64,000 nt of DNA from the IMG/VR virus record IMGVR_UViG_3300028920_000694, positions 1 to 64,000 of that record; one strand, 5' to 3'. The notes below the pieces were generated by a model, which was not told the origin of the DNA, ran no database searches, and saw nothing but the letters and a program-made list of their open reading frames with translations. The translations under genes were made by a program, and so were the position numbers. Below, one piece after another: positions 1-64,000 of the stretch. Origin of the DNA: a virus. The number at the start of each line of letters is the position of its first letter. Position 1 is the first letter of the stretch.

Positions 1-6
1 AGGAGG
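1..6 (+). promoter_or_regulatory. Ribosome binding site AGGAGG
   Basis: A perfect Shine-Dalgarno hexamer lies 7 nt before the ATG at 14 and supports the 55-residue ORF that follows. It also shows that this genome uses canonical SD-led initiation. Confidence 0.75.
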
Positions 7-13
7 ATTGGAA

Positions 14-181
14 ATGATTAAAGAGTGTAACTTCAAAGATGGTAATCAATGCGACTTAACTAGATCATATCCAAGACAGAGAATAGAATGTCCTGGAGAA
101 GAGAACTGTATTCTGTATCAGATATACAAAAACACATTGATAGATGATAGTATTTGTTATAAGAATAGGATTCCAGTATGA
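14..181 (+). CDS. Small cysteine-containing protein, unknown (55 aa)
   Basis: This 55-residue ORF starts at an ATG with a perfect AGGAGG 7 nt upstream. It has five cysteines (about residues 5, 13, 26, 32 and 48) in a polar background and no hydrophobic segment, so a small metal-binding or disulfide-stabilised cytoplasmic protein is possible. The cysteines are not arranged as CxxC pairs, so it is not a standard zinc ribbon. It precedes the phosphatase-like gene by about 35 nt and is probably cotranscribed with it. I do not recognise a family. Confidence 0.6.
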   Translation: MIKECNFKDGNQCDLTRSYPRQRIECPGEENCILYQIYKNTLIDDSICYKNRIPV

Positions 182-216
182 TATACAGAAGACATAGATA
201 AAGAGGTGTATAAAGA

Positions 217-666
217 ATGAATATAATAGGAGCATTTGATAGAGGCAGAATAGAAACAATAGTACCGAGACCTAATAGTGTTCTCATAATGATTACTGGA
301 CATAGAGAGACATATCCAAAATCATCATCAAAATGGGAAGACATATTAAAATTAAAGTTTGATGATGTGGATGGTAGAGTTCATGATATAGGATCATCTG
401 ATAATGTGATGTCTATAGAACAAGCTCATAAGATATTAGATTTTGTGATAGAGAATATAAACTGTGATGTATTTGTGAGTTGCGATGCTGGAATGAGTAG
501 AAGTCCAGGTATAGTAGTAGCATTAGAACAGATATTCAACTCTAAAGATGTAAGTGATAGTTATAGACATCATAACAGATTTGTAAAAAATAGAATCCGT
601 GATGTCTGGTATAATATCATTTGGAAAGGTAATCAAACTAGATTATTAGAAAAGGAAGATATATGA
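217..666 (+). CDS. Tyrosine/dual-specificity phosphatase-like protein
   Basis: This 149-residue protein carries the cysteine-phosphatase signature CDAGMSR at residues 89-95 (C-x5-R), followed by SPG and a helix, as in the P-loop of dual-specificity phosphatases. An Asp-rich segment around residues 49-52 could supply the general acid. Similar compact phosphatase-like proteins are common in viruses; the substrate cannot be deduced. A GAGGTG site precedes the ATG by about 10 nt. The end overlaps the next gene by 4 nt (ATGA), suggesting translational coupling to a second predicted phosphoester hydrolase. Confidence 0.75.
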   Translation: MNIIGAFDRGRIETIVPRPNSVLIMITGHRETYPKSSSKWEDILKLKFDDVDGRVHDIGSSDNVMSIEQAHKILDFVIENINCDVFVSCDAGMSRSPGIVVALEQIFNSKDVSDSYRHHNRFVKNRIRDVWYNIIWKGNQTRLLEKEDI

Positions 667-1565
667 TAGTAATTGCATGGGACAGTTTAAGATTAGATGC
701 AGTAGAACCTCTTAAGGGTATTTTAGGGGAGGAGAGTTGGACTGATATGCCATCGATAGATGGATTTACAGGTCCTATTTTACCATCTATAGTATGTGGT
801 AAAACTCCTGAAGAGTTAGGAGTTGCGAGAGATGATTCTGCTTTCTGGTCTGGAATAGATCCAAAGAAGATAGATGATACAATGTTTGACCACTTTGATT
901 CACATATAACTATCTCTAGATTGATAGGTAATCCAACAATGCCTCATCAGACTATGGTTCCATCAAGGAGAGGACAGTGGAAGTTCATGCCACCAATCAA
1001 ATGGAATGAAGTAAGTAACTGGGAGATAGACATATGGAGATATCTAGGTAGGAAATGGAGTATGGCTGACCCTTACTGGGTAGATGTCATATTCTTCTGG
1101 AGTTTCATAACACATGGAAACTTTAGTGTATATGATTCTCTAGGTGCACTTGAATCACCAGAGATTAAGAATGGTGGATTAGTTATGAAGAGACTAGCAG
1201 AATCAGACCCAGAGAAATTAAGAAAGCTCTATATGATGGGAGTATATAATGCAGCAGAGACTCTAAAGGGGTTGAATGAGATATGTGGTGGAAATGAATT
1301 AATCATTTGTTTCTCTGACCATAATGAAGCTCTGGGTGAAGAAGTCAATGGACAGAAGGTAGTTGGACACTTTAAAGATATGAATAAGATTCCAGGACTG
1401 GAGAATATCCCCTGCTGGATAAACAAGCCAGATGTGAAGTTTCCAGAGAATATGAGTCAGTTAAAGTTGAAGGATTTCATTGTTGATATGTATAAGAAAT
1501 ATGAAAAGAATAATCCAGAGTATCAGGCATGGAAGAAGAAATTGGCAAGAGAGCAAAAGAGCTAG
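663..1565 (+). CDS. Alkaline-phosphatase/sulfatase-superfamily hydrolase
   Basis: This 300-residue protein has the metal-binding layout of the alkaline phosphatase superfamily. An N-terminal strand ends in WDSLR (Asp7), there is a possible nucleophile in FTGPILPS (Thr35), an ITHG histidine at about residue 150, a SDH motif at 217-219 and a VGH histidine at 235. Such enzymes cleave phosphate, sulfate or phosphonate esters; it could also act as a phosphodiesterase or phosphoglycerol transferase-like protein. There is no signal peptide, so it acts in the cytoplasm. The start is coupled (ATGA) to the phosphatase-like gene. A second member of the superfamily lies at 39234, also beside glycan genes. 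Confidence 0.7.
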   Translation: MIVIAWDSLRLDAVEPLKGILGEESWTDMPSIDGFTGPILPSIVCGKTPEELGVARDDSAFWSGIDPKKIDDTMFDHFDSHITISRLIGNPTMPHQTMVPSRRGQWKFMPPIKWNEVSNWEIDIWRYLGRKWSMADPYWVDVIFFWSFITHGNFSVYDSLGALESPEIKNGGLVMKRLAESDPEKLRKLYMMGVYNAAETLKGLNEICGGNELIICFSDHNEALGEEVNGQKVVGHFKDMNKIPGLENIPCWINKPDVKFPENMSQLKLKDFIVDMYKKYEKNNPEYQAWKKKLAREQKS

Positions 1566-1678
1566 ATTCTCAAGAGATTATCTACAGAATCAGAATCGGT
1601 CCAAGAACAATTAAAAGATTGATTATTGCAGTCTGTATATGGATTGCATTGGTATGTTTAATGTGTAAATATTTATAG
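1529..1678 (+). CDS. Small single-span membrane protein (49 aa)
   Basis: This ORF begins inside the 3' end of the preceding hydrolase gene in another frame and runs through the gap to the RBS of the next gene. The N-terminal half is charged (MEEEIGKRAKELD) and the C-terminal half is one hydrophobic helix of about 18 residues (LIIAVCIWIALVCLMCKYL). The likely topology is N-in with a C-terminal anchor. It fills an otherwise empty stretch in a genome with few gaps, which supports it being real. No clear SD is present, so translation may depend on the upstream gene. The function is unknown. Confidence 0.5.
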   Translation: MEEEIGKRAKELDSQEIIYRIRIGPRTIKRLIIAVCIWIALVCLMCKYL

Positions 1679-1690
1679 GAGAAATGAAAT

Positions 1691-1879
1691 ATGAGAAGTA
1701 GAAGGTTTCAAGCACCAGGATATGGAAGGAATAGACAACCAAGTGGAGATAAACCAGGAAGTGGACCAGGTGGAAATTGTGTATGTCCAAGTTGTGGATA
1801 CACAACACCACATTCTAGATTGAGTCCATGCAACACTAGAAGTTGCCCCAAGTGTGGAGCAACTATGACTAGGGAATAA
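1691..1879 (+). CDS. Small zinc-ribbon protein
   Basis: This 62-residue protein has a basic, Gly/Pro-rich N-terminus followed by a compact zinc ribbon: CVCPSCG and, after a Pro-Cys turn, CPKCG near the C-terminus. Similar GPGG-C-CPxCGY proteins occur as stand-alone mini-ribbons in archaea and anaerobic bacteria. A GGAG site lies 8-9 nt before the ATG. It sits between the small membrane protein and the MazG-like gene. A role in nucleic-acid or protein binding is likely but not specified. Confidence 0.7.
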   Translation: MRSRRFQAPGYGRNRQPSGDKPGSGPGGNCVCPSCGYTTPHSRLSPCNTRSCPKCGATMTRE

Positions 1880-1881
1880 AT

Positions 1882-2172
1882 ATGGAACTTAAAGAATTGT
1901 GTAAAGAATCACATAAGATAGCAAAGGAGAAAGGATTCTATGATAGAGATAGAGATATACCTGAACTCCTTATGCTATGTGTTTCTGAATTAGGTGAAGC
2001 GTGTGAAGCAGATAGACATGGTGATTGGGAGATGTTCAAAGAAGAGATAGCAGATACATTCATAAGGCTAGCTGATATGTGTGAATTTCTAGAAATAGAT
2101 ATAGAAGAAGAAATAGAAAGAAAATCTAAGATAAATAAGAAGAGACAGTATAGACATGGAAAGCGATACTGA
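1882..2172 (+). CDS. MazG-like nucleotide pyrophosphohydrolase
   Basis: This 96-residue all-alpha protein has the MazG metal-binding pattern ExxE (Glu36, Glu39) followed by ExxD (Glu55, Asp58). These motifs bind Mg2+ in (d)NTP pyrophosphohydrolases, which hydrolyse NTPs to NMP and PPi. Viral MazG proteins are thought to clean or rebalance nucleotide pools or alarmones. The gene is 2 nt after the zinc-ribbon gene and overlaps the next zinc ribbon. The ribonucleotide reductase follows, making a small nucleotide-metabolism block. Confidence 0.8.
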   Translation: MELKELCKESHKIAKEKGFYDRDRDIPELLMLCVSELGEACEADRHGDWEMFKEEIADTFIRLADMCEFLEIDIEEEIERKSKINKKRQYRHGKRY

Positions 2173-2347
2173 TAATGAGAGCATCTGGGAAAGATACTGG
2201 ATTCGATGCCCTAAATGTAGGAGCAAGGATGTTGAAGGAACAGAATTGTTCAAGGGACATTATCGTGCAGGTAATCCTTTAAAGAAAAGGAATCAACAAA
2301 AGTATGTATGTAAAGAATGTGGGAATGAATGGTGGTTAGAAATATGA
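2156..2347 (+). CDS. Zinc-ribbon protein, unknown
   Basis: This 63-residue protein has two CxxC knuckles, CPKC near residue 18 and CKEC near residue 52, about 30 residues apart. That spacing resembles transcription-factor-like or Ogr-like zinc ribbons. It overlaps the end of the MazG-like gene by 17 nt and is coupled to the ribonucleotide reductase gene by an ATGA overlap at 2344-2347. The target of the ribbon cannot be deduced. Confidence 0.7.
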   Translation: MESDTDNESIWERYWIRCPKCRSKDVEGTELFKGHYRAGNPLKKRNQQKYVCKECGNEWWLEI

Positions 2348-4533
2348 AATTAACTGATTCAGCAATTGATTTAATGAGACAGAGATACTGCAGTCATGGT
2401 GAGAAACCTAATGATGTATTTCCAAGAGTAGCGAAAGCTGTAGCATCTCAAATGAATAGCGATCCAGATGCTAAACAGTTTCTAAAGATAATGGAAGATT
2501 TAGATTTCTTACCTAATTCTCCATGCTTGAGAAATGCTGGATATTCTAATCAAGTGAAAGCTTGTCTAACTAAAGATACAGTAATCCATTGTGCTCATGG
2601 AGATTATACAATAAGAGATTTAATGGATTATGATGGTGAGTTGTATGTATTTAGTAGAGATATTCATAATGGAATAAGATGTGCTAAAGCTACTAAGCCA
2701 ATATTATCAAGAAAGAATGCACAAGTTATGAAGATTGTTTTAGATACTGGACAATCAATAAAGTGTACCAAAGACCATCTTATAATGATGAGAGATGGAA
2801 CATATAAGGAAGCTGGTAAAATACAGTTGGAAGATTCTTTAATGCCATTTACTTATCATAGAGATAAATCTGGTCATAGACAAATACTGAATGATAATTA
2901 TAAATGGATTCCTGGATATAGAATAGTACAAGAAGATATTAATGGAATACCAGAAGTAGATGACAATAAAAAGTATGATATTCATCATATAGATGGAAAT
3001 GGAAATAATGATTACCCAACAAATCTTAAATTCATGGAACACGGAGAACATGCATCTTTACATATGCAAGGAAATAAATTAGGAGCATTTAAACGAAGTG
3101 ATGAAATAAAACAAAGATATTTAAAGGGAATGAAGAAAGCACACAATCATAAAGTAGTAATGACAGAAGATTGTCCAAATGAAGATGTATATGATATAGA
3201 AATAGTTGAAAAGTATCATAACTTTGCAGCAAATGGAATATTTGTACATAATTGTTTCGTACTACCCATAGAAGATTCAATGGAGAGCATATTCAAAACA
3301 CTTCATCAATCAGCTTTGATATTTAAATCAGGTGGAGGAGTTGGATATAATTTTAGTCAGATGAGAGAGAAAGGAGCACCATTATCTCATGGTGGAACAT
3401 CATCAGGAATTATGCCATTCCTAGATTTATATAATTCATTAACAGAAGCAGTTAAACAAGGTGGATTTAGAAGAGGGGCATCTATGGGTGTTCTAGATAT
3501 AGACCATCCAGAGATACTTTCATTCATAAAGGAGAAAGTAACTCCAGGTTCAATGAATAACTTTAATCTATCAGTGATGGTAGATGATGAATTCATGAAA
3601 GGAATAGAAGAAGATGATAAGATTCTGCTTAGGAGTAGATTAGATAGAAGAGTAATCAAAGGCAAATTCAATTGCAGAGACTTGTTCAATATCATAACAT
3701 ATTCTGCTTGGTTGAATGGAGATCCTGGATTGTTATTCTTTGATACAATTAATAAAGATAACATCCTTTATCCTAAGAATGAAATTAATGCCACGAATCC
3801 GTGTGGGGAAGTTCCCTTGCTTCCATATGAGAGTTGTTGTTTAGGTTCAATCAATCTATCTAACTTTGTCACTAAAGATAAATCATTTGATGAGGATAGA
3901 TTTAATGAAATAGTCAGAATAGGAACAAAGTTCCTGATGGGTATGACTAAGATATGTGAATTCCCTATAGATGAATGCTACAAAGCACAGTTTGAATGGC
4001 AAAGACTAGGACTAGGAGTCATGGGATTTGCAGATATGCTAATGAAGATGGAAATTATGTATGATTCAGTTCAGACTTTGAATCTGATAGATAAGATAGG
4101 AAGAATTCTTCAAGAGTCAAAGAAGGTTGCACCCATGTCTGTAGCTACACTATCAATAGCACCTACAGGTAGTCTTTCTATATTAGCTGATTGTTCATCT
4201 GGTATAGAACCATGGTTTGCTAATCAATACACAAGACATTTAACTATAGGCAAAGTATCAGAGAAGAGAGAATCTAAATATCTAAGAACTGCACATCAGA
4301 TTTCACCAGAATGGCATCTGAAAGTGCAAGCTAAATGGCAAGAATATATAGATAATGGAGTATCAAAGACAATTAATCTACCAAGCACAGCAACTATCCA
4401 AGAGATAGCAAATATATATATGAGTGCATGGAAGATGGGATGTAAAGGAATCACAGTCTTTAGAGATGGATGTCTTGGAGATACAGGACAAGTTCTAAGA
4501 AGCACATGTGATGATGAACAATGTTATCTATAG
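2344..4533 (+). CDS. nrdJ: Class II (B12-dependent) ribonucleotide reductase with intein
   Basis: The product is 729 residues, of which about 499 are extein. Residues 1-73 and 304-729 match the adenosylcobalamin-dependent reductase. They contain the catalytic NPCGE loop (Asn485, Cys487, Glu489), SIAPTGSLS, SSGIEPWFA and a C-terminal Cys pair (C722, C727) for re-reduction. The enzyme converts ribonucleotides to deoxyribonucleotides without needing oxygen. I prefer ATG 2344 to ATG 2329, because 2344 is ATGA-coupled and has GGTGG 8 nt upstream. The extein is short and has no ATP cone, so it probably lacks dATP allosteric control. It needs host cobalamin. Confidence 0.92.
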   Translation: MKLTDSAIDLMRQRYCSHGEKPNDVFPRVAKAVASQMNSDPDAKQFLKIMEDLDFLPNSPCLRNAGYSNQVKACLTKDTVIHCAHGDYTIRDLMDYDGELYVFSRDIHNGIRCAKATKPILSRKNAQVMKIVLDTGQSIKCTKDHLIMMRDGTYKEAGKIQLEDSLMPFTYHRDKSGHRQILNDNYKWIPGYRIVQEDINGIPEVDDNKKYDIHHIDGNGNNDYPTNLKFMEHGEHASLHMQGNKLGAFKRSDEIKQRYLKGMKKAHNHKVVMTEDCPNEDVYDIEIVEKYHNFAANGIFVHNCFVLPIEDSMESIFKTLHQSALIFKSGGGVGYNFSQMREKGAPLSHGGTSSGIMPFLDLYNSLTEAVKQGGFRRGASMGVLDIDHPEILSFIKEKVTPGSMNNFNLSVMVDDEFMKGIEEDDKILLRSRLDRRVIKGKFNCRDLFNIITYSAWLNGDPGLLFFDTINKDNILYPKNEINATNPCGEVPLLPYESCCLGSINLSNFVTKDKSFDEDRFNEIVRIGTKFLMGMTKICEFPIDECYKAQFEWQRLGLGVMGFADMLMKMEIMYDSVQTLNLIDKIGRILQESKKVAPMSVATLSIAPTGSLSILADCSSGIEPWFANQYTRHLTIGKVSEKRESKYLRTAHQISPEWHLKVQAKWQEYIDNGVSKTINLPSTATIQEIANIYMSAWKMGCKGITVFRDGCLGDTGQVLRSTCDDEQCYL
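2563..3252 (+). other. Intein with HNH endonuclease domain inside nrdJ
   Basis: A 230-residue in-frame intein occupies residues 74-303. Block A begins with the nucleophile Cys in CLTKDTVIHC, block B has TKDH, and the C-terminus is GIFVHN followed by Cys+1 of the extein (CFVLPIEDS). The central part has an HNH-type motif (DIHHIDGNGNNDYPTNL...H), so this is a compact homing intein with an HNH rather than a LAGLIDADG nuclease. The insertion point is immediately before the conserved active-site cysteine of the reductase, so excision is required for activity. Confidence 0.93.
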
Positions 4534-4545
4534 AGGAGCAAATAA

Positions 4546-4758
4546 ATGGATGATGAAGAAGAGTCTACACGAGAGTTAGGAGAGCAAATCGTTGATGTAG
4601 TAAAAGAATCAATAAATCCTAATCTAGTCACTAGGTCTATTCACATACAGACTAGGTTTGGAATCGTAGTCACAGTGACCAGTCAAGATGATGAAGAAGA
4701 TATAGACAAATTGAGGAAAGTTGCAGAGGAGTTGACAGATAAATATATAGAGAAATAG
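4546..4758 (+). CDS. Small acidic protein, unknown (70 aa)
   Basis: This 70-residue protein has acidic segments at both ends (DDEEES; DDEEDIDK) around a central beta-prone stretch (RSIHIQTRFGIVVTVTS) and a C-terminal helix. No cysteine or membrane segment is present. GAGGAG lies about 9 nt before the ATG. It follows nrdJ by 12 nt and is probably in the same operon. I do not recognise it. Confidence 0.65.
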   Translation: MDDEEESTRELGEQIVDVVKESINPNLVTRSIHIQTRFGIVVTVTSQDDEEDIDKLRKVAEELTDKYIEK

Positions 4759-4769
4759 AGGTGATGTTT

Positions 4770-4964
4770 ATGAACTGTCCCAAATGTGGGAGTAGAAGTC
4801 ACATCACAAAGACATTTGATAAGAGAGATAAAGTAATTAGAAATAGAAGATGTAATGACAAGGAATGTAAGTTCAAATTCACAACCACAGAACTAATTAG
4901 CTATGGTTGGGAATATAGGTCAATTGTAAAGAAAGTAAAAGAACTCGTAAGAGATGTAAAATAG
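4770..4964 (+). CDS. Ogr/NrdR-type zinc-ribbon protein
   Basis: This protein of about 64 residues starts MNCPKCGS, has a second knuckle C-x4-C in RRCNDKECKF, and ends the ribbon with FTTTE. The layout closely recalls the zinc ribbons of phage Ogr/Delta activators and of NrdR, the repressor of ribonucleotide reductase genes. The ATP cone of NrdR is absent. The ATG at 4770 is preferred over GTG 4761 and ATG 4764 because GAGGTG sits 6 nt upstream of it. Its position just downstream of nrdJ makes a role in transcription control plausible but unproven. Confidence 0.65.
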   Translation: MNCPKCGSRSHITKTFDKRDKVIRNRRCNDKECKFKFTTTELISYGWEYRSIVKKVKELVRDVK

Positions 4965-4977
4965 GAGAGTGATATGA

Positions 4978-5124
4978 GTGGAGATAGAATTTGAAGAATT
5001 GAAGAAGATACATGATGCAGTCAAGGATGCATCAGAAAAGTATGTAATCAAATCATTCAAGCCATGGGAATCAGAAGGAACTAATAAAGAGTTCATAACC
5101 ATTGTTCTGGCTAAGATTGAATAA
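4978..5124 (+). CDS. Small protein, unknown (48 aa, GTG start)
   Basis: This 48-residue ORF starts at GTG with GGAGAG about 8 nt upstream. It predicts an N-terminal helix and a C-terminal beta-strand (EFITIVLAKIE). It fills the gap between the zinc-ribbon gene and the next gene exactly, and its codon use matches its neighbours. No family is recognisable. Confidence 0.5.
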   Translation: MEIEFEELKKIHDAVKDASEKYVIKSFKPWESEGTNKEFITIVLAKIE

Positions 5125-5146
5125 ATGTATATATAGGAGAAAAAGT

Positions 5147-5386
5147 ATGCCAAGAAAAAAGAAAGAACAAGAAGAAAAGCATGAGAGTATGTATATTGAT
5201 ACACCACCAGATAAGATTCTAACAAGTAAAGGATTTCATGAAGGAGCAAGTAGAGGACCCACAAGCAAAGAGAAAATAGAAGGGCTTCTGTATAGTTCAA
5301 TTAGTTTACTTTCAAGAAACATAAGGAACAAAGAAAGGGCAATTGAAAATATCCATAAAGCAATTGAGTTATTGAAAGAGATATAG
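5147..5386 (+). CDS. Basic/helical small protein, unknown (79 aa)
   Basis: The best start is ATG 5147 with AGGAGA 6 nt upstream; an in-frame start at 5102 would overlap the previous gene and lacks an SD. The 79-residue product has a lysine-rich N-terminus (PRKKKEQEEK) and a C-terminal amphipathic helix (IENIHKAIELLKEI). It could be a nucleic-acid-associated or oligomeric structural protein. There are no diagnostic motifs. Confidence 0.6.
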   Translation: MPRKKKEQEEKHESMYIDTPPDKILTSKGFHEGASRGPTSKEKIEGLLYSSISLLSRNIRNKERAIENIHKAIELLKEI

Positions 5387-5387
5387 A

Positions 5388-5792
5388 ATGTTTGATGATG
5401 ATGAGTGGGGTTGGATTCATAGAGTAGAGGATATCCTCAACAATAGTTTCACTGGTGGATTCACTTATAGATCACCAGATAATTATGGGGAGCATGAAGA
5501 TGGTGTTCTCTATGCTAGTAAGACTCTAGAAGTTCTAGACTTTGAGGATTATCTATCTATATCTATGGAACTAAGAAATGTATCTGAAGATGAACTGGAT
5601 GTTCATTGTGAGGAAGAGTTCATCTCAATTAAATATATGTTTGAAGGAATGTGGAGAGAAAGGCCTCTAAGACTTCCATTCAAAGTTAATCCAGATACAG
5701 CTAAAATCTCATTCAACAATTTCATTCTGGATATAGAATTGGAGAAGATGAAGGATGATGAAAGAATTCGAAAGCATATGCAAAGTTCTTGA
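5388..5792 (+). CDS. Hsp20/alpha-crystallin-like protein
   Basis: The 134-residue product has an alpha-crystallin-like beta-sandwich pattern in its second half. A strand containing SISMELRNVSEDELDV is followed by RLPFKVNPDTAKISFNNFILDIELEK, which matches the LP-x-VDPxxAxAxxxNGVLxIxL signature of small heat-shock proteins. The N-terminal arm is rich in Asp/Trp/Gly. Small heat-shock proteins bind unfolding proteins without ATP; in a virus this could assist particle assembly. The end overlaps the next ORF. Confidence 0.6.
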   Translation: MFDDDEWGWIHRVEDILNNSFTGGFTYRSPDNYGEHEDGVLYASKTLEVLDFEDYLSISMELRNVSEDELDVHCEEEFISIKYMFEGMWRERPLRLPFKVNPDTAKISFNNFILDIELEKMKDDERIRKHMQSS

Positions 5793-5958
5793 AGATAATG
5801 GATTTGAGGTATCTAGTAGATACAATGCAACTAAGACTATATATATGAATAAGGATAAGAACATTCATATAGTGGTTGAGGTAGATGAAGGACAATTCAC
5901 TGAAGCAGATGAAGAAAGAGTCAAAGAAAGACTCAGAGCACTGGGGTATTTGGATTGA
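5755..5958 (+). CDS. Small protein, unknown (67 aa)
   Basis: This 67-residue alpha/beta protein overlaps the end of the Hsp20-like gene by 38 nt. It reads as helix-strand-strand-helix with alternating charge (KVLEDNGFEVSSRYN, then NIHIVVEVDEGQ, then an acidic helix). There are no cysteines or membrane segments. It is coupled to the cupin gene by a 4-nt TTGA overlap. The function is unknown. Confidence 0.55.
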   Translation: MMKEFESICKVLEDNGFEVSSRYNATKTIYMNKDKNIHIVVEVDEGQFTEADEERVKERLRALGYLD

Positions 5959-6392
5959 AAAGAAAGTATCATAAAGGATGTGTGGAAAATCTCAATGATC
6001 CAGGTCCATATACAAAAACACATCCAATATATCCAATGAAAGACAAAGTAGAAAAGCCTTGGGGTTCATATGAAGTTCTTCTAAGTGAACCTAAATATGT
6101 AATAAAGAGAATCATAGTCAAACCTGAACAGAGATTGAGCTATCAATATCATGGATATCGTGATGAGACTTGGGTATTAATAGAAGGTTGTGGTGATGTA
6201 ACCATAAATGGTGAAACAAGATATTTAGATTCTACAGAAAATCCAATACACATATTAAGAGGAGAATTACATAGAGTTACAAATACATTGAATGATAGGG
6301 ATTTAGTGTTCATTGAGATTCAGACTGGAGATAAATTAGATGAGGCAGATATCATTAGATTAGAAGATGATTATGGGAGAGCAGATAAATGA
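5955..6392 (+). CDS. Cupin-type sugar-phosphate isomerase (type II PMI C-terminal-like)
   Basis: This 145-residue protein consists of the cupin domain found at the C-terminus of bifunctional mannose-6-phosphate isomerase/GDP-mannose pyrophosphorylase. Diagnostic stretches are KPWGSYEVL, LSYQYHGYRDETWVLIEGCG, and FIEIQTGDKLDEADIIRLEDDYGR. It probably interconverts a ketose and an aldose phosphate that feeds GDP-sugar synthesis, in line with the nucleotidyltransferase directly downstream. The start is uncertain: TTG 5955 has GGGG upstream, whereas ATG 6036 starts the domain but has no SD. This is the first gene of the glycan locus. Confidence 0.8.
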   Translation: MKRKYHKGCVENLNDPGPYTKTHPIYPMKDKVEKPWGSYEVLLSEPKYVIKRIIVKPEQRLSYQYHGYRDETWVLIEGCGDVTINGETRYLDSTENPIHILRGELHRVTNTLNDRDLVFIEIQTGDKLDEADIIRLEDDYGRADK

Positions 6393-7078
6393 AAGCAATT
6401 ATAATGGCTGCTGGTAAAGGAACAAGGCTTGCTCCACTTACAGATACACAACCTAAATGTATGGTGAAAGTGAAAGAGATTCCAATGATTATAAGAACTA
6501 TCAACACACTCATCAATGGAGTAGGAATTCCAATATCAGATATCATAGTCATCACTGGATACATGCAAGGAATCATTCATCAGTATTGTGCCCTCATGGC
6601 AAGTAAAGGTCTCACTTTCATTACTCAATTCAGAGCAGATGGGACTGCAAATGCAATCAATCTAGCAAAGAAGCACATAAAAGAAGACTTTCTAGTTCTA
6701 TCTGGAGATATAGTCTACAATAAATGTGACCTGATGAAGTTGAGACAGTTGAAGAATTCTATTCTATATACAAAACAAGATGAGAAACTCTATGAGTATG
6801 GAACTCTAGATATATGTGGAGACAAAATCAAAGCAATTCATGAGAAGTCTACAGAGCCTACATCTCATTTTGTCAACTGTGGAACATATCATTTCACACC
6901 AGAAGTATTTGACTACATACCTAAGACATCTGTGGATGAGAGATTCAATGAAAGAATCATCACCAACACCATCAATCTAATGATTAAGGATGGAATTGAA
7001 TTCACTGGAATAAGAGTGAAGGAATTAAATGAGATAACTTATCCAGAAGATATAGAGAAAGTGGAGGGAAGATTATGA
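6389..7078 (+). CDS. Sugar-1-phosphate nucleotidyltransferase
   Basis: This 229-residue enzyme has the nucleotidyltransferase signature AAGKGTRLAPLT at residues 7-18, a lysine in QPKCMVKV, and a metal-binding Asp in VLSGDIVYN. These enzymes join a sugar-1-phosphate to an NTP. It lacks the left-handed beta-helix of GlmU. Given the GHMP-type heptose kinase at 41726 and the type II PMI-like cupin next door, a GDP-mannose or GDP-heptose (HddC-like) product is plausible. It overlaps both neighbours by 4 nt. Confidence 0.82.
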   Translation: MKAIIMAAGKGTRLAPLTDTQPKCMVKVKEIPMIIRTINTLINGVGIPISDIIVITGYMQGIIHQYCALMASKGLTFITQFRADGTANAINLAKKHIKEDFLVLSGDIVYNKCDLMKLRQLKNSILYTKQDEKLYEYGTLDICGDKIKAIHEKSTEPTSHFVNCGTYHFTPEVFDYIPKTSVDERFNERIITNTINLMIKDGIEFTGIRVKELNEITYPEDIEKVEGRL

Positions 7079-8013
7079 AGAAGAAGATAATAATAACAGG
7101 AAGTAGTGGATTCATTGGTTCTGCACTTGTGAAATGGCTGCATAGAAAGTATGAGATATATGGAATTGATAGAAGACCACCATCTGATGAACTATTTAAT
7201 ATAAAAGACTTCAGACATTATCAATATGATATAGTAGATAAACTACCTAATCTACAGATGAATGGGGAGATATATGCAGTGATACATCTAGCAGCCAGAC
7301 CTGGAGTTAGAGACTCTAGAGAGAACTTTGAAGGTGTATGTAGAGATAACATACTTGGAACTCAGAGAATTCTAGATAAATGTGTGGATGATTGGAAACC
7401 AGAGATGCTTCTACTTGCGAGTTCATCTAGTGTATATGGAGATAATGGAAGTGATGGACATCCTCTTAAGGAGACAGATGCAGTGAATCCAAGAAGTCCT
7501 TATGCTATGAGTAAGCTGGCTGATGAAATGTTGATGCATACATATATGAACTCTGGACTTCTAGATGGAATAGAATGTTCTGCACTCAGATTCTTCACTG
7601 TCTTTGGACCTAATCAAAGAAATGAACTATCCATTCGAGCATTCACTGATTGGATTCTTAGAGATGAACCAATCACTCTCTATGGAACAGGAGAGCAATT
7701 ACGTGATTTTACTCATATAGATGATATCTGCAGTGGAATAGAAACTCTCTTAGATGCGGATATAATTCCACATTTAAGTAGTATACATAACATAGGTTCT
7801 GGAGATTCACATTCAATCAATGAGATAATTCACTTCATAGGAACATATCTACAGAAAGAAGTCAAGATTAACTATCAACCTAGAAACATATTTGATGTAG
7901 ACAAAACACTTGCAGATACATATAGAATGAAAGATTTAGGATGGCATCCTAAAGTAGATTTCTGGGATGGACTGAGAGGACAGATTGAATGGCAGAAGGA
8001 GCAGATGAAATGA
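7075..8013 (+). CDS. NAD-dependent sugar-nucleotide epimerase/dehydratase (extended SDR)
   Basis: This 312-residue extended SDR has a Rossmann motif GSSGFIG (residues 9-15), the catalytic Tyr143-x3-Lys147, and SSSSVYG at 116-122. The segment RPGVRDS resembles UDP-glucuronate/UDP-galactose 4-epimerases, so an epimerase is the best guess. The end overlaps the next zinc-ribbon gene by ATGA. Confidence 0.85.
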   Translation: MKKKIIITGSSGFIGSALVKWLHRKYEIYGIDRRPPSDELFNIKDFRHYQYDIVDKLPNLQMNGEIYAVIHLAARPGVRDSRENFEGVCRDNILGTQRILDKCVDDWKPEMLLLASSSSVYGDNGSDGHPLKETDAVNPRSPYAMSKLADEMLMHTYMNSGLLDGIECSALRFFTVFGPNQRNELSIRAFTDWILRDEPITLYGTGEQLRDFTHIDDICSGIETLLDADIIPHLSSIHNIGSGDSHSINEIIHFIGTYLQKEVKINYQPRNIFDVDKTLADTYRMKDLGWHPKVDFWDGLRGQIEWQKEQMK

Positions 8014-8270
8014 ACTGTCCAGAATGTGGAGCAGAATTAGAAGCAGGTACAGTAGACTTGAATACCATTGGCTGGTGTTGCTCTAAATGTGGAATTAAGA
8101 TATATAAGAAAAAGAGTGAATTAGATAGAGTGATTGAGAAGTGGGAACCTATCATAAAAGAAATGGCTGAACAATCAGAAAGAGATTTCTATGAGTTATC
8201 TAAAATAATCTTCACTGTAGCAATTCAAGATGCATATAAATTAGCAGATTCAATAGGATGGAAAGAATGA
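8010..8270 (+). CDS. Zinc-ribbon plus helical protein, unknown (86 aa)
   Basis: The preferred start ATG 8010 is ATGA-coupled and has AAGGAG upstream. Residues 1-33 form a zinc ribbon (CPECG, CCSKCG). Residues 35-86 are predicted helical, with a repeated acidic pattern. The role is unknown. It is embedded between a sugar epimerase and a glycosyltransferase-like gene. Confidence 0.65.
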   Translation: MNCPECGAELEAGTVDLNTIGWCCSKCGIKIYKKKSELDRVIEKWEPIIKEMAEQSERDFYELSKIIFTVAIQDAYKLADSIGWKE

Positions 8271-9166
8271 AATTTGATATATGTATGGCATTCGACAAGG
8301 CAGAGTATCTCAATCCAGAGATATATCTGATGCTAGATACATTGAAGAATAAGATAGATGATGATACAGTTCTTCATATAGTCACTAACAGATCTAAAGA
8401 TGATGAAATGAGGAAGTTCATTAAGGAGGACTTCAACAGCAAGATATACTATGTATCTAAAGACCTAGTGAATTCACTGGACTCCAGATGCAGATATATG
8501 CTGAACTGCTTCAAGATGAAGACAGATAAGGAATGGGTGATGAAGATAGAGGCAGATGTGTTGTTCCTGAAACATCTATCTGAATATGAATCTCTACTTA
8601 AGGATGATTTGGATTTGGTGATTGAACCAGAGAATAGAAAGATATTCCCAGATGAATTTGAGACTAGACTCTGGAGACTAATGTATAGAGCAATGAAGAT
8701 AAAGGTACCCACAGAGAAGATACAGTTTAGAGAGAATGGAGAGATGGGACTACCTTTATTTGGAACAGGCATATTCTTTGTGAAGAGTAAGCATCTAGAC
8801 ACAATCAATAAGAGATGGATGAAGTTGACTCAGATATGTGAGAGGTGGATGCATATGAATGTTCATCCTAATGAACAAGCATTCACTGGAATGGCTCTAG
8901 ATGAAGGCTGGAAGATACATCTGTATCATCCTAGATACAAGTTCAATCCCATCGGGCACTGGAGAAAGGATGCATTTCCATCAGTTGAATTGATTGATGA
9001 TTGTGTGCTTCCAGGAGATACAGTCTGCTTTGACTATCATAGACCAGAATGGTTAATGCATGTAGCAAAGTTCAATAAATCAATATCAGATATCGTATGT
9101 AGAAATGATAAATATATACCAAAAGAGTGGTGGAATCTAGGAATGGGAGATTTTCATGAAAGATAA
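8267..9166 (+). CDS. Putative glycosyltransferase (GT-A-like)
   Basis: This protein of about 299 residues starts at the ATGA-coupled ATG 8267. The core is WVMKIEADVLFLKHL, where a DxD-like acidic pair follows a beta-strand as in GT-A glycosyltransferases. There is a GTGIFFV strand and a YHPRYKFNPIGHW segment containing histidines. No named family can be assigned. It is likely a retaining or inverting transferase that uses one of the nucleotide sugars made by this locus. The gene ends just before the first repeated intergenic element. Confidence 0.55.
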   Translation: MKFDICMAFDKAEYLNPEIYLMLDTLKNKIDDDTVLHIVTNRSKDDEMRKFIKEDFNSKIYYVSKDLVNSLDSRCRYMLNCFKMKTDKEWVMKIEADVLFLKHLSEYESLLKDDLDLVIEPENRKIFPDEFETRLWRLMYRAMKIKVPTEKIQFRENGEMGLPLFGTGIFFVKSKHLDTINKRWMKLTQICERWMHMNVHPNEQAFTGMALDEGWKIHLYHPRYKFNPIGHWRKDAFPSVELIDDCVLPGDTVCFDYHRPEWLMHVAKFNKSISDIVCRNDKYIPKEWWNLGMGDFHER

Positions 9167-9167
9167 G

Positions 9168-9301
9168 GTCGAGGATACCCTCGAAACATCAACGAGAAGG
9201 GGTCATAGAGCCACGCTGACTGCGAATCTCTTTTCACCAATGGTATTATACCACCCCCCTATTTGGAAACGCTTAGAATCCGTTTATGTAACGATGGTGA
9301 A
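9168..9301 (+). repeat. Dispersed structured element, copy A (plus strand)
   Basis: This is the first of three related elements of about 130 nt; see 43742-43875 and 56011-56143. It opens with a perfect 5-bp hairpin (9170-9174 with 9179-9183, loop ATAC), then GAAACATC. Next comes GGGGTCATAGAGCCACG (9199-9215; 16/17 identical to copy B). AATGGTATTATACC (9239-9252) is 14/14 identical to copy B, and the 13-mer AGAGCCACGCTGA (9207-9219) is identical to copy C on its strand. Possible helices are 9194-9201 with 9228-9235 (two G-U) and 9233-9239 with 9295-9301 (7 bp); they overlap by 3 nt and may be alternatives. CpG is far denser here than in the genes. A structured RNA or mobile DNA element is inferred. 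Confidence 0.75.
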
Positions 9302-9348
9302 TAAGGCAATTGCCGATAAATAGAGAATGAAAATGGAGATATATATGT

Positions 9349-9795
9349 ATGAGAACTGCAATAGTTATACCTAATATAGGATTTAGTAGAAATCAGCAAG
9401 CAATATTAAGAACTGCAGAAGCATTTGGAGTGTCCGAAATATGTGTTCTTGGGGATATAAAATTATCTGGAAATAGAATATCTAGAGGAGCACAAAGACA
9501 TATTAAGATATCGCACTTCAAGAATGAAGAAGAATGTATTAATTACCTAATTAAAAATAGATATAAATTAATATCTATAGAGAATGATGATGATTCATAT
9601 TCATTACCAGGATTTAAATTTCCTGCTAGAGTAGCATTGATTGCTGGACATGAGAGACTTGGAGTTCCAAAAGAATTTCTAGATGCATCTAAGCATATAA
9701 GAATCCCTCAATTTGGATTGATGAAATGCCTCAATACATCTATAGCAACATCTATTGTATTATATGAAAGATTTAAACAAGGATTAAAGATATGA
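9349..9795 (+). CDS. SpoU/TrmH-family (SPOUT) RNA 2'-O-methyltransferase
   Basis: This 148-residue protein has the three SpoU motifs. Motif 1 is Asn9 plus ILRTAEAFGV (Arg21), motif 2 is LIAGHERLGVP (about 98-107), and motif 3 is IPQFGLMKCLNTSIATSIVLYE, in which Asn129 packs in the trefoil knot. The family methylates the ribose 2'-OH of tRNA or rRNA using SAM. The length matches the bare catalytic domain without a substrate-binding N-terminal domain. It lies directly downstream of repeat copy A, an unusual place for an RNA enzyme in a sugar locus. Confidence 0.85.
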   Translation: MRTAIVIPNIGFSRNQQAILRTAEAFGVSEICVLGDIKLSGNRISRGAQRHIKISHFKNEEECINYLIKNRYKLISIENDDDSYSLPGFKFPARVALIAGHERLGVPKEFLDASKHIRIPQFGLMKCLNTSIATSIVLYERFKQGLKI

Positions 9796-10700
9796 ATATA
9801 GGTCACTTTAATGCTAGAGGCTTTAATGATGTAGAGCACTGGTTCACTATAATCAATAGAGAACTGAGTTCTAGAGGTCATGAAGTTAGACATTTCAATC
9901 TAAGAGCTCAGAGACCACTGAAGTGGGATATAGAATGGATGGACTTTGGAGTGATGCATTTCAGTCAAGTAGCACACTTCTATAGAAAGATGGGAATTCC
10001 ATTCTGTGTGCTTCCATCAGCTAATGATTGTCTAGTAGATGATGGTAAGAGACTTAAAGAAGTCAGTGAGCATCCAAACTGTAAGTTCGTGACTTATCAG
10101 AGTGCATTCCATTTAAGGAAGTATAATGAATGGGGAATCAAGCCACCATATGTATATGTTCCAATGCCTGCTAGAGTAAACTTATTTCAGAGAGAGACTC
10201 CTCTAGGAAATAAGATAATTGCTGGTGGAAGACTAATTCCAAAGAAAGGACTACATCAATTGAAGGATGTGGAGAATCTAACCATCTTTGGAGATGGACC
10301 ACTAAAGCAGGAGCTAGAGAAACAACTACCCAATGCAGAGTTTGTTGGATGGTTAGATGGAAAGGAATTAAAGGAATTGATGGAAGATAGTTGGTTATTC
10401 TTATGTCCAAGTGTAATCACTTCTGATGGTGATAGTGAAGGGATTCCAAATACAATTAAGGAAGCGATGCTGATGAATCTACAGGTGATTGCTAGTCCTA
10501 TTGCAGGCATTCCTGAACTAGAGAACATTTGTTTATTGAGTGACTGGAATAGAATTAATGGATGCATAGATGTCACAGAAAGAAATCCTAATTGGAAAGG
10601 AATGAAAGAAATCACACATATGTATTCACCAGAGCATTGTGTGAATTTATTGATGGATGGAATTGAGAAATATGGGACATATAGGAAAAAGAAAGTTTAA
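9792..10700 (+). CDS. GT-B glycosyltransferase, family 4-like
   Basis: This 302-residue protein has a two-domain GT-B pattern. The C-terminal domain contains AGGRLIPKKG, a GDGPL strand, and the donor-binding EGIPNTIKEAMLMNLQVIA, with the E-x7-E spacing typical of GT4 enzymes. The N-terminal domain is shorter than usual. It is probably a retaining transferase using a nucleotide sugar made in this locus. It overlaps the SpoU gene by 4 nt. Confidence 0.82.
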   Translation: MNIGHFNARGFNDVEHWFTIINRELSSRGHEVRHFNLRAQRPLKWDIEWMDFGVMHFSQVAHFYRKMGIPFCVLPSANDCLVDDGKRLKEVSEHPNCKFVTYQSAFHLRKYNEWGIKPPYVYVPMPARVNLFQRETPLGNKIIAGGRLIPKKGLHQLKDVENLTIFGDGPLKQELEKQLPNAEFVGWLDGKELKELMEDSWLFLCPSVITSDGDSEGIPNTIKEAMLMNLQVIASPIAGIPELENICLLSDWNRINGCIDVTERNPNWKGMKEITHMYSPEHCVNLLMDGIEKYGTYRKKKV

Positions 10701-11265
10701 AGCAGAAACTATAGAAGGATTCAGTGACTTCAATAGATTAGGAACTATGCCATTGATGTCTGAACTTGAGACTAAAACCATAGTCAAATATCTAAAACCT
10801 GAATATGTGATGTTTGAATGGGGTTCAGGTGGATCTACAGTATACTTTCCACAGTTTGTCAAGAGATATTATTCAGTGGAGCATCAACCTCACTGGTTTA
10901 GAATAATTAGGAACAAATTAAGGCACATGCCAGAGATAAAGAAAAGAGTGAATATAATGTATAAACCCCAGAGTGCACTATTTGGATTTAAAGATAATGA
11001 TTTCAAGAGAGAATGGTTTATGGATTACATTGAATCTATAGGAATTGTGGGTGAGAAGAGATTTGATGCAATTCTAGTAGATGGTGAAAATAGAACTAGG
11101 AGATTCTGTGCTGAAGAAGCAAGAAAGTATATGGATGAAGATTCAGTATTGTTCATTCATGACTATGATGATAGACCAGACACTCATAAAGTAGAAGAGA
11201 TATATGATATAATAGAAAAGGTAGAGGATGATAATTCTCTGGTAGTTATGAAGGTGAAGAAATGA
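10657..11265 (+). CDS. Class I SAM methyltransferase-like protein
   Basis: This 202-residue Rossmann-like protein has a SAM-binding glycine loop in MFEWGSGGSTVYF, an acidic strand end in YYSVEHQ, and a later strand DAILVDGENR, where Asp may contact substrate or metal. These resemble small-molecule or sugar O-methyltransferases. The start is uncertain: ATG 10657 overlaps the previous gene by 44 nt, and ATG 10672 is an alternative. It probably modifies a sugar or glycan. Confidence 0.65.
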   Translation: MELRNMGHIGKRKFKAETIEGFSDFNRLGTMPLMSELETKTIVKYLKPEYVMFEWGSGGSTVYFPQFVKRYYSVEHQPHWFRIIRNKLRHMPEIKKRVNIMYKPQSALFGFKDNDFKREWFMDYIESIGIVGEKRFDAILVDGENRTRRFCAEEARKYMDEDSVLFIHDYDDRPDTHKVEEIYDIIEKVEDDNSLVVMKVKK

Positions 11266-12131
11266 TTTGGGGAGTAGGAGCTAGAAGAACAGGAACTAAT
11301 CTGCTTCGGGCTATTCTGGGTGCACATTCACAAATAGTTGCTACACCTACAGATATAGATGTGTTCCTAATGCATCATGATATATCTAAATATGATTTCA
11401 ATAATGTTCTGGATAAAAGAACTATATATAAAGAACTGCTAGGTAATTCTCATCTGACTCGACCATACATCAGAGATGGATGGGATATTGACCTTAGGAA
11501 ATTAAAAACAGATATCAATAAGTGTAATGATGCATCATGTGTAATTGCTTCATTGTTTATCAACTTCTTTAGAAAGTATTCAGAACCTCACTGGTGTCAT
11601 GTTCAGCATTCATTTGAATATGCAAATGAACTAGAGGAGATATTTCCATCACCTAAATATATCTATATGTATAGAAATCCATTAGATGTAGCTGCATCTG
11701 CAAAAACACATGCAATGAAAAGAAGAAAGTTAAATTATAATAAGAATATCATTCTGGAATCATGTAGAGAAATAAATAGGTGTCATCAAGGATATCTTGA
11801 CATTGTAAATAAATATGATGATGATAGGATTCTTTATGTTAGATATGGTGATTTAGTATATAGCAAAGAATTAGAAATCAAGAGAATCACAGACTTTCTA
11901 GGATTGAAGTTTGAACCTAATCAGATGAAGTTCAATGAACACTATACAGTAAAAGGTGGACTTCCATATTATTCTAATTCATCATACAAATCAAAAAGAG
12001 ATAATAGCTGGGGCAAATACTGGAAGGAATACAAAGGAGAGGAATTAATATACAGTAGTTCTGTAGATAAATGGAAAGATATTCTTACTGATGAAGAAGT
12101 GGAGTTGGTGAAACGTGAAATTCACAGATAA
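11262..12131 (+). CDS. PAPS-dependent sulfotransferase
   Basis: This 289-residue protein carries the 5'-phosphosulfate-binding loop GARRTGTN (residues 6-13). The 3'-phosphate-binding element is YMYRNPLDVAASA (Arg138, Ser146), followed by VRYGDLV and FLGLKF near the C-terminus as in family 1/3 sulfotransferases. It would transfer sulfate from PAPS to a glycan hydroxyl. A second candidate sulfotransferase is at 30784, and a PAPS-reductase-like protein is at 12883. Confidence 0.85.
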   Translation: MIWGVGARRTGTNLLRAILGAHSQIVATPTDIDVFLMHHDISKYDFNNVLDKRTIYKELLGNSHLTRPYIRDGWDIDLRKLKTDINKCNDASCVIASLFINFFRKYSEPHWCHVQHSFEYANELEEIFPSPKYIYMYRNPLDVAASAKTHAMKRRKLNYNKNIILESCREINRCHQGYLDIVNKYDDDRILYVRYGDLVYSKELEIKRITDFLGLKFEPNQMKFNEHYTVKGGLPYYSNSSYKSKRDNSWGKYWKEYKGEELIYSSSVDKWKDILTDEEVELVKREIHR

Positions 12132-12756
12132 GCAACTAAAACAAATGGCTAGCATATTCTACTATAAGAATCTGGTAGAGAGATATCGAGTCATGGAGAA
12201 ATATTTTGACATTCAAGAAGGGGACACTGTGATTGATTGTGGAAGTTTCTCTGGAGATATGCTAAATTACTTTAGCAAGAAGGTTGGAAAGACTGGAAAG
12301 GTATATTCTATTGAGGCATTGCCATCTAATGTTCAGCAGATAAAAAGATTATGTAGATATCAAATGATGAATAATGTAGAGATAGTTCCAATTGCTCTGT
12401 GGAATAAGAAAGAGAAAATAAAGTTCTATCTATCTAAATATCCAAATGCAGGAAGTGGAATCAAAGAGTTTAGGAAAGTTTCTGAAGACTATATAGAAGT
12501 AGATGCAGATGCTCTAGATAATTTAAATATAGAGAACCCTAAATGGTTATGGTCAAATATAGAAGGTGCAGAAGTAAAAGCCCTAGTTGGAGCAGAAGAT
12601 ATTCTCAAGAACAATGATATGCAGGTTTGTATCTCAACTCATAAAGTGACTGATGAATATTCAACTACTAGAGATGTATGGGATTATCTAGAATATTGTG
12701 GATATAAATGTGAGTATGTAAAGAATCATGGAATGTGGGTGTATGGCAAAAAGTGA
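12115..12756 (+). CDS. FkbM-family methyltransferase
   Basis: This 213-residue protein (GTG start, 17-nt overlap with the sulfotransferase gene) has the FkbM pattern. It contains a DTVIDCGSFSGDM glycine loop, VYSIEALPSN, NVEIVPIALWNK, and the late WLWSNIEGAEVKALVGAEDIL strand. FkbM proteins O-methylate sugars and polyketides. It most likely methylates a sugar of the virus-encoded glycan. Confidence 0.85.
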   Translation: MKFTDKQLKQMASIFYYKNLVERYRVMEKYFDIQEGDTVIDCGSFSGDMLNYFSKKVGKTGKVYSIEALPSNVQQIKRLCRYQMMNNVEIVPIALWNKKEKIKFYLSKYPNAGSGIKEFRKVSEDYIEVDADALDNLNIENPKWLWSNIEGAEVKALVGAEDILKNNDMQVCISTHKVTDEYSTTRDVWDYLEYCGYKCEYVKNHGMWVYGKK

Positions 12757-12886
12757 TGTAGAGATAATTCAACAGATGGAAACATTAATAAATGCAATAG
12801 ATTACTATAGAGAAAAAGAAGATTGGATGCAAGTAGAATATCTACATGGTCAATTAAGTGCATTAGGTTGGGTGATATCTAAATGA
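12743..12886 (+). CDS. Small helical protein, unknown (47 aa)
   Basis: This 47-residue ORF overlaps the end of the FkbM gene and is ATGA-coupled to the next gene (12883-12886). The sequence is amphipathic and helical (IIQQMETLINAIDYYREKEDWMQVEYLHGQL). It fills the gap precisely, which supports it being real. It might be a small partner of the PP-loop protein that follows, although nothing in the sequence proves this. Confidence 0.5.
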   Translation: MAKSDVEIIQQMETLINAIDYYREKEDWMQVEYLHGQLSALGWVISK

Positions 12887-13776
12887 AATATTGGGAACTT
12901 AAGCAGAAACAGTCACTTGATTTAGATTCAAAGATAATTATGTCTAAGAGAAGAGTCAGAGAGTTCTATGAAGAATTTGATGGTCAGGTATATATAGCAT
13001 TTTCAGGTGGAAAAGATTCAACTGTCCTACTTCATTTAGTAAGAAGCATTTATCCAGATGTTCCAGCAGTATTTTGTGATACAGGTCTTGAATATCCAGA
13101 AATAAAGAAATTTATAAAGACAATAAATAATGTTATAGTTATCAAACCAAAAATGGGATTCAAACAAGTAATTAAAACATATGGATATCCAGTCATTTCA
13201 AAGAAGGTAGCAAGACAGATAAGAGATTTACAAAACCCAACAAGTAAGAACATAAATACAAGAAAGCTATATCTTGAAGGAATAAAGAAAGATGGAACAG
13301 AAACTATTGGATTTAAATTACCAAAGAAATGGAAAAAATTAATTGATGCACCATTTAGAGTTTCTGAAAAATGTTGTGACATTATGAAAAAGAATCCAGC
13401 AAAACAATATGAAAAAGAAACAGGAAGACATCCATATATTGGAGTGATGGCATGTGATAGTAATCAAAGGGAGATATCATATCTGAAAACTGGATGTAAT
13501 TCATTTAATGGAAAGATACAGAGTAAACCTCTTTCATTTTGGATACAAGATGATATATGGGATTATATAAAGAGATTTAATTTAGAATATTCAAATATAT
13601 ATGATATGGGAGAGAAACATACAGGATGTATATATTGTATGTTTGGTGCTCATCTAGATAAGAGTCCAAATAGATTTCAACGAATGAAAAAGCATCATCC
13701 AAAATTATATAAATATTGTATGGAGAAATTAGGATTAAAAGAAGTATTGGAATATATAGGAATAGAATATGAATAA
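12883..13776 (+). CDS. PAPS reductase-family PP-loop protein
   Basis: This 297-residue protein has the PP-loop SGGKDS at residues 41-46, as in CysH and related ATP-pyrophosphatases. It also has a Cys164-Cys165 pair and C249-x2-C252, positions that could hold an iron-sulfur cluster. Close relatives are widespread in phages. It could reduce phosphoadenylyl sulfate or act in sulfur transfer or base modification. The nearby sulfotransferase raises the possibility of a link to sulfur-nucleotide pools, but it lacks a sulfurylase or APS-kinase domain. Confidence 0.75.
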   Translation: MKYWELKQKQSLDLDSKIIMSKRRVREFYEEFDGQVYIAFSGGKDSTVLLHLVRSIYPDVPAVFCDTGLEYPEIKKFIKTINNVIVIKPKMGFKQVIKTYGYPVISKKVARQIRDLQNPTSKNINTRKLYLEGIKKDGTETIGFKLPKKWKKLIDAPFRVSEKCCDIMKKNPAKQYEKETGRHPYIGVMACDSNQREISYLKTGCNSFNGKIQSKPLSFWIQDDIWDYIKRFNLEYSNIYDMGEKHTGCIYCMFGAHLDKSPNRFQRMKKHHPKLYKYCMEKLGLKEVLEYIGIEYE

Positions 13777-14719
13777 GAAGATACTCTTAACTGGAACTAC
13801 TGGATTCATAGGTAAGCATCTTAGAGATGACCTAAAGGTTATGGGATATGATGTTTATTCACTAGAGAGATATGTGACTGGTAGAATAGGAAAGACTCTA
13901 CCATATGAAAAGAATACATACTTTACAGACCTAACAGATGTATATTCAATGAACAAGGCAATGCAAGATATCAAACCAGAGATAGTTATTCATCTAGGAG
14001 CAATGACTGCAGTGGCTTATTCATATGCTCATTACTGGGAGACATTGAACATCAACTTCATGGGAACAGCTAATCTAGCAGAGATATGCACTAAGATTCC
14101 TGAAGTAGAACAATTTATCTATGCATCATCAGCAGAGGTTTATGGTGTATCACCAAATCTTCTAAAGAAAGAGACAGATACTAATCTATCTCCAAATAGT
14201 CCTTATTCGGTATCTAAATATGCATCAGAACAATACTTGATGTATTTACACAAGGCATATGGATTTCCAGTGACTATATTTAGACCATTCAATTCCTATG
14301 GAAGAAAAGAAGATAGATGGTTTGTAGTTGAAAGAATCATTACTCAAATGTTATCTGGAGATAAATGCTATCTAGGAGATCCAGAACCCATCAGAGACTT
14401 CCTATACTTGTATGACCAGTTGAATGCATATGTTCATGCAATAGATAATCCAAAAGCGATTGGAGAGATATTTAATATATCTTCAGGTGTTGGTATATCT
14501 ATCAAAGACCTAGCAGACAAGATAAAGAATCTGATTGGATGGGATGGAGAAATTATCTGGCAATCTCTACCTAAGAGAGCACTAGATATACATACACTGA
14601 TTGGAGATAATTTAAAGATAAAAGATGTATTAGGAGTTCCAGAACCATACTCTCTAGATGATGGACTGGAACTGACAATAGATTATTGGAAGGAGAAATT
14701 AAATGTTAAAGATAGATAA
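13769..14719 (+). CDS. NDP-sugar 4,6-dehydratase-like SDR (GDP-mannose dehydratase type)
   Basis: This 316-residue extended SDR has GTTGFIG (9-15) and a Tyr146-x3-Lys150 catalytic pair. ASSAEVYG and FRPFNSYG suit GDP-mannose or GDP-heptose 4,6-dehydratases and related epimerases. It would produce a 4-keto-6-deoxy sugar nucleotide or epimerise it. The cupin-type modification enzyme directly downstream supports a deoxysugar route. Confidence 0.82.
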   Translation: MNKKILLTGTTGFIGKHLRDDLKVMGYDVYSLERYVTGRIGKTLPYEKNTYFTDLTDVYSMNKAMQDIKPEIVIHLGAMTAVAYSYAHYWETLNINFMGTANLAEICTKIPEVEQFIYASSAEVYGVSPNLLKKETDTNLSPNSPYSVSKYASEQYLMYLHKAYGFPVTIFRPFNSYGRKEDRWFVVERIITQMLSGDKCYLGDPEPIRDFLYLYDQLNAYVHAIDNPKAIGEIFNISSGVGISIKDLADKIKNLIGWDGEIIWQSLPKRALDIHTLIGDNLKIKDVLGVPEPYSLDDGLELTIDYWKEKLNVKDR

Positions 14720-15071
14720 AGTTCATGAGGATGAGAGAGGAGAGATATATTCCATCACTGGAGACACTGGACCATTTGAAGAGTTTGTAATCCTGACTAC
14801 AAAGAAAGGATTTGCTAGAGGAGGATGTATTCATAATCTAAACAATGAGTATGGAATCATTCTTTCAGGTGAAGTAGACTATCAGATAGGTGAATACAAA
14901 CATGAGAAGTGCAAGGCTGGTGATAGAATGTTCATCAAGAAAGGAACTCCACATTACTTCTATGCTCAAGAAGATTCTATAGTGATGGAGTTTGGAGCAA
15001 CTACAGAAGAGAAGAAAGAAAAACATCCTGAATTTAGGAAACTGGTGGATATAATAAATAGGAGGAAATAA
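14703..15071 (+). CDS. Cupin sugar-modifying protein (FdtA/WxcM-like)
   Basis: This 122-residue single-domain cupin has ARGGCIHNLNNEYGIILSGEV and a second motif KAGDRMFIKKGTPHYF. The arrangement resembles 3,4-ketoisomerases (FdtA/WxcM) and RmlC-like epimerases acting on 4-keto sugar nucleotides. It overlaps the preceding dehydratase by 17 nt, so the two enzymes probably act in sequence. The exact isomerisation cannot be read from the sequence. Confidence 0.72.
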   Translation: MLKIDKVHEDERGEIYSITGDTGPFEEFVILTTKKGFARGGCIHNLNNEYGIILSGEVDYQIGEYKHEKCKAGDRMFIKKGTPHYFYAQEDSIVMEFGATTEEKKEKHPEFRKLVDIINRRK

Positions 15072-15072
15072 A

Positions 15073-15420
15073 ATGCATCAATATTTTCAATATTTTTATC
15101 CAGATGGTAGAAGTCCTAGAGGATATATATGGGAAGATAATAAACCTAAGAAGTGTGAATCTTGTAAGAGAGAGACTAATGAGCTATATTGCTGTCCAAT
15201 TGGGAACCATAACTGGAGATGTAGGCAATGTCAGATTAATCTGATAGAGCATATTGGATATGAAGATTGTCTAGAGAATCAAAACCAGTTATATAGCTAT
15301 CCTTTAATTCCTGATGGATATGTATCTCCTAACTTTGATAAAGAGAAATATGAACATAAGAAAAAGAGAGAGAAATCTCTTTGGTATCGTGTCTGGAACT
15401 GGAGGAAATCCACAGAATGA
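15073..15420 (+). CDS. Cysteine-rich protein, unknown (115 aa)
   Basis: This 115-residue protein has C-E-S-C, a CC pair, and CRQC within residues 25-60, suggesting one or two zinc sites. The C-terminal tail is basic (KKKREKS). A clear AGGAGG lies before the ATG. It has no recognised family and lies among sugar enzymes. Confidence 0.6.
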   Translation: MHQYFQYFYPDGRSPRGYIWEDNKPKKCESCKRETNELYCCPIGNHNWRCRQCQINLIEHIGYEDCLENQNQLYSYPLIPDGYVSPNFDKEKYEHKKKREKSLWYRVWNWRKSTE

Positions 15421-16121
15421 AAGAAGACTTTAATCCATGGCCTTGTGGTCATGTTCCAGAGAAATGGCAGAGACCAGAATGTAAATTAGTTAAGCAGAAA
15501 TATAATGTAGATGATATGGGAATCATTGATTTATTTGAGAGGAAGATAGCTAAGTTTGCAGGAAGCAAGTATGGAGTTGCAGTATCTAGTAACACCAATG
15601 GAATCTTCTTGGCCTTACAATATCTGAAATATACAGGAAAATTAAGAAGTGCAGGGGTAATAACTATTCCATCCAGAACATATATGTCAGTTCCTATGTC
15701 AATTGTGAATGCAGGATTCAAGGTTCAATTTGAAGATATGGAATGGAGTGGTATATATAGATTAGAACCAACAAACATAATTGATGGAGCAGGTAGATTC
15801 AAAAAAGGAATGTATGTTCCAGATTCACTTCATGTTCTTTCATTCCAATACAAGAAGAGACTTCCTATAGGTAGAGGTGGGATGATTCTTACAAATGATA
15901 AGGATGCATATGATTGGTTGATATCTGCAAGATTCAATGGAAGGAGTGTAGATAAGGATCAGTGGCATGATGAATTTAAAATCAGGGGATGGAATATGTA
16001 TATGACTCCAGATGATGCTGCAAGAGGCATTCTAATATTTGATGAGCTAGAGGATGAATATCCAGATAATCAATATTATGCTAACTATCCTGATTTATCT
16101 AAACAGAAGATGTTTCAATGA
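15417..16121 (+). CDS. DegT/DnrJ/EryC1-like aminotransferase, short form
   Basis: The preferred start ATG 15417 is ATGA-coupled and has GGAGG upstream. The 234-residue product has the PLP fold of sugar aminotransferases: VAVSSNTNGIFLAL, IPSRTYMSVPMSIVNAGF, IIDGAG, and LSFQYKKRLPIGRGGMILTND with the likely PLP lysine at 146 or 147. Usual family members have about 370 residues, so the C-terminal small domain is missing. It may transfer an amino group to a 4-keto sugar or be a reduced binding homologue. Confidence 0.7.
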   Translation: MKEDFNPWPCGHVPEKWQRPECKLVKQKYNVDDMGIIDLFERKIAKFAGSKYGVAVSSNTNGIFLALQYLKYTGKLRSAGVITIPSRTYMSVPMSIVNAGFKVQFEDMEWSGIYRLEPTNIIDGAGRFKKGMYVPDSLHVLSFQYKKRLPIGRGGMILTNDKDAYDWLISARFNGRSVDKDQWHDEFKIRGWNMYMTPDDAARGILIFDELEDEYPDNQYYANYPDLSKQKMFQ

Positions 16122-17041
16122 CAGGAATCCATTTAGGTAATCTGGATATCTATTATCAGACAACACTGATGATGGATGCATTTCAAAGAAGAATGAGATT
16201 CATTAATTTAAAAAATGAAACAGAAGAATCAGTTGAGAAGATAATCAAAGAAGTTAATCCAGATTATATTATAACTACACCATCTTATCCATTCAGGAAA
16301 TCACTAAGTAGATTTAAAGTTCCAGTGATTATTGGTGTTGGAGATATCTGGCAGAGACTCAATGATGATTCACTATATAAATTTGTGAGATATCATAGAA
16401 TTAAAGGAATAGAAGTAGACTGTAAATGTGCTATAGATGCATATAGATATTATCTTGATGGATTAGATTGTGATTTCTTCTGGAAGAAGTGGGGACTTGA
16501 TTTGAATGTCCTAAAAGATTATGGATTACCTAAAGTATATGATGTGATGTTCAGTGGAAAATTCTCTACATATGCATATAGAAGAGAATTAAATAAGAAG
16601 CTCTTACAAGCATATGACATTAGATTCAGAAATTATTTACCATATTCAGTATCTGAAATACCATATAATCACTATGCAAAGAACATAAACAGAAGTTGGA
16701 TTGGAATTGGTGGGATGGTTCAGAACAAGCAGAATCTATTCTGGAGAGGCAGATTCATAGGATATACATTTCCTAGAACACTGGAGATACCTGCTGCAGG
16801 AACTTGTCTAATCAACTGTCACTGGGGTGATGAGAAGGTTCTGGGATTTAGAGATGGTAAGAATTGTATCCTCTTCACAACAATTAAGGATGCAATGGAA
16901 AAGATAAGATATTATCTAGATGATAAAGAAGAGTTGAAGAAGATAACTAAAGCAGGATATGAATTGGTTCATAAGAATCATGATATATATGAGATTGTAG
17001 ATAAATATGTTAATGAGTTAGAGGATAAGTATGGAAGATAA
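16118..17041 (+). CDS. CgeB-like GT-B glycosyltransferase
   Basis: This 307-residue protein has a C-terminal GT-B donor site, FPRTLEIPAAGTCLIN, followed by LGFRDGKNCILF and a helical tail (DAMEKIRYYLDDKEELKKITKAGYELV). These are hallmarks of CgeB/DUF3880-type spore and glycan glycosyltransferases. It starts 4 nt inside the aminotransferase gene. Donor and acceptor are unknown. Confidence 0.72.
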   Translation: MTGIHLGNLDIYYQTTLMMDAFQRRMRFINLKNETEESVEKIIKEVNPDYIITTPSYPFRKSLSRFKVPVIIGVGDIWQRLNDDSLYKFVRYHRIKGIEVDCKCAIDAYRYYLDGLDCDFFWKKWGLDLNVLKDYGLPKVYDVMFSGKFSTYAYRRELNKKLLQAYDIRFRNYLPYSVSEIPYNHYAKNINRSWIGIGGMVQNKQNLFWRGRFIGYTFPRTLEIPAAGTCLINCHWGDEKVLGFRDGKNCILFTTIKDAMEKIRYYLDDKEELKKITKAGYELVHKNHDIYEIVDKYVNELEDKYGR

Positions 17042-17948
17042 GAAGATATTATTTGGAATATTCGGCAAGCAAGTTAGGATGAGGATGGGTGAATTTGTTG
17101 AGATGGTTCACTCATGCTACATTAAAGGAAAAGATTTAGGATATGCTGATGGAAACATGTTCTTTGAGTGGCCACATAGAATTGCATTCAATAGTGAATA
17201 TAGATATCCAACGTATAAGTTCATGCAATTTCCAGGATATTCTATTCTACCAATAGATTATGTAAAGAGAAACAATGTAAAGAAATCAGACTATGATGAA
17301 GTCTTTAATCTAAATAAGGCAGATATGTTCTATAAGGGCAGTCCAGCAATATACAATATAATTGATGGAAAGTTCACTAGGAATCACACTGGATTCATGA
17401 ACTATCCAAATATACACTACTTCAAGACAGGAGAGAAACCAATCATTAAGATACCTAAGGACAAACTAAAGAAACCATATATTCTTATACACACTAGACT
17501 TGCTAACTGGTCTGAATATAGAAATCCAAAGATAGAATCATATCATAAGATTCTGGATTTACTTGAACCTTATAGAGATACTTATGAGATATGGCAAACT
17601 GGTGAAAAATGTAAATCAGTAGAGAAAAGATGTGATAACACTGTTCCACCACATCCTGAAGATATAAATAAGTTTCTTAGAATTGTAAATAATTCATCTA
17701 TGATAATTGGATGTAATTCAGGACCAAACACTGCTGGTGATATGTTTAACATACCATATGTTGAATTAGATGTTCCAATCAAAAGAAATGGTAGACCTAC
17801 AGAAGCTACACTTGAGGGTTGGAAATTGAAGAGTGACATTGGAAACAGTTATAGAGATTATAGGATTAGGGGTGAAGATTTGCTTCAACTATGGCAAAAT
17901 GAACTTGATGAAGAAAAGTTCTTGAACTTCTGTAGGAGGAATTTATGA
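17031..17948 (+). CDS. Heptosyltransferase/GT9-like glycosyltransferase
   Basis: This 305-residue protein has a C-terminal half resembling GT-B heptosyltransferase-like enzymes. It contains KKPYILIHTRLANWSEYR, an EIWQTGE strand, and NSSMIIGCNSGPNTAGDMFNIPYVEL, where the Ser/Asn-Gly-Pro loop would bind donor phosphates. The N-terminal domain is divergent. A heptose kinase-like gene is directly downstream, consistent with use of a heptose donor. Confidence 0.6.
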   Translation: MEDKKILFGIFGKQVRMRMGEFVEMVHSCYIKGKDLGYADGNMFFEWPHRIAFNSEYRYPTYKFMQFPGYSILPIDYVKRNNVKKSDYDEVFNLNKADMFYKGSPAIYNIIDGKFTRNHTGFMNYPNIHYFKTGEKPIIKIPKDKLKKPYILIHTRLANWSEYRNPKIESYHKILDLLEPYRDTYEIWQTGEKCKSVEKRCDNTVPPHPEDINKFLRIVNNSSMIIGCNSGPNTAGDMFNIPYVELDVPIKRNGRPTEATLEGWKLKSDIGNSYRDYRIRGEDLLQLWQNELDEEKFLNFCRRNL

Positions 17949-18844
17949 AAGAAATAAGAGATAAATATAAATTAGATGAGATTCTGGAATGGTTAGATAA
18001 AATAAAAGACTTAAAGATGCTTGCTCTTGGTGAAACTATTATAGATATGTATCAGTTTGGAATTGCTCTAGGAAAGTCAAGTAAGGCTCCAATAGTTGCA
18101 TTTCAATGTACAACCAGTGAAACATATCGAGGTGGAATAATTGCTATAAATGAACACTTAGAGAGTTTCATAAATGATATAGATTGCTGGACTCCAGATG
18201 TGTGTGTAGTGAAAAAGAGATATATACAGAATGGACAGAAATTATTTGAAGTGTATAATAATGCTGAGAATCCATATTATTATGATGATAACGAATCACT
18301 TGATGTGAAAGAGTATGATATAATTCTAATAGCAGACTTTGGACATGGAATGTTCAATAGAAAAATAAGAGATGAGATATGTGAATTCTCTAATTTCATT
18401 TCTTTGAATTGTCAGATGAATGCTGGAAATATGGGATTGAACACAATAAACAAATATGAATCAGCAGACTATATATGTATATCTGAACATGAACTTAGAC
18501 TTGCATTCAGTGAACAATATGCTGAGTTATCAGATATTCTGCTAGAGAATATAGAAGATGGAATCACAGTTGCAATTACTCAAGGAAAGAATGGATGCAC
18601 TATATACAAAGATAGAAACTTCTATTACACTCCTGCATTTGAAGAACATCCAGTAGATTCAACTGGAGCAGGAGATGCATTTCTAGCAATTACAACTCCA
18701 CTAGTATATGTAGGAGCACCATTAGATATAGTAGGATTCATAGGAAGTTGTGCGGGTAGTTTGGCATGCTCTTGGCAAGGAAATAAGAAATCAGTCACTA
18801 AGAAAGAATTAATTGAATATATAAGGAAGATTTATGAAAGATGA
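17945..18844 (+). CDS. PfkB-family sugar kinase (HldE/RfaE N-terminal-like)
   Basis: This 299-residue ribokinase-fold protein has the signature VDSTGAGDAF at 237-246, with Asp244 as catalytic base. An N-terminal GETIIDMYQFG recalls the heptose-7-phosphate kinase domain of HldE. The usual cytidylyl/adenylyltransferase domain of HldE is absent. It probably phosphorylates a heptose or another sugar phosphate. It overlaps both neighbours. Confidence 0.78.
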   Translation: MKEIRDKYKLDEILEWLDKIKDLKMLALGETIIDMYQFGIALGKSSKAPIVAFQCTTSETYRGGIIAINEHLESFINDIDCWTPDVCVVKKRYIQNGQKLFEVYNNAENPYYYDDNESLDVKEYDIILIADFGHGMFNRKIRDEICEFSNFISLNCQMNAGNMGLNTINKYESADYICISEHELRLAFSEQYAELSDILLENIEDGITVAITQGKNGCTIYKDRNFYYTPAFEEHPVDSTGAGDAFLAITTPLVYVGAPLDIVGFIGSCAGSLACSWQGNKKSVTKKELIEYIRKIYER

Positions 18845-19880
18845 ATTCTTAATAGATAGACATAAGCTAAACTATCATCCAGAAGAAGTATCCTGCTGGT
18901 TAAAGAAAGAACCATTCTATCCTATCTATGTAGAGATAAGTCCAACCAATAGATGCAATCACAGGTGCATCTTCTGTGGATTTGGATACACTGAACATAA
19001 GAATCAAGACTTAGATACTGAATATTTATCTATTGCCATTCAATCTATGGCTGAGTGTGGAATTAAGGCAATCATGTTCTGTGGAGAAGGTGAACCTCTT
19101 CTTCATCCAGACATAGCAGATTTAATCAAGCTAGCTAAAGAATTAGGAATAGATGTATCACTAACTACTAATGGAGTTCTAATGAATGAAGAGTTCCTAA
19201 AGAATGCTCTACCTTATCTAGACTGGATAAAGGTTAGTGTTGATGGAGGAACACCTGAAACATATTCTAAAGTTCATGGATGCAAGAAGTCTGACTTCAA
19301 TACTCTGATGAAGAATCTAGAAACTGCAGTAGAGATTAGAGATAAGAATAACTATTCATGCACTATAGGAACACAATCAATTCTATTAGATGAGAACACT
19401 CTAGAGATATATGATTTAGCTAGAACATTAAAGAAGACAGGTGTAGATTACTTTGTCATTAAACCATATACACCACATCCATACAATAAAGATAATCTAG
19501 ATATAAATGAACTACAAGATGTTTGGAATTGGTTCGGAGACCAACGTGTGTTGGATTTAAAAGATGATAAATTTGATGTGATTGTTAGATACACTGCATT
19601 TGAGAATCAAGACTTAGAAAGAGAGTATCATGATTGTTATGCTAGTGATTTCTGGTGTTATATAGGATCTGATGGTGCAATATACATCTGTAATAACTAT
19701 CTAGGCAATTCAGACTATATCTATGGAAATATATATCAGAAGACATTCAAAGAAATATGGGACACCAGACCACATATAGATATTGATTTAAATAACTGTA
19801 GAAAGATATGTAGAATGAATGAGGTGAATAAGTACCTATGGAGAATGAAGAATCCACCAGCTCACAAGAACTTTATTTAA
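18834..19880 (+). CDS. Radical SAM/SPASM-like protein, paralogue 1
   Basis: This 348-residue protein has the radical SAM cluster motif C41-x3-C45-x2-C48. FCGEGEPLLHP matches the GGEP motif and TTNG matches a following strand. The C-terminal half has extra cysteines (CYASDFWC, YICNNY, CRKICR) suggesting an auxiliary SPASM/twitch cluster. It shares the N-terminal KLxYHxxxVxxWL and the C-terminal H-x-N-F ending with genes at 21080 and 22132. The reaction is unknown. Confidence 0.82.
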   Translation: MKDEFLIDRHKLNYHPEEVSCWLKKEPFYPIYVEISPTNRCNHRCIFCGFGYTEHKNQDLDTEYLSIAIQSMAECGIKAIMFCGEGEPLLHPDIADLIKLAKELGIDVSLTTNGVLMNEEFLKNALPYLDWIKVSVDGGTPETYSKVHGCKKSDFNTLMKNLETAVEIRDKNNYSCTIGTQSILLDENTLEIYDLARTLKKTGVDYFVIKPYTPHPYNKDNLDINELQDVWNWFGDQRVLDLKDDKFDVIVRYTAFENQDLEREYHDCYASDFWCYIGSDGAIYICNNYLGNSDYIYGNIYQKTFKEIWDTRPHIDIDLNNCRKICRMNEVNKYLWRMKNPPAHKNFI

Positions 19881-20596
19881 AGGCTAAACAAATCAGAAGA
19901 GATGCATTTGAATTAGGAGTAGAGTATAAGATAGGACACATAGCATCCTCTCTATCTACAGTAGAGATTCTAGTTGCTCTCTATTATGATATAATGAATG
20001 AAGATGATATATTCATTCTATCTAAGGGACATGGATGCCTTGCTTGGTATGCAGTCCTTAGAGATAAAGGATTGAATCCAAAAATCTCTGGACATCCTGA
20101 TATAGACATAGAGAATGGAATCCCATGCACCACTGGAAGTCTAGGTCATGGACTGCCTGTTGGAGTAGGAATGGCTCTAGCAAAGAAACTTAAGAGTGAA
20201 TCTGGTAGAGTATTTGTTCTCTGTGGTGATGGAGAATTCCAAGAAGGAAGTATGTGGGAATCCTTACTCATAGCATCTCATCATCAATTAGATAATCTAT
20301 TTATTTTTATAGATAGAAACAGATTACAATCATTAGATGAAACAGAAGAAATACTATCAGTGGAAGATTTATATACAAAGCTATGTGCATTCAATTGTCC
20401 AGTAAATGAAATAGATGGACATGATATAAAGAATATAAAATATATGATAGATACATATGAATTATCCAATCCAAGATGTGTGATTGCAAATACAGTTAAA
20501 GGTAAAGGAATCTCATATATGGAAGGAATCTCTAAATGGCATCATAGACTACCAAATGAAGAAGAATTAAGAATAGCCAGAGAGGAATTGAAATGA
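19838..20596 (+). CDS. Transketolase, N-terminal (PP) subunit
   Basis: This 252-residue protein corresponds to the thiamine-diphosphate-binding half of transketolase. It has GHIASSLS, KGHG, TTGSLGHGLPVGVGMA, and the TPP motif GDGE (130-133) ending at Asn161. The partner Pyr domain is the next gene. The pair would produce sedoheptulose-7-phosphate or a related ketose phosphate, a logical precursor for the heptose enzymes in this locus. It overlaps the upstream radical SAM gene by 43 nt. Confidence 0.88.
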   Translation: MENEESTSSQELYLKAKQIRRDAFELGVEYKIGHIASSLSTVEILVALYYDIMNEDDIFILSKGHGCLAWYAVLRDKGLNPKISGHPDIDIENGIPCTTGSLGHGLPVGVGMALAKKLKSESGRVFVLCGDGEFQEGSMWESLLIASHHQLDNLFIFIDRNRLQSLDETEEILSVEDLYTKLCAFNCPVNEIDGHDIKNIKYMIDTYELSNPRCVIANTVKGKGISYMEGISKWHHRLPNEEELRIAREELK

Positions 20597-21072
20597 GAAG
20601 AGCATTCAGTGAATGGATAACGAATAAAGCATCTGAAGATGAGAAAATATATCTTCTGGTGAATGATATAGGATATGGATACTTTGATGAATTCAAGAAG
20701 AAGTTCCCAGATAGGTTCCTGAATCTAGGAATCACAGAGCAGGCAACTATGAGTATAGCAGCAGGTATGGCACTCTCTGGATTGAAACCATATGTGTATT
20801 CAATAACTCCATTTGTGACAGAGAGATGTCTGGAGCAAATAAAGGTAGATGTAGATTGTAATGAAGCTAATGTAGTGATTGTTGGATATGATGACTATCC
20901 AAATCAGGGACCAACTCATGCATCTTGTGGAGAAGGAGAGTTTATGTGTATGTTTCCAAACATAAATAGTTACTGGCCAATAAATGGAATGGAAGTATTT
21001 GAATGTTTAGATTATATATACGAATGTAATAGAGCAGGATTCTTAAGATTAAGGAGGGATAAAGATAGATAA
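20593..21072 (+). CDS. Transketolase, C-terminal (Pyr) subunit, short
   Basis: This 159-residue protein matches the pyrimidine-binding domain of transketolase. The catalytic Glu49 lies in LNLGITEQATMSIAAGMALSG, and GPTHASCGEGE follows. The third, C-terminal domain of normal transketolase or of archaeal split C-subunits (about 310 residues) is absent, so this is a minimal Pyr domain. It is ATGA-coupled to the N-subunit, and the two should assemble into one active site. Confidence 0.85.
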   Translation: MRRAFSEWITNKASEDEKIYLLVNDIGYGYFDEFKKKFPDRFLNLGITEQATMSIAAGMALSGLKPYVYSITPFVTERCLEQIKVDVDCNEANVVIVGYDDYPNQGPTHASCGEGEFMCMFPNINSYWPINGMEVFECLDYIYECNRAGFLRLRRDKDR

Positions 21073-21079
21073 ATTTGGA

Positions 21080-22135
21080 ATGACTAGCTGTAAGTTAATC
21101 TATCATTTAGATAGACTACAGAAGTGGCTAGATGGAGAACACTTTCCACCGATACATATAGATTTAGGAATAACCACTGGATGCAATGCTAAGTGTAAGT
21201 TCTGCTATGGACAGTTTATAGGTCAGACTCCATTGAAGAATGCATATCACATGGATAAGTCGATAGCATTTAAATTATTCAATGAATCAAAAGTTGCAGG
21301 AATCAAATCAATCACTCTAATAGGTGAGGGTGAGAACACCATTCATCCAGACTTCTATGACATCATCAACTTTGGAAAGAGTATAGGAATGGATTTAGCT
21401 ATTGCAACTAATGGAATCTTCATCAAGAAGGAGAAAATGAAAGAATTCCTAGAAGCATTCACTTGGGTGAGGATTAGTCTCTGTGCATCTAATAAAGACT
21501 TGTATAAGAAGATTCATGGAGTGAATCAATTCAATGCAGTCTGGGAGAACATCAAAGAGTTAGTTAAGATAAAGAAGAAGTATAAATTAGATACCACAAT
21601 AGGAGTGCAGATGGTAGTCATCAAGGACAACATCTCTGACATAGAGAATATGGCTAGATTCTGTAAGTATCTGGGAGTAGATTATCTAGTGATTAAACCA
21701 TGTGCTGATACACCAGATAAGAAGTTCAAGATTCCATTCAGTAGATTAAAGAAACTGAATGCAGAGTTCAAGAAAGCTGAAGCACATTCAACAGATATGT
21801 ATGATGTAATCATCAAGAGAAATAAATTCAAAGCAGGAAACAAACATCCATTCAAGGTATGTTATGCTACACCATTTGCAATCTCTATGGATGCTCATGG
21901 AAATGTAGCTCCTTGTGGTCATCTGCTTGGATATAAGAGTAAGGAGTTTAATATGGGAAATATTCATAATCAATCAATGACAGAAATAATCAATTCAGAG
22001 AAATACTGGAACATTCACAAAAAAGTGGAATCTCTGGATTTAGATAAGGAATGTGAGACTAACTGTATGCAATGGAACATGTGTGTGTTTTTGGATGGTA
22101 TTAAGAAGAGGCCATCTCATCTGAACTTTCCATGA
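21080..22135 (+). CDS. Radical SAM protein, paralogue 2
   Basis: This 351-residue protein has C35-x3-C39-x2-C42 (TGCNAKCKFC), LIGEGENTIHP in place of GGEP, and ATNG. C-terminal cysteines (CYATP, APCGH, CETNCMQWNMC) suggest an auxiliary cluster. It begins KLIYHLDRLQKWLDGE and ends RPSHLNFP, like its paralogues at 18834 and 22132. A carbohydrate C-C, epimerisation or dehydrogenation reaction is conceivable in this context. Confidence 0.82.
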   Translation: MTSCKLIYHLDRLQKWLDGEHFPPIHIDLGITTGCNAKCKFCYGQFIGQTPLKNAYHMDKSIAFKLFNESKVAGIKSITLIGEGENTIHPDFYDIINFGKSIGMDLAIATNGIFIKKEKMKEFLEAFTWVRISLCASNKDLYKKIHGVNQFNAVWENIKELVKIKKKYKLDTTIGVQMVVIKDNISDIENMARFCKYLGVDYLVIKPCADTPDKKFKIPFSRLKKLNAEFKKAEAHSTDMYDVIIKRNKFKAGNKHPFKVCYATPFAISMDAHGNVAPCGHLLGYKSKEFNMGNIHNQSMTEIINSEKYWNIHKKVESLDLDKECETNCMQWNMCVFLDGIKKRPSHLNFP

Positions 22136-23247
22136 GTAAACTAATTCTAGATGGAACCAAGCTACCTTATCATATGGATAGGGTGAAGGCTTGGTTAGAT
22201 GGTGAGAGAGTTGCTCCAATCACTGTAGAGTGGGCACTCTCTAGAAAATGTACATATAGATGTAAGTATGATAACTATTGCTATACAGAGAAAGAGAGAA
22301 CACAGAATGATGTAATCACCAGAAGAGTTGCATATAGATTTCTAGAAGACTGTGCCGAAGTAGGAGTCAAAGGAGTTCCTTTAGGATGTGATGGGGAGAG
22401 TACTTGCAATCCAATCATCTATGATGTGATTCCTTATTCAGTAGAATGTGGTTTAGATACTGCTATGTCAACTAATGGATATCTTCTAGATGATGAGAAA
22501 CTACATAAGATACTTCCATATATGAAATATATACGATACAATGTATCTGCAGCAGAACCAGAACCTTATGGATATGTTCATGGATGTCATCCTAAATGTT
22601 TCAATAAGGTATACAATACAGTCAAGAGATCGGTAGAGTTAAAAGAGGAACTAGGATTAGATATAACTATAGGACTACAGATGGTTCTACTTCCACAGTT
22701 TGGAAGTCAGATAATTCCAATGGCTAAACTAGGAGAAGAATTAGGTGTAGATTACACAGTCATAAAGCATTGTTCTGATGATAGAATTAAAGGCATAGGA
22801 ATAGATTTCAATAAATATCATGAATTGACCCCATTACTTAAACAAGCAGAAGCAATGACTACAGATAAACATCGAGTAGTTATTAAGTGGTCAAAGTTAA
22901 TGTCTGGTGGAGAGAAAGAATATAAGTATTGCTATGGACCAATCTTTCTCCAGCAGGTATCCTCATCTGGAATCATTGGACCATGTGGAACATTCTTCAA
23001 TGAGAAGGATAAATGGTTCAATGTAGGCAACATAGTGAATCAGAGATATAAAGATATAGTGAAGAGTGACCATTACTGGGATGTGATGAATCGTCTAGCA
23101 TCAGATGATTTTGATAATAAGAAGTGTTGGTCTATGTGTTTCCAGCATAAGGTAAATCAATTCCTCTGGAAGTTGAAACAGGGAGAGATTAAGTTGGAAG
23201 ATGTGATACCGAAAGAAGAAACTACAGGACATGTGAATTTTATATGA
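22132..23247 (+). CDS. Radical SAM-like protein, paralogue 3, altered cluster motif
   Basis: This 371-residue paralogue of the genes at 18834 and 21080 has the same N-terminal KLxYHxDRVxxWLDGE and the C-terminal GHVNFI. Its cluster motif is C40-x3-C44-x5-C50 instead of C-x3-C-x2-C, with two residues more between the last cysteines. LGCDGESTCNP replaces the GGEP motif, and C-terminal cysteines are present. It may bind a 4Fe-4S cluster in a variant way or have lost the radical reaction. It is ATGA-coupled to paralogue 2. Confidence 0.75.
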   Translation: MSKLILDGTKLPYHMDRVKAWLDGERVAPITVEWALSRKCTYRCKYDNYCYTEKERTQNDVITRRVAYRFLEDCAEVGVKGVPLGCDGESTCNPIIYDVIPYSVECGLDTAMSTNGYLLDDEKLHKILPYMKYIRYNVSAAEPEPYGYVHGCHPKCFNKVYNTVKRSVELKEELGLDITIGLQMVLLPQFGSQIIPMAKLGEELGVDYTVIKHCSDDRIKGIGIDFNKYHELTPLLKQAEAMTTDKHRVVIKWSKLMSGGEKEYKYCYGPIFLQQVSSSGIIGPCGTFFNEKDKWFNVGNIVNQRYKDIVKSDHYWDVMNRLASDDFDNKKCWSMCFQHKVNQFLWKLKQGEIKLEDVIPKEETTGHVNFI

Positions 23248-24083
23248 AGATATTAGTGTTTGGCTCCACTGGAGCATTAGGAACTGCACTTGAAGAAGTG
23301 TGTGATGAGAGAGATGTAGAATATATAGGAATGTCTCATTCAGATGTAGACATCATCCATTCTAGAGCAGTTGAAGAAATCATAGATAAAGTCTCACCAG
23401 ATGCAATTATAAATACAGTTGCAATCATAGCTCCAAGAAATTGTCTACAGAGTATCAGATATTCAACTGAAGTGAACTCTCTGTTTCCTAATTTTCTAGC
23501 ATCACTATGTAATGCACTGGATATCACTCTAGTTCAGCCTAGCACACATTCTGTATTTGATGGATGCAAATATCTACCATATACAGAAAATGATATTCCT
23601 AATCCAATTAATATCTATGGAGCACAGAAACTGATTGCAGAATCTGCAGTTAGACATAATTGTAAGAAACATTATATCACAAGATTCCCAACTATGTTTG
23701 GACCTAGAAGAAATAAATCTCTAGGATTTGTAGATAAAATGATTCAGAGGATTCGGAATGGAGAAGATTTGATGGTTGCAGTAGATAAGATAGATTCACT
23801 TAGTTATACTATGGATGTAGCAGATAGATTGATTGATTTACTTGAGAATGAATATCCATATGGAATATATCATGTAGCTAACTCTGGAGTGACTAGTTAT
23901 TATGAATTTGTAGATGAACTAAGGAGACTCATGAATTCTGATGTGGTGGTTAAGAGAGCATTAGATTCAGACTTTCCATCACCAGAACCTAATCCAATCT
24001 ATACTGCACTTGAATCAACTAAGCTAGATTCAATTAGAGGATGGGAAGATGCACTTGAAGAATATGTAGTGGAGTATTTATGA
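23244..24083 (+). CDS. RmlD-like dTDP-4-dehydrorhamnose reductase family SDR
   Basis: This 279-residue SDR has GSTGALG (7-13), Tyr125-x3-Lys129 and a STHSVFDG strand. The Arg-Phe-Pro-Thr-Met-Phe-Gly region is typical of RmlD-type reductases. Such enzymes reduce the 4-keto group of activated deoxysugars with NAD(P)H. It overlaps both neighbours by 4 nt. Confidence 0.8.
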   Translation: MKILVFGSTGALGTALEEVCDERDVEYIGMSHSDVDIIHSRAVEEIIDKVSPDAIINTVAIIAPRNCLQSIRYSTEVNSLFPNFLASLCNALDITLVQPSTHSVFDGCKYLPYTENDIPNPINIYGAQKLIAESAVRHNCKKHYITRFPTMFGPRRNKSLGFVDKMIQRIRNGEDLMVAVDKIDSLSYTMDVADRLIDLLENEYPYGIYHVANSGVTSYYEFVDELRRLMNSDVVVKRALDSDFPSPEPNPIYTALESTKLDSIRGWEDALEEYVVEYL

Positions 24084-24829
24084 AGACAAGAATTAGAGAA
24101 AGGTGTGCTATCTGTGGAGAGAAGTTAGAGGAACCTCTAATCAAGTTGCCTAACTATCCACTTACAGAGAGATACTCAAAGAAGAAATCTAAAGGAATAT
24201 ATGTAGACCAAGGATTCTGCTATTGTAATAACTGTGGACATGGACAACTGAAGACTATCATAGATAAAGACATTCTCTATGGAAACTATGATTATAGAAC
24301 AACTACATCTACTGGTGGAGGTAGAGAAGGCATCAAGCATCTATTGCAATTTATGGATGAGAACATCAAAAAGAATTTCAATAAGATAGTAGAGATAGGG
24401 TGCAATGATGGATTTCTCTTGAGAACTCTACAGAATAGAGCAGACATCCTTATAGGAATAGATCCAACTATCAAAACAAGAAGAGAAGATGATATATTCT
24501 TCATAGGAGATTACTGGGAGAATACAGATGTAGATTTATCTGGTGCATTGGTATTATGTAATCATGTTCTGGAACATCTAGAAGAACCAAGATTCCTGAT
24601 TCAGAGTCTTCTATCTAGAGCAGATAAGAAAACTATATTCGTATTCAGTTTTCCTATTCTAGACTTCCTAGTAGAGGATATGAGATTTGACCAGATATTC
24701 CATCACCATCTACATTACTTCTCAATTGACTCAATGCTTTATCTACTTAATGAACTAGGATGCAATTTCTATTATGAATGTAATCCCAATTTCTGGGGTA
24801 GTATGTATATAATCTTCTGGAAAGCATGA
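24080..24829 (+). CDS. Sugar C-methyltransferase, zinc-finger and SAM domains (split gene, N-part)
   Basis: This 249-residue protein starts with a zinc finger (C9-x2-C12, C49-x2-C52). The SAM-binding core follows: KIVEIGCNDGFLL at about 103-114, then LVLCNHVLEHLEEP, then a histidine-rich DQIFHHHLHYFS active-site segment. This is the order of the TylC3/NovU-type NDP-hexose C-methyltransferases (Methyltransf_13 and core). The C-terminal third (Methyltransf_14) is encoded by the next ORF. Confidence 0.82.
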   Translation: MKTRIRERCAICGEKLEEPLIKLPNYPLTERYSKKKSKGIYVDQGFCYCNNCGHGQLKTIIDKDILYGNYDYRTTTSTGGGREGIKHLLQFMDENIKKNFNKIVEIGCNDGFLLRTLQNRADILIGIDPTIKTRREDDIFFIGDYWENTDVDLSGALVLCNHVLEHLEEPRFLIQSLLSRADKKTIFVFSFPILDFLVEDMRFDQIFHHHLHYFSIDSMLYLLNELGCNFYYECNPNFWGSMYIIFWKA

Positions 24830-25194
24830 TGAAAGAAAAAGAAATACTTGAACAATATATGAAGTTTCTGAAGCAGATGGAAAATATGCAACATTATTTA
24901 GAAGAACACAAAAATCAACCAGTGTATGCATATGGGGCTAGTTATCAACTACCGATACTGAATTACTATGTTCCTAGAATAGGAGCACAAGTGAAGTATG
25001 TTCTAGATGATGATGAGAATAAAAAAGGACTAAGATATCTTGGAATGAAACAAGAGATAATCCCTCCAGATGATGAACTTCCTTGGGATGCTAGTTATAT
25101 CTTAATCACTGCAATCAACTTCTCTAGACAAATACTTCAGAATGTAATTAAGAAACATCCAAAGAGAATATATCTACCATTGAATGGCATATGA
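24826..25194 (+). CDS. Sugar C-methyltransferase C-terminal domain (split gene, C-part)
   Basis: This 122-residue protein matches the C-terminal Methyltransf_14 domain that normally follows the catalytic core in sugar C-methyltransferases. It has VYAYGASYQLPILNYY, KYVLDDDENKKG, and the late SYILITAIN strand. It starts with ATGATG overlapping the stop of the upstream part by 4 nt in a different frame. A natural split into two chains is more likely than a sequencing frameshift because the overlap is neatly coupled. Confidence 0.78.
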   Translation: MMKEKEILEQYMKFLKQMENMQHYLEEHKNQPVYAYGASYQLPILNYYVPRIGAQVKYVLDDDENKKGLRYLGMKQEIIPPDDELPWDASYILITAINFSRQILQNVIKKHPKRIYLPLNGI

Positions 25195-25985
25195 AGAATG
25201 TAATGTATATATTAGCATCTGGACCATCTATAGCAGATATTACTGATGAGGAATGGAAATTCTTGGAAGATAAGAAAACATTAGGAATTGGTGGATTCCC
25301 ATATTCAAATAGAAAGACAACATATTATATGAATATAGAAACTCCAGAAATATGCAAACAATATATAGAAGTGATATATATGAATGGATTTATTGATACT
25401 ACATTGATATCCCCATATATAAAGTCAATGATATTGGCAAATGCATTAGGATTCAAGAAGTTCATACCAATAATAACTGGAACTGCCTTATTCATGCCAG
25501 ATAGAAAAGGATGGTTCATGGATGAAGAATATCCTCCACACAAATTCAAGAATTGCAGAGCAAATAAATTCTATCAACCACTATTCAGATTTAGAGGTTC
25601 ATTATCTGCAGCAATCAACTTGTCTTTATTACTCCATGCAGATGAAATAAGATTAGTTGGTGTTGATTTGGCATCACATGAGCATTTCTATAATGAAAAC
25701 ATAAATATATCAAAAGATAAATATGATAAGAGAATATCCAGTAGAAAATATTCATATGCTAAATCAGGATTTGATTTTGATGAGAAGACCATGCATTCAA
25801 CAGATATTCCATATAGAGATGTTAGCAGATGGGGAAATAGATTACTTAGACCAATTTCTGATGTGATTCAGTGGATGAATCAAGAATTACTGGAAGAGGG
25901 ACATAATGGAATATTTATCACTAGCAAGAAGAGTAAATTGTATATAGAAAATAAGTTAGAATATAAGTCAATTACAGATGAATAG
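25191..25985 (+). CDS. GT42/DUF115-like glycosyltransferase, copy 1
   Basis: This 264-residue protein opens with MYILASGPSI, a Gly-Pro-Ser loop typical of the Cst-II-type sialyltransferase and DUF115/MAF folds. Midway it has RGSLSAAINLSLLLHADEIRL followed by GVDL and a nearby HFY, comparable to the CMP-Neu5Ac-binding helix and histidine region of GT42. It may transfer a nonulosonic acid from a CMP-sugar made by the NeuA-like genes downstream. The next gene is a tandem paralogue. Confidence 0.6.
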   Translation: MKNVMYILASGPSIADITDEEWKFLEDKKTLGIGGFPYSNRKTTYYMNIETPEICKQYIEVIYMNGFIDTTLISPYIKSMILANALGFKKFIPIITGTALFMPDRKGWFMDEEYPPHKFKNCRANKFYQPLFRFRGSLSAAINLSLLLHADEIRLVGVDLASHEHFYNENINISKDKYDKRISSRKYSYAKSGFDFDEKTMHSTDIPYRDVSRWGNRLLRPISDVIQWMNQELLEEGHNGIFITSKKSKLYIENKLEYKSITDE

Positions 25986-26841
25986 AGTAATATATATACT
26001 CGGAACAGGCTTAAGCATTAATGACATATCAGAAGAAGAGTGGAAGTTTCTAGAAGATAAAGAAACTCTTGGCTTTGGAGGATTCTGCTATTCAGGTATC
26101 CCAACTAAATACTATATGACATATGAAAAGGTAAATAGACCATTATCAACATTAAGAAATAAGAAGATAAACTATGACAATAATTTCGATATCAAGTTAA
26201 GTGTGATAAATGAATATAGAAATACAGATACTCATATGTTCCTATTCTTTGAAGAAGATATAAGATATGCAATTAAATGTGGATTCAAAAAGATAACTCC
26301 AATAATCAGAAGCAGTGCACTCTTTCTACCTTCTAGAAGAGGATGGTTTATGAATGAGCCAGAACCACCACATACATTTATGCAAACAAGAGCACATTCA
26401 TCATTAGAGCCTCTATTTAGATTTAGAGGTTCACTTTCAGCCACTGTTAATATAGCACTCCTTTTACGTGCTGATGAGATTAGGCTTGTAGGAATTGATT
26501 TGCATCCACAGATAGATTTCTATCAAGATGATCCAGATAAGTGGATTAAGAATGAAGTAGTTAAAGAAGTGTTCATGAATGTGATTATGGATCAGAGAAG
26601 AAGAAAGAATAAATTCAAGACTAGAATACATGAAGAATATGATGTAGATGAGATGCACTTCACTAATGTTCCATATTATGATAGGAATAGATGGAGAGAT
26701 AATGCACTTCGACCTATGTCAGATGTAGTTGAATGGATGGATAAAGAAATGAGGAAAGAAGGAAAGGAAGGCATCTTCTGTACTAGCAAGAGAAGTGTTT
26801 TGTGTGATAGACTTGAATATAAAGGCATAATGGAGAAATAA
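25978..26841 (+). CDS. GT42/DUF115-like glycosyltransferase, copy 2
   Basis: This 287-residue tandem paralogue of the preceding gene has the same order of motifs: an N-terminal YILGTGLSI, a GWFM strand, RFRGSLSATVNIALLLRADE, then GIDLHPQIDFY. In the nucleotide-binding loop, GTGLS replaces the GPS of copy 1, so the donor site has diverged. The two copies overlap by 8 nt. Sialyltransferase-like activity is an inference from fold and neighbours. Confidence 0.58.
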   Translation: MNRVIYILGTGLSINDISEEEWKFLEDKETLGFGGFCYSGIPTKYYMTYEKVNRPLSTLRNKKINYDNNFDIKLSVINEYRNTDTHMFLFFEEDIRYAIKCGFKKITPIIRSSALFLPSRRGWFMNEPEPPHTFMQTRAHSSLEPLFRFRGSLSATVNIALLLRADEIRLVGIDLHPQIDFYQDDPDKWIKNEVVKEVFMNVIMDQRRRKNKFKTRIHEEYDVDEMHFTNVPYYDRNRWRDNALRPMSDVVEWMDKEMRKEGKEGIFCTSKRSVLCDRLEYKGIMEK

Positions 26842-26884
26842 ATGCTACATAAAGCAATGTATAAGTTTATAAAGGATATACAGT

Positions 26885-27595
26885 ATGAAATTAGGAATTT
26901 CAAATATAGCAGTGGGTGATGATATAGGTGCAATCAATTCATTAGATTGTGATGGAATTGAACTGGCAGTTGGATTGATTCCTATAGGTGAGATAGAGAA
27001 AGAAGTGATTGGACTACATGCACTTATGTATAACAATGATTGGAATATCTTTAGAGATACAATACATATAAATGGATATATAGAACAGATATCCAGAATG
27101 TGCAATGATTTGAATGGAAAGTATCTAGTGTTTGGTTCTCCAAAAAATAGAAGAATAGATGGAATGTCTAGATTCAGATATAAGAATAGAGCAATCAAGT
27201 TCTTTAGGCAATGTGCAAAAACAGCAGAAGATTATGGACTCTACTTCCTAATAGAACCCCTACCTAAATCATTGACTAATTTCATTAATGATTCAGATAC
27301 AGCAGTCAGATTAATTGATAGAATACATCATGAACACTTTAGATTACATTTAGATATAGGAGCAATGCTAGAATCAAAGGAACATTATGGTAGAATATTC
27401 AATGCATATGGTGATTATATTAAACATGTGCATGTAAATGACTTCCTATTGAAACCCCCAATGAGTAAACTACATGAGCATGTTGGAGTGGAATTAAAAG
27501 AATCTGGATATGATGGATATGTATCTATAGAGATGAAGAAGGAATATGGAATGTTAGATGAAAGTATAGAGTATGTAAGAGAGTGTTATATATGA
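26885..27595 (+). CDS. Sugar phosphate isomerase/epimerase-like TIM-barrel protein
   Basis: This 236-residue protein has the xylose-isomerase-like/AP-endonuclease-2 barrel pattern. LIEPLP, HFRLHLDIGAM, KHVHVNDF and YDGYVSIEMKK place Glu, His, Asp and Glu residues at strand ends for a divalent metal. It could interconvert a sugar or keto-inositol intermediate. A 43-nt spacer with no clear gene separates it from the GT42-like pair. Confidence 0.72.
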   Translation: MKLGISNIAVGDDIGAINSLDCDGIELAVGLIPIGEIEKEVIGLHALMYNNDWNIFRDTIHINGYIEQISRMCNDLNGKYLVFGSPKNRRIDGMSRFRYKNRAIKFFRQCAKTAEDYGLYFLIEPLPKSLTNFINDSDTAVRLIDRIHHEHFRLHLDIGAMLESKEHYGRIFNAYGDYIKHVHVNDFLLKPPMSKLHEHVGVELKESGYDGYVSIEMKKEYGMLDESIEYVRECYI

Positions 27596-28269
27596 GGATA
27601 TTAGTAGTTGGAGGCAGTGGAGATATAGGTCAAGGAATCCTTGATGTGATTCCAACACAAGAGCATTTAGTTGGTGCTCATTACTTTAAGAATAAGAAAT
27701 ATCACTATCAAGTGGAATGGTTCCAAGCAGATTTAAGAGACACAACTCAGAACATTCAATTAATTAAAGACTTTGTAGATTGGGCTGATGGAATAGATGT
27801 ATTGATTATTGCATCTGGTGGAAGATTCGAGAACTGGAAAGAAGATGTAGAATTGAATTTGATGTCTCCATACATTCTATCTAACTGGGCAATGAAGTTC
27901 ATGAAGAAGAATCATGAGTTAAATAAGATAATCTTTATAGGCACTGCATCTGCACTTCATGGTGCAGGAAATAAGAATATCTCTTATGGACTAGCAAAGG
28001 CTGGATTAGTCTCTCTAACTAAAGCAATGGCAAGAGATGGTTCTAAATATAATATCCTAGTGAATTGTATAGCACCTGGATACATAGAGACTAAATCACA
28101 GAAGAAGTGGAAGACAGAAGAGGAGATTAAGAAGAGGATAGAGATGATTCCTCTAGGTAGAGCTGGAACTACCAGAGATATAGGAGAACTAGTATGGTTT
28201 CTTGTATCTGAAAAGAACAGATTTATTAATGGGCAATATATTCAAATAGATGGAGGAGATTGGTTATAG
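27592..28269 (+). CDS. Classical SDR oxidoreductase (FabG-like)
   Basis: ATG 27592 is preferred over 27583 because it forms an ATGA overlap. The 225-residue product has GGSGDIG (7-13), Ser120 and Tyr132-x3-Lys136, and the C-terminal GQYIQIDGG of classical short-chain dehydrogenases. It probably oxidises or reduces a sugar hydroxyl or carbonyl. Its size matches the family. Confidence 0.85.
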   Translation: MRILVVGGSGDIGQGILDVIPTQEHLVGAHYFKNKKYHYQVEWFQADLRDTTQNIQLIKDFVDWADGIDVLIIASGGRFENWKEDVELNLMSPYILSNWAMKFMKKNHELNKIIFIGTASALHGAGNKNISYGLAKAGLVSLTKAMARDGSKYNILVNCIAPGYIETKSQKKWKTEEEIKKRIEMIPLGRAGTTRDIGELVWFLVSEKNRFINGQYIQIDGGDWL

Positions 28270-29103
28270 ATGTTTGATTTCTATTTTGGAACAGATGAAG
28301 AGATAGAAGCAGATGAAGAGAAGTATTTACTCTCAATTAAGAGGATGCTTCCTAAATGGTGCAATAGCATACCAGATTCTGAATACATAGCATTATTTAG
28401 ATTGTGTGAAGAAAGAGCTAGAGAATGTGCACCTCCAATAATTGTAGAGACAGGTGTTGGTGCAAGTACCATAGTTCTAGCATTCTGTGCTATGAAGCAT
28501 TTTGGAATTCTCTACTCATGGGACATCTCTGGAGAAAAGGGAAGTTATCTTAAGAGTGTGATGGTAGATACTATCTGCAAGTATTTTAAATTAGACATCA
28601 ATGAATTCTGGAAGTTCATTGCATATAATTCTGGTGATTCACATTTAGGAATTCCAGTTATTAAAGAACTAGAGATACAGATAGACTTCTCATTCCATGA
28701 CAGTAAACACACTCTACTTAACTTGATGAATGAGATTGATTTATGTTATGATTTATATGCTGATGGAGCAATCATAGCTATAGATGATGGAAGCTACACT
28801 AATTTCTATGAGAATTTCTCATACATAAATATCTTGAGGAAGAAACTAGGACTTGATCCAGTAGAGAATCCTGATGATAATATATGTGCACCATTTCATA
28901 TGGAAATAGAAGAATCTCTAAAACTTGACTGGGAATCTGTGGAACATATAGATGATGATTATAAGAAGATGTATAAGGAAGATATGTGGTTTAAATACTT
29001 TGCAAATGAATTTGATGAGAAAGTGAAATTTGGAATGGAAGTTCCAGATACACTTGAACATAGATTCGATGCATGGAGGGTAAATGGCAGAATCCAATTC
29101 TAA
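28270..29103 (+). CDS. SAM methyltransferase-like protein (Methyltransf_24 type)
   Basis: This 277-residue protein has PIIVETGVGASTIVLAFC as the SAM-binding strand and loop, LYSWDIS as the second strand, IDFSFHDSKHT, and GAIIAIDDGSYTN. This is the arrangement of O-methyltransferases related to cephalosporin hydroxylase and Methyltransf_24. A long acidic C-terminal extension follows. It is likely a glycan methyltransferase. Confidence 0.65.
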   Translation: MFDFYFGTDEEIEADEEKYLLSIKRMLPKWCNSIPDSEYIALFRLCEERARECAPPIIVETGVGASTIVLAFCAMKHFGILYSWDISGEKGSYLKSVMVDTICKYFKLDINEFWKFIAYNSGDSHLGIPVIKELEIQIDFSFHDSKHTLLNLMNEIDLCYDLYADGAIIAIDDGSYTNFYENFSYINILRKKLGLDPVENPDDNICAPFHMEIEESLKLDWESVEHIDDDYKKMYKEDMWFKYFANEFDEKVKFGMEVPDTLEHRFDAWRVNGRIQF

Positions 29104-30100
29104 TTATCATAGATTCACAAAAGCAAATGTGTTTCATCACAGGAGACATAATAAAGAATTTCAAGAATATCGTAGAAGATGGCAAGTATATCCTTTAGAT
29201 CATATAGTTGGAGAATTTCCTATACATCTTGATATAGAATCTACATATAGATGCAATCTTAAATGTCCATTCTGTGCTAGGACATATACCGACTGGGGAC
29301 AGGAACCAGTAATTAAGGATATGGATTTCAATCTATATAAGAAAATTATTGATGAAGGTGTAGAGAATGGTCTATATGCAATCAAACTAAGTTTAAGAGG
29401 TGAACCATTGCTTCACAAGAGGATAGTTGATATGGTTGCTTATGCTAAAGAAAGAGGAATTATAGATGTGTACTTCAATACTAATGGTTCTTTATTAACT
29501 GAAAAATTAATCTATCAGATGATTGGTGCTGGACTAGATAGAATATCAGTATCGATTGATGGAATAGATAAACAATATTTTGAGAATGTAAGATATCCAC
29601 TTAAATATGATGATATAGTAAATAGAATAAAGAATATGCAACAGATAAAAAGAAGTGAAGGAGTAGATTATCCACAGGTGAGAGTTCAGACTGTTATTAA
29701 TGATGAGACAATGAAGGATATGGATGAGTATACAGAATTCTGGAGTGAAATCGCAGATGAAGTTGCTGGAATAGATATGAGAAGAGAGAGCCCTGAATAT
29801 TCATATAAAGAAGTGGATGCTGATTGGTGTTGTCCTTTCTTGTGGCAGAGAATGACTATTCTATGTGATGGAACTATACTACCATGTCTCTTACATGGAA
29901 TTGATGATTCAAATAGATATTCATTAGGAAATGCAAAAGATGTAGATATAAAAGATGCTTGGAACAATAGATTGATTAGGATGATGAGAGCAGTCAATAA
30001 GGCTGAATTAGGTCATCTAATATATCCATGTAGTGATTGTTCATATAGATCATCAGAATTGGAGAAGTTAGGATATGATAGTTGGTATATTGATAGGTAG
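29084..30100 (+). CDS. Radical SAM/SPASM protein
   Basis: This 338-residue protein has C57-x3-C61-x2-C64, SLRGEPLLH, and FNTNG, then C-terminal cysteines (WCCPFLW, CDGTILPCLLHG, CSDCSYR) for a SPASM or twitch domain. It is not a close paralogue of the three at 18834-23247 because its termini differ. It overlaps the upstream methyltransferase by 20 nt and the downstream cytidylyltransferase by 26 nt. The substrate is unknown. Confidence 0.82.
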   Translation: MAESNSNYHRFTKANVFHHRRHNKEFQEYRRRWQVYPLDHIVGEFPIHLDIESTYRCNLKCPFCARTYTDWGQEPVIKDMDFNLYKKIIDEGVENGLYAIKLSLRGEPLLHKRIVDMVAYAKERGIIDVYFNTNGSLLTEKLIYQMIGAGLDRISVSIDGIDKQYFENVRYPLKYDDIVNRIKNMQQIKRSEGVDYPQVRVQTVINDETMKDMDEYTEFWSEIADEVAGIDMRRESPEYSYKEVDADWCCPFLWQRMTILCDGTILPCLLHGIDDSNRYSLGNAKDVDIKDAWNNRLIRMMRAVNKAELGHLIYPCSDCSYRSSELEKLGYDSWYIDR

Positions 30101-30803
30101 AGAAGGAAGTGTTGGATTTCCTGGAAAGAATATCTGTCCAGTTCTAGGGGAACCATTGATGACTTATCCACTTAAAGCTGCATATCCAATCGTAGATGAA
30201 ATGGTTGTATCAACTGATTCAGATGAAATAAAAGAAATAGCAAAAAGATATAAATGTAGAATCATTGATAGACCACAGGAATTGTGTACTGAGACAGCTA
30301 GAGCAGAAGATGTGTTTATTCATGCATATGAATACATCAAATCTATTCCATATATTTCTATGCAATTGGAATATCTAGTATTATTAATGTGTAATGCACC
30401 GATGATTACATCTAAGATGATTGAAGAAGGAATAAAAGTTCTAAGAGAAAATCCAGAATATGATTCAGCAGTAAGTGTTTCTAGATACAATATGTTTAGT
30501 CCATTAAGAGCAAAGAGAATATCAGATGATGGACTGCTTCATCCATTTGTTGCTCATCAATATATCCCAGGAGAATTAGATAGTAATAGAGATACACAAG
30601 GAGATTGTTGGTTTGCAGATATGGGTGTATCTATAGTAAGACCTAAATGTCTAGAGAATATAGAAGAAGGAATACTACCACAGAAATGGATGGGACAGAA
30701 GATATATCCACTGAAACAAGAATGTGGATTTGATGTAGATTATGAATGGGAAATTCCTTTAGTGGAAAATTGGTTGAAGAAACATGGAATTCATAAGAGA
30801 TAA
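30075..30803 (+). CDS. CMP-nonulosonate cytidylyltransferase-like protein 1 (NeuA-like)
   Basis: This 242-residue protein has GREGSVGFPGKNI (the RxGSxxxPxKN loop), MVVSTDSDEIKEIAK, RPQELC, and LMCNAPMITS. It follows the CMP-sialic-acid/KDO synthetase pattern, which activates a nonulosonate with CTP. The end carries VDYEWEI, a likely metal-binding acidic cluster. A shorter second NeuA-like gene is at 32597, so two CMP-sugars may be made. Confidence 0.75.
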   Translation: MIVGILIGREGSVGFPGKNICPVLGEPLMTYPLKAAYPIVDEMVVSTDSDEIKEIAKRYKCRIIDRPQELCTETARAEDVFIHAYEYIKSIPYISMQLEYLVLLMCNAPMITSKMIEEGIKVLRENPEYDSAVSVSRYNMFSPLRAKRISDDGLLHPFVAHQYIPGELDSNRDTQGDCWFADMGVSIVRPKCLENIEEGILPQKWMGQKIYPLKQECGFDVDYEWEIPLVENWLKKHGIHKR

Positions 30804-31683
30804 TACTTATCCAAATAAAGTAGTTCTAGTAGATGGGTGTGGAGGTGCTGGAAAGATTCTAGTATCATCTATATTAGAGTGTCTAGAAGGAGCAGAAGCT
30901 GGTGTAGAAGATGAGAATTCTTTTCTGATATCTAGACTATGGAGAGCAAATAAACTAACTGAAGATGCAGCTATAGCCTATCTGAGACTAAATATAGACA
31001 GGAGAATCCACTATCTAATGATGGGTAGATGTTTGAACATCAAGAAAGGTGAATCTATATCAGTCAGAAAATATCCTAATCCACTGAAGTATCTTAAGAG
31101 ACATTTCAACAATGAGAAATATCTAGCTGAAGAAGAGGTATTTGAGAGAATGCCTATATTCCATACAATGACTCAGAATGCACTTACAGATATAGACTTG
31201 TATCTAAAAGCATTTGGTAGTAGATTAAGTGTGATATATATTCATAGAAGTTCAATTGATGTGATATATGACATGTATAAGAGAAAGTTCTTAGATGATA
31301 TAGGTATCATACCTAGTAATATTAGATTCACTATCAAGGATGAGGATGGATATATGGTTCCTCTGTTTGCAGCAGACTGGTCAGATGAATATATTGATAT
31401 GTCTGACATGGAAAAAGTATCTAGATGGATTCTTGAATCATATCAAGAAGATATGGATGCATTTGGGGATTTGCCTAAAGAACAACAGAAACAGATTATG
31501 TTCATAGACTTTGATGAACTAGTAACTAATCCATATCCTATATGTGAACAGATATCAGAATTCTTGGGTGTGAAATTCACACATCATCTAAATAGAGTTC
31601 TTAAGAGAGAGAACTGTCCAAGGAAGATAGATTATAAAGAAAGAAATCGAAGAAGGGAGTTCATAAATAATCATGCTAATTAA
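30784..31683 (+). CDS. Sulfotransferase-like protein 2
   Basis: This 299-residue protein has a degenerate P-loop (DGCGGAGKILVSSI, about residues 18-31) and IYIHRSSIDVIYDM as 3'-phosphate-binding segment. FIDFDELVTNPYPICEQISEFLGVKF is near the C-terminus, as in PAPS-dependent sulfotransferases. It is only distantly similar to the enzyme at 11262. The substrate is probably a glycan. It overlaps its upstream neighbour by 20 nt and its downstream neighbour by 11 nt. Confidence 0.7.
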   Translation: MEFIRDNTYPNKVVLVDGCGGAGKILVSSILECLEGAEAGVEDENSFLISRLWRANKLTEDAAIAYLRLNIDRRIHYLMMGRCLNIKKGESISVRKYPNPLKYLKRHFNNEKYLAEEEVFERMPIFHTMTQNALTDIDLYLKAFGSRLSVIYIHRSSIDVIYDMYKRKFLDDIGIIPSNIRFTIKDEDGYMVPLFAADWSDEYIDMSDMEKVSRWILESYQEDMDAFGDLPKEQQKQIMFIDFDELVTNPYPICEQISEFLGVKFTHHLNRVLKRENCPRKIDYKERNRRREFINNHAN

Positions 31684-32596
31684 GAATCCCAAATCAAAAA
31701 GAGTGAATCCATTCAGAGATATATATGATAGTAAAGAATATAGAAATGCATCTAATCTAATCACTGACTTTCCATTCATTATAGATTTAGAATTAACTAA
31801 TGCATGTAATCTCAATTGTAGAATGTGTAGTAGGCAATTAATGGAAAGGGATGTTGGATACATGTCTAGAGAGATGTTTCAGAAAGTTCTAAATGAATGT
31901 TCAACACATTCAACTCCTATAAGAATGTCTAGATGGGGTGAACCATTTCTGCATCCACATATAATAGAATTCTGTAAACAAATAAAAGAAAAAGAACTCA
32001 TCCTACATATAACAAACAATGGGAATGTGATTTCAGAATCACATATGAAAGGATTGATAGAATGTGGATTAGATTCAATTATATTTTCAATGCAGGGTGC
32101 AACAGCTGAAGAATATGAGTATATGAGAAGAAGAGGAAGTTATAGTAAACTATATAATAATATAATGAAACTACTTGAATTAAGAGGAGATGAAGATAAG
32201 CCATTCATTAGAGTTTCTTCTACAATATCAGAGAGAGATTCAGATGAGAGTGTTCAAAAATTCATAGATTACTGGAAGAATATAGTAGATGCAGTTGGTA
32301 TTGGAAGGACAAATATGGTAAGAATTGATGGAAAGAAACCTAAATGGGCTAAATATAGTCCCTGCACAGAAGTATATCAGAAGTTGAGTGTTGATTATGA
32401 TGGTAAAGTATCTGCATGTTGTGGAGATTATGATAATCTTCTAACTATTGGAGATTTATCTGAACCATATTCTAGTCTATCCAAAATATGGGATGTTAAT
32501 TCTAAATTAACCTGGATAAGAAACACACTTAAAGAGATGAATCACAAGCAATTCACATTATGTAAAGATTGTTTTCATACCTATGAGGAATTTTAA
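31673..32596 (+). CDS. Radical SAM/SPASM protein
   Basis: This 307-residue protein has C45-x3-C49-x2-C52 (NACNLNCRMC), SRWGEPFLHP, and HITNNGN. C-terminal cysteines (YSPCTE, ACCGDY, CKDCF) fit a SPASM-type extension. It lies between the second sulfotransferase and the short NeuA-like gene, in the nonulosonate part of the locus. Confidence 0.82.
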   Translation: MLIKNPKSKRVNPFRDIYDSKEYRNASNLITDFPFIIDLELTNACNLNCRMCSRQLMERDVGYMSREMFQKVLNECSTHSTPIRMSRWGEPFLHPHIIEFCKQIKEKELILHITNNGNVISESHMKGLIECGLDSIIFSMQGATAEEYEYMRRRGSYSKLYNNIMKLLELRGDEDKPFIRVSSTISERDSDESVQKFIDYWKNIVDAVGIGRTNMVRIDGKKPKWAKYSPCTEVYQKLSVDYDGKVSACCGDYDNLLTIGDLSEPYSSLSKIWDVNSKLTWIRNTLKEMNHKQFTLCKDCFHTYEEF

Positions 32597-33187
32597 ATGA
32601 TTTGTATAATACCAGCAAGAAAAGGAAGTAAGAGACTTCCAAATAAGAATAAGAAGATGCTATGTGGAAAGCCTATGATTGCATATACTATAGAAGCAGC
32701 AAAGAAATCCAAATATATAGATATTATTATAGTATCAACTGATGATGAAGATATAGCAAAGATTGCAAAAGACTATAAAGTATATGATTATAAAAGACCA
32801 TCAGAACTAGCAGGTGATAATGTTCCTATGGTGGAAGTATTAAGATATGTAATAAGGCAATTACCAATAGGTTATCCAAAAGATGGAAGAATAGTTGAAC
32901 TACTTCCAACATCCCCACTCAGGATAACTAAAGATATAGACAGATGTATAGAAGCATATATGTCTAGTGGATTCAGTTCAATCATCACAGCAACTAAATC
33001 AATTAACAATTCATTCAGGATGAATGGTTCAGTGTATGTAACTCATGTAAATATCATAGAGAACAATGATAAAGAGTGGGATGATAATGTAGGAATAGTT
33101 CTGATGCCAAATGAAAGGTCAGTTGATGTAGATACACAAGGAGATTTTGAAATGGCTGAAATGTTAATGGAGATGAGAAATGAATAG
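32597..33187 (+). CDS. CMP-nonulosonate cytidylyltransferase-like protein 2 (short NeuA)
   Basis: This 196-residue protein starts IIPARKGSKRLPNKNKKMLCGKPMIAY, the classic NeuA signature. DIIIVSTDDEDIAKIA, RPSELA, and LLPTSPLRITKDID follow. It ends VDVDTQGDFEMAE, where the acidic residues bind Mg2+. It is about 30 residues shorter than typical NeuA. It would convert a nonulosonic acid plus CTP to the CMP-sugar. Confidence 0.88.
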   Translation: MICIIPARKGSKRLPNKNKKMLCGKPMIAYTIEAAKKSKYIDIIIVSTDDEDIAKIAKDYKVYDYKRPSELAGDNVPMVEVLRYVIRQLPIGYPKDGRIVELLPTSPLRITKDIDRCIEAYMSSGFSSIITATKSINNSFRMNGSVYVTHVNIIENNDKEWDDNVGIVLMPNERSVDVDTQGDFEMAEMLMEMRNE

Positions 33188-34133
33188 TTTTGATATAGAG
33201 AATGAGTTTTATCTCACATGTCATCCAGATAGAATAAAGAAGTTACTAGCCCAACACAGAATATATGAATGGACATTAGATGTAGAAGGAGATATAGTTG
33301 AATGTGGAGTGTTCAAGGGTGCATCTCTTTCTAGATTTGCTATGTTCAATAAGATACATAATCAGAAGAAAAAAGTGATTGGATTTGATACATTCACTAC
33401 ATATCCAATAGTTACTGATGAGGATGCTCCATTAAGGAATCACTTTGTCAAGGAAGCTGGAGATGGCATTCATGACCTAGTACTTAAGATGTATTGTGAT
33501 ATACGAGATTTGGATGTGGAACTAGTCAAAGGAGATATATGCAACACTGTTCCTAAATATATATCACAACATCCAAAGATTAAAATATCTTTAATCAACA
33601 TGGATTGTGATGTATATGAACCAACCAAGATAGCTATGGACTATCTGATTCCTAGACTATCTGATGGTGGAATCATCATCTTTGATAATTATGAAACATT
33701 CTATGGAGAGACAAAGGCAGTAGATATGGAATATGAGCCAGAGAGAATAAATGAATATATGGGACTGAATTATGTAGTTAAGCTCCCTAGTGATGAATAT
33801 CCAATGACATATATATTTGATATAGATGGAACTCTAAATGACCCAAATACTGAATATCTAGGAGACAATCAACCATATAAGTATAGAGATGTGATTCCAG
33901 ATGAGAATATGATTAAGATGGTGAATCATCTATATGAGCAAGGGAATGAAATAATTCTAATGACTGGTAGAGGCTCTACTAGCAAGATAGACTGGAGAGA
34001 GTTCACAGAGAATCAATTAAAGGAATGGGGAGTTAAATATCATAAACTAGAGATGGTAGATAAGCCACCTAGATATACATATGTAGATGACATGGCTGTT
34101 TCACCTAGAGAGTTTTGGGAGATAATAGAATGA
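33180..34133 (+). CDS. Fusion: TylF-like methyltransferase plus HAD phosphatase
   Basis: Residues 1 to about 205 are a TylF/MycF-type O-methyltransferase: GDIVECGVFKGASL, KVIGFDTFTTYP, ISLINMDCDVYEPTKIAMDYL and GGIIIFDNYET. Residues about 208-317 are a HAD-fold phosphatase with DIDGTLND (nucleophile Asp214, Asp216), MTGRG (Thr262), Lys295, and YVDDMA (Asp303, Asp304). The fusion could methylate and dephosphorylate the same sugar intermediate. The HAD half is a candidate for the missing heptose-bisphosphate or nonulosonate-9-phosphate phosphatase. Confidence 0.82.
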   Translation: MNSFDIENEFYLTCHPDRIKKLLAQHRIYEWTLDVEGDIVECGVFKGASLSRFAMFNKIHNQKKKVIGFDTFTTYPIVTDEDAPLRNHFVKEAGDGIHDLVLKMYCDIRDLDVELVKGDICNTVPKYISQHPKIKISLINMDCDVYEPTKIAMDYLIPRLSDGGIIIFDNYETFYGETKAVDMEYEPERINEYMGLNYVVKLPSDEYPMTYIFDIDGTLNDPNTEYLGDNQPYKYRDVIPDENMIKMVNHLYEQGNEIILMTGRGSTSKIDWREFTENQLKEWGVKYHKLEMVDKPPRYTYVDDMAVSPREFWEIIE

Positions 34134-34804
34134 TAATAATAGCAGAAGCAGGAATTAATCATCATGGAAGTTTAGATGATGCAATGAAATTAGTGGATGC
34201 AGCTAAATATGCTGGAGCAGATGCAGTTAAGTTCCAGACATTTTGGAATATATATAGATTAAATGACTATGAACTAAGAACAGGTCAGTGGATAGCATTG
34301 AAGAATTATTGTGATGAACAGGAAATCACATTCTTATCTACACCACACACATTTCATGCAATCCATTTTCTAGAGGATATGGTTCCTATGTATAAGATAG
34401 CAAGTCAATTTCTATATAATCCTAACTTTCTGATGGAAGTAGCAAACAAAGGTAAACCAGTCATTCTATCTACAGGTAGTTTGAATCATATCAATGGTAT
34501 GGCCACAACAGAAGAGATAATGATGGCACTCAAATGGCTTCATGGAACTCCACAATTATCTCTACTCCAGTGTGTAAGTAAGTATCCATGTGAAGATAGC
34601 CATTCAGAAAGAATAGATGAGCTTAGGAAGATGTGTCTAAATGTAGGTCTATCTGACCACACAAAGAATCTAAAGCCAATGAAAGGATTATCTATATATG
34701 AGAAGCATCTGAAGTTAAGTGGAACTACACCTATAGATGATGAGGTATCTATTGATGAACATGAATTCAAAAGAATGGTAGAATATTTGAGGAAGAAGAA
34801 ATGA
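34130..34804 (+). CDS. NeuB-like nonulosonic acid synthase, lacking SAF domain
   Basis: ATG 34130 is preferred over 34115 (ATGA coupling, GGGAG upstream). The 224-residue barrel has IAEAGINHHGSLDDAMKLVDAA and ADAVKFQTF, then VPMYKIASQ, KPVILSTGS, LLQCVSKYPC, and GLSDHT. These are the signatures of enzymes condensing phosphoenolpyruvate with an amino sugar. The SAF antifreeze-like C-terminal domain of normal NeuB (about 340 residues) is absent. Final residues also depart from the usual E-K-H pattern, though EKHLKL is present. Confidence 0.85.
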   Translation: MIIIAEAGINHHGSLDDAMKLVDAAKYAGADAVKFQTFWNIYRLNDYELRTGQWIALKNYCDEQEITFLSTPHTFHAIHFLEDMVPMYKIASQFLYNPNFLMEVANKGKPVILSTGSLNHINGMATTEEIMMALKWLHGTPQLSLLQCVSKYPCEDSHSERIDELRKMCLNVGLSDHTKNLKPMKGLSIYEKHLKLSGTTPIDDEVSIDEHEFKRMVEYLRKKK

Positions 34805-36540
34805 ATGTAATCGGTTTGTTTGGAGAAGGCCCTAATCCTGCAGCCTGTCTTATGATAGATGGAGAAATCATAGCTGCTGCAGAAGAAGAAAGGTTTGTAA
34901 GAGTAAAGAAAGCAAGTGCATATCAACCAATGAATGCAATAAAGTATGTTATGGATGTAGGAAATGTATCTCTAGAAGATATAGATAAAATAGTAGTTGC
35001 ATGGGATCATAGAAAATATCCTAAATGGATAAAGAAATACAATAAGAAGCACCTGAAGAATCGAGCTAGAATAGATTATCTAATAGAGGAGAATCATAAT
35101 CTGTTACATGACTATGAGTATCTTACATATAGATTAAGGATTAATTTAGGGAAGTTAGGATTCAATACAGATAAATACATGCCACCTGTTATATCTGTTC
35201 CTCATCATGAAGCACATGCATATTCAGCATTCTATAATTCAGGATTCAAAGAAGCAGGTGTATTGGTTCTTGATGGTTCTGGTGAAGAAAAGTGCACCAC
35301 ATTCTGGTCAGCAGATGAATATGGAATATCCAAAATAGATAAAGAATTCACTATCCCTAACTCACTAGGATGGATGTATGCTGCAGTGACAGAGTTCCTT
35401 GGATTTCGAGGGCATTCAGATGAAGGAAAGACTATGGGACTTGCACCTTATGGTAAATACAACCAGTGGGTGATAGATAAATTGAAGAAGATAATTCAAT
35501 ATGATGAAAAAGGAAACTATAAGATAAATCCATCATACATATACTTCAACAAGAGAACTAGAAGCACTAGATTCACAGATAAGTTTATGAAAGAGTTTGG
35601 TGAACCTCATATTTCAGGAACTCCATTTACAGAATTACATAAGGATATAGCATATGGAGTTCAATGGATTCTAGAAGATGTAGTCAAGAAATTAGTTAGA
35701 CAATTAATCAAAGAAACAGGATACAGTAATATTTGTATAGCAGGAGGTGTAGGGATGAACTGTAAATCTAATGGAGTGGTGAATCAGATGCCTGAAGTGG
35801 ATAATCTATTTGTATTTCCAGCATCTACAGATGAAGGAACTGCTATAGGTGCAGCAATGAGAGAATTCTATCCAGATTATTGGGAATCTATACAACCACC
35901 AACTAATGATAAATTAGTTAGCACTAGCTTTGGACCAGAGTTTTCAGATGAAGAAATTGAATCTGTTTTGAATGAATTGAAATTGAAATATAGATACTGC
36001 AGGAATATATATAAAGAAGTTGCAAAGAAACTAGCAGATGGAGAAGTAGTTGGATGGTTCCAAGGCAGAATGGAGTTTGGAGCTAGAGCACTTGGGAACA
36101 GAAGCATTCTAGCTGACCCTAGAGGAGCAGATAAGAAAGACTATATCAATGACCATGTAAAGCATAGAGAACCATTTAGACCTTATTGTCCATCACTTCT
36201 AGAGGAAGATAAGGATAAGTATCTAAAGAATGCAAAGGATGCTCCATTCATGATAGTTGCATATGAAGCACAAGATGGAGTTAAGGATAGGATTCCTGCA
36301 GTGGTTCATGTAGATAATACAGTGAGACCACAAACAGTGAATAAGCAAGTAAATCCACTCTACTGGAATCTAATCAATGAATTCAAGAAACTAACTGGAG
36401 AAGGAATTCTATTAAATACATCATTTAATGTAAGAGGAGAACCAATTGTATGTAAACCTATAGAAGCAATCAGATGTTTCTATGGCACAGGAATGGATAG
36501 TTTAGCAATAGGAAGTTATTTATTGGAGAAAGAGAAATGA
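34801..36540 (+). CDS. NodU/TobZ-family O-carbamoyltransferase
   Basis: This 579-residue protein is full length for the family. The N-terminal Kae1/ASKHA-like domain has NPAACLMIDGEIIAAAEEERF, HHEAHA (135-140), and VLVLDGSGE. CIAGGVGMNCKSNG, GWFQGRMEFGARALGNRSILADPR and GEGILLNTSFNVRGEPIV in the C-terminal part bind carbamoyl adenylate. It would transfer a carbamoyl group from carbamoyl phosphate to a sugar hydroxyl. It is one of the few full-size enzymes in the locus. Confidence 0.92.
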   Translation: MNVIGLFGEGPNPAACLMIDGEIIAAAEEERFVRVKKASAYQPMNAIKYVMDVGNVSLEDIDKIVVAWDHRKYPKWIKKYNKKHLKNRARIDYLIEENHNLLHDYEYLTYRLRINLGKLGFNTDKYMPPVISVPHHEAHAYSAFYNSGFKEAGVLVLDGSGEEKCTTFWSADEYGISKIDKEFTIPNSLGWMYAAVTEFLGFRGHSDEGKTMGLAPYGKYNQWVIDKLKKIIQYDEKGNYKINPSYIYFNKRTRSTRFTDKFMKEFGEPHISGTPFTELHKDIAYGVQWILEDVVKKLVRQLIKETGYSNICIAGGVGMNCKSNGVVNQMPEVDNLFVFPASTDEGTAIGAAMREFYPDYWESIQPPTNDKLVSTSFGPEFSDEEIESVLNELKLKYRYCRNIYKEVAKKLADGEVVGWFQGRMEFGARALGNRSILADPRGADKKDYINDHVKHREPFRPYCPSLLEEDKDKYLKNAKDAPFMIVAYEAQDGVKDRIPAVVHVDNTVRPQTVNKQVNPLYWNLINEFKKLTGEGILLNTSFNVRGEPIVCKPIEAIRCFYGTGMDSLAIGSYLLEKEK

Positions 36541-37334
36541 AGATATTAGTAGCAACATATCATAGAGCCTCTGATGGAGCACTCTCAAAGCTCATTCAGA
36601 AGATGAAAGATGAGGATTTGTATACAGAATATTATGAAGAAGCTGATTGGATACTTATTCCTGGTGATAGAGAGGAATCATTTGGAATGGCTCTCAAGGC
36701 ATTTAAAGACAACAAGAAAATGATACATCTATGGGCTGGAGAATATACACCAACGTGGGAGACTCACAATGATGTGTATAGGCATGCAATTACTCTAATG
36801 AGTCATATTCAACTATGCACCAATGATGAAGCAAAAGAAAGAGTTAAGGCACTCTGCAAGTCTGTAGGTAAACAATTCTTTGTAACTGTAGTTGGAAATG
36901 TTATGTTGGATAACATGGAAGATATAGATGAATCAGATGTTCCAGAAGAAGAATATGATTTAGTTCTATATAATCCACCAAGCAGACTATCTGAAGAGAA
37001 AGTAGAGAAAGACATCTCAATAATTAAAAGCATAGTCAACAAGAATCATATCTGGTTGCCTCCAAATGGAGATTTACATAGTCATCTAGTGATGCCTCAT
37101 GTGAATTCAGAGAATCTACCTAGACCTAAGTTTCTTGGGCTTCTAAAGAACTGTAAGAGATATCTAAGTAATTCATCTAATATATATTATGAAGCCACTC
37201 ACCTTCTGGAAGAGAATCAGATTGCAGTTATTGGATTAAGGAACAAATTCAGAGAATCTAGAACTGGAAATATGAGAATTCCAAATGCAAGTAAGAACAT
37301 CATGATGGTATTGAGGCAGTTGATAAATGAGTAG
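36537..37334 (+). CDS. NeuC/WecB-like UDP-HexNAc 2-epimerase, reduced
   Basis: This 265-residue protein follows the UDP-GlcNAc 2-epimerase (hydrolysing, NeuC) pattern. It has IPGDREESFGMALKAF, LWAGEYTPTWETHNDVYRHAITLMSHIQLCTNDEAKERV, and VVGNVMLDNM. Typical enzymes have about 370-390 residues, so both Rossmann halves are trimmed. It would release ManNAc-type sugar for the NeuB-like synthase two genes upstream. Confidence 0.78.
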   Translation: MKILVATYHRASDGALSKLIQKMKDEDLYTEYYEEADWILIPGDREESFGMALKAFKDNKKMIHLWAGEYTPTWETHNDVYRHAITLMSHIQLCTNDEAKERVKALCKSVGKQFFVTVVGNVMLDNMEDIDESDVPEEEYDLVLYNPPSRLSEEKVEKDISIIKSIVNKNHIWLPPNGDLHSHLVMPHVNSENLPRPKFLGLLKNCKRYLSNSSNIYYEATHLLEENQIAVIGLRNKFRESRTGNMRIPNASKNIMMVLRQLINE

Positions 37335-37692
37335 ATTTAAGAATTGGAAGAAACCATTCTTTGATGATTATGGTTGGGCAAATAAATATAAAGATGTCTT
37401 GGAATTTGAAGGTCTCTATGGATGGAGATGTCAATATCCAGAGAATCTAACTCTAGGAGATAAAGTTGATATAGGATGCTTCACATATCTAAATGCTAAG
37501 TATGGAATAGAGATAGGAGACAATGTTCAGATAGGTGCTCATTGTGCCATCTATTCAGATAACACAGAGAATGAAACTCATGGAAAAGTAACTATAGGAG
37601 AGAATTCATTGATAGGTTCATATACACTGATTCTTCCAGGAGCAACTATTCCACCTAATTCAAAGATACCTGCAAGGAGCATAATCAAGTGA
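37327..37692 (+). CDS. Left-handed beta-helix acyltransferase
   Basis: This 121-residue protein has hexapeptide repeats (GDKVDIGCFTYLNA, IGDNVQIGAHCAI, IGENSLIGSYTLI) with a His in GAHCAI. They form a short left-handed beta-helix as in sugar O/N-acetyltransferases. The gene follows a NeuC-like gene, so an acetylation step in nonulosonate synthesis is possible. The chain has fewer coils than usual. Confidence 0.82.
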   Translation: MSRFKNWKKPFFDDYGWANKYKDVLEFEGLYGWRCQYPENLTLGDKVDIGCFTYLNAKYGIEIGDNVQIGAHCAIYSDNTENETHGKVTIGENSLIGSYTLILPGATIPPNSKIPARSIIK

Positions 37693-38651
37693 AGAAAATA
37701 CTTGTAACAGGTGGAGCTGGATATTTAGGTTCAGTTCTTTGCAGAAAATTACTAGACAAAGGATATCAAGTCAGAGTGCTAGATAAACTTCTATTTAGTG
37801 ATGGAGGAATACAAGAACTTTATGATAACAAGAAATTCCAATTCATATATGGAGACATCAGAGATGCACCAACTATTAAAAAGGCAATCAAGAAAATGGA
37901 TGCAGTGATTCATTTAGCTGCAATTGTAAATGACCCTGCATCAGCAGTTAATCCAGAATTGACTGAAAAAGTTAATTATCATTCTAGTAGAGAACTTGCA
38001 AAGATGTGTTGGTCATCTGGAGTCAATAGATTCATCTATTCATCTACATGCAGTGTATATGGAGCAAGCAAATCAAGTAGACTTCTAACTGAGAAATCTA
38101 AATTAAATCCTGTATCCATATATGGAAAGACTAAATTGATGGCAGAGAAAGATATACTAGAGTTCTCTGATTATGGATTCTCACCAACTGTATTCAGAAT
38201 GGCTACCCTTCATGGAGTCTCACCTAGAATGAGATTTGATTTAGCAGTGAATGTGATGACAGCGATGGCTAAATATAAAAAACAGTTTAAAGTGTTTGGT
38301 GGAGAACAGTGGAGAGCATTCTGTCACATCCAAGATGCAGCAGATGCATATCTACAATGTCTAGAAACACCAACAGAGAAAGTGAATGGTGAGATATTTA
38401 ATATAGCAACAGAGAATCAGAAGATAATAGAATTAGGCAAACATATAGAGTTAGTGGTTCCAGATTCAAAGATGATTATTGATAAGAAGAATGTAGATAT
38501 AAGAAATTATAGAGTATCTGGAAAGAAGTTTGGACTTAGGAACAGATTCACCATATCTGATAGCATTCAAGAAATAATGAATGGTTCATATATGGACTTT
38601 GAAGATGACATATATCATAATTATAGAATAATGAAGGTGTTGAATGATTAA
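37689..38651 (+). CDS. Extended SDR, sugar-nucleotide epimerase/dehydratase
   Basis: This 320-residue protein (GTG start, GTGA-coupled) has GGAGYLG (8-14), SSTCSVYG, and Tyr145-x3-Lys149. FRMATLHGVSPRMR resembles nucleoside-diphosphate-sugar epimerases of the atypical GDP-sugar type. The product is not identifiable. It overlaps the next gene by 8 nt. Confidence 0.82.
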   Translation: MKKILVTGGAGYLGSVLCRKLLDKGYQVRVLDKLLFSDGGIQELYDNKKFQFIYGDIRDAPTIKKAIKKMDAVIHLAAIVNDPASAVNPELTEKVNYHSSRELAKMCWSSGVNRFIYSSTCSVYGASKSSRLLTEKSKLNPVSIYGKTKLMAEKDILEFSDYGFSPTVFRMATLHGVSPRMRFDLAVNVMTAMAKYKKQFKVFGGEQWRAFCHIQDAADAYLQCLETPTEKVNGEIFNIATENQKIIELGKHIELVVPDSKMIIDKKNVDIRNYRVSGKKFGLRNRFTISDSIQEIMNGSYMDFEDDIYHNYRIMKVLND

Positions 38652-39240
38652 ATATATAGAGTGGGATGAGGAGAAACTGCAGCAGTGGTTTAAAGATAAA
38701 TTCAGGAAGAGAGGCTTAGATATACGTGAGTATATCTTTCTAACCAAGTTCATTAGAGAGATAGAACCAGAGATAGTGATTGATGTAGGAACATTTCTAG
38801 GAGCATCTGGATATATACTAGGAACATCATCACCCAAATTAAAGAAACTATATGCTCTGGAACATCATCATGGATCTACATATTCAGGACCATATAAAGG
38901 ATTAGTTAAGACAGAAGACTATGGAAAGTATCTACCTGAGTATGCTATATTCAAAACAATTGGATATGAAATAGATTTAGAACCAATACTCAAAGAACAT
39001 GAAGGTGGAGATGTATTTATCTTCTTTGATTCAGGTAAGAATCCAATGAGAATCTTTCATCAAGTTCAGATGTGTTATCAGTATAAGATAAGATATGTTG
39101 CATTTCATGATACCAAGACACCACAGGTGAGAAGAGGAATCAAGAGAGTTAAAGAATTAGGATTATATAGAATACACAGTGAATGTTTAGATGCACCTGA
39201 TGAAGGTAAGAAAGGAGTGACTATTCTAGAACTATGTTAG
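38644..39240 (+). CDS. SAM methyltransferase-like (cephalosporin hydroxylase type)
   Basis: This 198-residue protein has EIVIDVGTFLGASGYIL, KKLYALEHHHG, and VFIFFDSGKNP, with YVAFHDTKT late in the chain. This is the small-molecule methyltransferase arrangement also seen in rhamnosyl O-methyltransferases. It probably methylates a sugar. The start overlaps the SDR by 8 nt. Confidence 0.65.
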   Translation: MIKYIEWDEEKLQQWFKDKFRKRGLDIREYIFLTKFIREIEPEIVIDVGTFLGASGYILGTSSPKLKKLYALEHHHGSTYSGPYKGLVKTEDYGKYLPEYAIFKTIGYEIDLEPILKEHEGGDVFIFFDSGKNPMRIFHQVQMCYQYKIRYVAFHDTKTPQVRRGIKRVKELGLYRIHSECLDAPDEGKKGVTILELC

Positions 39241-40037
39241 TTATTTCAATTGATGGACTCAACTGGAAGTATGCATCTGAGATATATAAAGACTTATTCA
39301 AAACACAATCAAGTAGAATGATTAGATGTGATGTAAGGGTATTTTCAATGAGAGGAGTATCTGCAACCCCTATAGGATTAACATGTGCATGGTCTGGAGA
39401 AAGAATCAAGAATCTGCATCCATGTTTCTTCACTAGATTTGATGATAAATATAAGAAAGAATCATTCATCTGGAAAGATAAGAATGGAAATGATTTAGAT
39501 TTAGTCTGGAATCACTTCAAGCATCCTAAGTTCTTTGAGAAGGTTGTAGGTGATTCACCATATGCTGGAGAGCAGATATGGAAGTTCTATCATAGTCTAC
39601 CTAATGTGAAGAGGGTGCCTTGTGAGGAACTCTGTATCTTTGCAGAGGCTGCTAGAAAGGATTATGACTTGTTCTGGATACATTCATCTATAGTAAAAGG
39701 TGGAGTAATGTTTCCAGGTCCATATGAGCTAGGTAGACTTCCTGCACTGATTCCTTATGATGATATAAGAAAGGATAAACCATTAAAGAAAGATGTATAT
39801 CTATGTGGCATCCGTAGATATAAAGAAGTTATTAGATGGCTAGAAGAACTATCTGGTGGACAGACTATAGTAGTTACATCTGACCATGGAACACTGGTAG
39901 ATGTGAATGAACCACTAGCACCCCAGATAGATAATATACCCTTAATTGTAAATAGAAAAATAGATTTAGAGGAGGTACGGTTCCAATGGAACTTAAAAGA
40001 TTTAATTCTCAAGTTGAAAAAGACAGAAAATATATAG
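39234..40037 (+). CDS. Alkaline-phosphatase/sulfatase-superfamily hydrolase 2
   Basis: This 267-residue protein starts VISIDGLNW, with Asp in the metal-1 position. RGVSATPIGLT offers a Thr/Ser nucleophile, and TIVVTSDHGTLVD carries the conserved D-H metal ligands. It resembles phosphodiesterase/sulfatase superfamily cores but is short. A glycan-directed phospho- or sulfo-transfer reaction is plausible. The C-terminal 52 nt overlap the next gene. Confidence 0.7.
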   Translation: MLVISIDGLNWKYASEIYKDLFKTQSSRMIRCDVRVFSMRGVSATPIGLTCAWSGERIKNLHPCFFTRFDDKYKKESFIWKDKNGNDLDLVWNHFKHPKFFEKVVGDSPYAGEQIWKFYHSLPNVKRVPCEELCIFAEAARKDYDLFWIHSSIVKGGVMFPGPYELGRLPALIPYDDIRKDKPLKKDVYLCGIRRYKEVIRWLEELSGGQTIVVTSDHGTLVDVNEPLAPQIDNIPLIVNRKIDLEEVRFQWNLKDLILKLKKTENI

Positions 40038-40870
40038 AAGATTGGATGATTAGTTGGGATTACCAAGAAGAAAGAAAACAGCATGTAAAGTATCCAAATG
40101 AACACCCACAGAGTTTTGATACATATAATGGAATGGCAGATTTGATTAGATGGATGAACTGGATAGGTAAATATACATATCCTCACCAATTCCCAAAAAG
40201 TATAATATATCCACTGATTGTGGATAGTATTGATTATGATACATCAATTCTTGGAGAATATGTAAATGTATCTGGAATTGAACCACCACCAGTCTTTACT
40301 ATGGGAAAGTATAATGCACAGGACTATCTATTCCAGACTATGTATCCTAAACCATTCAAAATAGAGAGGATGCTTGACTTTGGAGCAGGATATGGAAGAC
40401 AGATTAATCTATGGAGTCAACATCATAGAGATGACCTAACATATGTAGGAATGGATTCAGTGCCACAATCATACTGTCTTCAGAATCTATACTATAGATA
40501 TGCAGATATGCCTATGTATGAATATATGGAGAAGAAGAGATTGAAGATAAAGAAGAAAGGTATCTATCATATACCTACATGGAGAACTGATTTACTTCCA
40601 AGTAAGTATTTTGATATGGTGAGTGCAGTTCAAGTTATGCAAGAGATAAATGAAGAGCTAGTGAAACACATGTTAGATGAATTTAAGAGAGTTCTGAAGG
40701 TAGGTGGAGAATTGTATATAAGAGACCATGGAATGGCATTTAAATATTCAGCACATAAATTAGATATAGAAGAAATACTTTGGGATATGGACTTCACACT
40801 AGAGTATGAACCAGACTATGTAGATTATGAAGAGATACATGGTATACCTAGAATCTGGAGGAAGAATTAG
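39986..40870 (+). CDS. Class I SAM methyltransferase
   Basis: This 294-residue protein has an N-terminal helical extension and a SAM-binding core with RMLDFGAGYGRQ, LTYVGMDSVPQ, FDMVSAVQVMQEI, and FKRVLKVGGELYIRDHG. The pattern fits Methyltransf_11/25-type enzymes. The substrate is unknown and it may modify a sugar or lipid carrier. The coding sequence contains no CpG dinucleotide between 40021 and its end. Confidence 0.8.
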   Translation: MELKRFNSQVEKDRKYIEDWMISWDYQEERKQHVKYPNEHPQSFDTYNGMADLIRWMNWIGKYTYPHQFPKSIIYPLIVDSIDYDTSILGEYVNVSGIEPPPVFTMGKYNAQDYLFQTMYPKPFKIERMLDFGAGYGRQINLWSQHHRDDLTYVGMDSVPQSYCLQNLYYRYADMPMYEYMEKKRLKIKKKGIYHIPTWRTDLLPSKYFDMVSAVQVMQEINEELVKHMLDEFKRVLKVGGELYIRDHGMAFKYSAHKLDIEEILWDMDFTLEYEPDYVDYEEIHGIPRIWRKN

Positions 40871-41739
40871 TGAAACATATACTAGTAACTGGTGGATTAG
40901 GATTCATAGGAAAGCATCTAGTGAAAAGACTAGAGAAAGAAGGACATAATATTCATATCATAGACATCAAGGGTGGTTCTAATCTATTAGATATAGATGA
41001 GATAACCAATAAACATTATGATATCATCTATCATCTTGCAGCTAATGCAGATGTCAGAGGTGGAATAGATAACACAACGATAGATTTGGAGAATAATATC
41101 AGAGCTACACATAGACTTCTAGAATATATGAGGATGCATAATTGTAAGAATCTAGTATTTACATCATCAGCTACAATCTATGGAGAAAGAGATGATTTCC
41201 CAATACCAGAAGATGCACCTGACTTGAGACCTATCTCACTCTATGGAGCAAGTAAACTATCTGCAGAACATCTGATAGAGGCATATTCACATATGTTTGG
41301 AATCAATGCAAATATCTTCAGATTTGGGAACATTGTTGGTGAAGGAAACACTCATGGAGTAATTAATGACTTTGTGAGGAAACTACAGAAGAATCCAAAG
41401 AAACTAGAGATTCTAGGAAATGGAAATCAGATTAAGCAGTATCTTCATGTGAATGATTGTATTAATGCATTGATGAATATATCTATAGAAGAAGGAGTTA
41501 ATATATATAATCTAGCACATGATGATACCATGCCAGTAAGTAGACTAGCATCTATAGTTATAGATGAGATGGAATTAGATGCAGAAATAGAATATACTGG
41601 TGGAGATAGAGGATGGATAGGAGATGTTCCAGTTACTATCATAGATAATTCTAAGATGAAGGAATGTGGTTGGAAACCAACTGTAAGTGTAGAAGATGGA
41701 ATAAGAAGAACTGTGAGGTGGCTAATTGATAATCAGTAG
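40870..41739 (+). CDS. Extended SDR, UDP-glucose 4-epimerase-like
   Basis: This 289-residue protein (GTG start) has GGLGFIG (8-14), HLAANADVRGG, and SSATIYGE, with Tyr125-x3-Lys129 and FRFGNIVGEG. These are typical of NDP-sugar 4-epimerases. It overlaps the heptose kinase gene by 14 nt, which suggests that both act on related substrates. Confidence 0.85.
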   Translation: MKHILVTGGLGFIGKHLVKRLEKEGHNIHIIDIKGGSNLLDIDEITNKHYDIIYHLAANADVRGGIDNTTIDLENNIRATHRLLEYMRMHNCKNLVFTSSATIYGERDDFPIPEDAPDLRPISLYGASKLSAEHLIEAYSHMFGINANIFRFGNIVGEGNTHGVINDFVRKLQKNPKKLEILGNGNQIKQYLHVNDCINALMNISIEEGVNIYNLAHDDTMPVSRLASIVIDEMELDAEIEYTGGDRGWIGDVPVTIIDNSKMKECGWKPTVSVEDGIRRTVRWLIDNQ

Positions 41740-42685
41740 AACTCCATATAGAATATCATTTGCAGGTGGTCTATCTGACCTAGAAGCATATTATAAGTAT
41801 CAGGATGGACATGTAGTATCTACTACTATAGATAAATATCTCTACCTATTCGTGACTAAGAATCTAATAGGCAAGTATAGAGCAGTTTATAGAAATGTAG
41901 AAGAAGTGGATGAGATAGATGACATTAAGCATCCATTAGTAAGAGAATGTCTTAAGATGGCTAAGATAGATGAACCAGTAGAGATAATGTGTCTATCTGA
42001 TGCACCTGGAGGAACAGGTTTAGGTTCTTCATCTGCATTCACTGTAGGACTTCTTAATGCTTTATATAGATATAATGGAATCCAATGTAACAAAGCCAAA
42101 CTAGCAGAGGATGCATGTAAGATAGAAATAGATATACTAGGTGAGCCTATAGGAAAGCAGGATCAATATAACTGTGCTTTTGGTGGACTGAATCATTATG
42201 TATTTACTAAGAAGAGAATCAGAATCCATCCTATACTAGCAGATATAGAGACAATTAATAGATTACAAGACAATCTAATGTTATTCTATACAAACATTCA
42301 GAGAAAAGCATCTGATATTCTAAATAATCAGAAGAAGAATATGCATGATATAGTTCCAATAGTCAAAGATATGACTTGGATGGCTAGCTGTATATCTAGT
42401 GACTTACATCATAATACACTAGATAACATAGGTGCATATATAGGTGAAGAGTGGAATCTAAAGAAGAAGACTGGAAATGTATCTAATGAGATGATAGATG
42501 AGATAATAGATAGAACATATGATGCAGGAGCTACAGGAGCAAAGTTATGTGGAGCAGGTTCAGGTGGATTTCTGATGGTATATTGTGAACCAGCATATCA
42601 AGATGCAGTTAGAAAAAGACTATCTGATCTGACAGAGTTTCCATTTAGATTTGATGAACATGGGAGTAGGATAATACATGCCTGA
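41726..42685 (+). CDS. hddA: GHMP kinase, D-glycero-D-manno-heptose 7-phosphate kinase-like
   Basis: This 319-residue GHMP kinase begins ISRTPYRISFAGGLSDLEAYY, typical of HddA. The ATP loop GTGLGSSSA is at 96-104 and motif 3 is KLCGAGSGGF near the end. HddA phosphorylates D-glycero-D-manno-heptose 7-phosphate at C1, on the way to GDP-heptose. The start is TTG 41726 with GAGGTGG about 5 nt upstream. A GmhA-like isomerase lies 1.2 kb downstream and a transketolase pair 20 kb upstream. Confidence 0.85.
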   Translation: MIISRTPYRISFAGGLSDLEAYYKYQDGHVVSTTIDKYLYLFVTKNLIGKYRAVYRNVEEVDEIDDIKHPLVRECLKMAKIDEPVEIMCLSDAPGGTGLGSSSAFTVGLLNALYRYNGIQCNKAKLAEDACKIEIDILGEPIGKQDQYNCAFGGLNHYVFTKKRIRIHPILADIETINRLQDNLMLFYTNIQRKASDILNNQKKNMHDIVPIVKDMTWMASCISSDLHHNTLDNIGAYIGEEWNLKKKTGNVSNEMIDEIIDRTYDAGATGAKLCGAGSGGFLMVYCEPAYQDAVRKRLSDLTEFPFRFDEHGSRIIHA

Positions 42686-43730
42686 AGTATCTATAATCAT
42701 ACCAACAAATAGAAGAAATAAAGTCATGATACCTAAGATAAGGAATATCCAGAGTGCACTTCTAAGGAACCATTTCAGTAGAACATTCACTAATGAATTC
42801 ATAGATTTGATTACCCAGAGAACATTTGATGTCAATCATTATCTAGAACTTACACTCAGCTCTCTATCATATCAAACATTCAAAGACTTTGAAGTTATTA
42901 TCTCACATAGATATCCAGAAGATGCTCTAGAGACAGTTAAGATGGAATGGGGATTTCCTATCAAGCTAGTAAAAGAGAAACCATCTATATGGCATGATTT
43001 AGGTGAGAAGTATCCTACACTCTGTAACAACATCAACACTGGAGTCATTCATTCTTCTGGAGAACTTCTCTGGAGACTAGATGACTTGACATTCTTTAAT
43101 AATAGAGCTTTAGAAGAATTGTGGAGTAACTGGAAGAATGGATACTATTCCACCAGTAGAGGATTCAGATGTATTGACTTTGAAGAGAAATGTCTTGGTA
43201 TGAAGGAGAGGTCAGTAAGAGTAGGACCTAATAAATATAACTGTTACTATAATGGATGGCTAGGTCAACTGAAGCCCCTGACTATGGAAGGTAATGAAAT
43301 TCCTAGCTGGATGATGTGGGGATTCTCTAGTACAATGTCTATAGATGATTTCCTTGAGGTTAATGGACAAGATGAGATATATGATGGAAGCATATCAGGT
43401 ACAGATATAGAAATCGCAATGAGGATAGCAAAGATAAATAAACAGAGGAGACTAGCTACACAGAACTTTGTATATGAGATAAATGATGTTCCATACAAGT
43501 ATATGGCCAGAGATGATGTTGCAATGAGAAGACTCTGGCAAGTGAATAATCTGACTGCTAATGATTGGAAGCCTACAGAAAAGCAGATGAAACTATATGA
43601 AAGGTGGCATAAAAAGAAACTAGGTGAATTAGATGAGTATTGGAATCAGTTCATGAATGTGCCTTATCTGGACATGAAAAAAGAGTATAAAGACAAGAAA
43701 TTGGGGAAAATAGTCTATGAAAGTGAATAA
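42678..43730 (+). CDS. Family 2-like glycosyltransferase (GT-A)
   Basis: This 350-residue protein begins VSIIIPTNRR. After an unusual insert of about 45 residues it has LTLSSLSYQTFKDFEVIIS, the GT2 core strand. An acidic RLDDL takes the place of the DxD motif (about residue 134-138), and a late SGTDIEIAMRI has the acidic catalytic region. The C-terminal extension is basic and helical. It probably adds a sugar to the glycan. Element copy B starts 12 nt after its stop. Confidence 0.75.
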   Translation: MPEVSIIIPTNRRNKVMIPKIRNIQSALLRNHFSRTFTNEFIDLITQRTFDVNHYLELTLSSLSYQTFKDFEVIISHRYPEDALETVKMEWGFPIKLVKEKPSIWHDLGEKYPTLCNNINTGVIHSSGELLWRLDDLTFFNNRALEELWSNWKNGYYSTSRGFRCIDFEEKCLGMKERSVRVGPNKYNCYYNGWLGQLKPLTMEGNEIPSWMMWGFSSTMSIDDFLEVNGQDEIYDGSISGTDIEIAMRIAKINKQRRLATQNFVYEINDVPYKYMARDDVAMRRLWQVNNLTANDWKPTEKQMKLYERWHKKKLGELDEYWNQFMNVPYLDMKKEYKDKKLGKIVYESE

Positions 43731-43741
43731 TGTAGAATGTA

Positions 43742-43875
43742 GTCGAGGATATGCCTCAGAAATCGATTTAAAGGGGTCATACAGCCACGTAGAAGCAAAA
43801 ACTATTTTTACTAATGGTATTATACCTGTGGCATATCCAAATGCGTTAGCGTGGCTCTTTGGTGCCTTTAAATGG
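43742..43875 (+). repeat. Dispersed structured element, copy B (plus strand)
   Basis: This element of about 134 nt is homologous to copies at 9168 and 56011. A 5' hairpin (43745-43748 with 43754-43757, loop ATATG) is followed by GAAATC. Next are GGGGTCATACAGCCACG (43773-43789) and AATGGTATTATACC (43813-43826). GCTCTTTG (43854-43861) and CCTTTAAATGG (43865-43875) are shared with copy C. Two long-range perfect stems close the element: 43766-43774 with 43865-43873 (9 bp) and 43783-43789 with 43850-43856 (7 bp). A run of six T follows at 43885-43890. An ORF crosses it, but copies A and C break that frame. Confidence 0.78.
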
Positions 43876-43891
43876 AAATTAGGGTTTTTTG

Positions 43892-44416
43892 ATGAAAATG
43901 AACATAAATAAGTATTTAGATGAATTTAAGAGTGTGTTTGAAGATATAAAGAAGCAGTATAACAAGTTAGATGAGATAGTAGATATTATAAAGCAATCAG
44001 AGAAGATATACATAGCAGGTAATGGAGCATCTGCATTGATATCATCACATCTAGCCCTGCATCTGAGACAGTTAGGATATGATGCAATATCTCTAACAGA
44101 TAATGTAGGACTAGTGACTGCAGAAGCTAATGATGATGAATATAAAAATATATTTATGAACCAACTATATTCTACATCAGATAGAGGAGACATTCTAATC
44201 ATCTTCTCTGGTTCTGGTAATTCAGAGAATGTAGTGACTGGTGCAAAGTATATGATAGATATAGGAGAGAAGGTAATTGCATTTGTAGGAACAGATGGTG
44301 GAGAATTAAGTATGATGGAAGATGTAGAGTGTTTTCATGTGAATGGGGATATGCAGCACGCTGAAGATGCATTCTCAATTATATGTCACTTGCTTTTGAG
44401 GTGTTTAGATGAGTAA
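43892..44416 (+). CDS. GmhA-like sedoheptulose-7-phosphate isomerase (SIS domain)
   Basis: This SIS-domain protein of about 174 residues has YIAGNGASALISSHLALHLRQLG (sugar-phosphate loop) and LTDNVGLVTAEANDDEY, as in phosphoheptose isomerase. ILIIFSGSGNSENVVTGAKY and a C-terminal QHAEDAFSIICHLL follow. GmhA converts sedoheptulose 7-phosphate to D-glycero-manno-heptose 7-phosphate. The start may be ATG 43892 or ATG 43898. With hddA, the PfkB kinase and the transketolase it forms a heptose route. Confidence 0.8.
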   Translation: MKMNINKYLDEFKSVFEDIKKQYNKLDEIVDIIKQSEKIYIAGNGASALISSHLALHLRQLGYDAISLTDNVGLVTAEANDDEYKNIFMNQLYSTSDRGDILIIFSGSGNSENVVTGAKYMIDIGEKVIAFVGTDGGELSMMEDVECFHVNGDMQHAEDAFSIICHLLLRCLDE

Positions 44417-44627
44417 ACTTGAATTTAAATGTCCATTTTGTGATGCAGATATGGAAATTATAAGCCAGAATATTAGTATACCATTGAATTATTTATTTGG
44501 TACAAAAAACAAATTAACAGAAGAGTGGATTTGTATGAATGAAGAATGTCAATGTAGACTTGAGATAAATGCAGAATCTGTATCAATGATACCAATAGAA
44601 AGACAATGGAGACCAACAAATGAGTAA
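44409..44627 (+). CDS. Zinc-ribbon protein, unknown (72 aa)
   Basis: This 72-residue protein has CPFC near residue 9 and CMNEECQC near residue 42, forming a zinc ribbon. Its central part is hydrophobic but not a membrane helix. It overlaps the isomerase by 8 nt and the dehydrogenase by 8 nt. The role is unknown. Confidence 0.65.
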   Translation: MSKLEFKCPFCDADMEIISQNISIPLNYLFGTKNKLTEEWICMNEECQCRLEINAESVSMIPIERQWRPTNE

Positions 44628-45444
44628 ACCAAGAATTGGCATTTGTGGATTCGGAGTTGTGGGTAGAGCTATCCATGCAGGATTCTATACTAAAGCAAAG
44701 TTCAGGATATATGATATTAATCCAGATGTATCAGTTAATGACCTAGAAGATGTATGCATAGATAGTGAATTCATATTCATATGTGTTCCTACTCCTATGA
44801 AAGAGAATGGAGAGGCAGACACTTCTATAGTAGAAGAGACTGTTCAGAGATGTTTAGATTACATCAACCACACAGATACTATTCTAATAATCAAATCAAC
44901 TATTCCACCAGAGACTACAAAGATGCTTCAGGAGAGGCATCCAGATATACATATAGTCTTCTCACCAGAGTTCTTAACTGCTAGGTGTGCTAGACTAGAC
45001 TTCATTAATAATGCTAGAATCATTCTGGGTGGAGATATAGGAGATACAAAAAGAGTAGAGAGTCTCTTCAGATTGAGATTTCCACATACACCAATCATTC
45101 ACACAGATCCAACAACTGCAGAGATTGTAAAGTATGCAGCTAACTGTTTCTTTACCACAAAACTATCTTACTTCAATGAGATTTATCAGGTATGCCAGAA
45201 ATTAGGAGTTGATTATGAAGATGTGAAGAAGATGGTTCTACTTGATGGTAGGATAGGTAATTCACATGTTGATGTACCTGGATTTGATGGCCATCTAGGA
45301 TGGGGACAAGCATGTTTCACCAAAGACCATAATGCATTAATAAAAAAAGAAGAAGAACTAGGAATCGAACCTAGTGTTCTAAAAGGAGTATGGAAGAAGA
45401 ACGAAGAAGTTAGAGGAAAAAGATATTGGAAAAAAGGACTTTAA
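44620..45444 (+). CDS. UDP-glucose/GDP-mannose dehydrogenase family, missing C-terminal domain
   Basis: This 274-residue protein has the N-terminal NAD domain (GFGVVG, 10-15), CVPTPMKENGEADTS, KSTIPPET and SPEFL. The central part has catalytic Lys181 and Asn186 in FFTTKLSYFNE and the catalytic Cys232 in GQACFTKD. The third domain (UDP-binding C-terminal, about 100 residues) is absent although all catalytic residues are present. It would oxidise a nucleotide sugar to a uronate. Its stop codon abuts the stop of the convergent fibre gene with no spacer. Confidence 0.82.
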   Translation: MSKPRIGICGFGVVGRAIHAGFYTKAKFRIYDINPDVSVNDLEDVCIDSEFIFICVPTPMKENGEADTSIVEETVQRCLDYINHTDTILIIKSTIPPETTKMLQERHPDIHIVFSPEFLTARCARLDFINNARIILGGDIGDTKRVESLFRLRFPHTPIIHTDPTTAEIVKYAANCFFTTKLSYFNEIYQVCQKLGVDYEDVKKMVLLDGRIGNSHVDVPGFDGHLGWGQACFTKDHNALIKKEEELGIEPSVLKGVWKKNEEVRGKRYWKKGL

Positions 45445-48069
45445 TTAAACTTCTGCTCTCCATGAAAATGATTGTGCATCTGGAGAAGAATGATACACAG
45501 TGATGTTTGTGGCATCCACTGTGAATGAATACATGATTGGATTTGCACCTGATGGAGATAGATTAACATAAGATGGTTTGCTTGGGCACCCATGTGCTAT
45601 AGTTCCTGCATCTGAAACATTAGCCCATCCTCTATATAAACTTTGTAAGGAACCTTTGATTGTGCCTCCTGATATTGTAGTTCCAGATATACCATCTGCA
45701 TCAATACCTGCAGCAGTCAACACACCTGTTGTTGTATCATCTGCATTATCTTTTAGATAGTCAGAAGCACCCACTAAGTTTGTATTGTTACCAGATACCC
45801 AATCTGCATAGATACCTGTCTGTGAGGAATACAGACCAGCTTTTATATTACCACCAGAGATTGCTTGAGTAGATATGCATTGTGAAGAGAAATTACCTTG
45901 GAAGTATGCATCTCCTTTAAATAGTGCATCACCTGCATCTATATAAAGTCCATAGTTATTTGTAGCACCACCAGCATAAGCATATATTCCTATGTTTGTG
46001 GTATTAGCCCCTACAGCAGTACCATTAAATCCATATAAAGTATCTAATCCAGCTTTATTAGCATGCATTTTAATAGCTTGGATAAAGTCGGTATTATCAT
46101 CTGGAGTTAATTGAACATTAACAAACCCCCTTAAAGTTCCTGTCATAGAATTATGCCCAAATGATGCTCCACCTGAATGTTGCATATGGAATGGTGAAGA
46201 AGGTGTGAACTTTGCCATATTCACCCCTAGAGAATTAGTTATTATAGAACCTCCAGAGATAGTTTGAGAAGAAAGAAAAGTCATATTATGAATACCCTTA
46301 CTATTCCAATCCTTATCAGCATTTATAGTCAAATCAGAAAGGTTAGATACTCCATCTCCCCCACCACCTATCATAGTGTTCCAACCACCACTATTAGCAC
46401 TACAAATATATAAATTTGATAATGAAGTAGTTCCAGATAACCAAAGAACTCCAGCTCTCTGTGATGGTTCATCTGTGCTTGGAATTATTTCAATCATAGA
46501 ACCAGAAAATCTGTGAGTAGTTATTCCTCTTTTTGTTAATATAAGTCTTCCACCACTATCATTATAGTTAAGTTGCATTGCTCCACTACCTTCCATATAT
46601 ACAAATGGACTATATGTTTGAGCAATATCATTGCAGTAGATATACATATCATCAGTGACTAGACTACCACCTTTTAAGACTGTATTATCATCTGATTTCT
46701 GTATACTAAATAATGCAGTATTTCCGCTTTCAATAGTAAGTGGTTGATTTCCATGAAGTCTTATATCTATATTTCCAGCATCAAATAAAGCAATAGCAGG
46801 CTGTGCATCTATATCATTAGCTAATAACTTAAGATTCTTTCCATCAATACCACCTTCAATAATAGATGTTGTTCCATCATATGTGAAATCAAATATCTGA
46901 GTAGAACCACTTTTCATAGTAATTCTACTAGGGCTATTAGTTATTAAATCAGTTAATCTTATTGATCCACCTGAAATTGATGCGGAAGAAATACCTGCAG
47001 CATTATAAATAGTCTTTGAATTCCAATCCTTATCAGCGTCTATAGTTAAATCTGATAAATTAGAAGCACCAGCACCAACACTTGGTCCATTATATACAGA
47101 ACAAGAAATAGTATGTGCTTGTAATTGACTGGATATAGATATCTTATTACCAGATAAAAGAATGTTACTACTAGCTTTTATACGGATATCACCTGGATGA
47201 GTAGCATGATCTTCACCATAAAAAGAAATATATGATTGTTCAGTTGTATAATGTCTAAATCTAGCTTCTTGGTCACTCCAACCAATCATCAAGTCTGTTC
47301 TTTTAGATGCAGTAGATGGATTAAAGATTAATATAGGTGTTCCATCTCTCCATATTCTAAATGTATGTGGAGTCTCACTACCTAGACCGACTCCAACAGT
47401 TGATGAATCGCCTACTGAGATATATTGAGTATTACTTGTATTACCCTTTATGACTATCTTCTCATCATGACTACCCCCGTATAGATTACTAGTTGTTCTA
47501 TTGTGAGTAAACTGAAATGTCTCACTACCAGTCTTATAGAAATACACATCATCATTTGTATCTAAGATTATATCTCCAGCACCATTTAATTTAATGTAAG
47601 GATATGTATCTGAACTATTCGCATTAATTATCATATCATCATTAGCATCATCACCACCGAATAAACGGCTATCATCTCCATCCACATCAAATTGGAATAT
47701 CTTAGATCCCTGTTCCTCTATATCAAAATCTCCACCAGTAGCCAAATCAATTCCAACATCACTGGCACCTTGTATTTGAATAAATGGGTAGGTATCTTTA
47801 TCATTAGCCTTAATAATCATAATAGAATCATTCTCATCTGTTCCATATATTGTAGTACCCTGCGCTTCAAGAGCAACCTTTAGCATTTGATCGCCATCAT
47901 CTTTCATTATTATCTTACTACTAGCATCTAGTATTATATCATCTGGGGCATCCATATTATACCAATCAGAACCAGTATTGTTATGTCTAATTTCTGGAAC
48001 CATTGTATTCCAATTACTATAAGTGATTGTATTGCCAGATTCCATTGAATCGTACCAATTAGTTGCCAT
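45445..48069 (-). CDS. Tail fibre protein, 874 aa, modular
   Basis: This long fibre is built of short repeats. The N-terminal 260 residues consist of imperfect repeats with F/YGGDxxDDxxIINANxxDTYPYIxLxGAGDIxLD. The middle and C-terminal parts contain the SNLSDLTIxADKDWNSKxIYN and SSQxISGGxI units also found in the fibre genes at 58090 and 62620. The C-terminus (GTIAHGCPSKPSYVNLSPSG...SFTVDATNITVYHSS) is a tail-fibre tip domain often seen at the ends of phage fibres. It is likely the receptor-binding or side fibre. Confidence 0.85.
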   Translation of the reverse strand: MATNWYDSMESGNTITYSNWNTMVPEIRHNNTGSDWYNMDAPDDIILDASSKIIMKDDGDQMLKVALEAQGTTIYGTDENDSIMIIKANDKDTYPFIQIQGASDVGIDLATGGDFDIEEQGSKIFQFDVDGDDSRLFGGDDANDDMIINANSSDTYPYIKLNGAGDIILDTNDDVYFYKTGSETFQFTHNRTTSNLYGGSHDEKIVIKGNTSNTQYISVGDSSTVGVGLGSETPHTFRIWRDGTPILIFNPSTASKRTDLMIGWSDQEARFRHYTTEQSYISFYGEDHATHPGDIRIKASSNILLSGNKISISSQLQAHTISCSVYNGPSVGAGASNLSDLTIDADKDWNSKTIYNAAGISSASISGGSIRLTDLITNSPSRITMKSGSTQIFDFTYDGTTSIIEGGIDGKNLKLLANDIDAQPAIALFDAGNIDIRLHGNQPLTIESGNTALFSIQKSDDNTVLKGGSLVTDDMYIYCNDIAQTYSPFVYMEGSGAMQLNYNDSGGRLILTKRGITTHRFSGSMIEIIPSTDEPSQRAGVLWLSGTTSLSNLYICSANSGGWNTMIGGGGDGVSNLSDLTINADKDWNSKGIHNMTFLSSQTISGGSIITNSLGVNMAKFTPSSPFHMQHSGGASFGHNSMTGTLRGFVNVQLTPDDNTDFIQAIKMHANKAGLDTLYGFNGTAVGANTTNIGIYAYAGGATNNYGLYIDAGDALFKGDAYFQGNFSSQCISTQAISGGNIKAGLYSSQTGIYADWVSGNNTNLVGASDYLKDNADDTTTGVLTAAGIDADGISGTTISGGTIKGSLQSLYRGWANVSDAGTIAHGCPSKPSYVNLSPSGANPIMYSFTVDATNITVYHSSPDAQSFSWRAEV

Positions 48070-48085
48070 ATTTATCTACCTCTCA

Positions 48086-48610
48086 TTATAAATCTCCACT
48101 TCCACTAACCATTGCTTCTATCTTACATCCTATCCATCCTTCTGCTGAATTTGGAATTGGATGAAGAACTACATTCTTCACAAAAGCAATCGTTTCTTTT
48201 CTCATGTTCCTTAATGTGCTTGCTCCCATATCATTAGATGATGGTGTAGGCAAGAATTTGATAGTGTTCTCTGCACTCCAAGTAGTATCATACATATGTC
48301 TTCTTCCAAGTATTTTAAACAGTTCACCAACTGCACCTGGAATGATATTATCCATTAGAGTATCCACATCTGATTTTTTCATCCATGTTTCTATTATAAC
48401 AGAGTAATCTTGAACATCCCATCTGCTACACTTGACATCTAAGAAATCACTTGTTCCCATATTTCCATAATAGATAGCCAAGTCATTATCATATTTGAAT
48501 GGTGGAGAAGGTGGAAGAGCACATGGACCAAAGCAGAATCCAAAATCATCATCAAAATAATAAGGAAATGTTCTATGAGATGCCTGAGGATGAGTATCAA
48601 ATGCAGACAT
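48086..48610 (-). CDS. Baseplate/tail protein with shared C-terminal module (paralogue c)
   Basis: This 174-residue protein ends in a domain of about 115 residues (CSRWDVQDYSVIIETWMKKS ... EAMVSGSGDL). The same domain ends the two neighbouring genes at 48610 and 49457. The N-terminal part is short, aromatic and Pro-rich (FPYYFDDDFGFCFGPC). The shared module is probably an attachment or assembly domain that docks different N-terminal heads onto the tail. No known family is recognised. Confidence 0.65.
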   Translation of the reverse strand: MSAFDTHPQASHRTFPYYFDDDFGFCFGPCALPPSPPFKYDNDLAIYYGNMGTSDFLDVKCSRWDVQDYSVIIETWMKKSDVDTLMDNIIPGAVGELFKILGRRHMYDTTWSAENTIKFLPTPSSNDMGASTLRNMRKETIAFVKNVVLHPIPNSAEGWIGCKIEAMVSGSGDL

Positions 48611-49455
48611 TATAAATCTCCACTTCCACTAGCTACGCATTCTATCTTCACATGAATCCATCCTTTATCTCCTTCAACTGGTGAATCTGTGATATTCTTT
48701 ACAAAAACAACTTCTTTACTTCTCATATTTGATAATTGTCTATCTGGAATAGGAATTAATTCAATTGTATTTTCACCTGACCATGTAGTATCATAGTGAT
48801 GAGGTCTACCTAATATCTTAAATAATTCACCCACTGCTTGTGGAGTTATGCTATCTCTTAATGATTGCAAATCAGATTTATTTAGCCATGTCTCTAAAAT
48901 CATTCCATAATCTCCAACATCCCATCTAGAACACCAACATTGAATTACACATGAATGTCCTGTTATTAACATATCACCTGTTTCATTATCCCAAGATACT
49001 CTAATTTGTACCATACTAACTGCATTACCTGATGATGTATTTATTGCTTGAACATCACATTTAAGATTAACTATATCTTCCCATGTCCAATGAGAAGGAG
49101 CATTTGTATCTGAAGTTATATCATACCATTCAGTCCAATATAACCACATACTAATCCAATCATGAATATGATTATCTCCATCACCATCAGCAAATACTGG
49201 TCTTAATTCTACTTTATTATTATCAGTATTTCCTGGAATTTCTCTACCTCTCATTCTAATCTCTACTTTAGTTATCTTCCCATATGATATACCAGGACAT
49301 GTATTAGAATTTAATGCACATATATCTCCACTACTTCCACCAGATTCATCTCCAGCATCTCCATCTACCATATCACCTGGAACAGTTGGACCACCATCCC
49401 ATCCATTTGTTTCACTAGGATCATATCCATCAAAATAATATATCTCACTTGGCAT
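48610..49455 (-). CDS. Baseplate/tail protein with shared C-terminal module (paralogue b)
   Basis: This 281-residue protein has an N-terminal beta-rich region of about 170 residues (ITKVEIRMRGREIPG, ELRPVFADGDGDNHIHDWISMW), followed by the C-terminal module of about 115 residues starting CSRWDVGDYGMILETW. The N-terminal part may be a carbohydrate- or protein-binding beta-sandwich. It ends ASGSGDL like paralogue c. Confidence 0.65.
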   Translation of the reverse strand: MPSEIYYFDGYDPSETNGWDGGPTVPGDMVDGDAGDESGGSSGDICALNSNTCPGISYGKITKVEIRMRGREIPGNTDNNKVELRPVFADGDGDNHIHDWISMWLYWTEWYDITSDTNAPSHWTWEDIVNLKCDVQAINTSSGNAVSMVQIRVSWDNETGDMLITGHSCVIQCWCSRWDVGDYGMILETWLNKSDLQSLRDSITPQAVGELFKILGRPHHYDTTWSGENTIELIPIPDRQLSNMRSKEVVFVKNITDSPVEGDKGWIHVKIECVASGSGDL

Positions 49456-49456
49456 A

Positions 49457-50473
49457 TTAATCTATGTCCAATCTTATTCCTTCAACTTTTATACCAAACT
49501 TATTTGGAGTCACAAATGTATCTGATATATTTCTCACAGCAACAGTTCTCTTTTCTCTAAGACTAGATAGTCCATATCCATAGATAGGTTCTAGAATAAG
49601 AGTATTTCCAGATGAATAAGTTGTATCAATGAATGTTGGCTTTCCAAGTATCTTATATAATTCTCTATATGCACCTGGAGTCACATTTCTGAATAAGAAG
49701 TTTCTATCACAAGCATCCACAAATGTCTCCATAATCACGTTATAGTTATCTTCATCCCATCTACTGTTCCAACATCTTATCTTTCTCTCATACCAAGTAG
49801 CTCCTTCTATATTTCCATCTATTCCATTAACAGAATCTGTTAGAGTGGTATTTTCCCTATCTAGAAACTTATAATGTACTGTAGGAGTTGTTGGTGTAAT
49901 TCCATTATAGATTCGATTAACCTCACTAGAGTCAAAAGCAGTGCCACTCCAAAACACAAACTCGCAGATATCACCATTAAAATGATTATTATAAGCCTTC
50001 CACTCTCCTAATCTAAATTCATGAGTAGTATCAGTAGCTGGTGTATAATTAGCACCTACTGTTTTGTTAACTTTAGAAACACCATCAACATATAATCTAA
50101 AATCTTTAGTAGAATGGTTGTAGACTACTGTACCAGTATGCCATTTACCATCACCAACTGCTGTATTAGTATCTAAACTTATACCACCAGCTGTGCCAGA
50201 ACCCATTCTAGCAAATAAATCAGTAGAACTACTAGCAACCCATATATGATAGTTATCATCATATCCACTACCAGTATCATTCTTAGCAAACAAAGTCCAA
50301 TATACTTTATCAGCTGAACCAGTCCCTCTATATCTAAATGTTACACTAGCAGTATATGAATTAGCAACAGTTAAATAGTCTGAAGTAGCAGTCACATAAT
50401 CATCTGAACCATCAAATGATAAACATCCTTGTGGAACTATAATATATTGACTACCCTTTTCTCTTACTTCCAT
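49457..50473 (-). CDS. Tail protein: LamG-like lectin domain plus shared module (paralogue a)
   Basis: Residues about 15-200 form a LamG/concanavalin-like lectin fold. CLSFDGSDDYVT, SYTASVTFRYRG, KWHTGTVVYNHSTKDFRLYVDG, HEFRLGEW, and GDICEFVFWSG follow the usual strand order. The rest is the shared C-terminal module beginning RCWNSRWDEDNYNVIMETF. The lectin domain could bind host surface glycan. It is the most distal copy of three in a row and its module is the most divergent. Confidence 0.78.
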   Translation of the reverse strand: MEVREKGSQYIIVPQGCLSFDGSDDYVTATSDYLTVANSYTASVTFRYRGTGSADKVYWTLFAKNDTGSGYDDNYHIWVASSSTDLFARMGSGTAGGISLDTNTAVGDGKWHTGTVVYNHSTKDFRLYVDGVSKVNKTVGANYTPATDTTHEFRLGEWKAYNNHFNGDICEFVFWSGTAFDSSEVNRIYNGITPTTPTVHYKFLDRENTTLTDSVNGIDGNIEGATWYERKIRCWNSRWDEDNYNVIMETFVDACDRNFLFRNVTPGAYRELYKILGKPTFIDTTYSSGNTLILEPIYGYGLSSLREKRTVAVRNISDTFVTPNKFGIKVEGIRLDID

Positions 50474-52927
50474 CTATCCACCATATACCTTCTTCTCTAA
50501 ATCAGAGAGTTTCTTCATTATATCAAAATTCTGTTTTCCATAGTTAATCACAGTAACAAATCCTTCTTCATCAGAGATTCTTTGTGTGTAGCTCACTATA
50601 TCAAATATATCATGAATTCCAAAGTTAGTTAGATTAGATGAGAATCTGTAATCAGTCTCTATATCAGTTCTTCCATTTATTGTAATCACTCCTTTCTTTT
50701 TAGGTTTAATGTTACTTCCAGATGTTTCTATTCTGGCTCTTTCATCTGCCATCTCTTGTGTAACTATACTATCATCATATATCTTTCTTAATTGAACTCC
50801 ATATGAATTAATACTATTATCATCAGTTCTAGTTGCAGTGATTTCATGCTCATACCATCCAAGTTTAAATGCTAAATCACCTGATGGACATGCATTATTA
50901 TCCGAATAACCTAACCATGAACTACCTGACTTCAGAAGTATCTGTCCACTTGCATAATTTCTTTGATTACTTGCATAATACAACTCCCACTTTTTAGGAT
51001 TAGCATCATTTGCCCCACTAATAACTAGCCAATAATTTGCTCCAACATTCAGATTCTTTAATTTAGGAGAATCATAACTCTGCCACTCACACCATCCAGA
51101 TGGATATGGTAAATCAGATGGAATAAAAGATATGTCATTACTCCATGGTATTGGAGTTCCTGCAGGCATACCAGCTGTATATGTAGAATCTTTTGTTGAT
51201 ACAGTCACATTTTCAATGTATGGTGGATCAGATGCATCAAATGTAGTTGAATTCAGAGATGAGAATATATATTTAATTGTGACATTGGAACCTTCATCAC
51301 CTAAATCATTCTCTATTCCATTAGTTAATCCTGACCACCATCCTAATCCAAGACTACCAGATAATAAAATGTGTTGTCCAGAATAAGTTTGTGCTGATAT
51401 AGTTATGTATTGTGCTCTTTGAGTAAATGTTGTTGTTTTTATATTTCCAGTTCTATCATAGTTCTTACCATAAACAAAATAACTAGTAGGTTGATATCTT
51501 CTAGCACTATAAGAATCTTTAGTCCAAGTAGTTCCATCAGCACTGGTGTATATAGCAAAATCAGTATCACTTGTTGTATTTGGCCTAAATTCCCATGTTC
51601 CATCAGATGCTATTGGTTGATGTAATGCCACAAAGAATTGTTGTCCTGATTTAACTAATGCTCTCTGTGACCATGAAATATCAAAATGTAAATGTTGATA
51701 ATATGCACTCATAGTTGTTGATGCAGATGCAAATGCAGCAGATATATCTTTATCACATCCACTAATAAGATAACACCATACTGTCTTAGGTAATGCATAA
51801 CTGTCATTATGAACTACATATGCTTCCACTCTAGTTACTCTTGCATCAAATGAGAATGGTTTCCATATATCACTAGAACCTCCACCTGACACTTGCCATC
51901 CTATATAATAATTTGCTGTTGAATCATTTTGTGGTGCTCCACCAGCACCAGTCTGTCCTAATTTTTTAGATGAAGACTCTGTTGTAGTTAGGAATGAATC
52001 ACTTCCACCTGTAAATATGTCTGCATTGTCCTTAGTGGATGTATTTAAATATGTGTAATCTTCAAATTCATCTGTATAAACATGAGAATCTGCATCTGGA
52101 AAAATACTAAATATTAAAGTATCTGGCTCATCATCATCTTCTGTTCTATCCATGTAGAATTTAACAGCTGATAGAATATCATCTTCGGCACAAATTCTCT
52201 GTGCAATCACTGCATTTGAAGTCAATGCAAATGAATGATTAAGATTAGGTTGGGATGTTATTGTAGAATATCCTGTTCCACCAACAACTAAAACCTTATT
52301 AGTTATATCCTCATCAGCTTCCTCTAATGGATCCATCTTAAAAATATCTGATTCAGAGATAGTGAAATCATAGCTATCTCCTCTAAATTCAGGTTGATAA
52401 TAATGCATTTGTCCACTATTATCTATATAGAATTTAAATCCATCAATCTTAGTCAAATCAATAAGTGCATCACCAACTATTGTATTAGAGAAATCAATTG
52501 AGTCAGTCATTGTTGTTCCACTATTGTTCCAAATGTGTGACCCAGAGATTCCAGGACAATAATCAGCTATAAGAGAAGATGCTATATAACAGGTATTTCC
52601 AGAATATTCAGCAGAAGCACTAGTATGATATCTCCATAAATCATATGTTCTACCAACTACCTGATATATATGTGTCTTCTTTCCCTGAACAATTTCTTGT
52701 TGTATCCTAGATATATATCCATCAAATTCTAAATCATCATTTATAAAAAGAAGAACTTTATCCCCAATCAATCTATTTGTGGTGACATCAAATGCATTTA
52801 TCACTCCATTCTGAAAATATTCATTATCTGAATTAGTTATCTCAATGAGAGATATATTTCCACCAGCAGAATAATGATTTGCATCTGCTGAACCTGAACC
52901 CAAATAGATATCGTATGAGATAGTCAT
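50474..52927 (-). CDS. Baseplate hub/late-control-like protein (817 aa)
   Basis: This 817-residue protein lies directly downstream of the tape-measure gene. The N-terminal part (SYDIYLGSG ... DKVLLFINDDLEFDGYISRIQQEIVQGKKTHIYQVVGRTYDL) resembles gpD-like tail hub proteins. A large middle region contains a duplicated carbohydrate-binding-like beta-sandwich (AQRICAEDDILSAVKFYMDRTEDDD, then a Trp/Ser-rich repeat). The C-terminus is helical (DIMKKLSDLEKKVYGG). It probably joins the tail tube to the fibres. Confidence 0.7.
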   Translation of the reverse strand: MTISYDIYLGSGSADANHYSAGGNISLIEITNSDNEYFQNGVINAFDVTTNRLIGDKVLLFINDDLEFDGYISRIQQEIVQGKKTHIYQVVGRTYDLWRYHTSASAEYSGNTCYIASSLIADYCPGISGSHIWNNSGTTMTDSIDFSNTIVGDALIDLTKIDGFKFYIDNSGQMHYYQPEFRGDSYDFTISESDIFKMDPLEEADEDITNKVLVVGGTGYSTITSQPNLNHSFALTSNAVIAQRICAEDDILSAVKFYMDRTEDDDEPDTLIFSIFPDADSHVYTDEFEDYTYLNTSTKDNADIFTGGSDSFLTTTESSSKKLGQTGAGGAPQNDSTANYYIGWQVSGGGSSDIWKPFSFDARVTRVEAYVVHNDSYALPKTVWCYLISGCDKDISAAFASASTTMSAYYQHLHFDISWSQRALVKSGQQFFVALHQPIASDGTWEFRPNTTSDTDFAIYTSADGTTWTKDSYSARRYQPTSYFVYGKNYDRTGNIKTTTFTQRAQYITISAQTYSGQHILLSGSLGLGWWSGLTNGIENDLGDEGSNVTIKYIFSSLNSTTFDASDPPYIENVTVSTKDSTYTAGMPAGTPIPWSNDISFIPSDLPYPSGWCEWQSYDSPKLKNLNVGANYWLVISGANDANPKKWELYYASNQRNYASGQILLKSGSSWLGYSDNNACPSGDLAFKLGWYEHEITATRTDDNSINSYGVQLRKIYDDSIVTQEMADERARIETSGSNIKPKKKGVITINGRTDIETDYRFSSNLTNFGIHDIFDIVSYTQRISDEEGFVTVINYGKQNFDIMKKLSDLEKKVYGG

Positions 52928-52929
52928 AA

Positions 52930-55900
52930 TTATCTAGTATTCCGATACCTAAACTTTAATTGATTTGTAAATGCACCAACATCCTGAATTCCATGAACAT
53001 TTATAGGTCCATACATATTATAATTCTCACTCATTGTATCTCCAGAATATGTCACATTTCTATTATAGGATGTTCCACCGAACACTCCACCTTTCTGCAT
53101 TCCAAGCAGATTAGAATAATGTGTAGAGAGTAAATATTTCATGATATTCTCACCATATTTACGATTAGTTCCCTCTAATGGAACAAGTGCCTCTGCTCCT
53201 TTTTCACCAAACACTCCAGCAGTTGGAGAATTAAATATTCCACCTCTTTCTCCAAATACTAGATTTCTAGCAACATTTCCAAATTCATCAAACATTGCTC
53301 CTGGATTTCTTATGGTATTCATCACAATCTCAAATGCAGTTCCTGTTGAAGTATTGATATTATTCATTAGATTAAATATATTCTGTAATTCATTCTTTAA
53401 ATCTATTACCTTGAGATTTAATTTATCAACATCGGATTGAGTATATCCGATTACTCTATCTACAGCCAACCATGCATCTTCTAATTCATAAGTGATGGTA
53501 GTACCTTCATCTGTAGCCTGTGCCATATCATTAGCTTTATCTTTTATCTTAGTAACTGTTGTAGCAACATCATTAGAAGCAATACCTATATCCATATAGT
53601 GTTCTGCAGTATCCATTGCCACATCATTGTATTCCTTCTGTTCTTTAGTTGCAGCATCTATATATTCTTGTAATTCTGCCTCTGTTATGTCACCCCTAGC
53701 ATATGCTGCCCTAGCCTTAGCTAAATCACCTTCTGCTTCTTTCCATTCTTTATACTGTTCAATTATATCTTCAGTGAGAAGTGCTTGTTCAGCTAACCCT
53801 TCAAATAATTCATCATCCAGTTTCTTTTTATCTTCTGCTATCTTATATTTCTCTAATTCAATCTTAAGTAGTTTATCTTCTAATTCATAGACATCCAACA
53901 TTGCCTCTGCTTTATATTTCTCTTTATTAGTGACTATATCCAATACCTTAGCATATTCTGACATTGCTGAATTCAATTCACTCTGAACTTCTAGTAATTC
54001 ACCCCTTCTATTTATTATATCAGTGACCTGTTCCAGAATTGCTAATTCATTCTCATTTAATTTTTCAGATAGAGAATTATATGTAGCAGTAGCAACTCCC
54101 AGTTCTTCTCTTCTAATTCTCAATTCATCAGTTACATCAGATAAATCCTGAGTTATTCTATTAGCTTGATTTAATAATAAATTATATTCCTCTTCTCTAT
54201 CAGGCCCAAGTCTATTCATTTCTTCTCTGGTGTCAATCAATCTCTGATTCAGATTCGTTTGTTTTCCTGATAATCTATTAATGTCTTTATTAATGTTATA
54301 TAGATTTGTATATGCATCAACTGCATCTCCAACTTCTGGACTCAAATCATGCATCAATTTAAGAATGTCTGATGATACACTTAATACATCACTTTCACTA
54401 TCAGCATATTTCCTTGTAGCATCACCCAAATCTATAAGTAAATCATTATATTCTTCATTTCCCTTTTTACCTTCTGCAGTTAATTCATTTAATCTATTCT
54501 GAATCCTGACTACCCTTGATAATCCATCTAACCAATCAGGTATAGCTTTATTTGAATATCTTTGTATTACAGTCATTCCATCTTCACCAGTTTTTGTTAA
54601 TTTCTCCCATGCTTCATAACTTAATGTCAAACTCTCTTGAACACCTTTAATCTTATCTATCATACCAAGTGCACTATCAATCATTGATGCAATTGAACCA
54701 ATAAATGGAATAGCTTTCACCATATCTTTTATTGTCCCAAAGAAATCAAAATCACCTTCACCACTAATAATCCCTTGGAGTGATTTTACTGATTCAATTA
54801 ATTTCCATAATGCACCAGTTAATTCTTCACCAATAGCTGCACCTAATTCCTGTGCATCACCAGCTAATTGTTTGAATTTGCCTGACATTGTATCCATCTG
54901 TTTCTCAGCAATAAATTCAGTGATTCCAGACATTTCCTTAGTGATAAGGACATAATCTTCTATTTCATCAACTGCACTCACTAGAGTAGCTGCAGCAGCA
55001 GCAGTTCTTGCTCTAAACATCTGTGAAGCATCAGCCACACTAAATTGAGCATTCTTTAATTTTCTAAGTATGTCTACTATACTATTAACTGTTGGATCTA
55101 TATCAGATAGAGTTAATCCTAATGCAGCAAGTGCTCTCTGTCCCTTATCTGTTGGAGTCAGAAGTTTAGTAAATATCATATTTAGACGTTGACCTGCTTG
55201 TGCACCCTCATAACCTCTATCAGCAAGCAATGTCAATGTAGCTCCTATTTCTCTAAAGTCTTGATTCAATTCACCTGCTATCTGTCCAACATACTGGAAT
55301 GCATTAGCCATCTTTTCTGCAGTCATAAATGAATTAGTAATCAAAGCAGTGAATGTATCTACAACCATACCAGTATCATCAAGTTCAAGTCTAAATTGTT
55401 TTAGAACTGTAATTACATATTTAACTGCTTCTTCTAGATTTGTTTGTGTAGCAGTAGCATATTGTAAAATAGGAAGTAATTCTTTAGTAGATGATATAAC
55501 TGGATCAATTCCAGCACTGGCAACTGTATACATTGCCTTAGCTACTTCTGTCATAGTGAATATGGTCTTACTAGCAAGTTCTCTAGAAAGTTTACTTATT
55601 GCATTAACTGCTTTATCAAAGCTATGACCTAAATATCCTGAAACAGCAGCAGCATTCACTACTGCACTCTCAAATTCCTTAAATATCTCTATAGAATTCT
55701 CTAGTCCTTGCCTTATAGCCATCACCATCTGAACACCTATAGAGAATGAAATGTAGTGGACAATCTTCAACATGAACTTCTGCCAGCTAAGCATATACTT
55801 CAATTGCTGTGCAAAGCTCTGTTGCATACCTTTGGTAGATTTATTTACTGTCTTGTGAATTGCAGTCATTGACTTGTTCATCTCAGCCTTGACTCGATTC

Positions 55901-55962
55901 AAGCCAGTTGTCTTTATCTGCAAATCAACATATATACTACCAGCTTTAGTTCCAGTTACCAT
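52930..55962 (-). CDS. Tape-measure protein (1010 aa)
   Basis: This is the longest gene of the window. Residues about 20-330 match the TP901-type tape-measure core (FKEFESAVVNAAAVSGYLGHSFDKAVNAISKLSREL, GYEGAQAGQRLNMIFTKLLTP). A long coiled-coil middle (about 500-800) follows, then a Gly-rich C-terminus with FGERGGIFNSPTAGVFGEKGAEALVPLEG, typical of tape-measure C-termini. It sets the tail length and is ejected on infection. There is no clear SD; the upstream element copy C lies within the 200-nt leader. Confidence 0.9.
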   Translation of the reverse strand: MVTGTKAGSIYVDLQIKTTGLNRVKAEMNKSMTAIHKTVNKSTKGMQQSFAQQLKYMLSWQKFMLKIVHYISFSIGVQMVMAIRQGLENSIEIFKEFESAVVNAAAVSGYLGHSFDKAVNAISKLSRELASKTIFTMTEVAKAMYTVASAGIDPVISSTKELLPILQYATATQTNLEEAVKYVITVLKQFRLELDDTGMVVDTFTALITNSFMTAEKMANAFQYVGQIAGELNQDFREIGATLTLLADRGYEGAQAGQRLNMIFTKLLTPTDKGQRALAALGLTLSDIDPTVNSIVDILRKLKNAQFSVADASQMFRARTAAAAATLVSAVDEIEDYVLITKEMSGITEFIAEKQMDTMSGKFKQLAGDAQELGAAIGEELTGALWKLIESVKSLQGIISGEGDFDFFGTIKDMVKAIPFIGSIASMIDSALGMIDKIKGVQESLTLSYEAWEKLTKTGEDGMTVIQRYSNKAIPDWLDGLSRVVRIQNRLNELTAEGKKGNEEYNDLLIDLGDATRKYADSESDVLSVSSDILKLMHDLSPEVGDAVDAYTNLYNINKDINRLSGKQTNLNQRLIDTREEMNRLGPDREEEYNLLLNQANRITQDLSDVTDELRIRREELGVATATYNSLSEKLNENELAILEQVTDIINRRGELLEVQSELNSAMSEYAKVLDIVTNKEKYKAEAMLDVYELEDKLLKIELEKYKIAEDKKKLDDELFEGLAEQALLTEDIIEQYKEWKEAEGDLAKARAAYARGDITEAELQEYIDAATKEQKEYNDVAMDTAEHYMDIGIASNDVATTVTKIKDKANDMAQATDEGTTITYELEDAWLAVDRVIGYTQSDVDKLNLKVIDLKNELQNIFNLMNNINTSTGTAFEIVMNTIRNPGAMFDEFGNVARNLVFGERGGIFNSPTAGVFGEKGAEALVPLEGTNRKYGENIMKYLLSTHYSNLLGMQKGGVFGGTSYNRNVTYSGDTMSENYNMYGPINVHGIQDVGAFTNQLKFRYRNTR

Positions 55963-56010
55963 ATCTATCTATTCATTTATCTTTAATTTTATACATAATT
56001 CACATTTTCC

Positions 56011-56143
56011 ATTTAAAGGGGTCAAAGAGCTATTCTGAGAGACCTTGCATTGCACCCTACCTATACCATTAGATAACTTTTAAAGTGCTTCAGCGTGGCT
56101 CTCTGTTAATCCTCAGCGATGTTTCAGACATATCCTAAACCTC
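56011..56143 (-). repeat. Dispersed structured element, copy C (minus strand)
   Basis: Read on the minus strand, this element starts with a UUAGG/UCUGA hairpin (56134-56138 with 56124-56128, loop ATATG) and GAAACATC (56118-56125). AGAGCCACGCTGA (56090-56102) is identical to copy A, CTAATGGTAT (56063-56072) matches copy B, and GCTCTTTG (56023-56030) and CCTTTAAATGG (56009-56019) are identical to copy B. The arm AGAGC...CTGA can pair with TCAG...GCTCT at 56026-56038 in the same strand. The opposite strand carries a GGGGTCAAAGAGC arm resembling the first half of copies A and B, so the element is built from inverted repeats. Confidence 0.75.
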
Positions 56144-56161
56144 ATTTCCTAATATATCAGT

Positions 56162-56602
56162 TTATATAACAACCATCAGAGGTTCCCAATTACTTGGTAG
56201 TTTAGATATATTATCATTTTGAGGTTCAACTATCCATACATCTAAATTATCATCTACAAATATATTCACAGCATGTGGATATGTGAACATAGGAGTATTA
56301 GATATCAATATACCAAATGGTAAACTAGACCAGTGTTTGATAGAGAACTGTCCATATAGTCTAATACTAAAATCATCACAATCCAAATATTCAGAAATAT
56401 ATGACTCTTTATCTGTATCATCTTGTGATATGAATCTAGCATACTCTGTGAGAGATGTAAGTTTGTATTTACTATCATATATGTAGATAACACAACTCTC
56501 TCCTAATTCAGCTCTTAATGTAGACATTAATTCAGTATATTCTACATCCACTAATGGACTAGGCTTTCCTAGCTTACTCTTACTAAACCATCCTAAACAC
56601 AT
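56162..56602 (-). CDS. MOA-related cysteine peptidase-like protein
   Basis: This 146-residue protein has YLDCDDFSIRLYGQFS (Cys75), PHAVNIFVDD (His110), and VWIVEPQND (Glu126). The C, H and E residues fit the papain-like/transglutaminase-type catalytic arrangement of the MOA lectin C-terminal domain, which also appears in phage proteins annotated lectin-MOA-related. A protease or an inactive structural version is possible. It lies between the beta-helix protein and element copy C. Confidence 0.6.
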   Translation of the reverse strand: MCLGWFSKSKLGKPSPLVDVEYTELMSTLRAELGESCVIYIYDSKYKLTSLTEYARFISQDDTDKESYISEYLDCDDFSIRLYGQFSIKHWSSLPFGILISNTPMFTYPHAVNIFVDDNLDVWIVEPQNDNISKLPSNWEPLMVVI

Positions 56603-58054
56603 TTAACTTACACCTGAATAGAAGTTCCAATCATCATAGTCAGTACAATTAACCCTAGCATTACATTGATATATTGGATATTGAATACCATTCATGCTGT
56701 TAAACATTATATAACAATTTGTATCACTATTTGCTCCATATACACCAAGATTAGGATATCGTGTACCTGTTCCAACAATTGTATTTAGAAATATTTTAGA
56801 ATCCTCTGTACTTGCAATTGATATTCCAGCTGACCATTGGCCACATCTCTCTATATGATTACCACAAACTGTTGCATTGTCTCCACCCAATGAAATACCG
56901 TTACTTCCTATATCAGCAATCACATTATTATAAATATATGTATATGAACCAGCTAAATTCATAGCATAACTAGTTATGTTTGTGAATTCACATCCTATTA
57001 CTTCAATCCAATTAGGGCTTCCAGTTACACCTCTATAAGTGTCTCTTATGATACTATTAGATATTGTTACATGATAAACATCCGAAGCTATAAAGAAACC
57101 TCTTGCAGTGCTAGCACCATAACATGCATCATCTGTTCCACACGATACCATACAATCATCAAATAATACATGTGATGTGTCTTCCATATAATATCCTACA
57201 CCAGAATCATATACAGAACAACCTGTTACTGATACATTCTGAGTTGCTTCAGCATATGTTGCAGCTAGAGCAGATTCTACAACGAAACCTCCAGAGAATG
57301 CATTATCTACAATACATCCACTTATCACTGAATCATATGTTTCCCAATACCAAACACCAAATGCAGCATAATGCTTAAGACCACTTTCATCAAATGCACT
57401 AGCTAAATCAATGAACATACAATCATGTACATTAATTTGACTTCCTTCTTTGACGAATATTCCCATATTTTGGGTATCGTATATAGTCACACTGTATATC
57501 TCAACAAATTCACATTTCAAAAGATATATACCATTAGTATAGGAATAAAAACAATCATACCATACATCCTGTCCACCACTATTTCCATCTAGGATTATAT
57601 CATGTATTGTTATATTTGCATTACCATTTGTTTGGTCATAATTTCTAATCATAGTACAATTAGCATCATCATCAAGATAAAGTCTAACATTATATAATTC
57701 ACAGTTATCACCAACATAGAGTATACCATCTTGTGTAATAAGATTATTACCACCATTAACCCATCCTGATTCGTTATCAAGATCATCAATAGCATTTTGT
57801 AGATTAGCAAACGAAGCTACCCAGTAATGTCCTTCACTATTTGAAATTAAAGTTTCTGTTGGAGGTCTATACCCTCCTGGTAGTAAGTCTGTCATCACCC
57901 CAGCTCCACCAGCACCTAGAATAGCACCAGTAGTTAGGACTGCAGCAGCTTTCTTCTTATTCCTCTTAAACCAATTTTGTATATCATCTCTAAATAGATA
58001 TATTAAACTAACTGTGATTAGTATACCTATTAATAGAATTATCCATCCTATCAT
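56603..58054 (-). CDS. Membrane-anchored parallel beta-helix protein
   Basis: This 483-residue protein starts with a hydrophobic helix (about residues 1-22), a basic loop (NWFKRNKKKAA) and a second Gly/Ala-rich hydrophobic helix ending LLPGG. About 400 residues of right-handed beta-helix follow, made of repeated I-x-NC-x-I-x-D motifs (e.g. VSVTGCSVYD, HVLFDDCMVS, VTISNSIIRD). It resembles pectate-lyase-fold proteins. A GGAG RBS precedes the start. The anchor module is shared with the gene at 60495. Confidence 0.8.
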   Translation of the reverse strand: MIGWIILLIGILITVSLIYLFRDDIQNWFKRNKKKAAAVLTTGAILGAGGAGVMTDLLPGGYRPPTETLISNSEGHYWVASFANLQNAIDDLDNESGWVNGGNNLITQDGILYVGDNCELYNVRLYLDDDANCTMIRNYDQTNGNANITIHDIILDGNSGGQDVWYDCFYSYTNGIYLLKCEFVEIYSVTIYDTQNMGIFVKEGSQINVHDCMFIDLASAFDESGLKHYAAFGVWYWETYDSVISGCIVDNAFSGGFVVESALAATYAEATQNVSVTGCSVYDSGVGYYMEDTSHVLFDDCMVSCGTDDACYGASTARGFFIASDVYHVTISNSIIRDTYRGVTGSPNWIEVIGCEFTNITSYAMNLAGSYTYIYNNVIADIGSNGISLGGDNATVCGNHIERCGQWSAGISIASTEDSKIFLNTIVGTGTRYPNLGVYGANSDTNCYIMFNSMNGIQYPIYQCNARVNCTDYDDWNFYSGVS

Positions 58055-58089
58055 TTATTTCAGTCTCCAAAATATAACATATAACATCT

Positions 58090-60051
58090 TTAAATTATAT
58101 ACCAATTAGTTCCATCACTTATAACAGTGACAGATTCATATTGAAATTGCATATCATAATCAACATCACCATCTATAGTATCACCACTCTGTCCAGATAC
58201 AGTAACAGTTCCTGTACCTATATTCTTAACAGTTATATTATCACCACTATTATGTGAGTCTGGTAGTTTAATAGTTATAGTATTAGAAGCTAGAACATAT
58301 TCTCCAACTAATGCTGAATAATTAGCAGTCTTGGTTTGTACTATATATCTATGATGACCATAGATAGTACCACCAGAGAATGCTGCTGATGATATTCCAG
58401 TTGAATCATATATGGGTTTATCATTTGCATCTAAATCTCCACCAAGTTGAGGTGTTGTATCTTCCACTACATTAGATAATCCTGCACCAGGAACTAGATT
58501 AGTGGCATTTCCTGAAACCCAATCTGCATATATTCCAGTTTGGGATGAAATCAGATTAGTTTGAATCGAACCTCCAGATATTCCTTGAGATGACAGTCCA
58601 TAACATCTTATTTTATGACTCCAACTATCTCCTGAAACAAATAATTGATAATCACGAACATCTATATTTTGAAATTCTTTGGTAGAAGACATTCCATCAA
58701 AGTTAACTCTAAAGCTTGGTTTATTATTATTTTGACTCAAAAACAATGAATAATTGGGTACAGAACTTGCTATGATAAATGGATATGTAGCAGTTTGTTT
58801 TAAATCCTTTATATAAAACCACCCAGAATTATTAACACCAAACCTATAATGAGCGTTAGAACCTGTTAATTCATAATTATCAGTAAATCTAGTAAATTCA
58901 CCAAATTGATTTTTGTCTTGTCCTATGTAAGTAGTCTTAGTTCCACTATCATAAAATGCAGATGGAACATTTAACCAAGCATCCGTACCTATAAATGTAA
59001 TATCTGTTGCACTACTATAAATAGACCAAGCGAAATTTGGATTATCAGCATTACCCCAATCATACACCACACATTTATTAAATTGATGTCCACCAGTCGA
59101 AATATTTTTAAATCCATCTGTAGTTCTACCTAAAGTTTGTATTTCTACACAATCAAAGCAAAATTCTCCCATTATAGCACTTGTTCCACCTCGAGTGAGA
59201 TTATTATCAAATTCTACACCAATTCTTGGACAATTAATCCATATGTTTTTAAACCATAATGAATTTATCCATGCATTATTATTTAGATTTCCAGTACTAG
59301 TATATATATGTATTCCTCTTGATACTCCATTTATATCAATATCTCTACACATAGTATTAAATATGCAACTTCGACTACCTGTTGCTGAATATCGAATTGC
59401 AGTAGCTCCTGATAGTATGCCATCATCCCAATTATCTGGAGATCCAGCATGGATATATATTTTTTCAACTGTAGTCTGAACTATACTAGATCTTTCCTTC
59501 CAATCATCTACATCACTATGAGAATAATGATGTACAATATTTCCAGAATACCAATTAGTTCCTGGAGTTGGTAAATGAACTGAGAAATTACCTAATAGAA
59601 TATTTCTTGTTCTATTATTAGTAGTACCTCTACGTTGACCAGTGATATAAAAACCATCATATGTACCTTCTGCAAATTTAAATTGTGTACCAGCACCACC
59701 ACCATATAAAGTAGAATGATTAGGTATATTTATAGTGGAAGAAATATTATATGTTCCAGATGCTACATATGTATATGTGAATGGAGAGAGAACACTATTA
59801 AATAATGTAGAAGCATCTACATCAGAGTTTATAATTGTTCCATCAGTTCCTCTCTTTGCATAATATGTATTACTGCTTTTATATATGATAATATCAGCAG
59901 CATAATATGAACCCCCTCCAGCTACGCTATCAGCATATGTTTTATTAGCTACATCAGTCCCAGCTACAGGTGTATATCCAGTTGTGATATGTCCACCTGA
60001 GATGGCTTGTGAGCTTACACTATCTATATTATAAAGGATTCCTTCTCCCAT
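58090..60051 (-). CDS. Tailspike-like beta-helix fibre (653 aa)
   Basis: The N-terminal about 60 residues are fibre linkers (SSQAISGGHI, VANKTYADSVAGGG). Residues about 80-420 form a pectate-lyase-type beta-helix beginning DVDASTLFNSVL..FTYTYVASGTYNISSTINIPNHSTLYGGG. A second SSQGISGGSI...SSQTGIYADWVSGNATN block follows, and the C-terminal strand-rich domain (TKTANYSALVGEYVLAS...ITVKNIGTGTVTVSG) is a capping domain seen in phage tail proteins. It may bind or cleave host polysaccharide. Confidence 0.82.
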   Translation of the reverse strand: MGEGILYNIDSVSSQAISGGHITTGYTPVAGTDVANKTYADSVAGGGSYYAADIIIYKSSNTYYAKRGTDGTIINSDVDASTLFNSVLSPFTYTYVASGTYNISSTINIPNHSTLYGGGAGTQFKFAEGTYDGFYITGQRRGTTNNRTRNILLGNFSVHLPTPGTNWYSGNIVHHYSHSDVDDWKERSSIVQTTVEKIYIHAGSPDNWDDGILSGATAIRYSATGSRSCIFNTMCRDIDINGVSRGIHIYTSTGNLNNNAWINSLWFKNIWINCPRIGVEFDNNLTRGGTSAIMGEFCFDCVEIQTLGRTTDGFKNISTGGHQFNKCVVYDWGNADNPNFAWSIYSSATDITFIGTDAWLNVPSAFYDSGTKTTYIGQDKNQFGEFTRFTDNYELTGSNAHYRFGVNNSGWFYIKDLKQTATYPFIIASSVPNYSLFLSQNNNKPSFRVNFDGMSSTKEFQNIDVRDYQLFVSGDSWSHKIRCYGLSSQGISGGSIQTNLISSQTGIYADWVSGNATNLVPGAGLSNVVEDTTPQLGGDLDANDKPIYDSTGISSAAFSGGTIYGHHRYIVQTKTANYSALVGEYVLASNTITIKLPDSHNSGDNITVKNIGTGTVTVSGQSGDTIDGDVDYDMQFQYESVTVISDGTNWYII

Positions 60052-60108
60052 CTAGTTACCATCCATTTAATTTCATAATTCATTTCTTTTAGACATCCTA
60101 AACATTTA

Positions 60109-60495
60109 TTAATCATAATCTATAGTCTTTAAATGTCCTTTTTGTATATTAGAATTAAAGATATAAACTTCATTTCCATATTTTCTATATGTATTCAATG
60201 ATATGTCATTTACTAGATTAGCCTCTTCTAGAGTGATATTCAAATTCTTACCCATATCACTTACCACCAATTTGAATGTAGATGAATATGTTTCTCCTTT
60301 ACCATCCGCATTAACAGTCATAGTGCATCCAGAATAAGCATAATCCATCAGATTATCCACATACTTTCCAATAGAATTACTAGTCATTGTCAAGGCTTTA
60401 TTTCCACTATTAGCTATAATAGTTCCACTAGCAAGTATATCTCCATTAGAATCATATAGATATCCATACATAGGATATGGAAATGGAAGTGGCAT
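60109..60495 (-). CDS. Small Ig/carboxypeptidase-regulatory-like structural protein
   Basis: This 128-residue protein begins YPMYGYLYDSNGDILASGTIIAN, the typical start of a single carboxypeptidase-regulatory-like (transthyretin-type) beta-sandwich. TFKLVVSDMGKNLNITLEE follows. A GGTGG RBS precedes the ATG, which overlaps the stop of the upstream gene (TAATG). It is likely a minor fibre or decoration protein. Confidence 0.62.
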   Translation of the reverse strand: MPLPFPYPMYGYLYDSNGDILASGTIIANSGNKALTMTSNSIGKYVDNLMDYAYSGCTMTVNADGKGETYSSTFKLVVSDMGKNLNITLEEANLVNDISLNTYRKYGNEVYIFNSNIQKGHLKTIDYD

Positions 60496-62588
60496 TACTT
60501 ACCACCTATATCTAATGTCTCTTGATCTTCTACTCTTATAAATACCACATCATCTTCACTAATTGTAATTGATGGTTCCATAAATCCAACTATATAATAT
60601 TCCCATTCATAATTAGTTTCATTCCAATACCATATTTGTTCATTATCATCTAGAGTAGTGGAGATATCTGACGTAGCCATATCAGAAGCTGTTGTAGATT
60701 CATCATCTGTCCACCCAACATAATTACCACCATTATTTACACCAAATGTTAGAGTAACTTCTCTTGCATCTGAATATGTTGTTCCAGAATCTTCAGGCAT
60801 ATCTATCTCTATATCACCTACATCATCAGTTATATACACTTTAATTACCATAAATGTATCAATATTAAAATTAGTTCCAGATTCATCATGTGGATAGTAA
60901 GTTTGCCATAAACCATCATCCCCCCAAGAAGTTGCAGTCCAAGATGCTATATATTCACCATCACTCCAAGTTATCCCTTCATCATCAATGATATCAGCAA
61001 CACCAGATGCATCTTCATCATCATCTCCCAACCATATAAAATAATCAATGCCATCTGTTCTTATAGTAGATTTATATACAGACAATGTAGTAAAATGAAA
61101 AGTACTATTACACCAGCCACCCTCACCATCAGAAACATTCATGCTCCACCAATATTTTGTATTGTAACTACTGAAATTACTTGTAGGTTGCGAGATATTT
61201 GTATTATTAGCAACAGAAGTATTAGATGCAAACTGTACCCAACTACCACTACTATTACTCCACCAAGTTACATCCATACTGTCACCATTAGGGTCAGTAA
61301 CAATACCATATAAGGTAGGATTCAAAGAAATACCTATGCTACCATTCGTAGGACATTCACCAGATACCCCATCAGGTGCAGCGTTTACAATATAAGTACA
61401 ATACAACAGATATTCCCAATTAGTATTTTCAGCGTTCTTTGTATAAGGATTACTCCATGTAGGATATGTTTGATAATCTTGAGCAAACCACTTATCATCA
61501 CCCTCTACAGTATATCCTATCCTACCAACATTTTCACCACTTCCAAAACATACAACCATATATTCTGTATCATCATATACATCGACATCTTCATCTAAAG
61601 TAAAACTCACCCAGCCCCAATCTTGATTAATAACTTTTTCTTCAGTAGTCTCAATAAATGCTAATGTATCATAATCATATAAAGCACATTTAACATTAAT
61701 GTTAGCACTAGAATAAAGATATGCATGAATTGTTTTAGCTACACCATCTGATGCTGGAGTATCTTTACATGCAAATTCACGTATATTTATAGGACTATAC
61801 CATCCATATGCACCACCATTATATCCAAATTCTGGGTCAATTTCAAAACTATTACCAGACTGTAATGGGTTACGACTCATATTTTGTGTTAATCTAAACC
61901 AGAAAACATCATTGCCATTGATATTCTTAATACCATGATTAGCCAAAATTACCCCATCCTGAATTAAAGGTTTGACATCCGAGAAGTTGAAAAGCACATT
62001 ATAATCTTCAGTAGCATTAGCTGGATATGTGATTTCGTATTCATACAATGATGTTTTATTTACATAGTTTTTAACAGCAATGTCAATACCAAATGTGAAT
62101 CTAAAATAAGTATCTATAGGTGCATTATTAGTAACCTTTAATGTAATTTTTTCGCTAGTATTATCCTCAGACCTAATTCTATTTATATCAAGCCAGTTAT
62201 TAAGGTTCTCACCTTGGAACTCAGTAACCCACTCCTCGAGAATAGGATGCCAAGCCTCTAACTGCCATGCACTATGAGCCAGGAATAACTGCCAGAAATA
62301 AGACCAGTTAACTGTTTTAAATATTGTTTCACCAATACCAAAACTATCTACAGGAGGGACAATATATTCATACAAATAAGGTTCATCATCAGGTGGATCA
62401 TCAACAGGACCACCTACTGGTAATAATGATATGCTAGCTGAACCTATAGTTATTATTGATGCAACCGTTACAATCTTTTTCCAATTTCTCTTCCACCAGC
62501 CCTTCTTTGTGAAGAACATTACAAGTAATGGAACTTCTATAAATGTAATTATTAATACTAATAATAGTATATAAACTAATTCAATCAT
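60495..62588 (-). CDS. Membrane-anchored surface protein with FN3-like domain (697 aa)
   Basis: Residues 1-25 form a hydrophobic helix, the next residues a basic Trp-rich loop (KKGWWKRNWKK) and a second helix ending SLLPVGG. A Pro/Asp-rich linker follows, then a beta-rich ectodomain, an FN3/Ig-like module of about 100 residues (NGSIGISLNPTLYGIVTDPNGDSMDVTWWSNSSGS...), and a C-terminal acidic domain. The FN3-like module matches surface proteins of Thermoplasmata-type archaea by recollection; a search must confirm. Many N-x-S/T sequons are present. Confidence 0.7.
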   Translation of the reverse strand: MIELVYILLLVLIITFIEVPLLVMFFTKKGWWKRNWKKIVTVASIITIGSASISLLPVGGPVDDPPDDEPYLYEYIVPPVDSFGIGETIFKTVNWSYFWQLFLAHSAWQLEAWHPILEEWVTEFQGENLNNWLDINRIRSEDNTSEKITLKVTNNAPIDTYFRFTFGIDIAVKNYVNKTSLYEYEITYPANATEDYNVLFNFSDVKPLIQDGVILANHGIKNINGNDVFWFRLTQNMSRNPLQSGNSFEIDPEFGYNGGAYGWYSPINIREFACKDTPASDGVAKTIHAYLYSSANINVKCALYDYDTLAFIETTEEKVINQDWGWVSFTLDEDVDVYDDTEYMVVCFGSGENVGRIGYTVEGDDKWFAQDYQTYPTWSNPYTKNAENTNWEYLLYCTYIVNAAPDGVSGECPTNGSIGISLNPTLYGIVTDPNGDSMDVTWWSNSSGSWVQFASNTSVANNTNISQPTSNFSSYNTKYWWSMNVSDGEGGWCNSTFHFTTLSVYKSTIRTDGIDYFIWLGDDDEDASGVADIIDDEGITWSDGEYIASWTATSWGDDGLWQTYYPHDESGTNFNIDTFMVIKVYITDDVGDIEIDMPEDSGTTYSDAREVTLTFGVNNGGNYVGWTDDESTTASDMATSDISTTLDDNEQIWYWNETNYEWEYYIVGFMEPSITISEDDVVFIRVEDQETLDIGGK

Positions 62589-62619
62589 AATTTTCTTAAA
62601 GATATTATATCTGACATAA

Positions 62620-63750
62620 TTAATAAATACTTACTTGTGCAAATGCAGTACAATATTCTAATTGACTTCCTTGGCTACCATAAGTATGAGTTCCACTATA
62701 CATTGCCCTAATTTCTATATTACTATCTATATCAGAAACTCCTAGAGGATATCCTTGTGATATTGTAGAACTGGTCTTATAGATAGAACTCCAAGTTCCA
62801 TCTTGAGTATTCCCACTTAAGAATTGAATTTGTAAGCCAGATACACTTATACCCCCAGAATTTGCTATTCCACATTGCCAAAGATACGCTTTCTTTCCTG
62901 TTGGGCATTTCATCCTACATAGATTTAAATTCTGTCCAGAAAGTAAACGAACTGTTGGAGTTGAAAAAACAAGTGGAGGTAATTCATTCTCCCATTTAGC
63001 ATCATTTTGTTTATATACAAGAATTTCTCCACTAGCAGGAGATGTTAGATTTGTATCAGTTAGACTATCTAAATCACTAGAACCAGACTTCCAAGCAACC
63101 CAATTGGAGCCATCCCATATGAGTCCAGAATTCTCCCAATTAGATGAATCCCAACTAGAAATATCATCTGCTTGAATAATTTCATACATAGCAGTTTGGC
63201 TGGATGCTGAAAGTTTAGCGGATGATGCCTCATACCAATCATTTACTAACTTTAAATTACTACTAACTCCAACTCCTAAATCACTAGGATAGAAATTAGA
63301 TAAAGCTTGTGTAGATTTGATATAATTAGATATAATATTTGAGCTAGTCATATAATCAGTTGGGTCAAATGAACCCAATGCATCTATCTTAGTATCAAGT
63401 GCACCCGATATAGTATCTACATAAATCTTGTTAGCAGCTCCTGAATTATAGGTAGGTTGAGTTAAACCTGATATCATATCTGCATATATCTCAAGTGAAT
63501 TAACTAATATAGTCCCACCTGAAATAGTTGCTGATGAAAGATAAGCCATATTATAAATACCTTTAGAATCCCAATCTTTATTATCATCAATTGTTAATTC
63601 GGACAAATTAGATGCACCAGTTCCTCCACCTGATGCCATAGCTACCCAATTGGAACCATCCCAAATTAAACCAGAATTTTCCCATAAGGAGGAATCCCAA
63701 GACGAAATGTCTGTTGCTCCTGTTAATTTATATTCTTTTAATCTACTCAT
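62620..63750 (-). CDS. Tail fibre protein with internal duplication (376 aa)
   Basis: The start is set at ATG 63750, which has GGTGG 5 nt upstream; an in-frame GTG at 63759 is less likely. The N-terminal ISSWDSSLWENSGLIWDGSNWVA unit recurs around residues 200-230. A LSELTIDDNKDWDSKGIYN...SSATISGGTI block is shared with the fibres at 45445 and 58090. Later parts are beta-strand rich with AYLWQCGIANSGGISVSG. It is probably a fibre adaptor. Confidence 0.75.
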   Translation of the reverse strand: MSRLKEYKLTGATDISSWDSSLWENSGLIWDGSNWVAMASGGGTGASNLSELTIDDNKDWDSKGIYNMAYLSSATISGGTILVNSLEIYADMISGLTQPTYNSGAANKIYVDTISGALDTKIDALGSFDPTDYMTSSNIISNYIKSTQALSNFYPSDLGVGVSSNLKLVNDWYEASSAKLSASSQTAMYEIIQADDISSWDSSNWENSGLIWDGSNWVAWKSGSSDLDSLTDTNLTSPASGEILVYKQNDAKWENELPPLVFSTPTVRLLSGQNLNLCRMKCPTGKKAYLWQCGIANSGGISVSGLQIQFLSGNTQDGTWSSIYKTSSTISQGYPLGVSDIDSNIEIRAMYSGTHTYGSQGSQLEYCTAFAQVSIY

Positions 63751-63751
63751 A

Positions 63752-64000
63752 TTATCCACCTATAAATTTTAACAATCTTTTATTTCCATAAAATTTCATA
63801 TGCCTATTCTTAGTATTAATAAATCCTAATATTCTTGTAGTTGACTCTTCTTCTGAAGTTATATGATATGTATAATAATCTTCATGCCAACTATCACCAC
63901 CACCATTTGGTGAATCATTATCCTTATCTGGATTATCACAAGTAAAGTTTGCAATTAGTATTCCTGAACCATTAATCGTAGCTTCAGCACCCCAATTACC
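63752..64000 (-). CDS. Partial structural protein, C-terminal 82 residues
   Basis: The reading frame is open from the window edge (64000) to a TAA at 63752-63754. Only the C-terminus is present: a Trp/Gly-rich strand, an acidic Asp/Asn-rich turn (CDNPDKDNDSPNGGG), and a C-terminal KFYGNKRLLKFIGG. Its stop overlaps the RBS of the next fibre gene. It is probably another minor tail protein. Confidence 0.6.
   Translation of the reverse strand, partial: GNWGAEATINGSGILIANFTCDNPDKDNDSPNGGGDSWHEDYYTYHITSEEESTTRILGFINTKNRHMKFYGNKRLLKFIGG

Follow-up and report, generated by a model that had tools for sequence, protein, structure and literature searches.

A viral operon of three radical SAM/SPASM genes and a split transketolase-type enzyme with a probable role in surface sugar synthesis

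Gene order and viral setting

The analysed window, a 64,000-nt stretch of the tailed virus IMGVR_UViG_3300028920_000694 whose host is probably archaeal, carries three radical SAM ORFs in an operon of closely overlapping genes that also encodes a split transketolase. The interleaving of radical SAM genes with a transketolase pair, as reported by the first-pass annotation, was confirmed with copy A at 18834-19880, copy B at 21080-22135 and copy C at 22132-23247, and with the transketolase halves between A and B (19838-20596 and 20593-21072). Genes of the operon overlapped by 4 nt and only overlaps or gaps of at most 7 nt were found from 17945 to 25194. All genes of the operon lie on the plus strand.

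The operon starts with a PfkB-type sugar kinase (17945-18844; Pfam PfkB 55.6 bits) that is distantly HldE-like (RfaE domain I), its NCBIfam rfaE_dom_I score of 56.2 bits being far under the cut-off of 345. The cellular counterpart of this kinase is a nucleotidyltransferase and kinase fusion which matched RfaE domains II and I, and ORFs resembling the viral kinase were present in many loci of the radical SAM family. Downstream of C, an RmlD-like SDR was identified as a candidate ketoreductase (23244-24083; NCBIfam rmlD 176.7 bits against a cut-off of 224), and such an SDR also adjoined family members in loci L006, L008, L014, L016, L017, L039, L044, L046, L058, L073, L081 and L085. It is followed by a methyltransferase (24080-24829; Pfam Methyltransf_23 42.9 bits), also found in the related virus L089, and by a small ORF (24826-25194) which overlaps the methyltransferase gene by 4 nt, had no Pfam match and was tentatively assigned, by eye, as the C-terminal piece of a sugar methyltransferase encoded in two parts. 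Two more genes of the same glycan island, also on the plus strand, encode a GHMP kinase (41726-42685) that came closest to the heptose 7-phosphate kinase HddA (134 bits, far under the NCBIfam cut-off of 600) and a SIS protein (43889-44416) that came closest to the sedoheptulose 7-phosphate isomerase GmhA (NCBIfam gmhA 76.7 bits against 209). Two more SPASM proteins, encoded downstream of A, B and C at 29084 and 31673, did not have the N- and C-terminal ends shared by the three copies.

A related 155-kb virus showed the same order of kinase, A, TktN, TktC, B and RmlD. Virus L089 had A, B and an S-type copy, with the C-type copy absent.

The three radical SAM proteins and their family

Proteins A and C were 31% and 34% identical to B, respectively. 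The Pfam Radical_SAM and SPASM domains were matched by all three, with SPASM over the cut-off in A and B and just below it in C (20.5 against 21.5). Proteins A and B were assigned to radical SAM/SPASM subfamilies A and B from Pfam matches, alignment, tree and cysteine columns, together with an AlphaFold model for A, while C was assigned to subfamily C from alignment, reading of the DNA, a motif survey, a model and a PDB fold match. The three proteins shared an N-terminal segment (HKLNYHPEEVSCWLKKE, CKLIYHLDRLQKWLDGE and TKLPYHMDRVKAWLDGE) and an H-x-N-F C-terminal end (HKNFI, HLNFP and HVNFI). These common ends, described in the first-pass annotation, are real but not peculiar to this locus; nearly all inspected relatives, cellular and viral, carried them, which makes them family signatures and not docking tags specific to this locus; the docking or substrate-recognition role suggested for them is a putative one.

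The radical SAM motif CX3CX2C was present in A (Cys41/45/48) and B (Cys35/39/42). In C the motif reads CTYRCKYDNYC, that is CX3CX5C (Cys40/44/50), as checked in the DNA, and C was the sole member without CX3CX2C among 162 readable family members; all of its 31 aligned relatives (45-54% identity) had the usual spacing. We know of no characterised radical SAM enzyme with CX3CX5C spacing. Four C-terminal cluster cysteines were found in A and in at least 98% of family members. At the C-terminal end of beta-6, a Cys was near-invariant in B/C-type members (105 of 113) and is, by position alone, a candidate hydrogen donor (Cys208 in B and Cys214 in C), while this Cys was absent from A-type members, which had Tyr or Phe in 46 of 52 cases, mostly Tyr, as with Tyr212 after beta-6 in A. 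The AlphaFold models had a pLDDT of 89.7 for A and 87.5 for C, the latter being low at residues 41-60.

Overall, at least 234 bacterial and archaeal loci and about 29 from viruses were counted for the family. Cultured carriers included Butyrivibrio, Roseospirillum parvum and Paludibacterium purpuratum. In the tree, A, B and C belonged to separate deep subfamilies, all three of which included both bacteria and viruses, and a topology constrained to unite the three copies was worse by 265 log-likelihood units (AU p 1.1e-46). Local duplication, to which the three copies had originally been attributed, is rejected by the tree and the AU test, and the shared ends, being family-wide, offer it no support. 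Protein B shared 50% identity with its counterpart in virus L089. Scans of viral sequences with B or C as the single query returned no relatives, leaving no close kin in which to follow the altered motif of C. A search of PHROGs gave generic radical SAM families alone, with none for C, and the phages collection gave five weak relatives.

A, B and C all scored below the cut-off of every NCBIfam model, and at E ≤ 1e-28 no NCBIfam match was obtained for a further six family members (five cellular and one viral), in agreement with the initial view that the proteins fit no recognised radical SAM group. Placement inside a characterised subfamily with a peptide substrate was not found. In a search of the literature on radical SAM, transketolase and glycan, no paper on this family was found.

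The ThDP partner and the sugar-gene neighbourhood

The first transketolase half (TktN, 19838-20596) is the ThDP-binding half, with 90.5 bits to Pfam Transketolase_N and 6yak as best PDB match. The second half (TktC, 20593-21072) matched Pfam Transket_pyr only and was identified as the pyrimidine-domain half by alignment with 6yaj and housekeeping paralogues; it kept the catalytic Glu and His, had lost the acceptor-phosphate His and Ser and did not have a Transketolase_C domain. A two-subunit ThDP enzyme of transketolase or E1 type was found near the family in 60 of 80 cellular and 20 of 29 viral loci, and more than half of the loci with such a pair had the E1 type. Near other radical SAM proteins, a ThDP pair occurred in 1 of 18 viral loci (Fisher p 1.6e-5 against the family, the rows not all being independent). 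Functional coupling of the family to the ThDP enzyme is considered likely.

In linked TktC proteins, the ThDP-activating Glu and the catalytic His were each kept in 32 of 32 sequences. The column which, from established transketolase structures, we take to be the phosphate-site His held Gly in 29, Asp in two, Ala in one and His in none of the 32, and the residue presumed to be the acceptor-phosphate Ser was nearly always Gly. Two Arg of the phosphate site were mostly kept. Housekeeping split TktC proteins of the same genomes (L144, L148, L150, L151 and L152) kept the His. DXS enzymes are also without that His yet act on a sugar phosphate, so that its loss in TktC is no proof of a non-phosphorylated acceptor.

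HldE-like, GmhA-like, GmhB-like and SDR genes adjoined the family, and sugar genes were its neighbours alike in bacteria, archaea and viruses. HldE-like and GmhA-like genes occurred together in 27 of 80 cellular loci, and complete heptose-type sets with a GmhB-like phosphatase were present in L029 and L035 (both Butyrivibrio), L063 and L084; all of these heptose-type neighbours scored under their equivalog cut-offs. Of the new sugar or lipid chemistry suggested for this setting by the first-pass annotation, the sugar part gains support from context and fold, and nothing was found for the lipid part. The family probably acts on carbohydrate.

Proposed pathway, rival explanations and known systems

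The reading preferred here, with a probability of about 0.5, is that A, B and C are members of a sugar-acting, so far uncharacterised radical SAM/SPASM family which, in partnership with SDRs and a specialised ThDP enzyme of two subunits, works on an activated sugar, probably of heptose or hexose type, for a surface glycan. We infer its substrates, products and reaction order as follows. Products of the kinase and nucleotidyltransferase genes would activate the sugar, and subfamily A would then oxidise or dehydrate it to a keto sugar via a 5'-deoxyadenosyl radical, modelled on DesII and BtrN, which oxidise or dehydrate their own substrates by this radical. The split transketolase may put a two-carbon hydroxyacetyl unit on the ketone, while the E1-type partner of other loci may add acetyl from pyruvate. 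Finally, the RmlD-like SDR would reduce the product and B/C would invert one carbon, the hydrogen atom being returned by Cys208/Cys214. Within this scheme, the addition of a C2 branch or extension to a keto sugar is given slightly less than even odds, and an epimerase role for subfamilies B and C is put forward tentatively.

A plain supply of heptose would account for the GmhA-like and HldE-like neighbours equally well. Here the split transketolase would make sedoheptulose 7-phosphate for these enzymes and the radical SAM proteins would epimerise or deoxygenate a finished NDP-heptose, with no C2 branching. The co-occurring and complete heptose-type gene sets and the GmhA-like and HddA-like genes of the window's own island agree with this, but an E1-type enzyme, as found in more than half of the ThDP-pair loci, would not yield sedoheptulose 7-phosphate; in addition, linked TktC has lost the phosphate-site residues while its housekeeping paralogues retain the His, and the heptose-type neighbours all fall short of their cut-offs. 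Heptose supply is judged unlikely, though it is the strongest rival for the pathway as a whole. Most named SPASM families mature a peptide or a metalloenzyme, and the best-scoring NCBIfam model for all three proteins was the tungsten-cofactor oxidoreductase maturase TIGR04317, with SuiB and SkfB ranking next after DesII in the fold search. A peptide- or protein-modifying role is nevertheless very improbable, given that the TIGR04317 scores (104.2 bits for A, 114.7 for B and 51.8 for C) were far under the cut-off of 380, that the spacing of genes from 17945 to 25194 leaves no room between them for a RiPP precursor gene and that sugar genes surround the family in bacterial, archaeal and viral loci; no tungsten oxidoreductase was seen in the window. 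Least probable of all is by-product salvage, in which the transketolase would clear 5-deoxyribose derived from 5'-deoxyadenosine as 7-deoxysedoheptulose and have no biosynthetic role. Such a route is known in Synechococcus elongatus (PMC8102628), but it relies on promiscuous housekeeping enzymes whereas the paralogue here is divergent and dedicated, E1 enzymes replace transketolase in many loci, and a nucleosidase or phosphorylase was not found alongside the ThDP enzyme.

For copy C, it is possible, though the lesser expectation, that a 3-residue insertion broke the SAM cluster and left a decaying pseudo-enzyme, with A and B (or A, B and the S-type copy, as in L089) sufficing. Its unique motif, the longest branch of its subfamily (0.67), the poor model confidence around the insertion and the related virus with no C-type copy point this way. 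Against decay, the frame is open, the 9-nt change is in frame, and all seven cluster cysteines, the candidate donor Cys214 and other invariant residues of subfamily C are kept. The preferred sugar pathway can be extended, speculatively and with rather low probability, to an ancient module of bacteria, archaea and viruses in which radical enzymes take the place of classical 4,6-dehydratases and epimerases in preparing and finishing the keto sugar on the way to C2-branched or C2-extended surface sugars, and in which C performs radical chemistry on a CX3CX5C cluster.

Overall, this compact gene set, also present in many bacteria and some archaea, combines an uncharacterised radical family with an altered ThDP enzyme and probably serves to make an unusual surface sugar. 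If the pathway is correct, two large enzyme superfamilies are joined in one sugar pathway across many phyla, cultured species included; tailed viruses would carry it for remodelling a surface or virion glycan, and the loci would be a ready source of split ThDP enzymes with a possible capacity to use ketones as acceptors.

Among known radical SAM enzymes, DesII (TDP-4-amino-4,6-dideoxyglucose deaminase, radical SAM/SPASM; 8hzv, 8hzy) was the best PDB fold match to A and C. The top six folds for each were DesII chains, with TM on the query up to 0.73 for A and 0.67 for C. The likeness is at superfamily level (15-18% identity), the NCBIfam DesII model TIGR04426 gave 54.2 bits for A and 18.2 for C against a cut-off of 450, and DesII has about 460-480 residues compared to 348-371 for A, B and C. 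The sequence profile of A best matched DesII (top), MoaA, BlsE and BtrN; BtrN and BlsE act on carbohydrate-like substrates (aminocyclitol and sugar acid), but their match to A was confined to the core domain, with no equivalog match. For the ThDP enzyme, the split transketolase of Carboxydothermus hydrogenoformans (6yaj/6yak) has the same two-chain architecture (E 3.9e-45 for TktN and 1.1e-10 for TktC), whereas the viral TktC is without the phosphate-site His and Ser and the Transketolase_C domain. For C2 branching of keto sugars, E1-type enzymes provide a precedent, and the split-gene transketolases of miharamycin and amipurimycin have been proposed to act likewise (PMC12247030; PMC4753412). 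The review reports no structure of these C2-branching split ThDP enzymes and no in vitro work on the transketolases, and it places all 13 of its split-gene transketolases in Streptomycetes (PMC12247030). These enzymes come from antibiotic clusters, unlike the loci of the present family. However, alphaKADH2 (AviB1/B2, KbDH) and the miharamycin/amipurimycin transketolases are likewise two-subunit ThDP enzymes beside sugar-nucleotide genes and, compared by architecture and neighbourhood, the two ThDP partner types found in the family loci are the two types named in that review (PMC12247030).

The viral setting and the gene cassette

The source of the window was identified as a tailed virus, probably of an archaeal host, since the virus record (115,333 bases, the window making up its first 64 kb) encodes an HK97-type capsid, terminase, RadA/Rad51-like recombinase, ERCC4-domain nuclease and primase-polymerase-like protein outside the window. 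Genes for the transfer of sugar, sulfate, carbamoyl and methyl groups form an island at approximately 9.8-45 kb. The surface-glycan genes (9792-45444, approximately 36 kb) included sulfotransferases, one carbamoyltransferase, and NeuB-like, GmhA-like and HddA-like genes. Inside the island, nine consecutive genes with overlaps of 4 nt or close to that were arranged at 17945-25194 in the order PfkB-type kinase, SPASM radical SAM gene A (18834-19880, +), TktN (19838-20596, +) and TktC (20593-21072, +) as two halves of a split transketolase-type enzyme, radical SAM genes B (21080-22135, +) and C (22132-23247, +), RmlD-like SDR, methyltransferase and a small ORF. The island holds two more genes for SPASM radical SAM proteins (29084-30100 and 31673-32596), which belong to other families and lie beside CMP-sugar-synthetase-like genes. 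In addition, a ribonucleotide-reductase-like ORF (2329-4533) carried an intein-like insert, read by eye (CLTKDTVI...GIFVHN before Cys).

The cassette is old and common to cells and viruses. The order A-TktN-TktC-C was present in cellular loci L030, L036, L038, L074 and L077 and A-TktN-TktC-RmlD-S, with S a further type of family copy, in L016, L039 and L073, while cellular loci L017 and L085 had TktN-TktC-RmlD followed by one or two family members. A related 155-kb virus (L089; terminase 51-53% and RadA-like protein 50% identical to those of the window virus) showed kinase-A-TktN-TktC-B-RmlD-methyltransferase, an order matching the window, with a third family copy of S-type, not C-type. In the 735-kb phage LR756501 (L157, 8409-10642), E1-type ThDP gene pieces flanked a distant A-like radical SAM gene.

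The radical SAM family and its three copies

The common N-terminal segment and H-x-N-F end of A, B and C were as the first-pass annotation had described, and the SPASM proteins at 29084 and 31673 were without them. A genome scan with the A/B/C alignment as query produced 234 loci encoding relatives, and a viral collection scan produced 47, of which 29 (L089-L117) held family members. Nearly all family loci inspected had K-[LIM]-x-[YWF]-H...W at the N-terminus and H-[IV]-N-F-I at the C-terminus. In a quick tree, whose fine placements are less certain than its coarse three-way split, A clustered with A-type proteins from bacteria and viruses, B with copies from Roseospirillum, Omnitrophica and virus L089, and C fell within a third clade spanning many phyla. 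The proposed local duplication was contradicted by these separate clades and by rejection of a tree with the three constrained together (p 1.1e-46). Since this union was rejected and the ends recur in nearly all relatives inspected, the ends are marks of the family.

No NCBIfam equivalog model reached cut-off for the radical enzymes. When the AlphaFold models were compared with the PDB, DesII, a TDP-sugar enzyme, took the first six places both for A (pLDDT 89.7) and for C (87.5); the sequence profile of A placed DesII, MoaA, BlsE and BtrN first, and B-type profiles the peptide enzymes CteB-like 5wgg and SkfB. The three plus four cluster Cys were kept in all family members. Where beta-6 ends, 105/113 B/C-type members have an extra Cys, against Tyr (39/52) or Phe (7/52) in A-type; by position this fits two different reactions, which might be oxidation or dehydration (A) and epimerisation (B/C). 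A viral family member (L111, L112, 7849-9882) was split by an intein-like stretch exactly before the third cluster Cys (...CIY | CVTGDTPI...LCVHN | CYG...).

Copy C had the motif CTYRCKYDNYC (22259-22285), CX3CX5C instead of the CX3CX2C of 31/31 aligned C-type relatives, produced by a 9-nt in-frame insertion. No other true exception was found in a 165-row survey (one row cut off, two intein-interrupted). The protein was well conserved outside the motif, yet on a long branch, and may be either inactive or an enzyme of an unusual kind.

The ThDP partner and the proposed sugar chemistry

Pairing of radical SAM and ThDP enzymes is the strongest functional signal here. Family loci without the transketolase pair often had an E1 alpha/beta pair (Pfam E1_dh + Transket_pyr and Transketolase_C), and one or the other pair was near a family member in 60/80 cellular and 20/29 viral loci, many contigs ending early. 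As a control, viral loci from the same scan that encode radical SAM proteins unrelated to the family had a ThDP pair in 1/18, near-duplicate rows in both sets making the p-value optimistic.

Alignment of TktC adjoining family members with split transketolase 6yaj showed the ThDP-activating Glu and the His of G-x-[ST]-H in 32/32, the ATHAG-segment His in 0/32, Gly nearly always for the Ser of DLSKS (n=32), and the two Arg of the phosphate site mostly kept. In established transketolase structures the lost His and Ser (E. coli TktA His461 and Ser385) bind the phosphate of the acceptor, and five housekeeping split TktC paralogues from the same genomes retained the His. These changes show an acceptor site unlike that of an ordinary transketolase; acceptor identity does not follow, since DXS enzymes likewise are without that His and both Arg are largely retained. 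L147 and L149 also encode split-transketolase C subunits that lack the His of the phosphate site, and the sequence fetched there had none of the family's radical SAM genes; other specialised transketolases may exist.

A C2-branched or C2-extended activated sugar is the favoured product of the module, by analogy, since each of the two partner types has ThDP enzymes that add two-carbon units to nucleotide keto sugars or are proposed to do so: E1-type enzymes in avilamycin, aldgamycin and kibdelomycin, and split-gene transketolases, proposed and still unproven, in miharamycin and amipurimycin (PMC12247030, PMC4753412). The main rival is that the module would supply heptose instead of branching or extending a sugar by C2. 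Literature searches found no paper on the A/B/C radical SAM family; sugar-acting radical SAM enzymes and C2-branching ThDP enzymes are both already known kinds.
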